From a virus, in the IMG/VR virus record IMGVR_UViG_3300042324_001133, positions 1 through 36,234 of that record: 36,234 bases of DNA, one strand, 5' to 3'. Below are positions 1-36,234 of the stretch, in pieces. The stretch's first letter is position 1; each line of letters begins with the position of its first letter. Below the pieces are notes generated by a model, which made no database searches, was not told the DNA's origin, and saw only the letters and a list, made by a program, of their open reading frames with translations. Made by a program: the position numbers and the translations under genes.

Positions 1-2
1 AT

Positions 3-518
3 ACGTACCCAGGTAAAAACTCTGACAAATCTTACTTCACAGAAGAAATGCTAGAGAAGGTACAAAATCGTTGGGGTGATTACTTAATCCCAGCAGAGGG
101 TAGCAGTTGTGGCTATTTTAGAATTAGTTTAGAACGTGATACATTTGAACAAAACATTCACATTGATCCAGGTTGGGATGTTGGTGGTGTACTATATCTT
201 AATACACCAAATCAATGTCGTCCAGAATCTGGTACACACTTTTACTATCATAACAGATTAGGTATAGAACGTGCTCCGGCTACACCCGAAGAAGGTAAAT
301 ACTTAGGCTTTACTAACTATGAAGAACTACGTAGAAATGTAATCTATGGTGATGGACTTGATAAAACATTATGGACAAGATATGCATCTAGCCCAATGAA
401 GTATAATCGTTTAGTATTGTTTGATCCGTTGTTATGGCACAGTCATGGTGATAACTTCGGTGATTGTATGGATAACGGCAGACTGGTTATGCTATTCTTC
501 TTTACAAAACAAAAATGA
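3..518 (+). CDS. DUF6445-like 2OG-Fe(II) oxygenase, 5' truncated by window edge
   Basis: The frame is open to the window edge, so the true start lies upstream; the first visible ATG is at 48, and the residues before it begin TYPGKNS. Numbered from that Met, an H38-x-D40 pair (HIDPGWDVGG) is followed by a distal histidine in WHSHGDN (131-133) and R145 in GRLVMLFFF. This is the His-x-Asp...His...Arg arrangement of Fe(II)/2-oxoglutarate dioxygenases. The N-terminal YPG and the overall layout recall the DUF6445 family common in marine T4-like phages; that family name is from memory. The substrate is unknown. The stop overlaps the next start (ATGA), so the two are probably translationally coupled. 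It is the first of eight predicted iron oxygenases in the window. Confidence 0.75.
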   Translation, partial: TYPGKNSDKSYFTEEMLEKVQNRWGDYLIPAEGSSCGYFRISLERDTFEQNIHIDPGWDVGGVLYLNTPNQCRPESGTHFYYHNRLGIERAPATPEEGKYLGFTNYEELRRNVIYGDGLDKTLWTRYASSPMKYNRLVLFDPLLWHSHGDNFGDCMDNGRLVMLFFFTKQK

Positions 519-1009
519 AACAGGCATACTTTGTACCAAACTTCCCCATAAATCGTATCACACAAACCGGAGAAGATGGTTGGTGTCATATGCCAAATCA
601 TCCAAGAAGTCGCTATGACTATCTAGGTGCAATACTAGAACATATGGATAACTGCAAACGCATAGATCCAATACAAATAATTATACATGATGAACAACAG
701 GTACATGCTGGACCAAGTGGTGTATCCAGATTGTTTGCATTAACACATCAAAGACAGTATACTCATATACCATGTATTGTTAGCAGTGAAATATGTTATG
801 AATGGTTTGGGGAAAATGTAGTTAAAATCAATACAACTGAAGAACTATTAAGTTACTTTGATCCTGCATATCTACCCAAAAGTTATAGTTTAGATAACGG
901 TGCATTTTGGCATAATGGTGCATGGAGTTATACAGAACTAGAACGTACTATGAATGTGTCAGAAGCTACTAAACTACGTATGAAACAAATGATGACAGAG
1001 ACAAATTAA
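515..1009 (+). CDS. ParB/sulfiredoxin-like domain protein (hypothetical)
   Basis: This 164-residue protein starts at the ATGA overlap with the upstream oxygenase. Residues about 50-92 (DPIQIIIHDEQQVHAGPSG, VSRLFAL, then THIPCIVSS) resemble a ParB N-terminal/sulfiredoxin fold core, in which a short 'G.sR..A' nucleotide-binding turn precedes a hydrophobic strand. The flanking regions are unrecognised. Such domains in phages have been linked to nucleotide hydrolysis or DNA binding, but nothing here fixes the role. It sits between an oxygenase and a sulfotransferase with a 1-nt gap downstream, so it is in one operon with both. The domain call is inference from pattern; the CDS is secure from overlap, length and codon use. 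Confidence 0.6.
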   Translation: MKQAYFVPNFPINRITQTGEDGWCHMPNHPRSRYDYLGAILEHMDNCKRIDPIQIIIHDEQQVHAGPSGVSRLFALTHQRQYTHIPCIVSSEICYEWFGENVVKINTTEELLSYFDPAYLPKSYSLDNGAFWHNGAWSYTELERTMNVSEATKLRMKQMMTETN

Positions 1010-1010
1010 T

Positions 1011-1856
1011 ATGAAACAAGAATTTTTTTTCTATAGTGGATTACCAAGAGCTGGTGGAACAATGTTAGCTTCAGTAATGAACCAACATCCAGACATGTAT
1101 GTAAGTCCATTAAGCCCAACTGTAGAGTTGTTATATTATACAGAGAAATACTTTGATGAAGGTAGTGAAGCATATAACGCTAATCCACAGCCAGTAGCTA
1201 AACAAAGTGTATTGGAATCATTGCCAAGAGAGTATTACAAGAATATACCTAAAAAGTATATTATGGATAACAATCGTGCATGGCCTAACAATACTGATAG
1301 AATATGTAAGTTTATAACTACAAAGCCAAAGATTGTATGTATTGTAAGAGATATACCATCTATACTAGCTAGTTTTATTGATTTAGTAAATCGTAGCAAT
1401 AATCCAGGGGATAACTTCATTGACCGTTGGTTAGTAGACAATCGTATGGAATTGAACACTAAGAACAGATGTTATTATTTGATGCAACCAACGGGTATTG
1501 TGAACCAGAGTTTATGGAGTATGTATCAGGGTTACAATAATCCAAGTGTAAAATCCTGTATGCATATGGTAGAGTATGATAATTTGATTAGTAATCCAGA
1601 AGAAACATTGAGTAATATTGTTGATTTTTTAGATATTCCATCGTATAAGTTTGTTTTTAACAATATTAAGAATGTAACACCCGTAGATGATGTAACGTAC
1701 AATTTAGAGGGTATGCATAGTGTTCGTCCTAAGTTAGCTAGTAGGAATTTAGATCCTGTAGAGATATTAGGCTATGAGTTAGTTAAGCAATATTCTGGTT
1801 TAGAGTATTGGAGAGAAGTAGTAAAACCGAGCAAAGTCAAGCTGTTTAGTATATAA
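1011..1856 (+). CDS. Sulfotransferase family protein
   Basis: This 281-residue protein is predicted to transfer a sulfuryl group from PAPS to an unknown acceptor. The N-terminus has the 5'-phosphosulfate-binding loop (YSGLPRAGGTMLASVMNQHP, residues 8-27). The 3'-phosphate-binding segment follows at about 108-121 (IVCIVRDIPSILAS, with R113 and S117). A late 'LDIP' and a basic 'GMHSVRPKL' segment fit the family. Length is normal for a stand-alone phage sulfotransferase. It ends 5 nt before a late-promoter octamer at 1861. An APS-kinase-domain protein at 10914 could supply PAPS, and a glycosyltransferase at 3811 could supply an acceptor glycan; both links are inference. The donor-site motif is clear; the substrate is not. 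Confidence 0.88.
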   Translation: MKQEFFFYSGLPRAGGTMLASVMNQHPDMYVSPLSPTVELLYYTEKYFDEGSEAYNANPQPVAKQSVLESLPREYYKNIPKKYIMDNNRAWPNNTDRICKFITTKPKIVCIVRDIPSILASFIDLVNRSNNPGDNFIDRWLVDNRMELNTKNRCYYLMQPTGIVNQSLWSMYQGYNNPSVKSCMHMVEYDNLISNPEETLSNIVDFLDIPSYKFVFNNIKNVTPVDDVTYNLEGMHSVRPKLASRNLDPVEILGYELVKQYSGLEYWREVVKPSKVKLFSI

Positions 1857-1860
1857 TATT

Positions 1861-1868
1861 GATAAATA
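1861..1868 (+). promoter_or_regulatory. T4-type late promoter octamer (GATAAATA)
   Basis: GATAAATA lies 19 nt before the ATG at 1888 and differs from the T4 late consensus TATAAATA only in the first base. It follows the end of the sulfotransferase gene directly. A purine-rich AAAGAGAG sits between it and the start and can serve as the ribosome site. It would drive the first kelch-like block. Confidence 0.6.
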
Positions 1869-1887
1869 TACTAAAGAGAGATATATT

Positions 1888-2835
1888 ATGCCAGTAACGA
1901 TTACAGCGGGAATTACATTTAGTGGGGGTGGATTGACTATGGAATTTGCACCTCCCTCACAGGCAACAGCGGGCTGGTTTGGAGCCGGAAGGAATCCGGG
2001 ACCACAGTCGAGTATTAGCCGTATTACATTTGCAACTGATACTGCTACTGCAAGTAGCAGAGGCCCATTAAGTGCCGCTAGGTATAGCCTTGGTGCTACA
2101 GGTAACTTTACAAACGGGTGGTTTGCTGGCGGGTATGCTAACCCAGGTACTGCCAGGTCTCTCGTTGATCGGATCACATATGCAACTGATACGGCAACGG
2201 CGACCGTTCGCGGGCCACTAAATAACGTTATATTTAATATTCAAGCAGCCGGTACAGCAACTGACGGGTGGTGGGGCAGTGGTTACTCTCCGGGAGCACC
2301 CGGTGCTACATCATATGTCAGTCGTATTACATTTGCAACAGATACAGCAACCGCTAGTGCCAGGGGCCCTTTAACTGTGTCGTCCTGGAATAGAACTGCT
2401 GTAACGGACAGTACTACTTATGGTTGGTTTGCAGGAGGCCAGGGGTCTAGTACAAATGTAGACCGTATCACCTACACAACAGATACTAATACAGCAAGTA
2501 GCAGAGGCCCATTATTTACCGGAGCAAACGCTTCCGGAGGTACCTACACAACCTCATATGGTTGGATTGGTGGATCTCCGGGATCCACCGTACAACGTAT
2601 TACATATGCAAGTGATACAGCAACTGCAAGTGTTCGAGGCCCTATATATGAGGTTAGTTCCCTGGCCGGAGCAGGAGATGATACATATGGTTGGTTTGGT
2701 GGAGGCACCAATGCCGGATCCTATTTTACAACTGTATATCGGATTACATATTCTACTGATACTGCAGCCGCAACATCTAGGGGAGCATTGTTTACCGGTT
2801 CATCAAACTTAGCAGCCTCATCCGGTATCCAATAA
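1888..2835 (+). CDS. Six-repeat kelch-like protein, paralog 1 (probable virion surface/adhesion)
   Basis: The 315-residue protein starts with the family leader (MPVTITAGITFSGGG, then a Pro/Ala stretch and TAGWFGAG). Six repeats of about 45-50 residues follow. Each has a 'YGWFAGG' motif, a variable loop, then 'V-RIT[FY]ATDTATAS-RGPL'. The protein ends SSGIQ, the family C-terminus. The Gly-Gly pair and spaced Tyr/Trp recall kelch beta-propeller blades, so a six-bladed propeller is likely but not proven. Similar proteins are widespread in marine T4-like phages (from memory) and are usually called structural or tail-associated. Variable loops between conserved strands suit receptor binding. It is followed 15 nt later by paralog 2, so both share the promoter at 1861. 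Confidence 0.8.
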   Translation: MPVTITAGITFSGGGLTMEFAPPSQATAGWFGAGRNPGPQSSISRITFATDTATASSRGPLSAARYSLGATGNFTNGWFAGGYANPGTARSLVDRITYATDTATATVRGPLNNVIFNIQAAGTATDGWWGSGYSPGAPGATSYVSRITFATDTATASARGPLTVSSWNRTAVTDSTTYGWFAGGQGSSTNVDRITYTTDTNTASSRGPLFTGANASGGTYTTSYGWIGGSPGSTVQRITYASDTATASVRGPIYEVSSLAGAGDDTYGWFGGGTNAGSYFTTVYRITYSTDTAAATSRGALFTGSSNLAASSGIQ

Positions 2836-2850
2836 CAGAAAGAATATATA

Positions 2851-3804
2851 ATGCCAGTAACAATAACAGGTGGAATAACATTTACAGGGAACGGTGTCAC
2901 AATGGAAGGTGCACCTTCGCAACCAACCGCTACTTGGGCAGCAGGTGGTTACCCTCCATTAACTATATCAACTGTAAATCGTATTACATATGCAACAGAT
3001 ACTACAACTGCAACTGTACGTGGACCTTTGGTGGGTAATAATCAAACGTTAGTTGGTACCGGAACATTAGTATATGGTTGGTTTGGTGGCGGATATACTA
3101 CCGGCGGTTCTATAAGCACTATACAAAGAATCACATATTCAACAGATACAGCCACTGCAACCAATAGAAGTACACTAAGTAATCCTACGAGTGGTTTAGC
3201 CGCAAGCTCCGACCGCTCAACATATGCCTGGTTTGCTGGCGGATATGTAGCGACATTTGTTTCTACAGTACAACGATTAACTTTTGCAACAGACACCGCC
3301 GGAGTTTCAAGTAAAGGTCCGTTAAGCCAAGCAAGGTCCTCATTTAACGGAATGGGTACCAATAGTTATGGATGGTTTGGTGGTGGTTCGGTCCCCGCAT
3401 CAATTTCTACGGTAGATCGTATTGATTATGCAAATGACACTGCTACTGCTAGCATACGTGGTGCATTAACATCGGCGGTATATGGTGCTGCCGCAATCAG
3501 TGACGGTAGTACTTATGGATACTTTGTGGGAGGGGTAGTCAGTCCACGAACAAGTGTTACACAACGTATTACTTTTGCAAATGATACGGGACTTTCAACT
3601 ACTAGAGGACCTTATTTTGCTCCCATGTACGGTGGTTCTGGATCAGGTAATGACACACATGGATATGTTACTGCGTGTAATGCAAGCTCGCCAATCTCTA
3701 CTGTAGGACGAATTACATATGCAACAGATACTGCAACTGCAAGTGAACGAGGTCCGATGACCTATGCAGCCTTTAATGTAGCATCTACTGCAGGCATACA
3801 GTAA
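2851..3804 (+). CDS. Six-repeat kelch-like protein, paralog 2
   Basis: This 317-residue paralog has leader MPVTITGGITFTGNG and ends STAGIQ. Its six repeats are the most divergent of the family: repeat 2 has NRSTLS instead of RGPLS, repeat 3 has RLTFATDTAGVSSKGPLS, and repeat 5 has RITFANDTGLSTTRGPYF. That suggests it is older or under different selection than paralog 3 at 6793. A purine-rich AGAAAG 10 nt before the ATG serves as the ribosome site. Stop and next start (3811) are 6 nt apart, so the glycosyltransferase fusion is likely cotranscribed. The family fold and adhesion role are inferred as for paralog 1. Confidence 0.78.
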   Translation: MPVTITGGITFTGNGVTMEGAPSQPTATWAAGGYPPLTISTVNRITYATDTTTATVRGPLVGNNQTLVGTGTLVYGWFGGGYTTGGSISTIQRITYSTDTATATNRSTLSNPTSGLAASSDRSTYAWFAGGYVATFVSTVQRLTFATDTAGVSSKGPLSQARSSFNGMGTNSYGWFGGGSVPASISTVDRIDYANDTATASIRGALTSAVYGAAAISDGSTYGYFVGGVVSPRTSVTQRITFANDTGLSTTRGPYFAPMYGGSGSGNDTHGYVTACNASSPISTVGRITYATDTATASERGPMTYAAFNVASTAGIQ

Positions 3805-3810
3805 ATCCAG

Positions 3811-5628
3811 ATGATTTCCGGCGCTACCCAATCTGGGTTTCATTTTCTACAAGAACATATCAACTTCCCAACGGATACTTCAGTAGAATTTGACCCACAT
3901 AAACTAATCAATAGTAACAAACAAGTAAAGATACTGTGGGCACACTACGCCCACGATCAACCAATATTCTTAAACGTAAACTGGGACAAAATAACACATA
4001 TAGTATGTGTAAGTGAGTGGCAAAAAACTCAATTCATTAAGTATCTTAAGATACCAAAACATAAAATAAGTGTAATACGTAATGGTGGTGCAGACTACTT
4101 TACATATAAACAAAAAACAAACAAAACTCTTATATACGCTAGTACACCATTCCGTGGACTAAAATATCTACCCTATATCTTTAAACAGGTACTAAAATGT
4201 CATCCAGATGCTATTCTTAAAGTATTCTCGGGTATGAAATTATACGGAGATAGTGATACACAAGAGTTTAAACAAATATACAATGAACTAAAAAACACAC
4301 CAAACACATTCTACAATGAACCAATTACACATAAACAACTAGCTAATGAATTCAGAGATGCATCATTATTAGTTTATCCAAATATATGGGAAGAAACAAG
4401 CTGTGTAACATTGATTGAAGCAATGCGTTCAGGATGTTATCCAATATTAAGTGATATAGGTGCATTACCCGAAACAAGTAATGGTTATGGAACTATTGTA
4501 CCATTAGATGCACAATATCATCCAAGTGGATGGATACCAAGTACACAGTTTTTAGATGATTTTGCAGATAATATTTCCCAAGCATTAACAGAAACTAAAT
4601 ATACTCATACTAAAGAGCAGGCTGATTGGGCTTGTGAATACTATAACTGGAACACTATTGCTATTGAATGGCATACATTACTAAACAAACTATCAACAAA
4701 AGGATCAACAATGAAAAAGAAAATGGAAATCTCTAATCTAACATCACATACAGGTGATAAGATTGTACATGATGAAAAAGTACTATCACAAGTATTTGAC
4801 GAAATCTTCCGCTGGGAAGAAGCAGATAAAGAACATGCTCAAGGGCGTAGTAACTTCCAAATTGAGAAGTTCATCACACTAGATAACTATACAATTCCAA
4901 GTGCTTTCAATGCTATGTTGAAGAATCGTAGAATTATGGCAGAAGGATTATTCAGCAAAATTACTGAGATGAAAGAACATCAACGTGAATTTGATTATAA
5001 GTGGAATAAGAAAAACAAAGATGAACCAATTCAATGGCCAACTAAAGATGGTGGTACTAAGTTGTGTTGGTATGATTTGGATTACTTAAATCTACAAAAC
5101 TTCTTAAAGAGTAGTGAGTTAGAGATCCGTGATCGGGTACAACAGATTGCTACGTTTGATAAGATACTAGATAGATTAGTAGAACAAAATGGTGGTCCAA
5201 TCACACGTGAACAGTTTGAGAATGAAGACCATGTATATTGGGAACGTAGACTAGCTAACCAAGCTATGGATGAGATGATTAGTCGTAACACTGGTATTGG
5301 TGTTGGTAACATTCACAGTATGCGTAGAGCCAGCGCACCTACATTAATTTCTGGTGATGTAAATCGTGTTAAGAATGATTTCCCTGATTTAGGTAAAGCA
5401 TTGACTGGTGGTGAGCATAGTGTAGAATTCTTATTAGAGTTACAGAAGAAAGTTGTTGCTGGTATTGAAGAAGTAACCAGCAGTGATATACTAGCATTAG
5501 CTAATGAGAAGGTTACCGAGCGTATTGGCATTACTGAAAGATTAGACAGAATGCATGAGAAGCCAGCACAAGGTAAACCAGAAGTATCACCAAAGAGTTT
5601 GTTTAATGACAAATGGAATAGTAAATGA
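3811..5628 (+). CDS. GT4-type glycosyltransferase fused in frame to a conserved phage protein
   Basis: This is one 605-residue open frame with two unrelated halves. Residues 1-300 are a GT-B glycosyltransferase: ITHIVCVSEWQ, SVIRNGG and the donor-binding EETSCVTLIEAM (E-x7-E) followed by GCYPILSDIGALPETSNG. The product would be a sugar transfer to an unknown acceptor. Residue 301 is a Met (ATG at 4711) preceded by AAAGGATCAACA, a plausible ribosome site. Residues 301-605 form a helical, charged protein with a Trp/Tyr-rich centre and a helical C-terminus, which I recognise only as a conserved phage-type hypothetical. The two halves may be made as a fusion, as a separate 305-residue protein from 4711, or both. 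The first start has a poor SD (TCCAG). The stop overlaps the next gene by ATGA. Confidence 0.8.
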   Translation: MISGATQSGFHFLQEHINFPTDTSVEFDPHKLINSNKQVKILWAHYAHDQPIFLNVNWDKITHIVCVSEWQKTQFIKYLKIPKHKISVIRNGGADYFTYKQKTNKTLIYASTPFRGLKYLPYIFKQVLKCHPDAILKVFSGMKLYGDSDTQEFKQIYNELKNTPNTFYNEPITHKQLANEFRDASLLVYPNIWEETSCVTLIEAMRSGCYPILSDIGALPETSNGYGTIVPLDAQYHPSGWIPSTQFLDDFADNISQALTETKYTHTKEQADWACEYYNWNTIAIEWHTLLNKLSTKGSTMKKKMEISNLTSHTGDKIVHDEKVLSQVFDEIFRWEEADKEHAQGRSNFQIEKFITLDNYTIPSAFNAMLKNRRIMAEGLFSKITEMKEHQREFDYKWNKKNKDEPIQWPTKDGGTKLCWYDLDYLNLQNFLKSSELEIRDRVQQIATFDKILDRLVEQNGGPITREQFENEDHVYWERRLANQAMDEMISRNTGIGVGNIHSMRRASAPTLISGDVNRVKNDFPDLGKALTGGEHSVEFLLELQKKVVAGIEEVTSSDILALANEKVTERIGITERLDRMHEKPAQGKPEVSPKSLFNDKWNSK

Positions 5629-6332
5629 AAAACAATTTGTTAACTAACATATTAATTGCACCTAACGTAATATCAAAAGAGGGTGTAGCTTTTATTATGG
5701 AGCATGCCAAGAGACAGAAAAAAGTTGATTTATCTGTATTTGATCCAGAACAAAGTAATAAAACAAAAGATACTAAGTTTAGTGTAGACAAGAAGGTTAG
5801 AGATACACAGATGATTGACCTAGAAGATATTGCTAGTGAGATTATTGATTTGTTTCGTAATGTTGTAACCAATGTTATCAATCCATTTTATGAGTTTGAA
5901 GTTAAAGATTCCGAGTTGCCACAATTATTACATTATGGTGTAGATGGGCATTATATGCCACATTGTGATGGTGAATCATTATGGAAGCCGCCCGGCAATG
6001 AGCCATTGATTTGGCGTAAAAGTACTGATAGAGATTTAAGTACAGTATTATTTTTGAATGATGATTTTGAAGGTGGGGATTTTGTATTCCCTGAATTTCG
6101 TGTAAGAGTTCGTCCAGAGCCAGGAATGTTAGTTTGTTTCCCTTCTACACATGAGTATTTGCATGGTGTTGAGCCAGTTACTAAAGGAACTAGATATAGT
6201 ATAGTAAATTGGATGACAGTTAAGGGTTTTCCTAGTATGGAAGACGAAACTAATATGATTAATCATAAATACAATATAGGTGTTGATAAGCCTATATCTA
6301 ACAAAAAGGAAAAAACATGGCTAAGTACATAA
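5625..6332 (+). CDS. Prolyl 4-hydroxylase-like 2OG-Fe(II) oxygenase
   Basis: This 235-residue protein has a complete P4Hc-type iron site: H113-C-D115 (YMPHCDGES), H180 (EYLHGVEPV) and the 2OG-binding R190 (KGTRYSIVNW). The double-stranded beta-helix core runs from about 98 to 197, with the typical TVLFLNDDFEGGDFVFPEF strand pair. Enzymes of this group hydroxylate proline or other side chains in proteins; some phage versions have unknown targets. The N-terminal 95 residues are helical. The start overlaps the upstream stop (ATGA), and the C-terminus overlaps the next gene by 16 nt, so it belongs to the glycosyltransferase operon. It could act on the surface proteins encoded around it, but that is only a guess from location. 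Confidence 0.87.
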   Translation: MKNNLLTNILIAPNVISKEGVAFIMEHAKRQKKVDLSVFDPEQSNKTKDTKFSVDKKVRDTQMIDLEDIASEIIDLFRNVVTNVINPFYEFEVKDSELPQLLHYGVDGHYMPHCDGESLWKPPGNEPLIWRKSTDRDLSTVLFLNDDFEGGDFVFPEFRVRVRPEPGMLVCFPSTHEYLHGVEPVTKGTRYSIVNWMTVKGFPSMEDETNMINHKYNIGVDKPISNKKEKTWLST

Positions 6333-6730
6333 AGCATTATTACGTTGATGGTGATAATTTAGTAGAGTTCTTTGTTGATAAGAACATGGGACCAAATGGC
6401 AAGACACATCCAAGAATTGACGGATTAGACGTTAAGTTTTGGTTTGTAGATAGTAATGGTATTGACTATTGCATGAGTGTAGTACCAGATGAGACTGTTA
6501 TTACTCCAGAAAATGGCTTGGGTGAAGGCGCATACAATGTATGGGCTAGTGAAATACAGGGTCAATATGAAGCACAGAGAGCAAGTGTAGCTAGCAATAG
6601 TGATATGTTGACACGATTGGGCAAGACCGAAGCTGAAGTATTAGCTATGGCTTTTGACAATAGTAGTGTTGAGTCAATGTTAGCTAGTTTTTCACAGTTA
6701 GCACCAGCCCCGGAAACGTTAGGCAGTTGA
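6317..6730 (+). CDS. Conserved phage-type hypothetical protein (137 aa)
   Basis: I do not recognise a named family. The N-terminal half is strand-rich with acidic turns (YYVDGDNLVEFFVDKN, then DVKFWFVDSNGIDYCMSVV). The middle is helical with Ala/Ser/Gln, and the tail is Pro/Ala-rich (LAPAPETLGS). The start is well supported: AAAAAGGAAAAAAC stands directly upstream of the ATG, inside the end of the oxygenase gene. It is the last gene of the run that begins at 2851, before a new late-promoter octamer at 6764. It could be a small virion or chaperone protein; nothing in the sequence decides this. Confidence 0.6.
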   Translation: MAKYIKHYYVDGDNLVEFFVDKNMGPNGKTHPRIDGLDVKFWFVDSNGIDYCMSVVPDETVITPENGLGEGAYNVWASEIQGQYEAQRASVASNSDMLTRLGKTEAEVLAMAFDNSSVESMLASFSQLAPAPETLGS

Positions 6731-6763
6731 TTCTCAAGCCATATTAGAAGTTGTAAGTAGTGT

Positions 6764-6771
6764 GATAAATA
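6764..6771 (+). promoter_or_regulatory. T4-type late promoter octamer (GATAAATA)
   Basis: GATAAATA lies 21 nt before the ATG at 6793 in a 62-nt gap between genes. An AAGGG ribosome site sits at about 6781-6785. It would drive the second kelch-like block (6793-10859). Confidence 0.6.
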
Positions 6772-6792
6772 CACTATGATAAGGGAAAATAT

Positions 6793-7767
6793 ATGGCAAT
6801 TGAAATAGGCCCAGGTTGGACAATAGGTGGTGGGATATCAATAGTTACCCCACCTTCCACTCCAACAGCAGGATGGTATGGTGGAGGCTTCACTCCTGGA
6901 GCCGCATCAACTGTAGATAGAATAACATATGCAACAGATACTGCAACAGCTAGTGTACGTGGTCCACTTAGTTTGGCTAGAAATGGATTAGCCGCAACAG
7001 GCAATACCACTGATGGGTGGTTTGGTGGTGGATATAATAATCCAGTACTCGTTTCAAGAGTAGACCGTATTACATATGCAACAGATACTGCAACAGCTAG
7101 TGTACGTGGTCCACTATCTTCGGCTAGAAAATATTTGGCTGCATCCGGAAATAGTACTGATGGATGGTTTGGTGGTGGTAACCCAGGAGCCTCATCAACT
7201 GTAGATAGAATAACATATGCAACAGATACTGCAACAGCTAGTGTACGTGGTCCACTATCTTCGGCTAGAAAATATTTGGCTGCATCCGGAAATAGTACTG
7301 ATGGATGGTTTGGTGGAGGCTATCAATTCCCTAATCCTGCAGCACCGGGATCCCGATCTACCGTAGACCGTATTACATATGCAACAGATACAGCAACTGC
7401 TAGTGTTCGCGGACCACTAAGTTCTGCTAAATATTCGTTGACAGCAACCGGTGATACTACATATGGATGGTTTGGCGGCGGGTATATTCCAGGAGGTACC
7501 GGCAATATTTCAACAGTAGATAGAATCACGTATGCAACTGATACTGCAACAGCTAGTGTACGTGGTCCATTATCTTCGGCTAAACGATATTTGGCTGCAT
7601 CCGGAAATAGCACTGATGGATGGTTTGGTGGAGGGATATATCCGGGCCCGGGATACCTTTCAACGGTAGATAGAATAACATATGCAACAGATACTGCAAC
7701 TGCAAGTGTACGTGGTCCACTTAGTTTAGCTAGACGGAATTTGGCATCAGCTTCCGGTGTACAATAA
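6793..7767 (+). CDS. Six-repeat kelch-like protein, paralog 3 (most regular)
   Basis: This 324-residue paralog is the most regular of the six. All six repeats carry RITYATDTATASVRGPLS almost unchanged, and the linker is almost always STVD. The N-terminal leader differs (MAIEIGPGWTIGGGISIV), but the WYGGGF entry and SASGVQ end match the family. Repeats 2 and 3 are identical over 104 bp of DNA, so a blade was duplicated or converted recently. Differences fall mainly in the Gly-rich loops after WFGGG. That pattern fits loop diversification on a constant scaffold. Probable virion surface or adhesion function by family resemblance. It opens the second block under the promoter at 6764. Confidence 0.8.
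   Translation: MAIEIGPGWTIGGGISIVTPPSTPTAGWYGGGFTPGAASTVDRITYATDTATASVRGPLSLARNGLAATGNTTDGWFGGGYNNPVLVSRVDRITYATDTATASVRGPLSSARKYLAASGNSTDGWFGGGNPGASSTVDRITYATDTATASVRGPLSSARKYLAASGNSTDGWFGGGYQFPNPAAPGSRSTVDRITYATDTATASVRGPLSSAKYSLTATGDTTYGWFGGGYIPGGTGNISTVDRITYATDTATASVRGPLSSAKRYLAASGNSTDGWFGGGIYPGPGYLSTVDRITYATDTATASVRGPLSLARRNLASASGVQ
7072..7316 (+). repeat. Perfect 104-bp direct repeat inside a kelch-like gene
   Basis: Bases 7072-7175 and 7213-7316 are identical by eye over 104 bp and offset by 141 bp, exactly one 47-codon repeat unit. Identity covers synonymous positions as well. The flanks differ at once (TT/TA before, GGT/GGA after). This indicates recent unequal recombination or gene conversion between blades, or a possible assembly collapse/expansion point. 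Confidence 0.9.
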
Positions 7768-7782
7768 TAGAAAGAATAATAT

Positions 7783-8787
7783 ATGTCAGTAACATTTAGT
7801 GGTGGAATAACATTTACAGGTGGTGGGTTTAGTTTCAGTGAGGCACCCCCGGCTCAAGGTACAGCAGGATGGTTTGGTGGCGGATATTCCCCTGCTACAA
7901 GGAGCACAGTACAACGAATAACATTTGCAACAGATACAGCTACTGCAAGTGTTAGAGGCCCATTAACAGCCGGTAAGTATGGTCATGCTGCATCCGGTAA
8001 TTTTACATATGGATGGTTTGCAACTGGTATTAATTATAACTTGTCGCCAACTGGTAGAGTAACTACAGTTGACCGTATTACATATGCAACTGACACTACC
8101 ACTGCAAGTAGCCGAGGACCTATGGTATATGCGGTAAGTGGTGTTGCAGGAGTAGGAGATGTGACTGCCGGTTGGTTTAGTGGGGGGTATTATGCCAACA
8201 CCCCTGCATCTTTTAATTATTCTACATTCACTCAACGAATTACCTATGCAACAGATACAGCAACTGCTTCAGGACGTGGAAGCTTATCTGTGGGTATAAG
8301 AGAGACTACTGCGGTTACTGATGGAAACACTTATGGATCCACTTATTGTTGGATTGTTGGGGGAACTACCGGTGATAACTCATCATTAATTCAACGTATT
8401 ACATATGCAACGGATACAGCAACCGCAAGTGTTCGCGGACCACTGTCAGTAGTTCAAGCTTTTTTGGGAAGTGTATTTAATACTACATATGGTTGGGCCG
8501 CGGGCGGCTACAACGGTGTTTATGCAATAACATCTACTGTACAACGAATAACTTACGCAACAGATACTGCAACAGCAAGTGTTCGTGGCCCTATATATAC
8601 AACAACTTATGGTTCAGGCACTGGTGATGCTAATTATGGATGGGTTGGTGGCGGTAGAGGTACTGGTGGAACTTTTTTAGCTACTGTACAACAAATAACT
8701 TACGCAACAGATACTGCAACAGCAACGGCAAGAGGAAGCTTGTCAGAAAGTGTATCTCGCCAACAATCTACCTCCGGCATCCAATAA
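7783..8787 (+). CDS. Six-repeat kelch-like protein, paralog 4
   Basis: This 334-residue paralog has leader MSVTFSGGITFTGGG and ends STSGIQ. It has six repeats with longer loops than paralog 3, for example GINYNLSPTGRV and YYANTPASFNYSTF. The last repeat reads QITYATDTATATARGSLS, where Gln replaces the near-invariant Arg. The start follows the previous stop by 15 nt with AGAAAG as the ribosome site. Loop lengths vary while the strand motif is fixed, as expected for a propeller used for binding. Function is inferred from the family only. Confidence 0.78.
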   Translation: MSVTFSGGITFTGGGFSFSEAPPAQGTAGWFGGGYSPATRSTVQRITFATDTATASVRGPLTAGKYGHAASGNFTYGWFATGINYNLSPTGRVTTVDRITYATDTTTASSRGPMVYAVSGVAGVGDVTAGWFSGGYYANTPASFNYSTFTQRITYATDTATASGRGSLSVGIRETTAVTDGNTYGSTYCWIVGGTTGDNSSLIQRITYATDTATASVRGPLSVVQAFLGSVFNTTYGWAAGGYNGVYAITSTVQRITYATDTATASVRGPIYTTTYGSGTGDANYGWVGGGRGTGGTFLATVQQITYATDTATATARGSLSESVSRQQSTSGIQ

Positions 8788-8805
8788 GATAAAGGTTTAA
8801 AAAGA

Positions 8806-9807
8806 ATGAGTATAACGATATCTGGCGGATTTACAATGACAGGTGGTGGCTTCACTCTTGTAGCCGCACCACCCCCAGCCGGCCCATCTGGGTGGTTTGG
8901 TGGCGGATATAGGGTTTCTCCTACTAGTAACATTTCTACAGTGCAACGAATAAACTATGCAACAGATACAGCTATAGCAAGCATAAGAGGACCGCTAAGT
9001 TTAGCAAGAAGAGGTTTAGCAGCCACTGGCACTACTACATATGGTTGGTTTGCGGGTGGCAGTACAACTGGACCCGCTGCCGGATCAGTATCTACCATAG
9101 ATCGTATTGACTACTCATCTGACACTTCTACTGCAAGTGTGAGAGGTCCACTATCATCAACTGCTTATTATTATCCATTGGCTTTTGCTGCGACCGGTGA
9201 TACTACGTACGGATGGTTTGGTGGAGGATACGCAGCCTCTTCTATTGTAAATCGCATAACATATGCGACCGATACAGCAACAGCAACTAAACGCGGCCCT
9301 TTAGCTTTGGGTCGAGGTTATTCAGGTGCTACCGGTAATACCACTGACGGTTGGTTTGGTGCCGGGGATGTGGGTGGTTTTAATACTTCATCAGTAAACC
9401 GAATAACATATGCAACAGATACAGCCACTGCAAGTGTAAAGGGTCCACTAAGTTTAGCAAGAAGAGGTTTAGCAGCCACTGGCACTACTACATACGGTTG
9501 GTATGCAGGTGGATCTGTAGGTGCTCCATTTTACAATGGAGTATCACTGGTAGATAGAATCACCTATGCAACTGACACTGCTACTGCAAGTGTGAGAGGT
9601 ACATTAACATCTGCTCGCCAAAATTTTGCTGGAGTAACAGATAGTACTACATATGGTTGGTTTGGTGGTGGTTATGCTTATGGTATTGGACATGTATCAA
9701 TAGTGAATAGAATAACATATGCTACTGATACTGCAACAGCAGATGTTCGTGGTCCAATGGCTCTAGTTACTGGAATGTCATCCGGATCTTCTGGTATAGC
9801 ATCATAA
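8806..9807 (+). CDS. Six-repeat kelch-like protein, paralog 5
   Basis: This 333-residue paralog has leader MSITISGGFTMTGGG. Six repeats are visible, and repeats 1 and 4 share a 47-bp DNA identity (8995-9041 and 9448-9494) covering the LARRGLAATG segment. Its C-terminus is GSSGIAS, not SGIQ/SGVQ as in the other five. A short stretch that would encode the normal SGVQ ending lies 54 nt downstream, so this gene end looks rearranged. The upstream gap is 18 nt with AAAAAG before the ATG. The role is inferred from the family. Confidence 0.78.
   Translation: MSITISGGFTMTGGGFTLVAAPPPAGPSGWFGGGYRVSPTSNISTVQRINYATDTAIASIRGPLSLARRGLAATGTTTYGWFAGGSTTGPAAGSVSTIDRIDYSSDTSTASVRGPLSSTAYYYPLAFAATGDTTYGWFGGGYAASSIVNRITYATDTATATKRGPLALGRGYSGATGNTTDGWFGAGDVGGFNTSSVNRITYATDTATASVKGPLSLARRGLAATGTTTYGWYAGGSVGAPFYNGVSLVDRITYATDTATASVRGTLTSARQNFAGVTDSTTYGWFGGGYAYGIGHVSIVNRITYATDTATADVRGPMALVTGMSSGSSGIAS
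8995..9494 (+). repeat. 47-bp direct repeat between blades 1 and 4
   Basis: Bases 8995-9041 and 9448-9494 are identical over 47 bp, offset by 453 bp (151 codons, three repeat units), and similarity continues beyond with scattered changes. It marks exchange between non-adjacent blades of one gene. Confidence 0.85.
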
Positions 9808-9860
9808 TATTATGATCCCTTTTTATATATAAAAAATATACAGGAACATTTCAATCACAT

Positions 9861-9881
9861 GCAACCTCAGGCGTACAATAA
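9861..9881 (+). pseudogene. Remnant of a kelch-family C-terminus (ATSGVQ-stop)
   Basis: Between two intact paralogs, one frame reads Ala-Thr-Ser-Gly-Val-Gln-stop and is followed by ATAGGATAAAGG, the same kind of tail seen after other family members. The frame is open upstream only to about 9816, with no family repeats. It looks like the surviving end of a deleted seventh paralog, or the displaced original end of the gene at 8806. Confidence 0.55.
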
Positions 9882-9899
9882 TAGGATAAAGGATAAAGA

Positions 9900-10859
9900 A
9901 TGTCAATAACAATAACAACGGGTGGAATAACAATGACTGGTGGAGGTGTAAGCTTTAGTGCCGCACCACCCTCAGAAGCAACAGCAGGATGGTTTGGGGG
10001 AGGATATAGTCCTTTTTACTCAACAGTAGATCGTATTACTTTTGCAACAGATACTGCAACTGCAACAGTTAGAGGACCTTTAAGTACAGCTACCTTTAGG
10101 AATGTAGGGGTTAATACCTTTACTTATGGGTGGAGTGCAGGTGGTAGAGTTCCTGGGAGTCCACCTCAATCAACTATAAGTCGTATTACATATGCAACTG
10201 ATACTGCAACTTCAACTAATAGAGGTCCTTTAGCAGGCGCGGTATATGCCGCAGGAGCAACCACTGATAATACTACATATGGCTGGATTACCGCAGGTGA
10301 TAACGGTGGCTCCACAAAAACTAATATACAGCGTATAACATATTCAACTGATACCGCAACTGCAAGTAATCGTGGATTTTTGGGTGGGTATCTAGGAATA
10401 CGCAGCCTAGCAGGTACCGGTAATAGTACATATGGATGGTTAGGTGGAGGAGAGCCTGGAAACGGAACTGCTAGATCAACTGTTGCTAGAATAGTTTATG
10501 CTACTGATACTAATAATACTACCAATAGAGGTCCATTAAGTTCTGCTAGATATCGGGTAAGTGCAATTGGTAATACTAACTATGGTTGGTTTGCGGGAGG
10601 CCTCCCGGGAACATCAACAATAGACCGTATTGATTTTGCAAACGATACTGCAACAGCCAGTATTCGTGGACCATTAACCTCAGCAAAGTCAGCCACTGGC
10701 ACCGCTGGTAGTAATGATTATGGTTGGATAGCAGGTGGCTCACCCACTACATCCGTCGTTAATCGTATTGATTATGCCAATGATACTACTACCACTAGCA
10801 CTAAAGGTCCATTAAGTTTAGCTAGACATAGTATGGCAGGTATGTCAGGCATACAATAA
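9900..10859 (+). CDS. Six-repeat kelch-like protein, paralog 6
   Basis: This 319-residue paralog has leader MSITITTGGITMTGGG and ends MSGIQ. Its repeats have drifted: RIVYATDTNNTTNRGPLS, RIDFANDTATASIRGPLT and RIDYANDTTTTSTKGPLS appear in the C-terminal half. An AAAGGATAAAG sequence precedes the ATG. It is the last gene of the block; a perfect late-promoter octamer follows at 10884. Virion or adhesion role is inferred as for the other paralogs. Confidence 0.78.
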   Translation: MSITITTGGITMTGGGVSFSAAPPSEATAGWFGGGYSPFYSTVDRITFATDTATATVRGPLSTATFRNVGVNTFTYGWSAGGRVPGSPPQSTISRITYATDTATSTNRGPLAGAVYAAGATTDNTTYGWITAGDNGGSTKTNIQRITYSTDTATASNRGFLGGYLGIRSLAGTGNSTYGWLGGGEPGNGTARSTVARIVYATDTNNTTNRGPLSSARYRVSAIGNTNYGWFAGGLPGTSTIDRIDFANDTATASIRGPLTSAKSATGTAGSNDYGWIAGGSPTTSVVNRIDYANDTTTTSTKGPLSLARHSMAGMSGIQ

Positions 10860-10883
10860 AATATACGGGTAAGCTATCTCTAC

Positions 10884-10891
10884 TATAAATA
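10884..10891 (+). promoter_or_regulatory. T4-type late promoter octamer (perfect TATAAATA)
   Basis: This is an exact match to the T4 late consensus, 22 nt before the ATG at 10914, in a 54-nt intergenic gap. A strong CAGGAGA ribosome site lies between. Confidence 0.7.
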
Positions 10892-10913
10892 TTTTTATAT
10901 CAGGAGATAAAAC

Positions 10914-11708
10914 ATGACACAACGTATTCTTATTATGGGCTTGCCCGGCGCCGGTAAAACTTATCTGGCACAACATCTACTAGGACATCTACAAACAGCT
11001 AACAAACGTGTAGCTTGGCTTAACGCCGACGATGTACGTAAAAAATATAACGACTGGGACTTCAGTAAAGAGGGTCGAATTCGTCAAAGTCTACGTATGC
11101 GTGAACTAGCAGATGCAATGACCGATGTTGATTACGTCATCTGCGATTTTGTTGCACCATTAGTTGAAATGCGTAATAACTTCAAAGCTGATTGGACAAT
11201 CTGGGTTGATACAATCACTGAAGGTAGATACGAAGATACTAATAAAGCATTCGTCCCACCAGAGGTATATGACTTCCGTATCACAGAACAAAATAGTGAA
11301 AAATGGAGTGAGTTCATCTTTGCACATATATACGACAATAGACGTAGACCTACATTTGATTGGAAAAAAGAAACAGTCCAGCAACTTGGTAGGTGGCAAC
11401 CATGGCACGAAGGTCATCGTGCATTGTTTGAACGACTTATCCAAAAAACAGGACAAGTTGTTATTCAAATACGTGACTGTCAGGGATGGCAAGGAAGTAA
11501 CCCATTTGAAATAGAAAAGGTCAAATCATTCATTAAACGTGATTTGGATATGCTATATCAGGGTCAATATGAAATTCAAGTGGTACCTAATATTGTACAT
11601 ATTGGATATGGCAGAGGTGTCGGATATACTATCGCAGAAGAAAAGTTTGATGATGCTATAACACAAATATCAGGAACTGCTATTAGGAAAAAATTAGGAC
11701 TAACTTAA
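10914..11708 (+). CDS. APS-kinase-like domain fused to an HxGH nucleotidyltransferase domain
   Basis: This is a 264-residue two-domain protein. Residues 1-145 form an adenylylsulfate-kinase-like P-loop domain: Walker A GLPGAGKT (9-16), WLNADDVRKKYND, a GRIRQSLRMRELADAM helix and VICDFVAP. APS kinases phosphorylate APS to PAPS. Residues 150-264 are a nucleotidyltransferase-superfamily domain with GRWQPWHEGH (H165-x-G-H168) and the late ISGTAIRKK motif, as in NMN-adenylyl and cytidylyl transferases. The order kinase-transferase parallels bifunctional PAPS synthases, but the second domain has the GRxQPxHxGH form and not the QxRNPxHxxH motif of ATP sulfurylase, so its substrate is open. It could feed the sulfotransferase at 1011. 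A strong SD is present. Confidence 0.82.
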   Translation: MTQRILIMGLPGAGKTYLAQHLLGHLQTANKRVAWLNADDVRKKYNDWDFSKEGRIRQSLRMRELADAMTDVDYVICDFVAPLVEMRNNFKADWTIWVDTITEGRYEDTNKAFVPPEVYDFRITEQNSEKWSEFIFAHIYDNRRRPTFDWKKETVQQLGRWQPWHEGHRALFERLIQKTGQVVIQIRDCQGWQGSNPFEIEKVKSFIKRDLDMLYQGQYEIQVVPNIVHIGYGRGVGYTIAEEKFDDAITQISGTAIRKKLGLT

Positions 11709-11726
11709 ATGTTTGGGTGTTGGCAC

Positions 11727-11734
11727 GATAAATA
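11727..11734 (+). promoter_or_regulatory. Late-promoter octamer (GATAAATA) 5 nt from start codon
   Basis: GATAAATA is followed by five bases (GATGT) and the ATG at 11740. In T4 the octamer is centred about 10 bp before the transcript start, so the predicted +1 falls on or next to the ATG. No SD sequence is present. This is one of four such arrangements in the window. Confidence 0.5.
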
Positions 11735-11739
11735 GATGT

Positions 11740-12354
11740 ATGGACTCATTTGTTTATTGCTGGATCAACACAACGCTTAATAAAATCTATATCGGATGGC
11801 ATAAGGGAAAAGAAGATGATGGATATATTTGTTCGTCAGCTTCTTCCTATTTTTGGAACGATTATAATAATTCAAATTATAAATGGGAAAGAATAATTGT
11901 ATATAAAGGTACTATGCCAGAGTGCCAGCTAATGGAATCGACCTTACTAGATAGTATAGATATAACATCTGACGATGTATACAATAATAGAAATAATTTA
12001 ATGTTTAATTTAACAGATGAGGTGCGAATGAAATTAAAAAAAGCTGCCTTAAATAGAGGTAAAGATCCAAAATACAGACAACTACAAGCTGAAAGAACTA
12101 GAGCAAGTTGGGAAGCAAATCCAGAACGTAGGATTATACAAAGTGAAAAAGCCAAACAACAAGTAGTGACTGATGAAACTAAAACAAAAATAAAACTAGC
12201 AAGGTCTAAACAGATTATTACTTCAGAGTCACGTGATAAAGCTTCAGCCAAAATTAAGAATGCACCTAATGTTATATGTCCCCACTGTAACAAAACTGGA
12301 AGATATTTAGGTAGTATGAAAAAGAAACATTTTGAAAATTGTCCAGATAAATGA
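11740..12354 (+). CDS. GIY-YIG homing-endonuclease-like protein
   Basis: This protein has 204 residues from the ATG at 11740; a TTG nine codons upstream is less likely because it would lie upstream of the promoter octamer. Residues 4-25 (FVYCWINTTLNKIYIGWHKG) are the GIY-YIG core in the variant form VYCW...YIGWHKG. The middle is a long charged helical region resembling NUMOD3 DNA-binding repeats (DPKYRQLQAERTRASWEANP, then TDETKTKIKLARSK). The last 30 residues contain C-P-H-C and H-x3-C (NVICPHCNKTG, KKHFENCPDK), a zinc-finger pattern. It is free-standing between the APS kinase fusion and the nrdA region; ribonucleotide reductase genes are a common target of phage homing endonucleases. A family member is clear; activity is not proven. 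Confidence 0.85.
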   Translation: MDSFVYCWINTTLNKIYIGWHKGKEDDGYICSSASSYFWNDYNNSNYKWERIIVYKGTMPECQLMESTLLDSIDITSDDVYNNRNNLMFNLTDEVRMKLKKAALNRGKDPKYRQLQAERTRASWEANPERRIIQSEKAKQQVVTDETKTKIKLARSKQIITSESRDKASAKIKNAPNVICPHCNKTGRYLGSMKKKHFENCPDK

Positions 12355-12370
12355 CAGAAGTGACTCATTT

Positions 12371-12388
12371 TAGATAAGTAGTTATCTA
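12371..12388 (+). promoter_or_regulatory. Hairpin abutting a start codon
   Basis: TAGATAA, loop GTAG, TTATCTA form a perfect 7-bp stem that ends one base before the ATG at 12389. No SD sequence is visible, so this stem occupies the ribosome-loading site. It could be a translational operator, or a chance AT-rich palindrome. Confidence 0.45.
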
Positions 12389-12826
12389 ATGAATACATTT
12401 CAATCGTCTTACGACAATAGATTACAATCTTGGTATAATTTACGCAATCAAATCAAAAACTTTGATTTATCTCAACAATGTGTGGAAATTGACAAATGGT
12501 GGCAATATGCCCCATTAGTCAACCACTATCTACACCCAATTGATTTACCCACTTGGCCCGGTCCTTGGGAGCTTTTGGTAGAAAACACCTACTGTACGCT
12601 TGCAAGAGGACTAGGAATGTGCTATACTCTACTATTAATGAATATTACTGATATAGAGTTTGTGTTAGCTACTGATAGTCAAGGCAATGACACATCATTA
12701 GTCTTGGTAGACAACGCAAAATATATACTTAATTACTGGCCTGGGACGGTGATAAGTAATAATCTACAAGATTTTAAAATAGTACAACAATTAGATATAA
12801 CAATAATTAATAAGAAAATAGGGTAA
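12389..12826 (+). CDS. Conserved phage-type hypothetical protein (145 aa)
   Basis: I do not recognise a named family. The protein is rich in Trp and Tyr in its first half (KWWQYAPLVNHYLHP, then DLPTWPGPWELL). A Cys-containing helix follows (NTYCTLARGLGMCYTLLLMN), then an acidic strand region (IEFVLATDSQG). A buried Cys at the start of a helix followed by strands is reminiscent of papain/transglutaminase folds, but no His-Asp partners can be assigned. It ends 3 nt before nrdA and is likely cotranscribed with it. Initiation is directly after a hairpin with no SD, so expression may be controlled or low. Confidence 0.6.
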   Translation: MNTFQSSYDNRLQSWYNLRNQIKNFDLSQQCVEIDKWWQYAPLVNHYLHPIDLPTWPGPWELLVENTYCTLARGLGMCYTLLLMNITDIEFVLATDSQGNDTSLVLVDNAKYILNYWPGTVISNNLQDFKIVQQLDITIINKKIG

Positions 12827-12829
12827 AAT

Positions 12830-15148
12830 ATGAAGATATACGTCACCAAAAGAGATGGGACAAAAGAGCCATTGATGTTAGAAAAATGGCAAGCGCAAGT
12901 GGCAAAAATATGTGTAGGGATAGCTGATGTTAGCCCTTCAATGGTAGAGATAAAATCACAACTACACTTCTATGATGGGATTTCAACACAAGAAATTGAT
13001 GGAATTACATTACGTGCGGTAGTTGACTTGATTGATGTAGAAAATAATCCAGATGTAGGACATACAAACTATCAATATGTAGCAGGTAAACAACGATTAT
13101 CTATGCTTAGGAAGGATGTGTATGGCAATTACGAACCTCCCCGTCTGTATGATATCGTAGTAACTAATGTGGCTACAGGATTATATACACCAGAATTACT
13201 AGAATGGTATAGTGAAGAAGATTGGAACAAGATGGATGACATGCTTGACCACTCTAAGGACGAGCAATATAGTTATGCCGCCATTGAACAATTGATTGAA
13301 AAATATCTAGTAAAGAATAGATCAACAAAACAAACTTATGAAACACCTCAAATTAGATACATGGTTGCAGCCGCTACAGTCTTTCACAAGGAAGAACCTA
13401 ATAATGCCCGTATGCGTTATATCAAAGAATATTATAATGCAGCCAGTGATGGGTTGTTCACTCTTGCTACTCCTGTTCTCGCTGGTCTTGGCACTCCTAC
13501 TAAACAGTTTAGTAGTTGCGTACTTATCCGCAGTGACGATGATTTGGACAGTATATTTGCTAGTGGAGAAATGATGGCAAAATATGCTAGCAAACGTGCT
13601 GGCATAGGTTTAGAAATTGGTAGACTACGACCATTAGGATCACCTATTCGTGGTGGAGAGATTATGCACACCGGCATGATACCATTCTTAAAGAAATGGT
13701 TCGGTGACTTAAGAAGTTGCAGTCAAGGAGGTATTCGTAATGCAAGTGCTACTGTATTTTATCCCATTTGGCATCATCAGTTTGATGACCTTATCGTACT
13801 TAAAAACAATCAAGGAACAGACGAAACTAGAGTCAGGTTCATGGACTATGGGGTTGTTCTTAGTGCATTCTTCTGGAGACGATTCAAAAACAAAGAACAA
13901 ATAACATTCTTTGATCCTAATGAAGTACCTGATCTTTATCAAGCATTCTATAGTAATACAGAATTGTTTGAAGAACTATACGTTAAATATGAAAAACGTA
14001 AAGACTTGAGAAAGAAAACAATGTCGGCTGAAGAAGTATTCAAGTCAGGCATTCTTAAAGAACGAACAGATACAGGACGTATATACTTAGTGTTCGTTGA
14101 CAATGTTATGAAACAAGGACCATTTGATCCTGAGTATCATACAATTTACCAGAGTAACTTATGCTGTGAAATTCTTTTACCTACTAAATCCTTTAAACGT
14201 CTGGATGACAGCGATGGTCGTATCGCTCTTTGCACATTGGGCAGTATCAATTGGGGTGCGTTCCGTAACCCAGAAGATATGCGCCGTGCTTGTCGCATAT
14301 TGCATCGTAGCCTCAATAACATTCTTGACTATCAAGACTTTCTATCCATTCAATCTAAATTATCAAACGATGAAATCAGACCTCTTGGAATTGGAATCAC
14401 TAATCTTGCCTACTGGCATGCCAAGCGAAGTCTCAGATACGGAGAAAAAGACGCATTGGCTGAAGTCAAGACGTGGATGGAACACTTATCCTACTATCTA
14501 ACTGAAGCAAGTGTAGAATTAGCACAAGAACGTGGTCGTTGTGAACATAGTGATAAAACACGGTATGGTCAAGGTATCTTCCCTTGGGAATTACGTGCTA
14601 AAGGTGTTAACGAATTAACAAACTTTGATCCTGAATTAAATTGGGAAGGACTACGTGCCATGATGCGTAGTCATGGTGTCCGTAATGCTACACAAATGGC
14701 TGTTGCTCCAGTAGAATCAAGCAGTGTAGTAATTAATAGTACAAATGGTATTGAAATGCCAATGAGTTTAATTTCAGTTAAAGAAAGTAAAGCAGGAAGT
14801 TTTGTACAAGTTGTTCCAGAATATCATAAGTTGAAGAATAAATATCAATTGATGTGGGATCAAAAAGACTGTGATGGTTACTTAAAAACAGCGGCAGTGA
14901 TTGCGGCTTATGTGGATCAAAGCCTGAGCACTAATACGTTTTATAATCCGGCACACTTCCCTGAACGTAAAGTCCCAACAACATTGATTGCTAAGAACTT
15001 GATGCAGGCACATGTTTGGGGATTAAAAACATTCTACTATAGCTTGATTAACAAAGCAGGTAGTAAGAGTCAAGATGAAACTGTATTAGATTTGCCAAGT
15101 GGCTTTAATGATATGGATGAAGAAGATTGCGAAGCATGTAAGCTTTAA
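12830..15148 (+). CDS. nrdA: Ribonucleoside-diphosphate reductase, alpha subunit (class Ia)
   Basis: The 772-residue catalytic subunit reduces ribonucleotides to deoxyribonucleotides for phage DNA synthesis. An ATP-cone occupies about residues 1-90 (YVTKRDGTKEPL). The redox and radical residues are present: C230 (QFSSCVLI), N443-x-C445-x-E447 (SNLCCEI), C468 (LCTLGSINWG) and a C-terminal relay pair C767/C770 (DCEACKL). Length matches class Ia enzymes (E. coli 761). The ATG follows the upstream stop by 3 nt. NrdB and glutaredoxin follow at 9 and 11 nt, so all three form one operon that delivers reductase plus electron donor. Everything seen indicates a functional enzyme. Confidence 0.97.
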   Translation: MKIYVTKRDGTKEPLMLEKWQAQVAKICVGIADVSPSMVEIKSQLHFYDGISTQEIDGITLRAVVDLIDVENNPDVGHTNYQYVAGKQRLSMLRKDVYGNYEPPRLYDIVVTNVATGLYTPELLEWYSEEDWNKMDDMLDHSKDEQYSYAAIEQLIEKYLVKNRSTKQTYETPQIRYMVAAATVFHKEEPNNARMRYIKEYYNAASDGLFTLATPVLAGLGTPTKQFSSCVLIRSDDDLDSIFASGEMMAKYASKRAGIGLEIGRLRPLGSPIRGGEIMHTGMIPFLKKWFGDLRSCSQGGIRNASATVFYPIWHHQFDDLIVLKNNQGTDETRVRFMDYGVVLSAFFWRRFKNKEQITFFDPNEVPDLYQAFYSNTELFEELYVKYEKRKDLRKKTMSAEEVFKSGILKERTDTGRIYLVFVDNVMKQGPFDPEYHTIYQSNLCCEILLPTKSFKRLDDSDGRIALCTLGSINWGAFRNPEDMRRACRILHRSLNNILDYQDFLSIQSKLSNDEIRPLGIGITNLAYWHAKRSLRYGEKDALAEVKTWMEHLSYYLTEASVELAQERGRCEHSDKTRYGQGIFPWELRAKGVNELTNFDPELNWEGLRAMMRSHGVRNATQMAVAPVESSSVVINSTNGIEMPMSLISVKESKAGSFVQVVPEYHKLKNKYQLMWDQKDCDGYLKTAAVIAAYVDQSLSTNTFYNPAHFPERKVPTTLIAKNLMQAHVWGLKTFYYSLINKAGSKSQDETVLDLPSGFNDMDEEDCEACKL

Positions 15149-15157
15149 GGAAAAACA

Positions 15158-16258
15158 ATGTCAAAACAACAATACAACTTAAACACTAAAACAGATTATT
15201 TGAATAGAAAAATGTTTTTGGATCCGGAAGGTCCCGTAACCATTCAAAGGTTTGAGGAGGTGAAATATAAAAAGATTGCAGACTTTGAAACAACGGCACG
15301 TGGTTTCTTCTGGGTTCCAGAAGAGATTTCATTAACCAAAGATGCCAATGATTTCAAAGATGCATCAGATGCGGTTAAACATATCTTTACTAGTAATCTG
15401 TTACGTCAAACAGCACTAGATAGTTTACAGGGTAGAGGTCCAACTCAAGTGTTTACTCCGGTAGTATCCTTACCTGAACTAGAAGCATTGATGTTTAATT
15501 GGGGATTTTTTGAATCAAATATTCATAGTAGGTCATACAGTCACATCATTCGTAACATATATAATGTACCCAAAGATGTATTCAATACAATACATGATAC
15601 AAAAGAGATTGTTGACATGGCAAGTAGTGTGGGTCTTTACTATGATGAACTACATAAAGTTAACTGTCGCAAAGAGTTAGGGCAAGATGTAAACGAGAAA
15701 GAACACATCAAAGCAATTTACATGGCATTACATGCTAGTTACGCATTGGAAGCATTTAGATTTATGGTATCATTTGCTACTAGTTTAGCAATGGTTGAGA
15801 ACAAAATCTTTATTGGTAATGGTAACATTATCAGTTTAATTCTCCAAGATGAACTTCTCCATAAAGGTTGGACTGCTTACCTTATTAATCAAGTTGTAAA
15901 AGAAGATAGTCGTTTTGCACAAGTTAAATCAGAATGCGAAGTTGAAGTCTATCAACTATACCTAGATGTTATTAAAGAAGAAAAAGACTGGGCTGATTAT
16001 CTATTTAAGATGGGCCCTGTTATTGGATTAAATGCAACAGTATTAAAAGACTTTGTAGATTATACGGCCGTAGGTGCATTAAAAGAAATTGGCATACGAT
16101 ATAATAGTCCATCGCCAAAGAGTACACCTATTCCCTGGTTTAACAAGCACTCCGATACCAGTAAGAAACAATCTGCATTGCAAGAAACTGAATCAACAAA
16201 TTACGTTATAGGTGTAATGAGTGAATCATTAAACTATGATGACTTACCAAATATTTAA
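15158..16258 (+). CDS. nrdB: Ribonucleoside-diphosphate reductase, beta subunit
   Basis: This 366-residue diiron-tyrosyl radical subunit partners NrdA. Metal ligands by alignment with E. coli R2 are D88 (ALDSLQG), E119, H123, E198 (YALEAFRF), E232 and H235 (DELLH); the radical tyrosine is Y127 (HSRSYSHII). The C-terminus SLNYDDLPNI has the Tyr and acidic tail used to dock on NrdA. One oddity is real in the DNA: the segment reads W-G-F-F-E-S-N-I-H. The first helix Glu is thus four residues before His, where E. coli R2 has three (E-T-I-H). An extra residue beside the metal site may alter metal choice or simply bulge the helix. The SD AAGGAAAAACA is good. Confidence 0.96.
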   Translation: MSKQQYNLNTKTDYLNRKMFLDPEGPVTIQRFEEVKYKKIADFETTARGFFWVPEEISLTKDANDFKDASDAVKHIFTSNLLRQTALDSLQGRGPTQVFTPVVSLPELEALMFNWGFFESNIHSRSYSHIIRNIYNVPKDVFNTIHDTKEIVDMASSVGLYYDELHKVNCRKELGQDVNEKEHIKAIYMALHASYALEAFRFMVSFATSLAMVENKIFIGNGNIISLILQDELLHKGWTAYLINQVVKEDSRFAQVKSECEVEVYQLYLDVIKEEKDWADYLFKMGPVIGLNATVLKDFVDYTAVGALKEIGIRYNSPSPKSTPIPWFNKHSDTSKKQSALQETESTNYVIGVMSESLNYDDLPNI

Positions 16259-16269
16259 AAGGAAATAAA

Positions 16270-16500
16270 ATGAAGGCAATTATTTGGTCTAAGTACCATT
16301 GTCCCTACTGCGACCAAGCAAAGGCGCTATTAACAAGTAAAGGTATACAATTTGAAGAACGTAAGATCGGAGATGGATATACTAAAGAAGAATTGCTTGA
16401 AGCAATACCGTCAGCAAGAACAGTACCACAAATCATTTTAGATGACGTACTAATCGGTGGTTTCACCGAACTCAAACAAAAATTAACAGAAAGTATCTAA
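16270..16500 (+). CDS. Glutaredoxin
   Basis: This 76-residue thioredoxin-fold protein has the active site CPYC (residues 11-14, KYHCPYCDQAKALL). It also has the TVPQI cis-Pro loop (about 55-59) and the terminal GGFTEL glutathione-binding segment. Length is typical of phage and short bacterial glutaredoxins. It follows nrdB by 11 nt with AAAGGA upstream of the ATG and is the likely electron donor for the reductase. Stop and next start overlap as TAATG. It could also serve in Fe-S transfer, but the CPYC site points to disulfide reduction. Confidence 0.95.
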   Translation: MKAIIWSKYHCPYCDQAKALLTSKGIQFEERKIGDGYTKEELLEAIPSARTVPQIILDDVLIGGFTELKQKLTESI

Positions 16501-16805
16501 TGAAAATAACAATCGAATCAAATACAGTATATACATTTAAGCTTAACTCGGGAGAAGAACTTATAGCTAAAGTTGTTCAATCAGGTGGGGAATTTATTCA
16601 TATTGAAGAACCAGTATCTATTGCCCCTTCACAACAGGGAATGCAAATGATTCCAAGTATTTTTACTGCAAATCCGAAGGGTGAATTTAAGCTAAATACT
16701 ACTAGTGTTGCAATGTATGCAGAGACCGATGATAGCATCAAAGACAAGTACCTAGAAGCAACAACTGGCATTAAGGTACCTAGTAAAAAAATCGTATTGG
16801 GATAA
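16500..16805 (+). CDS. Sm-like conserved phage protein (101 aa)
   Basis: The first half is strand-rich: MKITIESNTVYTFKLNSGEELIAKVV begins with a loop-strand pattern that recalls Sm/LSm beta-barrels, followed by FIHIEEPVSIAPS. The second half has VAMYAETDDSIKDKYLEATTG and a basic end (PSKKIVLG). Short proteins of this type are frequent in marine T4-like phages, without a known role that I can cite. It is coupled to glutaredoxin by TAATG and precedes the PAAR gene by 1 nt. The Sm-like fold is inference. Confidence 0.62.
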   Translation: MKITIESNTVYTFKLNSGEELIAKVVQSGGEFIHIEEPVSIAPSQQGMQMIPSIFTANPKGEFKLNTTSVAMYAETDDSIKDKYLEATTGIKVPSKKIVLG

Positions 16806-16806
16806 A

Positions 16807-17091
16807 ATGGCAAAGTTAAGTCGTGTAGGTGATACAAATCAGGAAGGTGGCGCAATAATGCGTGGTGCCGATACTGTATTTGCTAATGGAATTAAAGTTG
16901 GATTACATGTTAGTTCTATAACGCCACACGCTCCTTGGGCCAAAAAACCCCATCCACCTCATAAAGCGGCAACAACTACTGATGGTAGTCCAACTGTGTT
17001 TTGTGAAGGTGTACCAGTACTCAGAGTAGGGTCAGGAAACAGTTGCGGTCATAGTATCGTACAAGGTAGTCCTGATGTGTTTTGTCCATGA
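16807..17091 (+). CDS. PAAR-repeat tail-spike tip protein
   Basis: This 94-residue protein is predicted to form the sharp metal-bound cone on the baseplate central spike, as T4 gp5.4 does. The PAAR-like signatures are the N-terminal VGDTNQEGGAIMRGADTVFANG, then DGSPTVFCEGVPVLRVG and the final GHSIVQGSPDVFCP. Candidate metal ligands are H34, H41, H49, H52, C80, H82 and C93, consistent with one bound ion at the apex. Length is typical. It overlaps the next gene by four bases (ATGA), which places that gene with the baseplate or virion set. Confidence 0.9.
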   Translation: MAKLSRVGDTNQEGGAIMRGADTVFANGIKVGLHVSSITPHAPWAKKPHPPHKAATTTDGSPTVFCEGVPVLRVGSGNSCGHSIVQGSPDVFCP

Positions 17092-18167
17092 GCGATACAG
17101 GAAAACAAAGCCCATTAGGCGTTAATACATTAAGTTCATTATTACAAAATATTGGATTTAATATTAACCCTATAATGATTGATTATGTAGGTAGCAGTAA
17201 TAGCGTTACACAATACACACCTGGTAGTATTATTACTATCACTTGTTTATTACCGTTAACATATGCTATCAAAGATGCTTATACTAGAGGGCTAGTTAAT
17301 AGCACAACTTACAATAATCTAATTGCAATTGGATCGACCTCAATTCCCGGAATGGGTAATAGTCCTCCAACTACTTTTAATTGGACAGGATATCCCAATT
17401 GGGCTAGTAATTACACATATACTAATTCAGTAACACAATGGGGTTATACCAGATTATTTGCATTGCAAGCATATAATGAGTTTAACTATAATAGTGGGTT
17501 GTCATTGGGCCCAGATAAGTATCAAGATTTTCTATCTGGCTTCATGTCAAATTATAGTTTTATCGAATATAGTAATGATGCTATTTTAGCAGTAAATAAT
17601 TCACAAGACTTTTTAGATGGTACATATAGTAATATAGACGATCTAATTACAGGTGATATTACCGGGGTAAGTGTAGCAACTACTATATTTGGACAAGATT
17701 TAATTACTAGTGGTAAAGCAATTAGTCTACAATCTATTGCGACATTTGGTTTACCCAGTAATCTATTAATGACATTACAAAAAAACAATTGTATTACTTC
17801 TTCAGTAAGTCTTGCATTAATTGCTAGTGGTATATCAGTATCAGAATTGAGTGAGATAACATCATTAGCTGTACCTATATCTAAAGAACAAGAACGTAAA
17901 ATATACGGTGCATTTGGTATTATATTAGGACAAGATTTGAAAGATGTATTAGTGTCATTAAATTGTAAGACAGTTGGTTTGGAATCACTGGCTGATTTGT
18001 TAAGTCCAATAAAGTTGTTCCCTAATAGCTATAAAACCTTAACAGTTCCTGTGTACAATACAGTCGGTGGCAATGCTAATAGTAAAATATATTATCCTAT
18101 ATATGTTAATGACGGATTGAATAGTCAGTTAGGATCACCTACAGCGCAAAATGGAGTAGTAAATTAA
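17088..18167 (+). CDS. Large virion/baseplate-associated protein, N-terminal part (359 aa)
   Basis: I start it at the ATG at 17088, which overlaps the PAAR stop as ATGA; an in-frame TTG two codons earlier is unlikely. The sequence is rich in Ser/Asn/Thr with long loops and has helical modules (IYGAFGIILGQDLKDVLVSL, then SLADLLSPIKLFPNSYKTL). I do not recognise a domain, but with the next gene it resembles a single large structural protein seen beside PAAR genes in marine T4-like phages (from memory). It ends in a Ser/Gln/Asn-rich tail and overlaps the next ATG by one base. The split may be natural or a sequencing artefact; the junction gives no sign of lost homology. Confidence 0.7.
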   Translation: MSDTGKQSPLGVNTLSSLLQNIGFNINPIMIDYVGSSNSVTQYTPGSIITITCLLPLTYAIKDAYTRGLVNSTTYNNLIAIGSTSIPGMGNSPPTTFNWTGYPNWASNYTYTNSVTQWGYTRLFALQAYNEFNYNSGLSLGPDKYQDFLSGFMSNYSFIEYSNDAILAVNNSQDFLDGTYSNIDDLITGDITGVSVATTIFGQDLITSGKAISLQSIATFGLPSNLLMTLQKNNCITSSVSLALIASGISVSELSEITSLAVPISKEQERKIYGAFGIILGQDLKDVLVSLNCKTVGLESLADLLSPIKLFPNSYKTLTVPVYNTVGGNANSKIYYPIYVNDGLNSQLGSPTAQNGVVN

Positions 18168-19972
18168 TGGCTGGCTTCTTTCAAAATCTCAGATTAGTAT
18201 CAGAGCGTAATGATATGGATGCTCCAGCTAGCACTGCATATGAAACTACCACACCTAGTACAAATGTTGCACAATCTAGTACTGAACAGATAACACCTGA
18301 GGGCACGCAATCTAACGTCTTAACTATACAACCCATACCACAAGGGTTTGGTGCATATTTAGATGGTATATTACCACCTGATATTGCCAAAGCAGCCGGC
18401 GCATTTAGTGTATCAATGCAACAGATTAAAAATATTTCAAGTGTACCTATTGAAAAGTTTGCACAAGTAGTTAACAGTTTAGAAACAACTAAAGGATTAA
18501 ATGTTAATGGTACTAGCGTTCCCACTGATACATCATTAGCAAGTCAAGGCTTAGCATTAATTGCATTAGGTAATGGACCATTTGGTACATACACCATGAG
18601 TAATTTTTTAGGATGTATGAGTGGATTACCTTATCTTGGTATTAATATTCGTCAGCTTATACAACAGTTAGAAACACCTACTTTGTATAATATATATAAA
18701 AATCTATATTTAGCGGTTACTTGGTCTGCGGCTCAAGTAACAGTTGACTATGATACAGAGGTAATAGAATCACCTCCGAGCGTTTTTACTACATATTACA
18801 CTGTGACCGGAGTGACTGTGGATAACGAAGGAGGTGGATACGGTATTAACGGGGCATTAGCACCTACTATTACTATTACCAATAGTGGCGGAGCATCAGC
18901 CGTAGCTTTAATAGGAACAACTTACACTGATATTGGATTTAATGGTTCTGGAAACTACGGCAGAGTTACCGGCGTTGCCTTTACTCCAGGCACTGCAACA
19001 ACTTCTGTCCCGTCAGTAACTATACAGACCCCCCCGATAACTTATGGTAGTACCACTAACCAGCCGGCTGGTACTACAGGTTGGCCTGGAATGAATACTG
19101 CTGTCCAACTTTACATTGATGCCGCAAATGCAGAGATACAAGTTATAAAAAATGCTCAGCCAGCCAGAGCACAACAATTAATTACTAATTGGGAAAATAC
19201 CGGACGATTGTTGACAGTGGAACAACGTGCTATTGCAACAGGAATGGCTTTACAAGTACCTTTAGCTGACCCTGCAATTGATAGAGAACCCACATTAGCT
19301 GGTTATCCTACAACACAATATTCTTTTGTAGATAGTATTCCTAGATATGCTACATTTACACAACCGCATATGTATTCACAAACATTAGAAGCTATTTCTA
19401 ATTTAAATACTGTTGGCGGTAGAAGTCTTGTAGCTATGTTGCGTGAAGCACGTAATCAGGCTAGATTGCAAGAAGCAGGAATTCCTTTAGATAACAATAT
19501 AGAAAACAAATTAACTAAAACACAAGAAGCAGAGCTAATAGGAAATGGTATATTACCTAATTCAGTACCTGCCTCTAATGGACTTATTCCTTACCCAACG
19601 CCCGCACCTTCTACTAATGGAACTTTTGTTGATACTGTGCCTGCAACATTATCAACAGAGTTGGGCAATACTGATCCGTATGGTTATTATAACCCAACTA
19701 ATGAGCGTTACTATAATACTAATAATAATTATTTAGGAAGCGGTCAAACCAATAATATTGGTCAAATCAATGTCGGTGGTGTTGGTCAATTAGTAGACAT
19801 AGGTGAAGCAATTGAACCAGGCAGTTTTGCTGGTTCAAGATATAGCAATTTAATATCACCTGAACTATCGGTAATATATGCGTCTGACATTTTATTACCT
19901 GCAACTTATTCTGTACAAGAAGCAATAGACGAAGTAATTCGTTGTAATTGCGATTGTTGGGATAACATTTAA
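18167..19972 (+). CDS. Large virion/baseplate-associated protein, C-terminal part (601 aa)
   Basis: The first 60 residues are low complexity (Thr/Ser/Gln). Residues about 60-195 form a helical conserved block (DGILPPDIAKAAGAF, SVSMQQIKNI, PIEKFAQVV, GTYTMSNFLGCMSGLPYLG). Residues about 210-290 form a Gly/Thr strand-rich insert (VTVDNEGGGYGINGALAPTI) that is more GC-rich and resembles repeat modules found in other phage fibre proteins. A helical stretch, a Pro/Asn/Tyr-rich linker and a Cys-rich end (RCNCDCWDNI) follow. It appears to continue the protein encoded just upstream. Virion location is inferred from the PAAR neighbour and composition. No enzymatic motif is seen. Confidence 0.7.
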   Translation: MAGFFQNLRLVSERNDMDAPASTAYETTTPSTNVAQSSTEQITPEGTQSNVLTIQPIPQGFGAYLDGILPPDIAKAAGAFSVSMQQIKNISSVPIEKFAQVVNSLETTKGLNVNGTSVPTDTSLASQGLALIALGNGPFGTYTMSNFLGCMSGLPYLGINIRQLIQQLETPTLYNIYKNLYLAVTWSAAQVTVDYDTEVIESPPSVFTTYYTVTGVTVDNEGGGYGINGALAPTITITNSGGASAVALIGTTYTDIGFNGSGNYGRVTGVAFTPGTATTSVPSVTIQTPPITYGSTTNQPAGTTGWPGMNTAVQLYIDAANAEIQVIKNAQPARAQQLITNWENTGRLLTVEQRAIATGMALQVPLADPAIDREPTLAGYPTTQYSFVDSIPRYATFTQPHMYSQTLEAISNLNTVGGRSLVAMLREARNQARLQEAGIPLDNNIENKLTKTQEAELIGNGILPNSVPASNGLIPYPTPAPSTNGTFVDTVPATLSTELGNTDPYGYYNPTNERYYNTNNNYLGSGQTNNIGQINVGGVGQLVDIGEAIEPGSFAGSRYSNLISPELSVIYASDILLPATYSVQEAIDEVIRCNCDCWDNI

Positions 19973-19989
19973 ATCTCGTCATACGAGAT
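19973..19989 (+). other. Short intergenic hairpin
   Basis: ATCTCGT, loop CAT, ACGAGAT form a perfect 7-bp stem directly after the structural gene stop and 18 nt before the SleB-type hydrolase ATG. There is no T-run, so it is a poor terminator; it may be a 3'-end stabiliser or processing site. Confidence 0.5.
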
Positions 19990-20007
19990 AAACAAAAAGG
20001 ATAAATT

Positions 20008-20601
20008 ATGAATCTAAGCCAACCTATTAAAATTTTAATAGCATTAATATTTGTAACAGTGGTTCTAACTTTTGACAAATTGACAACATCAACAGAACCT
20101 AAACCTGTAGAAGAACCCAAAGTTGCAAAAACGGTAGATCCAAAGCAATTAACATGTATGGCTAAGAATATATTTTATGAAGCAGGTAGTGAATCATTAA
20201 ATGGGCAAGCGGCAGTAGCACGTGTGGTAATGAATAGAATAGCACATGGTTTTGGCAAAGATCCCTGCGCCGTAATATATCAAACATCATATGTAGATAA
20301 ACTTATAGACGATGAAATACAAAAAGTAAAACTATGTCAGTTTAGTTGGGTATGTGAGGGAAAAAGTGAGCCAAATAAAAACAGCACAAGATATAAACAA
20401 GCAGAACAAGTAGCATATGATGTGCTAGCACATGATGCATATACTGATGTAGTGCCAAAATCAACACTATTTTTTCATAATTTAAGTGTAGATCCATTAT
20501 GGCCTTATAAACAAGTAGCAAAGATTGGCAATCACATATTCTATAGTAAGGCTAAAAAGCCTACCCAAAAGATTATAGTTAAATCAGAAAATGATATATA
20601 A
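20008..20601 (+). CDS. SleB-type cell-wall hydrolase (probable endolysin)
   Basis: This 197-residue protein has an N-terminal hydrophobic segment (residues 7-21, IKILIALIFVTVVLT) that could be a signal anchor. A polar linker and a Hydrolase_2/SleB domain follow from about 47. The proposed catalytic Glu is E58 in KNIFYEAGSES; GQAAVARVVMNR, VCEGKS and the late GNHIFY motif complete the family pattern. SleB-like enzymes are lytic transglycosylases that cut peptidoglycan glycan strands. A membrane anchor is compatible with a SAR-type endolysin that is exported and later released, though that is inference. SD AAAAGGATAAATT is good. It lies next to virion genes, so a virion-associated lytic role is the alternative. 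Confidence 0.88.
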   Translation: MNLSQPIKILIALIFVTVVLTFDKLTTSTEPKPVEEPKVAKTVDPKQLTCMAKNIFYEAGSESLNGQAAVARVVMNRIAHGFGKDPCAVIYQTSYVDKLIDDEIQKVKLCQFSWVCEGKSEPNKNSTRYKQAEQVAYDVLAHDAYTDVVPKSTLFFHNLSVDPLWPYKQVAKIGNHIFYSKAKKPTQKIIVKSENDI

Positions 20602-20607
20602 TATCTA

Positions 20608-21084
20608 ATGTCAGATAAATCAAATTCAGCAAATGGTGTTAGTAGTTATGATTCCACCACTACTGGATCATTGATACATTTTTTTAATCGTAATGTAACA
20701 CCTTATCCCACAGAAAGTAGTGGGCCCAAGTTTGATTTAGTTCCTGTAGAAAAGCATAAGGACATTATGCTTAATGTTGCTAGACTACATGCTAAACAAG
20801 AATATGATAGAATCATGGAACTAGTAACTGTATTACAGAAACAAGCAGAACAAATTAAACATAGATTAGATTTGACTGATATGGTACATGCCGCTAAGTA
20901 TGATTTTCAATTAGCAAATGGTAATATTTATTGGTTGTTATATGACCACAGAAAACAATTTACTAGATTGAGTATTCACGGACCCAATGATTGGTCTGGT
21001 AGTAAGCCAGAAGATTATGAATACTTAGCAAGAGTTAAATGGTTGGGTGATCACACTTGGATAGAGGTAGAAGATGATAAGTAG
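20608..21084 (+). CDS. DUF2452-like conserved protein
   Basis: This is a 158-residue protein. After a Ser-rich start, it has the segment PYPTESSGPKFDLVPVEKHK, then a long helix (KDIMLNVARLHAKQEYDRIM, QKQAEQIKHRLDL). A strand-rich C-terminal part follows (YWLLYDHRKQFTRLSIHGPN, DWSGSKPEDYEYLARVKWLG). I recognise this as the DUF2452 type, which has no known function and also occurs in bacteria. It starts 6 nt after the hydrolase stop and overlaps the next gene by 11 nt. It could act with its neighbours in late assembly, but no motif shows this. Confidence 0.72.
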   Translation: MSDKSNSANGVSSYDSTTTGSLIHFFNRNVTPYPTESSGPKFDLVPVEKHKDIMLNVARLHAKQEYDRIMELVTVLQKQAEQIKHRLDLTDMVHAAKYDFQLANGNIYWLLYDHRKQFTRLSIHGPNDWSGSKPEDYEYLARVKWLGDHTWIEVEDDK

Positions 21085-21640
21085 TAGTCCAGAACGTCAT
21101 ACATTTCAACTTGAAGGTGCAAAGAAACGTGCAGAAGAAGATGGAAAAGAACTTCCTGAAATTTATACTAACATGTGGAAATCAGCCAAAGAACAAGATG
21201 AAGCTAACATAGTAGATCCTGAGTGGCAAAAAGATAACATGGAGTATGATTTACGTAGTACTCAATGGATAATAGACAAAGTTAAGGGTGATGATGTTTA
21301 CGCCCAACATCTTTATGCTTCAATGTGTAACAACGATTTTACTAAGAATGATGTATGGCCTATATTAACTGAGAAACGTTGGAGTTGTAGTTGGAGACAT
21401 GCTGGTGGTATTATTGCCGACATGCAAGAAAAGGGTGATTACATTGATTGGTATTGTTCTGGTATTAGAGATAATAAAATACTAGATGATGATGAATATC
21501 AAGCATTAACTAAAGAACAACAAGAATATTACATACAATGTAAGAAGTTTGTTCCTGAAAGTGTTGTAACCGGCGAGATACGAGAAGATTTATTAAAATT
21601 AGGCTGGATAGTAGTAGATAATGAGCCTGAAGCATACTAA
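21074..21640 (+). CDS. Conserved phage-type hypothetical protein (188 aa)
   Basis: I do not recognise a named family. The protein is acidic with many Trp/Tyr/Asp residues. The first third is helical (AKKRAEEDGKELPEIYTNMW). The middle has a Trp/Cys-rich core (KRWSCSWRHAGGIIADMQEK), followed by DYIDWYCSGIRDN, and the end is acidic. The late SVVTGEIREDLLKLGW segment suggests a helix-strand finish. It overlaps the upstream gene by 11 nt and probably belongs to the same transcript. A weak octamer (ACTAAATA, 21636-21643) at its stop may start the next transcript. Confidence 0.62.
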   Translation: MISSSPERHTFQLEGAKKRAEEDGKELPEIYTNMWKSAKEQDEANIVDPEWQKDNMEYDLRSTQWIIDKVKGDDVYAQHLYASMCNNDFTKNDVWPILTEKRWSCSWRHAGGIIADMQEKGDYIDWYCSGIRDNKILDDDEYQALTKEQQEYYIQCKKFVPESVVTGEIREDLLKLGWIVVDNEPEAY

Positions 21641-21667
21641 ATACAATACATATAAGGAGAATATATC

Positions 21668-21784
21668 ATGTTAGAAACATTATTTTGGTTAGTACTAGGT
21701 GCATTTATTGGTTGGAATTTCCCTCAACCTCAGTTTGCAAAGAACATACAAGCAAAAATATTCACTATTTTTAAGAAGGATTAA
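21668..21784 (+). CDS. Small single-span membrane protein (38 aa)
   Basis: An ORF of 38 codons, MLETLFWLVLGAFIGWNFPQ followed by a basic tail ending FKKD. Residues 2-17 are a hydrophobic span with a small-residue face (GAFIG). The ribosome site TAAGGAGA upstream of the ATG is strong, and the stop is 4 nt from the next start. Tiny membrane proteins of this kind are common in T4-like phages; holin-related or membrane-scaffold roles are possible but unproven. Confidence 0.75.
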   Translation: MLETLFWLVLGAFIGWNFPQPQFAKNIQAKIFTIFKKD

Positions 21785-21788
21785 TATA

Positions 21789-22185
21789 ATGGCATATTCA
21801 GATAAAGTAGTTGACCACTACGAAAACCCACGAAATGTGGGAACTTTTGATAAGGAGGACACGCACGTTGGGACTGGTATGGTAGGAGCCCCGGCGTGTG
21901 GTTGTTGGAGATGTAATGAAACTCCAAATAAAAGTAAATAAAGAAACAGGAATTATAACAGATGCCAAATTTAAAACATATGGGTGTGGGTCGGCAATTG
22001 CTTCTTCAAGTCTTGTCACAGACTGGGTCAAGGGTAAAACATTGGATGAAGCAACATCCATTAAAAACTCCCATATTGCCGAAGAACTCAGCCTCCCCCC
22101 AGTCAAAATCCACTGCAGTATCCTCGCCGAAGACGCCATCAAAGCCGCAGTAGAAGATTATAGAAAGAGATATAATGGCCAATGA
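21789..22185 (+). pseudogene. iscU: Fe-S cluster scaffold IscU, frameshifted
   Basis: The first frame (ATG at 21789) gives MAYSDKVVDHYENPRNVGTF and MVGAPACG, then leaves the family and stops at 21941. From 21907 the other frame continues GDVMKLQIKVN, YGCGSAIASSSLVTDWVKGK and LPPVKIHCSILAEDAIKAA to 22185. Together they give the complete proteobacterial IscU with its cluster ligands: Cys in GAPACG, the following Asp, Cys in YGCGS, and His-Cys in KIHC. Seven extra bases (21900-21906, GGTTGTT) cause the shift. The 3' part is markedly C-rich (for example CCTCCCCCC near 22090), unlike the flanks, which suggests recent transfer from a host. A GTG at 21898 with AGGAG upstream could start the second part separately. 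A recoding event, a dead gene or a read error are all possible. Confidence 0.8.
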
Positions 22186-22477
22186 ATTAGCAAAATTTTT
22201 AAACTCACAACGCCGTCATCGGGATGAACTAGCAGTTAAGAAACAAGTTAAGATAGCAAAAGCACACGGATTAACTACGAAAGATAAAGTAGTAAAAGAA
22301 CCTCATCGTTTAGCAAAACATCATGTTATGGATTGTGGTAACTCACAATGTCCCTTATGCGGAAACCCACGTAGGACACACAAAGATACATTAACAGCAC
22401 AAGAGAAACGATTATATCAGGATGTTGAAAAAACAACAGATAAACACAGTAATGGTTTAATACCAACTGAAAATTAA
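22175..22477 (+). CDS. Cys-rich small conserved protein (100 aa)
   Basis: The N-terminus is basic and helical (FLNSQRRHRDELAVKKQVKI). A compact C-x4-C-x2-C element (C54, C59, C62; MDCGNSQCPLCGNPRR) may bind zinc or iron together with nearby histidines. The acidic C-terminus is helical. It overlaps the iscU end by 11 nt and starts at ATG with AGAAAGAGATATA upstream. The CPLCGNPR motif recurs in small uncharacterised proteins of phages and bacteria. No function can be assigned; its place between iscU and rubrerythrin makes a metal-related role plausible. Confidence 0.68.
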   Translation: MANELAKFLNSQRRHRDELAVKKQVKIAKAHGLTTKDKVVKEPHRLAKHHVMDCGNSQCPLCGNPRRTHKDTLTAQEKRLYQDVEKTTDKHSNGLIPTEN

Positions 22478-22498
22478 TAGACACACAAAGGAGAAACT

Positions 22499-22963
22499 AT
22501 GTCAGAAACTATAACTAGCCTACAAGGGGCACTAGCCGGCGAAAGCCAGGCACATGTAAAATATAAATATTTTGCAAAAATTGCACGTGCTGAAGGGCAT
22601 GAAGATATTGCAAAACATTTTGAGCATACAGCAGACCAAGAACTATTACACGCTTGGGGTCATTTAGAATTGCTTATTAAGAAACCAGATACTAAACAAT
22701 GTTTAGAGATGGCAATTGAGGGTGAGACTTATGAGTTTCAAGTCATGTACCCTGAGTTCCGTGAGATTGCAGAATTTGAAGGTAATTTACTTGCGGCAAA
22801 TGAAGCACAACATCAGATTGAAGAATCACAGCGTCATGCTAGTGAGTTCCAAGAGATACTAAAAAAAGCTGAAAAGCGTTTTGCGGCACTTGCTAGAGTA
22901 GAGAAGCGCCATGCTGAAGCATATCAAGCTAAACTTGATGAACTAACAAAGGGAGCAGTATAA
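22499..22963 (+). CDS. Rubrerythrin (diiron domain only)
   Basis: This 154-residue ferritin-like four-helix protein has rubrerythrin-type ligands: E15 (GESQAHVKY), E48-x-x-H51 (DQELLHAW), glutamates in EGETYEFQVMYPEF (74-87) and E135-x-x-H138 (VEKRHAEAY). Rubrerythrins reduce hydrogen peroxide using electrons from rubredoxin. Typical family members are about 190 residues because a rubredoxin domain is fused at the C-terminus; here that domain is missing and is encoded by the next, overlapping ORF (TAATG). SD AAAGGAGAAACT is strong. An oxidative-stress role during infection is inferred. Nearby iron genes make an iron-handling role also plausible. Confidence 0.93.
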   Translation: MSETITSLQGALAGESQAHVKYKYFAKIARAEGHEDIAKHFEHTADQELLHAWGHLELLIKKPDTKQCLEMAIEGETYEFQVMYPEFREIAEFEGNLLAANEAQHQIEESQRHASEFQEILKKAEKRFAALARVEKRHAEAYQAKLDELTKGAV

Positions 22964-23091
22964 TGGATCATGTATGTGTAATTTGTGGCCATGTCCACAA
23001 TGAAGAAACAGAAGGAAAATGGGATGAATTACCAGAAGATTTTCCTTGCCCAGAGTGCGGTGGTTTTAAAGTTGATTACGAAACTATTTAA
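22963..23091 (+). CDS. Stand-alone rubredoxin-like protein (42 aa)
   Basis: This ORF of 42 codons starts at the A of the rubrerythrin TAA (TAATG) and encodes MDHVCVICGHVHN, then KWDELPEDFPCPECGG. Two Cys pairs (C5-x2-C8 and C29-x2-C32) form the Fe(SCys)4 site of the short rubredoxin domain that normally ends rubrerythrins. The partner order and overlap show that an ancestral fused gene has been split by a stop/start, or that the domains are ancestrally separate. Its likely role is electron delivery to the rubrerythrin upstream. The 139 nt after it hold no gene. Confidence 0.9.
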   Translation: MDHVCVICGHVHNEETEGKWDELPEDFPCPECGGFKVDYETI

Positions 23092-23207
23092 ATTAGATTT
23101 TAATATTGGCCATACGATTGATAATTAGTAATTGTTATAAAAAATATTTAGAGGGTATATTAGACTATCTAGATCAAACGGATTTGATATTGAATTTGTT
23201 ATTTTGT

Positions 23208-23215
23208 GATAAATA
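23208..23215 (+). promoter_or_regulatory. T4-type late promoter octamer (GATAAATA)
   Basis: GATAAATA lies 15 nt before the ATG at 23231, with AAAGGA between it and the start. The 116 nt before it (23092-23207) show no gene and no clear terminator. Confidence 0.55.
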
Positions 23216-23230
23216 ATCAAAAGGATTATT

Positions 23231-23767
23231 ATGTTGACAACCGAAACTAAAAACTTAGCTGAGATTAAGATAATTATAGCTGATTTATTGACAAACCCAA
23301 TTAATCAAGGATTAACAGTTGGTATTGTGGATCCAACCGATTATCAGAATATTACGGGATTGGAGAATCTTGCTGACTCGGCCAACTATAGTCATGTGTA
23401 TTTTGTCGGTAAAGTAAATGATGAAATTGTTTCTATTTCTGCCGCAGGCAAATTTATTGATCCAACTACACAAAGAGTTAAAATTTTACATAGACTAAAC
23501 TATGTAAGACCTGATCTTCTTAAAAAAAACATAGGTTCATATTTGCTAAAGCAAAAAGCTGATTATTTTCAAAACAATAATTGGAACGAAGATGAGGATA
23601 CAATTCATTTTGCTTATACTTTAATTGATAATGAAGAAGATTTCTTTTCTATTTTAAAATGGGATTTATATACTGTAAATGAACACACTAATCAAGTATA
23701 CGTAGGTTATAAGACAAGATGGGGACAGTATAAAACTATTTTAGATTCTGTTATAGAAATAGTGTAA
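23231..23767 (+). CDS. GNAT-like acetyltransferase (tentative)
   Basis: This 178-residue protein has a GNAT-like layout. Strands with VYFVGKVNDEIVSISAAGKF are followed by ILHRLNYVRPDLLKKNIGSY, in which the basic-Gly stretch could bind the acetyl-CoA pyrophosphate before a helix (LLKQKADYF). A C-terminal WDLYTVNEHTNQVYVGY strand pair follows. The classic Q/R-x-x-G-x-G/A loop is imperfect (KKNIGS), so the call is tentative. It is a monocistronic unit between a late promoter at 23208 and a strong terminator at 23782. The target is unknown. Confidence 0.5.
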   Translation: MLTTETKNLAEIKIIIADLLTNPINQGLTVGIVDPTDYQNITGLENLADSANYSHVYFVGKVNDEIVSISAAGKFIDPTTQRVKILHRLNYVRPDLLKKNIGSYLLKQKADYFQNNNWNEDEDTIHFAYTLIDNEEDFFSILKWDLYTVNEHTNQVYVGYKTRWGQYKTILDSVIEIV

Positions 23768-23781
23768 TTTGCATCACTTAT

Positions 23782-23810
23782 AAAAAAGACCCAATATTGG
23801 GTCTTTTTTT
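23782..23810 (+). terminator. Bidirectional rho-independent terminator
   Basis: A perfect palindrome, AAAAAAGACCCAAT mirrored as ATTGGGTCTTTTTT, is followed by one more T. The stem GACCCAAT/ATTGGGTC is GC-containing, the T-run is seven long, and the matching A-run makes it work on both strands. It isolates the gene at 23231 from the island downstream. Confidence 0.92.
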
Positions 23811-23828
23811 AATCCTAAAAACAAAATT

Positions 23829-23836
23829 AATAAATA
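23829..23836 (+). promoter_or_regulatory. Late-promoter octamer (AATAAATA)
   Basis: AATAAATA lies just after the terminator and 24 nt before the ATG at 23861, with TTAAGGAAAAAT as the ribosome site. It would start the plus-strand island operon. Confidence 0.5.
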
Positions 23837-23860
23837 GACATAGAATAATTAAGGAAAAAT

Positions 23861-24538
23861 ATGAATTTAGCAAATGTAGGATATTACATTCCTGACGTTC
23901 CTGCTCTATACCCAAACGATATGGAAAAGTTTTGGGATATGTGGAATAACAACAAAGAATTGCTAACCAAAACTAAAAAAGATAACGTTGAAAATAGTGC
24001 AGGGAATGACTTAAAAACTTTATACGAAGATGCAAACTTTGAAGGAATGATTACGTATCTAAAAAATGACAACTACCTAAGAGGTAGTACATGGAAACAC
24101 AACATAATTTTGGAGCCTAGTATTTGGCATCCTTATGTTGAAGCATTGGAAGAAAGAATGCCGTGGTATGAGTGTCACTCTGTTATTCTCTGGGCAGCCA
24201 TCAAGCCCGTACTATATCATATAGATCCTAGTCCACTATGGCCAGGTCCGTGTGCAATTAGAAGTTTAATATATGATGATAACCCCAGCCCAACATTTAA
24301 ATTGAGACATGGAAAAAACGGTGAAGAACAACATGTCCCTTATAATAAAGAGAGAAATACTTTTGCGTTCAACAATATGAATTTTTATCACGGTGCAGAT
24401 TACAATCCTAAGCACTATAAAATTTTAATGAAAAGTTTTGGTAAAATAAAATCAGCCGAATTGTTGAAAAAACAGATCATGGAAACAAAAGAAAAGAATA
24501 TGCCTATCTGGGAAGTGAAGGATTCTGTAAATGAGTGA
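23861..24538 (+). CDS. Predicted 2OG-Fe/aspartyl-hydroxylase-like oxygenase A
   Basis: This 225-residue protein has a double-stranded beta-helix pattern: H120-x-D122 (VLYHIDPSP), then CAIRSLIYDDNPSPTFKLRH, the distal H177 (NFYHGADY) and K187 in KILMKS in place of the usual Arg. The N-terminal 100 residues are helical and Trp-rich. Spacing and the 'NTFAFNNMNFYHGA' motif recall cupin-like asparaginyl/aspartyl hydroxylases, but the family is not certain. It overlaps the next gene by 8 nt, and the two are clear paralogs with the same iron-site order. The pair likely arose by tandem duplication and then diverged in substrate. Confidence 0.7.
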   Translation: MNLANVGYYIPDVPALYPNDMEKFWDMWNNNKELLTKTKKDNVENSAGNDLKTLYEDANFEGMITYLKNDNYLRGSTWKHNIILEPSIWHPYVEALEERMPWYECHSVILWAAIKPVLYHIDPSPLWPGPCAIRSLIYDDNPSPTFKLRHGKNGEEQHVPYNKERNTFAFNNMNFYHGADYNPKHYKILMKSFGKIKSAELLKKQIMETKEKNMPIWEVKDSVNE

Positions 24539-25196
24539 AATCACTGAAGATTCTTTGATTTGGACTGCGTTAGATGCACCTAAGTTAGTACCGGCAAATT
24601 GGGATTTGTTCTGGGAGCAGTGGGATAAACACGCCGGCGCCAGTTATATCAAGGGCTCTGATCCTGTAGGAAATAAAGATTCTAAGTATGCTAAGACAGG
24701 AGTGCGTACTGCATTTTTTAAGGGAATTAATTTGTACGCAAAGGATGAGAAAGATTTAGTAGACGGTAGCTGGGAATTACCGTACTTAGACTACAAAGAA
24801 ATCTTTCCCAATCTATTAGATGATATTTATAAAGCAATGCCTTGGGTAGAAGAACTTTTAGTGTGCAGATTGTGGAACAGTGTTATAGATATACCTTACC
24901 ACAGTGACCATACATTAGAAAATGTTGCACTAAGAGCAATGATATATGACGAAAATTCAAAAGGTACTTTCAAACTTTGGAAGCCGGGTATTAATAGAAC
25001 TTATGTCGATTTACCTGAAGAAACAAATTGGTTTGTTTATAACAACGCTAAGTGCCTACATGGTTCTGATAAGACAGACGGTGTTAACAAGATAATATTG
25101 TTAATTGTTCACAAAACAAAAAGTAAAGAACAAATGATAGAGCACTTTAAGTCTAGTGCTGAGAAGTATCCCGAAAGCTTTCTTTATTATCCTTAA
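24531..25196 (+). CDS. Predicted 2OG-Fe/aspartyl-hydroxylase-like oxygenase B (paralog of A)
   Basis: This 221-residue paralog aligns with the upstream gene at H124-x-D126 (IPYHSDHT), ALRAMIYDENSKGTFKLWKP, H177 (KCLHGSDK) and K187 (KIILLIVH). The iron residues are conserved although overall identity looks low, so a catalytic role is retained. The N-terminal region also matches A by a Trp-rich start (DLFWEQWDKH against MEKFWDMWNN). Its last 44 nt overlap the 3' end of an antisense DUF1289 gene. The substrate is unknown. Confidence 0.7.
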   Translation: MSEITEDSLIWTALDAPKLVPANWDLFWEQWDKHAGASYIKGSDPVGNKDSKYAKTGVRTAFFKGINLYAKDEKDLVDGSWELPYLDYKEIFPNLLDDIYKAMPWVEELLVCRLWNSVIDIPYHSDHTLENVALRAMIYDENSKGTFKLWKPGINRTYVDLPEETNWFVYNNAKCLHGSDKTDGVNKIILLIVHKTKSKEQMIEHFKSSAEKYPESFLYYP

Positions 25197-25341
25197 TGCG
25201 ATAAACTATTCTTAATTTCTCATCATTTGATAACTTACTCCAGTCTTGTATTTCTTCAAGTGTTCGTCTACAGCCAATACAAACATCATCTTTCATCTTA
25301 CAGATACTTTTACAAGGACTGGGTATTAATTTTTTATGCAT
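25153..25341 (-). CDS. DUF1289-family small Cys-rich protein
   Basis: This minus-strand gene of 62 codons carries four cysteines in a DUF1289 pattern, C10-x3-C14-x6-C21-x2-C24 (PSPCKSICKMKDDVCIGCRR), followed by TLEEIQDWSKLSNDEKLRIV. That is the family's usual length and layout; it is thought to bind a metal, with unknown role. It faces the plus-strand oxygenase B (44 nt 3' overlap), and its start codon overlaps the start of the plus-strand gene at 25336 inside an ATGCAT palindrome. No SD is visible. Because the protein family is recognisable, this is a real gene and not a shadow of the plus strand. Confidence 0.85.
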   Translation of the reverse strand: MHKKLIPSPCKSICKMKDDVCIGCRRTLEEIQDWSKLSNDEKLRIVYRIKDNKESFRDTSQH

Positions 25342-25346
25342 AAAAA
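25331..25346. promoter_or_regulatory. 16-bp palindrome containing two overlapping divergent start codons
   Basis: TTTTTATGCATAAAAA is a perfect palindrome. The ATG at 25336 (plus) and the ATG at 25341 (minus) share the central ATGCAT, so both proteins begin Met-His-Lys. No SD is evident on either side, so initiation must be weak, leaderless or otherwise unusual. Confidence 0.85.
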
Positions 25347-25881
25347 TAAAGTGACTACTTGGGTAACTGATTTTACTCTTGATGATTCATACGAATCATT
25401 GAGAGAAGAACAATACAGTAAAACCCATAGATTGAGTAAAAATTACTCTAAGCACCATGTGTCAGAAATCAGTGCTAAAAGTATTTATTACGGCAGTGAT
25501 AGTCAGCCAAAAATTGTTTGTAGCATATTACATAGACCATGCTGGCCTAATGGAGTATACAGAATACTAAACAGACTTTGGAAACCTGATATGAACACAG
25601 GACCAACGTTTGGTATCGATGAAGGTTTTGGAGAGTTAATAAAAAGTCAGGCAGCATGGTGTTTTGAAAACGGGGCAAAAGGTGTGTTTATGTCCCGAGA
25701 GACAAAGCCACATTGGCAATCATGGGCACAACCTATATTTGTTGAACAAACAGGAATAGAGTTCTATGCCCCTACACAAAAGTTTTTAACTTGCAACAAT
25801 GAATGTGATGATTCTTGTTGGCAATACATTCTTTATTATGGTGACAATAGCTTACTAAATACTTGGAAGCAGGGGGTGTAA
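25336..25881 (+). CDS. Hypothetical protein, possible GNAT-like fold (181 aa)
   Basis: The protein begins MHKNKVTTWVTDFTLDDSYE. A strand segment QPKIVCSILHRPCWPNGVYR leads into LNRLWKPD; a helix (GFGELIKSQAAWCFENGAKG) and VFMSRETKP follow. The C-terminus is Cys-rich (FLTCNNECDDSCWQYILYYG). The strand-helix-strand order fits a GNAT-like fold, but there is no acetyl-CoA loop that I would call. It begins on the ATGCAT palindrome shared with the DUF1289 gene and ends 1 nt before the next gene. No function can be assigned. Confidence 0.6.
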   Translation: MHKNKVTTWVTDFTLDDSYESLREEQYSKTHRLSKNYSKHHVSEISAKSIYYGSDSQPKIVCSILHRPCWPNGVYRILNRLWKPDMNTGPTFGIDEGFGELIKSQAAWCFENGAKGVFMSRETKPHWQSWAQPIFVEQTGIEFYAPTQKFLTCNNECDDSCWQYILYYGDNSLLNTWKQGV

Positions 25882-25882
25882 C

Positions 25883-26482
25883 ATGGAAATACGTAGATTA
25901 GGGGTAGACGATTATCATCATTTAGAAGAAATTATTTCAGTACGTGCGGCAACTAAGAAGTTTGTAAATACGTTTATGAATGATGACAAACCAGTTACAG
26001 AAGCTGACGAGGAAGAATACAAAACTAGATGGCTTGCAGGGATGCAAAAATGGTATTTGACTGATTCTGCTACACATGATTTATACGGTGCTTTCTCAGA
26101 TGACGGGGTATTACTAAGTTGCATGTCCTGGCGCAGTGATTTACCGAGTCAATGGAGCGACGGTTGGGTCGTGGGGAACTTAAAAGCAAGACCCGGTCAC
26201 TCATTTATGACTAACGGTATCTTACAATTATGGAAAAAGATGTTTGAAGTGTGTGAGAATAAGGGACTCAAAAGATGGCATATGCTAATCATAGAGGGCA
26301 ATAGAAACAAATATCAAGCTATTGCTGACCGATATCTTAAAGATATTGATGATTCTTATTCATATGAATGGACATTTATTGTTCCACCTAATATGCAACC
26401 AACCGAAGACTGGGTTTGGGGAACGATGGGTAGAAATTTACTAAATAAAGAGATAAGAGTAAGAACAGGAACCAAAAAATGA
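25883..26482 (+). CDS. GNAT-like acetyltransferase (tentative)
   Basis: This 199-residue protein starts MEIRRLGVDDYHHLEEIISV, the usual GNAT beta1-alpha1 entry. HDLYGAFSDDGVLLSCMSWR (beta2-beta3), a central LKARPGHSFMTNGILQLWKK (possible CoA loop and helix) and the RWHMLIIEGNRNKYQAIADR motif follow. The last resembles the C-terminal 'N...Y...GF' region of the family. The classic loop is modified (RPGHSF). The start lies 1 nt after the previous stop with AGCAGGGGGTGTAAC as ribosome site. It overlaps the desaturase gene by 4 nt, so it is part of that operon. The acceptor is unknown. Confidence 0.65.
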   Translation: MEIRRLGVDDYHHLEEIISVRAATKKFVNTFMNDDKPVTEADEEEYKTRWLAGMQKWYLTDSATHDLYGAFSDDGVLLSCMSWRSDLPSQWSDGWVVGNLKARPGHSFMTNGILQLWKKMFEVCENKGLKRWHMLIIEGNRNKYQAIADRYLKDIDDSYSYEWTFIVPPNMQPTEDWVWGTMGRNLLNKEIRVRTGTKK

Positions 26483-27294
26483 AAACTAATTTAACCGTCA
26501 AAGATTTTTTCAAGATTACATTCGCATATAAAAATTTATGGGGCGGTATAATTCCAATGCATATTGCCGGAGTTTATGCTGTAGTTAGTGCAATTATGGG
26601 TGATTGGTCTGCGATTAATTGGCTGTATCTAGCACTAGGGTACTTCTGTTTTATGATGCTAGGTATCACTATAGGTTATCATAGGTATATCAGTCATAAG
26701 TCATTTGAGACATACGCTCCGGTAAAATATATTCTACTGTTCTTTGCTATGCTAGCGGGTCAAGGCAGTCCTATTTTTTGGACAACTACTCATAGAGATT
26801 TGCATCACCCATATAGTGACGGTGAAAAAGACCCTCATTCTCCCAATAAAGGCATCTTCACTAGTTGGTTTTTATGGTTATGGAAGATAGAAGAATCTGA
26901 TATTGAACTAAGAAAAATAGTAGATTTATTACGTGATCCCGTTTATGCATTTTGTCATAAACACTACATGACATTGTATTGGATCGGAAACTTAATATTT
27001 GCACTTATTAGTATTGACTTCTGGCTTTGGTTTGTAATTGTTCCTAGTGTAATTGCATTTAACAGTTATAGCCTAACTAACTTTTTAACGCACATGCCTA
27101 AATTAGGGTATAGAAATTACGACACTGATGATAAGAGTACAAACACTTGGTGGTTATTCCCAGTAGTGTTGGGAGAGTGCTGGCACAACAACCATCACGG
27201 TGACGTTAAGGCATCACACTTTGGTAACTTACACTTTTGGGAAATGGATCCGAGTGGTGTTGTTATCAACTTAATCAGAACAGATAAAAGATGA
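26479..27294 (+). CDS. Delta-9-type fatty acid desaturase
   Basis: This 271-residue integral-membrane enzyme has all three histidine boxes of the acyl-CoA desaturase group: H68-R-Y-I-S-H73 (GYHRYISH), H105-R-D-L-H-H110 (TTHRDLHHPYSDG) and H236-N-N-H-H240 (GECWHNNHHGD). They bind two irons that abstract hydrogen from an acyl chain with O2. At least four hydrophobic spans are visible (about 28-41, 48-64, 83-97, 166-190). Length is a little under the bacterial norm (about 300). It would raise membrane unsaturation or make an unusual lipid chain. Electron donors are not encoded beside it, though the rubredoxin at 22963 is conceivable. It overlaps both neighbours by 4 nt. Confidence 0.93.
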   Translation: MKTNLTVKDFFKITFAYKNLWGGIIPMHIAGVYAVVSAIMGDWSAINWLYLALGYFCFMMLGITIGYHRYISHKSFETYAPVKYILLFFAMLAGQGSPIFWTTTHRDLHHPYSDGEKDPHSPNKGIFTSWFLWLWKIEESDIELRKIVDLLRDPVYAFCHKHYMTLYWIGNLIFALISIDFWLWFVIVPSVIAFNSYSLTNFLTHMPKLGYRNYDTDDKSTNTWWLFPVVLGECWHNNHHGDVKASHFGNLHFWEMDPSGVVINLIRTDKR

Positions 27295-27428
27295 GTGAAA
27301 TAAAAATATACAAGGGTGATGTTCCAATTAATAGACCTTGCCATGCATGGGTTGAAGAAAAATTTAAACTAATAGAGAAGATGAACAGCCTTACCCCTAA
27401 GTATTCGGGTAAAGATTTGATAAGGTAA
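27291..27428 (+). CDS. Small ORF downstream of the desaturase (45 aa)
   Basis: An ATGA overlap with the desaturase stop starts a frame of 45 codons, MSEIKIYKGDVPINRPCHAW and then a helical KFKLIEKMNSLTPKYSGKDL, ending LIR. It stops 3 nt before the next ORF, so it fits perfectly in the operon. I do not recognise it. It could be a regulatory or accessory peptide, or a precursor for the radical SAM enzymes in the island; nothing directly supports the latter. Confidence 0.65.
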   Translation: MSEIKIYKGDVPINRPCHAWVEEKFKLIEKMNSLTPKYSGKDLIR

Positions 27429-27431
27429 TCA

Positions 27432-27986
27432 ATGATTGACAAAGACACCTTTTATTTCAAACATGTGGATGTTCCTTGCATTGAAAAAGAAATTGAAAAT
27501 TTTAAAAAAGTATATTACATTGCTGATGTAGCTGAATTTAGGAGAGTAGATAACATAAATCATGTAAGAATTTTAATGCCTTCTGTGTTTACATGGTTTG
27601 ATGAACATAAAATTGAGATAGATAAAATTTTTGTCATAAGTAATCTACCCGGTCAGATGCAGAGAAAACACATTGATTATGACGCTCGTAAATTAGCAAT
27701 TAATTTACTATTAACACCTGAATCTAAAAAAGGAATAACTAAATTTTTTGAATTAAAAGATCCCAATATAATACCTGAATTGTTGTTCACCGAAGATACT
27801 AATCTACCGTATTCTAAGTATAATGACAGCGACTTAATACCTGTTACATACTATAGTATGGAAAGTCCAATCCTACTCAATACTAACAAAATACATAGTG
27901 TAATGAACATTACAAGACATCACAGGTCCGTTGTTAGTTTTAGATTTAAAGAAGATCCGTGGTTTTTAATTGAGGAGCAAATATGA
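27432..27986 (+). CDS. Predicted 2OG-Fe oxygenase, paralog of 31940 gene
   Basis: This 184-residue protein has an iron facial triad pattern: H80-x-D82 (QRKHIDYDARK), H155 (NKIHSVMN) and R165 (HHRSVVSFRF). The core strands AINLLLTP, PVTYYSMESPILLNTN and VSFRF match those of the minus-strand protein at 31940-32491, residue for residue in the metal positions. Both start with a Phe-Tyr-Phe-Lys segment. The protein is shorter than TauD-type enzymes. It overlaps the next gene by 4 nt. Function and substrate are unknown; the fold inference rests on the triad and shared strands. Confidence 0.65.
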   Translation: MIDKDTFYFKHVDVPCIEKEIENFKKVYYIADVAEFRRVDNINHVRILMPSVFTWFDEHKIEIDKIFVISNLPGQMQRKHIDYDARKLAINLLLTPESKKGITKFFELKDPNIIPELLFTEDTNLPYSKYNDSDLIPVTYYSMESPILLNTNKIHSVMNITRHHRSVVSFRFKEDPWFLIEEQI

Positions 27987-28735
27987 AGGGTATAGGTGAA
28001 AAACCTTTTGTTGATTGTCAACATGTCATTGATACTGAAACACTCAAATCTTTGAATTTAGAGATTTGCTCGGGTATTGCATTAAGCAGACCTCAAGCAG
28101 GCGTGTATGGTCCGGGAGTAATTGATGAGAAAAAATATGGAAGTTTCTTGTCGCAGAAAACAAAAATGGCGTTTGATCCTATAATAGAGGAAAGCAGATG
28201 GATGCAAATGGATCACGACCAACAAAACACCTTTTTGAAATTGTACAAAGACTTATACAATCCAAGTTCAACTGTATACTTGCGTGAAGCTAAAAAAGAT
28301 GTAGTCGGACTAGTCGCATATAAAAACAAGATGAATCCTGACTATTTTACATGGAACAATAATATAGACTACTTTCCAAAACTTAAAATTTGGTTAGACA
28401 GTTTAATAGGTACTGTGTTTGAACATTATGGAAGAATATTGTTCTTTATACACGAACACGATTGCCAACTGTTACTGCATCGGGATGGGGTATCATATTA
28501 TCCCCACAATAATGAATTTGTATGGTTAAATCCAATGGGTAAGAAAAAATTCTACGTGTTTGATGAAGACACCCATACAAGACATTATGTAGATTCTCCT
28601 GCTGTGTTCTTTAATGATTTAGATATGCACGGAGGAGATGCGACTGGATCTATGACTTGGTCATTAAGAATTGATGGTAAATTCTCAACAGAATTAAAAA
28701 AGAACTTAGCTATTCAAGGTATAGAAAAATATTAA
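27983..28735 (+). CDS. Predicted 2OG-Fe oxygenase (HRD type)
   Basis: This 250-residue protein has H166-R-D168 (LLLHRDGVSYYPHNNEF), WLNPMGKKKFYVFDEDTH, then H216 (DLDMHGGDATG) and R229 (TWSLRIDGKF), again the His-x-Asp...His...Arg order. The N-terminal 120 residues are mostly helical and unrecognised (ICSGIALSRPQAGVYGPG). It ends the plus-strand run that starts at 25336 and converges with a minus-strand gene (4-nt overlap). The substrate is unknown. Confidence 0.7.
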   Translation: MKGIGEKPFVDCQHVIDTETLKSLNLEICSGIALSRPQAGVYGPGVIDEKKYGSFLSQKTKMAFDPIIEESRWMQMDHDQQNTFLKLYKDLYNPSSTVYLREAKKDVVGLVAYKNKMNPDYFTWNNNIDYFPKLKIWLDSLIGTVFEHYGRILFFIHEHDCQLLLHRDGVSYYPHNNEFVWLNPMGKKKFYVFDEDTHTRHYVDSPAVFFNDLDMHGGDATGSMTWSLRIDGKFSTELKKNLAIQGIEKY

Positions 28736-29082
28736 TCGTTTGCTTCAATGATAATTGAATAACCGGTACCGGATGTTTCGAGCCATTTTTTCTTTTCTTC
28801 ATAATGCTCTAACATCATATTCTTAACGAATAATGAAATTTCTGGATCAGTCTCATTGATAGTAATCGATGTAACCCAGTTTATAGACTCATCTTCTGGT
28901 TGATACTGTTCTGCCTTCAATTCAAAAGAGCCAAACTTTTGCATGGCAGTAATAGTTTCATCAATTGTTTGACCACCTGTTTCAATTAAATGTTCTACTG
29001 CTGACTTTAGTTTAGATGGGTTTGTACTACTAGGTATTTTTGGATTCCATCTTGGGCCACCCCTCCAGACAACTTTAATCAT
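28732..29082 (-). CDS. Small conserved protein, paralog of 29075 gene (116 aa)
   Basis: I start it at the ATG at 29082 because GGAGG stands six bases upstream; the longer frame from 29100 would need TTG. The protein begins MIKVVWRGGPRWNPKIPSS, with a helix (LKSAVEHLIETGGQTIDETI) and a C-terminal helix (FVKNMMLEHYEEKKKWLETS). It aligns with the upstream neighbour: MxKxxxxxGGxxW at the start, then EHLIxxGGxTxDxxI. The pair are tandem duplicates, overlapping by 8 nt. The family is unknown to me. Confidence 0.7.
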   Translation of the reverse strand: MIKVVWRGGPRWNPKIPSSTNPSKLKSAVEHLIETGGQTIDETITAMQKFGSFELKAEQYQPEDESINWVTSITINETDPEISLFVKNMMLEHYEEKKKWLETSGTGYSIIIEAND

Positions 29083-29416
29083 TTGTTTCCTCCACTTCAA
29101 TTTTCATTTTAAAACCGTCACCGACGGCAGTTCTACTTTTTTCAAGAATATCTACTATTGCGTCTTTCAAGTTTTCAGTCTCAACTTCAAAATGAAATAC
29201 AATCATTGCGTCAATATATCTAGGATCTAAATCTTCAGATATGTTTACCGGCTGTGTACGAAGATAAGAAAGCAAATCTATCCCTACGTCAAGCGTCAAT
29301 CCACCTTGTACTATTAGATGCTCTAACCCGGATTGAGTTTTTCCTGGATACACCAAACTAGGTGTATTGCTATCCCATTTTTCCCCACCGCTAAATATGT
29401 AATTGATTTTGTACAT
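29075..29416 (-). CDS. Small conserved protein, paralog of 28732 gene (113 aa)
   Basis: This begins MYKINYIFSGGEKWDSNTPS, with a helix (GLEHLIVQGGLTLDVGIDLL) and a C-terminal helix (NLKDAIVDILEKSRT). The shared EHLI-x2-GG-x-T-x-D core identifies the neighbour as a paralog. Its ATG is five bases after a late-promoter-like octamer and has no SD, so it may be made from a leaderless mRNA. The two small genes form a two-gene unit that continues from the radical SAM gene upstream. Function is unknown. Confidence 0.68.
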   Translation of the reverse strand: MYKINYIFSGGEKWDSNTPSLVYPGKTQSGLEHLIVQGGLTLDVGIDLLSYLRTQPVNISEDLDPRYIDAMIVFHFEVETENLKDAIVDILEKSRTAVGDGFKMKIEVEETND

Positions 29417-29421
29417 GCTAA

Positions 29422-29429
29422 TATTTATT
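29422..29429 (-). promoter_or_regulatory. Late-promoter octamer (AATAAATA, minus) 5 nt from start codon
   Basis: On the minus strand AATAAATA is followed by TTAGC and the ATG at 29416. The octamer overlaps the stop codon of the radical SAM gene (GAA-TAA-ATA). A chance origin from the TAA stop is possible, but the 5-nt spacing repeats at 11727 and 30647. Confidence 0.45.
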
Positions 29430-30642
29430 CTAAATATTGCTTGTGGTATTTAAACCATATAGGAAATTCTTCTTCTAAATCTTTATTTTGTATTGTAGCA
29501 AAGTCTTTAAAATATCTTGCTTGCATTGAATAATTGGACCTAGCAAACGCTAATGCTTTTTTGGCATGTTGTTCTAATGCAGGATGTTTAATAATATCAC
29601 TATCCAAGTAGTGTTTTATATATTCTTTGTCAGAGTGCCATAATGCTGCCATGTCAGTAAACGCTAAAACATTGTGCAACACTTCAATCTCATGTGGTAA
29701 TGTCTTTAGATAGTCAATTGTATTTTGAAATGAAAAGAGATTTAGACTTTGCAAGCAAACATTTGCATAATATTTGCTGGTTTTTAGTTCATCCATATAT
29801 CTACATAAAATACTAATTTTTTCATCCCAGTTTGTAGGCCAACGAATAAACTGATCTTCACGACCGGTTGATTCTAAGCTGAATCTAAATTCTACATTTT
29901 CAATGTGATTCATCAACTCAACAATCTCGGGATCGTATATAGTTCCATTTGTAACTATGTGTAAAAACTTTATCGGAGTCTCTTTGGTAATTAAAAATTT
30001 TAGAAAGTCTTTGAATTTAGGATTAAAAAAAGGCTCACCCCCAGACAGTTTTATAGAAGTTATGTTTGAACACAATTCTTTAAGTTTTTCATATGACGCA
30101 TCATTCTTAGTCCAATCTAAGTTGTCAAATATGTTTAATTGTCTTTTATATAATTGGCGCTGGCCCTCATCTTCTGTTATTTGAACCATTTTCATTCTAG
30201 TAGACTGTAAGTTAGAACTTAATGAAGGAGCACACATCGTACAACTCAAATTACAAAGATAACCAAATTGCACATCTAAGAATTTTAACTTTGGATTTTC
30301 TATATATTTTTCAAAGTCTGTGTCTATAGTATCATTAAATATTTTTTGATAATGTTGTCTATAACTACTAACACCCAATGCTTCTTGTGACCAACACCTG
30401 CTACATTCTGGCGTTGCTGACATAATGTTATCGTACTGCATTTTGGATTGCAATTTTTTAATAGTATCAGTGGGCCACGCAATATCAGCGTCATCTTTGA
30501 TGTTGTCCCATTTTACCATGCTTACATCCATTTGATTACAGCAAGCTCTAATTACTCCACGAGGAGATACACTTAACGCTGTAAATGGTATCAAGCATAA
30601 CTTTGAATCGTTGTCCATAACATATTTAGTTGAGCAGTACAT
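29425..30642 (-). CDS. Radical SAM protein with N-terminal Cys-rich twitch-like region
   Basis: This 405-residue protein has a radical SAM cluster motif C130-x3-C134-x2-C137 (GYLCNLSCTMCAP). Typical downstream elements follow: SIKLSGGEPFFNPKF (the GGE SAM-binding motif) and HIVTNGTIYDPEI. The N-terminal 90 residues carry C16, C34, C35, C80 and C83 in a SPASM/twitch-like arrangement (SPRGVIRACC, PECSRCWSQE). That suggests an auxiliary cluster placed before, not after, the barrel. Enzymes of this kind often modify peptides or small molecules by radical chemistry. Its substrate is unknown. It is the first gene of the minus-strand unit (29425, 29075, 28732). Confidence 0.88.
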   Translation of the reverse strand: MYCSTKYVMDNDSKLCLIPFTALSVSPRGVIRACCNQMDVSMVKWDNIKDDADIAWPTDTIKKLQSKMQYDNIMSATPECSRCWSQEALGVSSYRQHYQKIFNDTIDTDFEKYIENPKLKFLDVQFGYLCNLSCTMCAPSLSSNLQSTRMKMVQITEDEGQRQLYKRQLNIFDNLDWTKNDASYEKLKELCSNITSIKLSGGEPFFNPKFKDFLKFLITKETPIKFLHIVTNGTIYDPEIVELMNHIENVEFRFSLESTGREDQFIRWPTNWDEKISILCRYMDELKTSKYYANVCLQSLNLFSFQNTIDYLKTLPHEIEVLHNVLAFTDMAALWHSDKEYIKHYLDSDIIKHPALEQHAKKALAFARSNYSMQARYFKDFATIQNKDLEEEFPIWFKYHKQYLE

Positions 30643-30646
30643 CCTA

Positions 30647-30654
30647 AATAAATA
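30647..30654 (+). promoter_or_regulatory. Late-promoter octamer (AATAAATA) 5 nt from start codon
   Basis: AATAAATA followed by TTCGT and the ATG at 30660 lies in the 17-nt gap between divergent genes. No SD is present, so a leaderless transcript is predicted. Confidence 0.48.
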
Positions 30655-30659
30655 TTCGT

Positions 30660-31244
30660 ATGAACTACATCATCAGACCGCTTGAACTAAGAGACCTATC
30701 CATAATGGAAGAAAAAATAAAAGAATGCAATACATTTAACTTTGCTAATTCTAGGGCATCTATGTCAAAGGAAGACTATTTAAAATACAGCACAAATTTG
30801 TTTCATATGGAACGGCATGTAATACATGGATGTTTCTATAAAGATGAATTGACAAGCATGATCGCAACGCATGAGTTAAAGATAATACCAAGCTATATTA
30901 TTAAAAACTACAAAGTGTTTAGTCCTTCTGGATATTTTTCCCCTAGAAAAAATGGTTGGAATTTGTTGCTCACAGCAGTGATAGAATATTTTGAATCTAA
31001 GGGCTTCTACTCGTTTTATGCAATGCAAGGAGCAGATGAAACTAGAAATTACAATATGAGAAAGTCTGTTGAAATTTTGCAGAAGTATGAGTACACAATT
31101 GAAGAATTTGTCACGGCAAACACAAGGTCGATATATGGTTTGCACGACCAAACAATGTATTATGGAAAGACAATTTCAGTGGATACTATTGTTAACCGTT
31201 ATACATGCCTACATGAGCATAGATTAGTCCAACCAAAACTTTGA
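30660..31244 (+). CDS. GNAT-like protein (tentative, 194 aa)
   Basis: The start MNYIIRPLELRDLSIMEEKI is GNAT-like (beta1-alpha1). A strand region HVIHGCFYKDELTSMIATHE, a possible loop SPRKNGWNLLLTAVIEYFES and a strand GFYSFYAMQGAD follow. In the loop, Arg-Lys-Asn-Gly-Trp partly replaces the acetyl-CoA loop. The C-terminal third (TRSIYGLHDQTMYYGKTISV) is not diagnostic. It is divergent from the radical SAM gene and converges on the TauD-like gene, overlapping by 21 nt. Initiation appears leaderless. Acetyl transfer is inferred. Confidence 0.55.
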   Translation: MNYIIRPLELRDLSIMEEKIKECNTFNFANSRASMSKEDYLKYSTNLFHMERHVIHGCFYKDELTSMIATHELKIIPSYIIKNYKVFSPSGYFSPRKNGWNLLLTAVIEYFESKGFYSFYAMQGADETRNYNMRKSVEILQKYEYTIEEFVTANTRSIYGLHDQTMYYGKTISVDTIVNRYTCLHEHRLVQPKL

Positions 31245-31943
31245 AGTGACTCTTTTTAATTTGCACTCACCTTCCATATACTTCCTGCGATGCGGTGCTT
31301 GGTTATTATCAAATATAACAAGATCGTGTAACTCCCACTCTACTGAAACTTTGGGTATATCTGATCCGTTGAGTATGTTCTCGCAATAATTTTTAAATTG
31401 TTTCAAGTCTATACCATTTGCAAAGGACATTCTACTATCGTATCTAAATAGCAACCTATCAACATGCTCACAGTATGAGTAAACTGAACGAATAGTTTTT
31501 GAAGGTCCAATTTTATATTCAGCTAACACCTGAGGTGTTAGCTCGGGGAACTCTTTAATTATCATGTCAGTCAGATATTTTATATCTGCAAACTCGGTTA
31601 CATTTTTAGAATCAACATGAGAACAGTATAGTGACCTTATTGGTAGATATGGATTTTTTAAATATGTTTGATCCATGTGCCATCCCATTCTAGATGTTCC
31701 TAGAAAATCATTATTGTGTAGGTTTATCACGTTCCTGTTACTAATGTCAGTGTCTGTATACGGAGCTTGCTGTTGCACAAAGTTCTGAACTGGTCCAAAC
31801 TTTTCCAGAATCTTGATAATGTCGTCATTGTTTAAAGGTGTTCCTTTAAATAACAACACCCCGTGTGCAGTTAACAATTCCTTTAAAGTCTTAGATTCAA
31901 TATCTAATGGGGATTTGTGTAGGATAAGTCCAAAAGTATTCAT
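31224..31943 (-). CDS. TauD/TfdA-family 2OG-Fe dioxygenase
   Basis: This 239-residue protein shows the TauD pattern: the early GVLLFKGTPL strand, H89-M-D91 (WHMDQTYLKNP), the distal H218 (NQAPHRRKYM) and R231 before SKFWLD. Family members oxidise sulfonates, phosphonates, amino acids or other small carboxylates. Length is about 40 residues shorter than typical TauD. It overlaps the upstream minus-strand oxygenase (31940) by ATGA, so the two form a pair. The sulfonate link to the sulfotransferase is only thematic. The family assignment is secure; the substrate is not. Confidence 0.85.
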   Translation of the reverse strand: MNTFGLILHKSPLDIESKTLKELLTAHGVLLFKGTPLNNDDIIKILEKFGPVQNFVQQQAPYTDTDISNRNVINLHNNDFLGTSRMGWHMDQTYLKNPYLPIRSLYCSHVDSKNVTEFADIKYLTDMIIKEFPELTPQVLAEYKIGPSKTIRSVYSYCEHVDRLLFRYDSRMSFANGIDLKQFKNYCENILNGSDIPKVSVEWELHDLVIFDNNQAPHRRKYMEGECKLKRVTSKFWLD

Positions 31944-32491
31944 GTGTTAATCAAGTGTAATGGGTTGTTAACAAATCTAATAGATAAACTAATTCTTCTT
32001 GTGTCTTTTAAGTTGTAAACTCTATGTGGTTGAGAAATATTAAAAATTACTGGTTTTTCTAAATCATAAAAGCAAATTTCAGGAAATACATCTGCTCCTT
32101 CATATACTGTATAACTAAGCGCACCGTTAAGTGTTTTGAATTCTTTACCTTCAGTCAACGGTACTAAAAACTTAGTTTGTGTACCTGCGCAGTACTGCAT
32201 ATTCATGTTTAGTGCAAGATATGATTGTTCACTACATCCATCTTTGTGTAAATATCCCACAGTGTTTGGTTCTAATATATGTACAGCAACTTTGCTTATT
32301 TCTAATCCTTGAGTTTTTATCCAGTTATAAAATATAGGACAATAGTTAATAAACTGTTGAACATCATCAAGCAAAGCAAAACCAGGCTTATTAATCTTTT
32401 CAACCTCTTTTAGTGTGTAGTGTCTAGTTTCGGTTAATATAACATCGTAGTTGTCAATTGAGACATATTTGAAATAAAAATTATCCATCAT
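31940..32491 (-). CDS. Predicted 2OG-Fe oxygenase, paralog of 27432 gene
   Basis: This 183-residue protein has H82-x-D84 (YLHKDGCSEQ), a long strand region (YLALNMNM, TKFLVPLT), H156 (SQPHRVYN) and R166 (RRISLSIRF). It is a paralog of the plus-strand protein at 27432, sharing the metal residues, the Phe-Tyr-Phe-Lys start and the SIRF/SFRF end. The ATG doublet (MM) begins four bases after a late octamer with no SD. It runs into the TauD gene (ATGA overlap). Substrate unknown. Confidence 0.68.
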   Translation of the reverse strand: MMDNFYFKYVSIDNYDVILTETRHYTLKEVEKINKPGFALLDDVQQFINYCPIFYNWIKTQGLEISKVAVHILEPNTVGYLHKDGCSEQSYLALNMNMQYCAGTQTKFLVPLTEGKEFKTLNGALSYTVYEGADVFPEICFYDLEKPVIFNISQPHRVYNLKDTRRISLSIRFVNNPLHLINT

Positions 32492-32495
32492 TTAG

Positions 32496-32503
32496 TATTT
32501 ATC
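32496..32503 (-). promoter_or_regulatory. Late-promoter octamer (GATAAATA, minus) 4 nt from start codon
   Basis: The minus strand reads GATAAATA, CTAA, ATGATG. It is close to a plus-strand octamer at 32520, giving back-to-back divergent promoters in a 52-nt gap. Confidence 0.5.
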
Positions 32504-32519
32504 AACCACTTTAGGTCAT

Positions 32520-32527
32520 GATAAATA
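32520..32527 (+). promoter_or_regulatory. T4-type late promoter octamer (GATAAATA)
   Basis: GATAAATA lies 16 nt before the ATG at 32544, with ACAGGAGAATC as a strong ribosome site. It contrasts with the leaderless arrangement of its divergent partner. Confidence 0.6.
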
Positions 32528-32543
32528 TACGAACAGGAGAATC

Positions 32544-33977
32544 ATGGCTAATTTAATAATATGGAATTGTCTCAACGAGGACATTAATGCGTCTAGACCT
32601 TTAGGTGCTCATCAATTATCAGGTTGGTTAAGAAGTCATGGATACACAGTAAAAGTAATTGATTTTTGTCACGCACTATCCACCGACACACTAGTGTCAT
32701 TGACCGAGATGCACATAGATAGTCAGACAGTTGGTGTAGGCGTTAGTTCTACGTTCTGGAATAATATCAATGATGTAAATAGAATGGACAAAAATTTTAA
32801 AAAAATGTCAACTGATAAATTTTTTGAACCTGCCTGGGTGATAGATGCAAGATTGGAAATAGAGAAAAATCATAATCTAGAATGGTTATTAGGCGGTGCA
32901 AGTGTTACTTACTCTCAGTTAGGTTACTTATCTTCTAGATTTAATTGGGTTAAGTTTTATGGATATGCGGAAGATTCGGTGTTGAAATTTATGGATGAAA
33001 AATCTAATAAAACAATAACTAGAAGAATATTTGATATAAAAACACAAACTAATTGCTTTTATGATGATTTAGGTTTAATGCCATCTGAGACATTGTCTTT
33101 AGAGTTGGGAAGAGGATGCCAATTTAAATGTAGATTTTGCACATACCCAATGATTGGTAAAGCAAAAGGAACTTATATTAGAGACCTATCATACGTGGAG
33201 GAAGAACTATTATTTAACTACGAAAAATACGGTATTACTAAGTATGCAATAATGGATGACACTGCAAATGAAAGTACAGAGAAGATAGAAGAACTTGCTA
33301 ATATAGCACAGAGATTACCATTCAAACTATCATGGGTTGGATACAATCGGTTAGATTTAATTGGCTCACAACCTCAGACCGTAGACTTATTAAAGGCTAG
33401 TGGGTTAAAATCTACATTTTTTGGAATAGAATCTTTTCACCCTGAGGCAAGTAAGATTGTTGGTAAAGGTTGGAATGGTAAGCGAGGCAAAGATTATATA
33501 GTAGAATTGAACGAACGGTGGAATTATGAAATTTCAATGACATTATCATTTATTGTTGGACTGCCGTATGAAGATGAAAAATCTTTGGCAGAAACACATG
33601 AATTTTGTATTCAAAATAATATTTCTTCTTGGATATATTTGCAACTGTATATGAACAAGAACTTTGCACAAAGTGAATTTGAAAAGAACTTTGAATCATA
33701 TGGCTTCTCATTTCCAAATCCAATGAAAAATGACTATTGGGTAAACGATTTGTGGACGCATGAAACTGCTATTAAAAAAGCACAAGAGTTAAATTATGAA
33801 CCAAGAAGAATGGAAATGGTAAAACCCATGACATGGTACATCCCAGTATACTCTACATTAGGTTATGACTTTGATGAAGTAAAGAATATGCCGGTTAAAC
33901 AAATTGACAGAATAGATTTGGCCAATAGATTCAGTGCCTTCGTAGACAGTTACGTGGAAAAGCAAAAGAAATTATAA
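32544..33977 (+). CDS. Cobalamin-binding-domain-type radical SAM protein
   Basis: This 477-residue protein has an N-terminal region (about 1-150) that resembles a B12-binding alpha/beta domain (LIIWNCLNEDINASRPLGAH, VGVGVSSTFWNN), without the His of the DxHxxG motif. The radical SAM barrel follows with C192-x3-C196-x2-C199 (LGRGCQFKCRFCTYP). KYAIMDDTANES, FKLSWVGYNRLDL, FFGIESFHPEASK and IVGLPYEDEKS complete a B12-radical-SAM-like barrel. Such enzymes methylate or rearrange small molecules. Length is typical. It begins its own transcript with a good SD and converges on the PLP gene with a 6-nt overlap. Cobalamin use is not proven, since the lower-ligand His is not visible. Confidence 0.82.
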   Translation: MANLIIWNCLNEDINASRPLGAHQLSGWLRSHGYTVKVIDFCHALSTDTLVSLTEMHIDSQTVGVGVSSTFWNNINDVNRMDKNFKKMSTDKFFEPAWVIDARLEIEKNHNLEWLLGGASVTYSQLGYLSSRFNWVKFYGYAEDSVLKFMDEKSNKTITRRIFDIKTQTNCFYDDLGLMPSETLSLELGRGCQFKCRFCTYPMIGKAKGTYIRDLSYVEEELLFNYEKYGITKYAIMDDTANESTEKIEELANIAQRLPFKLSWVGYNRLDLIGSQPQTVDLLKASGLKSTFFGIESFHPEASKIVGKGWNGKRGKDYIVELNERWNYEISMTLSFIVGLPYEDEKSLAETHEFCIQNNISSWIYLQLYMNKNFAQSEFEKNFESYGFSFPNPMKNDYWVNDLWTHETAIKKAQELNYEPRRMEMVKPMTWYIPVYSTLGYDFDEVKNMPVKQIDRIDLANRFSAFVDSYVEKQKKL

Positions 33978-34793
33978 ATTGTCTTTCCAGTATTCTGCCA
34001 AACTAACTCTGACATCACCCTTGTAGCCAAAGAGTAGACATTCTGATTTCTTTAGGTTGTTATCACTACATAATTTATCTAGTCTGTCTGAATAGTTAGA
34101 CCACCAGTAGTCGCAAGGTATGTTGTTGATGATATGAGTAGCTAACTTGACTCCTGACAAATTCACATATCCCAATGAGTTAAGAATAGACAATGATGGT
34201 ATTTCATGCTTGGAGAACAGTAATCCTATTCTATTGTAAGGAATAGCTAATGTTTTGCTAAAACTTACTGACACCGTTTCAAAGTCTGAAACGTCAACTG
34301 ATATAGGTCTCACTAAACCCAAGTAAGCACAATCTAAGTGGATTCTTGTAGGGTTGCACTCTTTAGCAAAGTCTAGTTGGGTAGAGTCTCCCCAACTATA
34401 TCCAGGCCAAGATACAATTATATCTTCTACTTTTTCTGGTTCAACTAATTCTTTGTGACTTTTTTTCATCTGATTGTGCCAATATGCATAATAAGAATAG
34501 TCGCCTTTTTTCCAAGTCATCTGACTTTTAGACAGGGAAAAGATAGTATTGAGGCTATCAGTGTTACCATTCATTACATAGACGAACGGAAAACTATCTA
34601 GGTTCTGTAGCCAATCACTAGACCACTTGATGAACGTTTCTTTGAGTGTGTTGACTGGACCTAATCTTTCAGCGTAGGTTAGGTCTTTGTCATATGGACT
34701 GTAAACTTCAGGTCCTGCTTGACTTATGATATCTAAAATTTTAGAATCTCTGATGGGTTTGATAAGTTTTTTGTAAAAGTCGGAATAATTCAT
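33972..34793 (-). CDS. PLP-dependent aminotransferase-fold protein (short)
   Basis: This 273-residue protein resembles class I/II aminotransferases. It has NGNTDSLNTIFSLSK in the N-terminal third, DCAYLGL (D154, Y157) for the PLP pyridine, and SVSFSKTLAIPYNRIG with K180 as the Schiff-base lysine and R188 in the phosphate or substrate site. It is about 100 residues shorter than standard members and lacks much of the C-terminal small domain, although it ends in a normal GDVRVSLAEYW strand. It could be an active reduced form. Transcription is probably from AATAAATA at 34815, with no obvious SD. Its partner substrates in the island are unknown. Confidence 0.78.
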   Translation of the reverse strand: MNYSDFYKKLIKPIRDSKILDIISQAGPEVYSPYDKDLTYAERLGPVNTLKETFIKWSSDWLQNLDSFPFVYVMNGNTDSLNTIFSLSKSQMTWKKGDYSYYAYWHNQMKKSHKELVEPEKVEDIIVSWPGYSWGDSTQLDFAKECNPTRIHLDCAYLGLVRPISVDVSDFETVSVSFSKTLAIPYNRIGLLFSKHEIPSLSILNSLGYVNLSGVKLATHIINNIPCDYWWSNYSDRLDKLCSDNNLKKSECLLFGYKGDVRVSLAEYWKDNL

Positions 34794-34814
34794 TACTGTA
34801 GTTTGATAGTAATA

Positions 34815-34822
34815 TATTTATT
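34815..34822 (-). promoter_or_regulatory. Late-promoter octamer (AATAAATA, minus)
   Basis: On the minus strand AATAAATA lies 21 nt before the PLP gene ATG at 34793. The intervening sequence has no SD. Confidence 0.45.
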
Positions 34823-34872
34823 GAATACTTTTGTTTACTAATTAAACTTCGGGTAAATAGTTGAAAAAAGTG

Positions 34873-34901
34873 TTGACATTAATACCTACTTGTGCTATAC
34901 T
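34873..34901 (+). promoter_or_regulatory. Sigma70-type promoter (TTGACA-17-TATACT)
   Basis: TTGACA (34873-34878), a 17-bp spacer and TATACT (34896-34901) are near-consensus for host sigma70 and unlike the late promoters elsewhere. It probably acts early. It precedes a 45-codon ORF and a terminator, forming a transcript of about 245 nt. Confidence 0.85.
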
Positions 34902-34920
34902 TCAGCATGAATTGAAAAAA

Positions 34921-34937
34921 GGTGTAATTTTTACACC
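34921..34937 (+). other. Hairpin in the leader of the early transcript
   Basis: GGTGTAA, loop TTT, TTACACC form a perfect 7-bp stem about 13 nt after the expected +1 of the promoter at 34873. It may stabilise the 5' end or control the ORF at 34957. Confidence 0.6.
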
Positions 34938-34956
34938 CAGGACTAAATAAAAGACT

Positions 34957-35094
34957 ATGATGAATAAAACTTGTAACATGCTGAAGCATATCGGACAGTG
35001 GCTAACGTTAGCCAGTGTATCCTTTGTACCAGCATATCCAACAAGTATTCGCGGTTCAAATGATAACCAAGAGAGAACCCCGGGGACTAGGTAA
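34957..35094 (+). CDS. Small ORF in early unit (45 aa), or structured RNA
   Basis: A frame of 45 codons begins MMNKTCNMLKHIGQWLTLAS, has a hydrophobic stretch and a basic end (TPGTR). The RNA also contains a perfect 16-nt palindrome TGGCTAACGTTAGCCA (34999-35014) inside the frame, which could fold as a stem. SD is weak (AAAAGAC). The frame could be a small early protein acting on the host, or incidental to a structured small RNA. An ACTAAATA (34942-34949) lies just upstream and may add late expression. Confidence 0.45.
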   Translation: MMNKTCNMLKHIGQWLTLASVSFVPAYPTSIRGSNDNQERTPGTR

Positions 35095-35123
35095 CAAGTT
35101 AACATCATAACAATTTTATCTAA

Positions 35124-35155
35124 CCCCTGGGAACTAAGAAGTCTCAGGGGTTTTT
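35124..35155 (+). terminator. Rho-independent terminator
   Basis: CCCCTGGGA ... TCTCAGGGG pair across a 9-nt loop (one mismatch) and are followed by TTTTTGCTTTT. It closes the transcript from 34873 and separates it from the tRNA unit. Confidence 0.88.
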
Positions 35156-35173
35156 GCTTTTACAGAGAGGAAT

Positions 35174-35202
35174 TTGACAATAAATGGATGAACAGATAGA
35201 AT
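35174..35202 (+). promoter_or_regulatory. Sigma70-type promoter (TTGACA-17-TAGAAT)
   Basis: TTGACA (35174-35179), 17 bp, TAGAAT (35197-35202), immediately after a terminator. It is well placed to drive the leader and tRNA cluster. Its -10 lies inside the ORF starting at 35184, so that ORF cannot be fully transcribed from it. Confidence 0.72.
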
Positions 35203-35351
35203 ACAAAACTTCTGAAAACAAACAAGATTGGTTTAGCAATCATGTTTTGACTAAGGAGCAAGTAGCACAGTTGATAGAAGATAAATTTCAACGTGCTAGA
35301 GTCCATTATGAGGCTACTAAGAAAGTCAACCGACTAACTTATACTGATTGA
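35184..35351 (+). CDS. Small ORF upstream of the tRNA cluster (55 aa)
   Basis: A frame of 55 codons encodes MDEQIEYKTSENKQDWFSNH, then a helical LTKEQVAQLIEDKFQRARVH and a basic end ATKKVNRLTYTD. The helix is amphipathic and the composition looks like a real soluble protein. A purine-rich AGAGAGG lies 14 nt before the ATG, a little far. The ORF overlaps a near-consensus promoter, so either its mRNA starts farther upstream by read-through or the promoter is not used. I do not recognise it. Confidence 0.55.
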   Translation: MDEQIEYKTSENKQDWFSNHVLTKEQVAQLIEDKFQRARVHYEATKKVNRLTYTD

Positions 35352-35577
35352 TGACAGCGTGAATAGGCAACGAGAGCCGTAATACAGCGCAAAATGTATA
35401 GAATGGGCGGACAGTATATATGAAAGCATGGAGACAACATGTTAGTAAGACTACTGGGTAGGGTATCAACCCTATCATGTCGTGTATTAATACACGGCAT
35501 TCTAAAACATATCTAGTGGAAAATAAGGCCAAGAGGGCAACTCTGATGACTAGGGTGTACTATGTATGTTTTAGAAT
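35352..35577 (+). ncRNA. Structured leader RNA of the tRNA operon (no gene)
   Basis: No convincing protein gene lies in these 226 nt. Visible structure: hairpin TAGGGT-ATCA-ACCCTA (35459-35474); hairpin CGTGTA-TTAA-TACACG (35481-35496); then one arm of a 15-bp inverted repeat at 35497-35511, with inner CTAGT/ACTAG (35513-35517/35549-35553), and the other arm at 35565-35579. It could be a stable RNA like the non-tRNA species in the T4 tRNA cluster, or a processing leader. I could not match a known RNA family. Confidence 0.45.
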
Positions 35578-35579
35578 GC
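35497..35579 (+). repeat. 15-bp perfect inverted repeat reaching into tRNA-Arg
   Basis: GCATTCTAAAACATA (35497-35511) and its exact complement (35565-35579) enclose 53 nt. The last two bases of the right arm are G1 and C2 of the tRNA-Arg at 35578, so stem formation competes with the acceptor stem. Confidence 0.88.
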
Positions 35580-35654
35580 GACCGTAACTCAGTGGATTAG
35601 AGTACCTGTCTACGAAATAGGGAGTCGGAGGTTCAAGTCCTTCCGGTCGCACCA
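35578..35654 (+). tRNA. tRNA-Arg(ACG)
   Basis: Cloverleaf: acceptor GCGACCG/CGGTCGC, D-arm ACTC...GAGT, anticodon loop CTACGAA in stem CCTGT/ATAGG, T-arm GGAGG-TTCAAGT-CCTTC and encoded CCA. Anticodon ACG needs A34-to-inosine editing by host TadA to read all CGU/CGC/CGA codons. CGT is frequent in the phage genes here. Confidence 0.96.
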
Positions 35655-35661
35655 AACATAC

Positions 35662-35737
35662 GGGACCATAGCTCAGTCGGTAGAGCAGCGGACTTTTAAT
35701 CCGTTGGTCGGGCGTTCGAACCGCCCTGGTCCCACCA
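35662..35737 (+). tRNA. tRNA-Lys(UUU)
   Basis: Acceptor GGGACCA/TGGTCCC, D-arm GCTC...GAGC, anticodon loop CTTTTAA, T-arm GGGCG-TTCGAAC-CGCCC, encoded CCA. Only 7 nt separate it from tRNA-Arg, so the two share a precursor. It reads AAA/AAG, abundant in these AT-rich genes. Confidence 0.97.
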
Positions 35738-35744
35738 TATATAT

Positions 35745-35834
35745 GGAAACGTGGTCGAGTCTGGTTTATGGCTACAGTCTTGAAAACTGTCGATCCGAAA
35801 GGGTCCGTGAGTTCGAATCTCACCGTTTCTACCA
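35745..35834 (+). tRNA. tRNA-Ser(UGA)
   Basis: A 90-nt molecule with a long variable arm (CGATCCGAAAGGGTCC), anticodon loop CTTGAAA in stem ACAGT/ACTGT, T-arm GTGAG-TTCGAAT-CTCAC and encoded CCA. The acceptor GGAAACG/CGTTTCT has a G1-U72 wobble, and the discriminator is A where serine tRNAs usually carry G. Confidence 0.93.
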
Positions 35835-35835
35835 T

Positions 35836-35912
35836 GGTGCTTGTCGTCAAGCGGTTAAGACCTCGGATTGTGATTCCGATATACGTGGGTTCGAATCCCA
35901 TCAAGCACCCCA
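35836..35912 (+). tRNA. tRNA-His(GUG)
   Basis: Anticodon loop TTGTGAT in stem CGGAT/TCCGA-like pairing. The acceptor has the histidine-specific extra G-1 paired with C73 (GGTGCTTG/CAAGCACC) before CCA. T-arm GTGGG-TTCGAAT-CCCAT. It starts one base after the tRNA-Ser CCA, so processing is tightly coupled. Confidence 0.95.
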
Positions 35913-35913
35913 T

Positions 35914-35988
35914 GGATGTATAGCACAGCGGTAGTGCATCTCCTTCATACGGAGCAGGTCAGTAGTTCAAATCTACTTACATCCACCA
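35914..35988 (+). tRNA. tRNA with CAU anticodon (Met elongator or Ile2)
   Basis: Acceptor GGATGTA/TACATCC is fully paired, so it is not initiator tRNA. Anticodon loop TTCATAC in stem TCTCC/GGAGC, T-arm AGTAG-TTCAAAT-CTACT, encoded CCA. CAU reads AUG, or AUA if lysidine-modified; sequence alone does not decide. AUA is very frequent in these genes, which would favour Ile2. Confidence 0.92.
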
Positions 35989-35993
35989 GTTTC

Positions 35994-36070
35994 AGCTTCA
36001 TAGCTCAGTTGGTTAGAGCACCGTCTTGATAAGGCGGGGGTCCTGTGTTCGAGTCACAGTGAAGCTACCA
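35994..36070 (+). tRNA. tRNA-Ile(GAU)
   Basis: Acceptor AGCTTCA/TGAAGCT, D-arm GCTC...GAGC, anticodon loop TTGATAA in stem CCGTC/GGCGG, T-arm CTGTG-TTCGAGT-CACAG, encoded CCA. It reads AUU/AUC. Confidence 0.96.
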
Positions 36071-36088
36071 AATTTTAAGGAGACAGCA

Positions 36089-36178
36089 ATGAATTGGAAT
36101 CAATCAGTAGAAAAACATAAACAAGAAATTGAAGCATGGACACATTTATGTAATGTGTACAAGGAGTCTCTTTATTAA
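36089..36178 (+). CDS. Small ORF between tRNAs (29 aa)
   Basis: A frame of 29 codons, MNWNQSVEKHKQEIEAWTHL then CNVYKESLY, has a strong TTAAGGAGACAGCA ribosome site before the ATG. The helix-like charged sequence supports a real small protein. Tiny ORFs inside tRNA clusters occur in T4-like phages; function is unknown. Confidence 0.6.
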   Translation: MNWNQSVEKHKQEIEAWTHLCNVYKESLY

Positions 36179-36187
36179 AGATAAAAT

Positions 36188-36234
36188 ACCCCCTTCGCCA
36201 AGTTGGTCTAAGGCATCGGATTTTGATTCCGACA
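36188..36234 (+). tRNA. tRNA-Gln(UUG), partial at window end
   Basis: Visible are acceptor 5' arm ACCCCCT, the D-arm (GCC...GGC, loop AAGTTGGTCTAA) and the anticodon stem-loop TCGGA-TTTTGAT-TCCGA with anticodon TTG. The T-arm and 3' end lie beyond the window. Confidence 0.88.

Follow-up and report, generated by a model that had tools for sequence, protein, structure and literature searches.

Phages of an uncultured, aquatic T4-like group appear to own a small pathway that builds or tailors an acyl or amino-acyl molecule, because other uncultured phages keep the enzyme genes together and in the same order. The gene set was analysed in a stretch of 36,234 nucleotides from one such phage (IMG/VR record IMGVR_UViG_3300042324_001133), here termed the window. 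The reading favoured, with a probability of about 0.45, is a carrier-protein-dependent acyl or amino-acyl pathway with oxidative tailoring, whose core operon is maintained as a block.

Descriptions of metabolic genes in phages mostly concern individual copies of host enzymes. The present case is a multi-gene operon that different phages conserve, and a cultured pelagiphage holds part of its gene set. The kinds of genes are already known from cyanophages and pelagiphages. What is new is the acyl carrier protein (ACP) gene found beside the PLP enzyme gene in relatives, and the FabF-like ketosynthases present in some of them. Literature searches on phage-encoded biosynthetic clusters and on phage aminolipid synthesis produced no paper that describes this gene set.

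Gene order and extent of the core

The region at 23861–34793 is read as a conserved operon with neighbouring, probably independent cargo, because the radical SAM gene at 29425 is absent from loci centred on the GNAT-fold protein GNATa, and the TauD gene at 31224 recurs in only two core relatives (L015 and L016). All open reading frames listed in a preliminary description of the region are present (Table 1), and genes are named below by their first coordinate.

Table 1. Genes of the region, with coordinates in the window
Coordinates	Strand	Assignment	Placement	Remarks
23861..24538	+	Predicted Fe/2OG oxygenase, family A	Core	64–68% homologues, order kept, in four other lineages
24531..25196	+	Predicted Fe/2OG oxygenase, family A paralogue	Core	AlphaFold2 model and PDB fold matches
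25153..25341	-	Small DUF1289 gene	Antisense within operon	PF06945, 1.1e-16
25336..25881	+	GNAT-fold protein, GNATa	Core	
25883..26482	+	GNAT-like candidate	Core	53–58% homologues in core relatives; homologous to 30660
26479..27294	+	Membrane di-iron acyl desaturase	Core	69–76% homologues
27291..27428	+	45-codon remnant of a 378-aa oxygenase-like gene		
27432..27986	+	Predicted Fe/2OG oxygenase, family B (Asp/Asn hydroxylase-like)	Core	
27983..28735	+	Predicted Fe/2OG oxygenase, family C	Core	
28732..29100	-	Small protein	Core, convergent at operon end	42–50% homologues, position kept in core relatives
29075..29416	-	Paralogue of 28732		39% over 46 aa, E 3e-9
29425..30642	-	N-twitch radical SAM protein	Neighbouring cargo, non-core	
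30660..31244	+	Paralogue of the 25883 family	Associated	
31224..31943	-	TauD-type Fe/2OG oxygenase	Variable	
31940..32491	-	Predicted Fe/2OG oxygenase, family B paralogue	Associated	
32544..33977	+	Radical SAM protein, cobalamin-radical-SAM-like group	Variable	Without canonical DxHxxG
33972..34793	-	Short PLP enzyme, aminotransferase fold	Core, displaced in window	

The recurring core consists of 23861, 24531, 25336, 25883, 26479, 27432, 27983, 28732, the PLP gene 33972 and the 31940 family. Five further phage lineages have these genes in the same order, mostly at 50–76% identity, and the set is therefore not a chance collection of motifs. Core proteins differ by about 25–50% between lineages; the order and the overlapping starts are kept. 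In a 142-kb genome (G006), nearly all matches to the cluster families fall within 79–90 kb, in an operon of about 10 kb whose genes share a strand and run ACP-PLP-oxygenases-GNATa-GNATb-desaturase-378aa oxygenase-oxygenase B-oxygenase C. These operon genes abut or overlap, and only one further desaturase lies outside. The block is found downstream of the backbone gene g21074 in the window, but in G002, G006 and G007 it is upstream, so the internal order is kept while the place changes. In the window the PLP gene and two oxygenases are on the opposite strand. The remnant at 27291 shows 58% identity to the 378-aa gene (tblastn, E 2e-14) and then a stop; that gene is intact at the same position in L015, L016, L018 and L019. 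The antisense position of the DUF1289 gene is kept in all five core relatives.

The preliminary description had proposed a linked biosynthetic gene set, an idea that would fall if the genes never co-occurred in related phages; co-occurrence in order was found. The proposal stands for the core, whose order is kept in five lineages, with support for a biosynthetic set of 23861, 24531, 27432, 27983, 25336, 25883, 26479 and 33972. It is not supported for 29425 and the TauD gene 31224, and a single system comprising all the island genes is ruled out by the occurrence of 29425 in 0/38 GNATa loci. The tentative reading of the core as a biosynthetic operon specific to phages, which moves as a block and is not independent cargo, has slightly less than even odds.

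A near DNA search and tblastn with single island proteins against 50,697 phage records gave no match for most of them. A desaturase match in 'Acinetobacter phage MD-2021a' was left unused, as that record is bacterial chromosome-like by annotation.

Enzyme families of the region

Six His-x-Asp triad proteins had been reported, and conservation bears out those of families A, B and C. Family A is a paralogous pair (23861 and 24531, 29–30% identical) in which the sole invariant residues among 24 aligned homologues are P104, H124, D126, R135, N166, H177 and K187, i.e. the HxD...H motif plus basic residues. In family B (the paralogues 27432 and 31940; 27% identity, E 6e-12), all 13 aligned homologues keep H82, D84, H156, R166 and R172, and in family C (27983, HRD type) all 14 keep H166, D168, H216, R229 and D231. 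The sixth protein, 31224, is a TauD (PF02668, 1e-15), and its double-stranded beta-helix fold follows from that Pfam family. Sequence-profile searches of the PDB with the three oxygenase families returned nothing useful, and family A was therefore settled by structure. The 24531 model (AlphaFold2, pLDDT 91.7) has the double-stranded beta-helix fold, and 2OG oxygenases make up nearly all of its best 50 PDB matches by Foldseek, including PHD2, PolD, HrmJ and AlkB-type enzymes (prob 0.96–1.00, best E 1e-4, TM only 0.3–0.5). With the catalytic residues kept and a 2OG fold in the one protein modelled, the triad proteins are not placed in unrelated non-catalytic folds, and the assignment of families A, B and C as predicted Fe(II)/2OG oxygenases largely holds. 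The earlier sorting of triad types is partly retained: the aspartyl-hydroxylase-like pair is 27432/31940, of which 31940 matches Pfam Asp_Arg_Hydrox at E 0.006, under the cut-off, and 23861/24531 look nearer to PHD2/PolD-type folds. The 27983 profile resembles that of the 23861 family (hhalign prob 64%, E 6.7e-5).

The protein at 26479 is a desaturase, as had been proposed from its three His boxes (HRYISH, HRDLHH and HNNHH, read directly in the sequence); it belongs to PF00487 (3.6e-12), and its profile matches the acyl-CoA desaturase structures 4zyo/4ymk (1e-18). Of three proteins described as GNAT-like, 25336 has the GNAT fold (AlphaFold2 pLDDT 84; Foldseek prob 1.00, best E 1e-5) and no Pfam family at E 1. 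The other two, 25883 and 30660, are homologous to each other (hhalign prob 98.3%) and found no Pfam or PDB support as GNAT proteins. Fold matches of GNATa include SbzI (TM about 0.4), a GNAT whose solved structure also contains a carrier protein bound to it, and the DNA modifier Mu Mom. It should be noted that GNAT folds serve many acceptors and that the match is generic.

Of 38 distinct viral loci with GNATa, 36 have a desaturase gene within 10 kb, against 1 of 52 in the comparison set (Fisher p 1.4e-21). The desaturase gene is at most 900 nt downstream in 32 of the loci and directly adjacent in 24, and the linkage extends to loci of only 27–45% identity. The 30660 paralogue of the 25883 family is found in 7/38. 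GNATa, the hallmark enzyme of the operon, appears by sequence search to be nearly virus-only: the scan of 84,980 prokaryote genomes gave one match, on a 3.5-kb contig where it also precedes a desaturase.

The PLP-fold assignment of 33972 is confirmed by a profile match to histidinol-phosphate aminotransferases (HisC, 2.5e-6) and by the PLP-site residues D154, K180 and R188, invariant in 14 homologues. These homologues are 262–286 aa in length, short of the approximately 350–400 aa of full-length fold-type I enzymes. TALE matches of the PLP profile are repeat artefacts.

Both CxxxCxxC proteins are genuine radical SAM proteins. The first, 29425, matches NF033640 above the curated cut-off (2e-61, 208 v 170 bits). 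It occurs in 46/52 loci centred on distant 27983 relatives, versus none of the GNATa-centred loci, and belongs to another gene association; its only relative in KVP40-type phages is at 23% identity. The second, 32544, matches PF04055 (3.7e-13), with PhpK-type NCBIfam similarity (1.1e-23) under the cut-off. A canonical B12 methyltransferase was rejected for 32544, where the alignment has no DxHxxG and PF02310 reaches only E 0.12. A 52% homologue is directly beside ACP-PLP in G007.

In several relatives the ACP gene (PF00550, 1.3e-11) directly adjoins the PLP gene, and for three variant clusters a FabF-like ketosynthase is part of the cluster or no more than about 6 kb away. Acyl or amino-acyl chemistry is thereby indicated. 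Among the GNATa loci, ACP is present in 6/38 and PLP in 8/38. No ACP was found in the window; its twin contig of 28.6 kb and the fragments G002 and G003 have neither ACP nor FabF. A search of the core relatives for an adenylation or acyl-ACP ligase domain that could load the ACP found none.

Related gene sets in phages and bacteria

The closest cultured case is an island of Pelagibacter phage Mosig EXVC030M (MT647606.1, Mosig_00071-00096), in which homologues of the desaturase (32%, 1e-24) and the short PLP enzyme (27%, 2e-8) are side by side. An Asp_Arg_Hydrox gene adjoins this pair, and genes annotated as TauD, GNAT and MoaA-like are nearby. However, BLAST found no GNATa, family A or family C homologues in the island, which has extra sugar and carbamoyl genes, and the record has no ACP.

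The host recognition cluster of pelagimyophages likewise has hypervariable cargo and radical SAM cassettes, and freshwater PMP-D carries a stearoyl-CoA desaturase, fabF and a 2OGFeDO protein; the available portion of that account reports them as single genes and describes no conserved operon of such content (PMC7029224). Cyanophages P-HM1 and P-HM2 resemble the core in gene kinds, with ACP, ACP synthetase, two Asn beta-hydroxylases and TauD (PMC3037559). In P-HM1, however, the genes for ACP, TauD, 2OG oxygenase and pantetheinyl transferase are scattered (first 50 kb). Altemicidin SbzI, with its carrier protein SbzG, resembles GNATa as a GNAT fold paired with a carrier protein, but there is no sequence relation, and the fold match is weak and generic.

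Among enzymes of ornithine-lipid synthesis, OlsB is GNAT-like, OlsC AspH-like and OlsE di-iron. The pathway consists of acyl-ACP-dependent N-acylation followed by hydroxylation (OlsB/OlsA, then the OlsC/D/E hydroxylases; PMC3972451). The likeness to the core is one of scheme: the OlsB-type acyltransferase PF13444 was found in 0/24 records, and the Ols pathway has no counterpart of the PLP enzyme or the family A oxygenases.

A possible pathway and its alternatives

In the sequence of steps that we infer, an acyl or amino-acyl group would be held on the ACP, which is phage-encoded in relatives and in the window phage may be the host ACP or a copy outside the fragment. The short PLP enzyme would supply or join the amine part, and the GNAT-fold protein, nearly always near the desaturase, would transfer or release the acyl chain. 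The membrane di-iron desaturase would dehydrogenate or hydroxylate the chain, after which the product might be hydroxylated successively by several small Fe/2OG oxygenases. As to what is made, the best guess is an aminolipid-like (N-acyl-amine) compound, which would alter the envelope of the infected cell. Host aminolipids alter phage attachment in a marine bacterium (PMC9938194), and a role in superinfection control would therefore be directly testable. Should the operon yield a lipid or lipoamino acid, this compound would be specific to the virus and belong to the membrane or to signalling. Perhaps the pathway is even virus-only, with carrier, PLP enzyme, desaturase and a tunable 2OG array making a small molecule or lipid that cells are not known to produce, and the block is exchanged among aquatic T4-like and jumbo phages; this broader proposal is speculative, and the odds are somewhat against it.

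Host-membrane remodelling alone is an unlikely explanation, in which the desaturase and its GNAT partner change the fatty acids of the host, with the oxygenases as unconnected enzymes in a shared expression unit. GNATa and the desaturase are indeed the tightest and most widespread pair, often without PLP or ACP genes, and phage desaturases are a known theme, reported with a 2OGFeDO protein in freshwater pelagimyophages (PMC7029224) and as lipid desaturases in cyanophages (Roitman 2018, as cited in PMC11480375). Yet the oxygenase, GNAT and PLP genes keep their order and overlapping starts across divergent lineages.

The surface modification suggested in the preliminary description is a guess. 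Its specific form, in which surface glycan or LPS is decorated with acylated or oxidised amino sugars and co-infection is thereby blocked, is distinctly unlikely, although in Mosig the homologues adjoin tail fibre genes, with a sugar aminotransferase, a carbamoyltransferase and an epimerase close by, and such pelagimyophage islands are termed host recognition clusters (PMC7029224). The window also encodes a glycosyltransferase and a sulfotransferase, which this explanation can draw upon. By eye, however, no sugar-nucleotide enzyme or glycosyltransferase was recognised within the core in the five core relatives, and acyl chemistry is a better fit for ACP, FabF and desaturase.

It is very improbable that the several hydroxylases oxidatively modify nucleic acids or a protein of the phage (for example the tail fibres). 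This would suit the PHD2- and AlkB-like fold of family A and the Mom match of GNATa, but it leaves the membrane desaturase, ACP and FabF unexplained, and the core has no recognisable kinase or transferase for nucleotide modification. A 2OG-FeII_Oxy_3 enzyme at 5625, adjoining the repeat-rich tail fibre genes of the window, can also be counted in its favour.

Independent cargo at a hypervariable site, with an order that reflects phage kinship only, is already disfavoured for the core genes and has little chance of being correct: three backbone relatives (L046, L076 and L083) do carry different cargo near the same genes, and the N-twitch radical SAM, TauD and 32544 genes come and go, but the block order is constant while its position relative to g21074 shifts, and the GNATa–desaturase linkage reaches loci of only 27–45% identity.

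Linkage and order of the core genes

IMG/VR was searched with profiles of the desaturase (26479), the family C oxygenase (27983) and the GNAT-fold protein 25336 (GNATa), which yielded about 200 loci. Five core lineages were found besides the window: L015; L016; L017/L018 with a third near-identical contig; L019; and L020. In all five the order is family A oxygenase, family A oxygenase, antisense DUF1289 gene, GNATa, 25883-type protein and desaturase, followed by a family B oxygenase and/or a 378-aa oxygenase-like protein, family C and a small antisense protein; the PLP gene lies upstream of this block. Neighbouring core genes adjoin each other directly or share a few bases. Protein identities between the window and these lineages are mostly 50–76%, the exceptions being family B (25–37%), core protein 28732 (42–50%) and the first family A copy of L019 (30% to 23861).

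The desaturase is within 10 kb of GNATa in 36 of 38 distinct loci, and in 32 of the 38 it is on the same strand, no more than 900 nt downstream. By comparison, a desaturase occurs in one of 52 distinct loci built around distant relatives of family C (Fisher p 1.4e-21, a guide only, because a different gene defined the comparison set and the loci of phages are partly dependent on one another). Desaturases with less than about 40% identity to that of the window were without GNATa in the desaturase scan, with some exceptions in the GNATa scan. A probability of roughly 0.85 is given to the pathway being present as a linked unit.

The preliminary description had grouped further enzymes with this set, and here the co-occurrence of the core is borne out but that of the N-twitch radical SAM protein 29425 is not: it is in none of 38 GNATa loci versus 46 of 52 family C loci. 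Locus counts likewise show no linkage to GNATa for TauD (2/38) and for the 32544-type radical SAM protein, which is alike in both sets (13/38 and 24/52). The family C loci (L115–L184, about 50 distinct phage loci) display a second recurrent association, that of family C with the N-twitch protein, often with a short PLP enzyme (28/52) and a 32544-type radical SAM protein (24/52) as well; this deserves separate study.

Backbone gene g21074 precedes the core block in the window and follows it in the relatives G002, G006 and G007. The tiled 142-kb genome G006 has its cluster-family matches at 79–90 kb and one extra desaturase at 124 kb; the pattern in G007 is much the same, apart from a few additional matches elsewhere. 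Five loci (L046, L076, L083, L069 and L027) have a similar backbone, g20008-g20608-g21074-g22175, with different desaturase-bearing cargo within 10 kb; the ribonucleotide reductase of L046 is 81–83% identical to that of the window.

Enzyme identities

Among the claimed enzymes, Pfam by itself backs the desaturase, two radical SAM proteins and TauD only. The claims for the remaining oxygenases stood on motifs, and therefore homologues were gathered and invariant alignment columns read off. Family A (23861, 24531) retains P104, H124, D126, R135, N166, H177 and K187 in 24 sequences, many at 20–30% identity. Invariant columns include H82, D84, H156, R166 and R172 in family B (27432, 31940; 13 sequences) and H166, D168, H216, R229 and D231 in family C (14 sequences). 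These columns are what is established for Fe/2OG oxygenases, namely the iron triad and the pattern that binds 2OG. Two structure predictions were made. The best 50 PDB folds for the AlphaFold2 model of 24531 (pLDDT 91.7) are almost all 2OG oxygenases, with modest TM-scores of 0.3–0.5. The triads first read from motifs hold up as invariant columns in all three families.

The proposed PLP-fold enzyme 33972 is also upheld: it is short (273 aa) and matches the HisC profile, and its PLP-site Asp, Lys and Arg are retained in 14 homologues. Three proteins had been termed GNAT-like. Predicted structure agrees for 25336; 25883 and 30660 belong to a single, putatively GNAT-like family that found no Pfam or PDB support.

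Each phage has two to five family A copies, several of them arranged in tandem. In L016 and L018 the family is expanded to four or five copies per cluster, several in tandem, which would suit a tunable number of hydroxylations. A gene remnant at a syntenic place (see table) suggests that individual oxygenases come and go.

Carrier protein and possible chemistry

The ORF that immediately precedes the PLP gene in L018, L019 and L020 encodes an acyl carrier protein (ACP) with a DSLD site (PF00550 1.3e-11). PF00550 is present in 10 of 29 records, nine above cut-off, and an ACP is near the PLP gene in L026/L224 and L227; in L020/G007 the 32544-type radical SAM gene adjoins it. A FabF-like ketosynthase with an apparent active-site Cys is encoded inside the L114 cluster; in L203 and L213 one lies no more than about 6 kb from GNATa. 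No such enzyme was found on the window's twin contig, nor on G002/G003, which are possibly fragments; every IMG/VR record may be one, and a gene missing from a fragment is not thereby missing from the genome. An AMP-binding ligase, sought in the core relatives, was not found.

Together, desaturase, GNAT, ACP/ketosynthase, PLP enzyme and several hydroxylases most plausibly amount to carrier-dependent acyl or amino-acyl biosynthesis with added oxidative tailoring. Carrier/acyl chemistry is about an even bet; an aminolipid product is rather doubtful. Bacterial aminolipid synthesis, in which acyl-ACP-dependent N-acylation precedes hydroxylation (PMC3972451), offers the closest working model. However, its defining OlsB family was not found in 24 records, and the likeness is therefore one of working, not of membership.

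Surroundings and occurrence

The window (36,234 bases) spans an entire IMG/VR virus record. Its twin, IMGVR_UViG_3300042519_001142, differs by one mismatch in 20 kb and extends 1,459 bases beyond it. The phage is called T4-like because the best matches of its ribonucleotide reductase belong to large phages, e.g. Xanthomonas phage X1 and Stenotrophomonas phage Moby (53–59%). A rubrerythrin/rubredoxin/IscU-like stretch flanks the enzyme region on one side and a six-tRNA cluster on the other. The former is an iron/oxidative-stress group neighbouring an iron-enzyme island. The IscU-like frameshift, identical in the second contig, may represent error, decay or recoding. The tail-fibre-like series is broken by a glycosyltransferase-containing protein, an oxygenase and a small protein.

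Additional features of the window
Feature	Position	Remarks
Sulfotransferase	1011-1856	Immediately upstream of tail-fibre-like paralogues
Tail-fibre-like paralogues (six)	1888-10859	Repeat like 'YGWFGGG...VDRITYATDTATASVRGPL'
2OG-FeII_Oxy_3 oxygenase	5625-6332	5.9e-16; among the paralogues
IscU/NifU_N-like gene, frameshift-split	21789-22185	Two ORFs, the two ends of NifU_N (7e-11, 5e-39)
Rubrerythrin	within 22499-23091	PF02915 4.6e-16; adjoins IscU gene
Rubredoxin-like ORF, 42 aa	within 22499-23091	PF00301 5.7e-6; after rubrerythrin
DUF1289 gene, 62 aa	25153-25341	Antisense inside operon; odd position kept in 5/5 core relatives
Remnant (45 codons) of 378-aa oxygenase-like gene	27291-27428	Syntenic place; gene intact there in relatives

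Reports already exist of phages that carry desaturases, 2OG oxygenases, ACP or TauD (PMC3037559, PMC7029224 and PMC11480375, the last by citation of Roitman 2018). In the cultured phage Mosig, homologous desaturase and PLP genes stand side by side (PMC7892664). Searches of the open-access literature yielded no account of this operon or of GNATa. When 84,980 species genomes were scanned for GNATa with two short patterns, which could miss distant cellular relatives, one relative emerged. It again lies upstream of a desaturase, and its 3,485-base contig, assigned to an actinobacterial MAG, may be viral. The record CAKLQH020000002.1 (locus L012) is labelled 'Acinetobacter phage MD-2021a', but a stretch of it resembles bacterial chromosome (trp, accD and folC genes).
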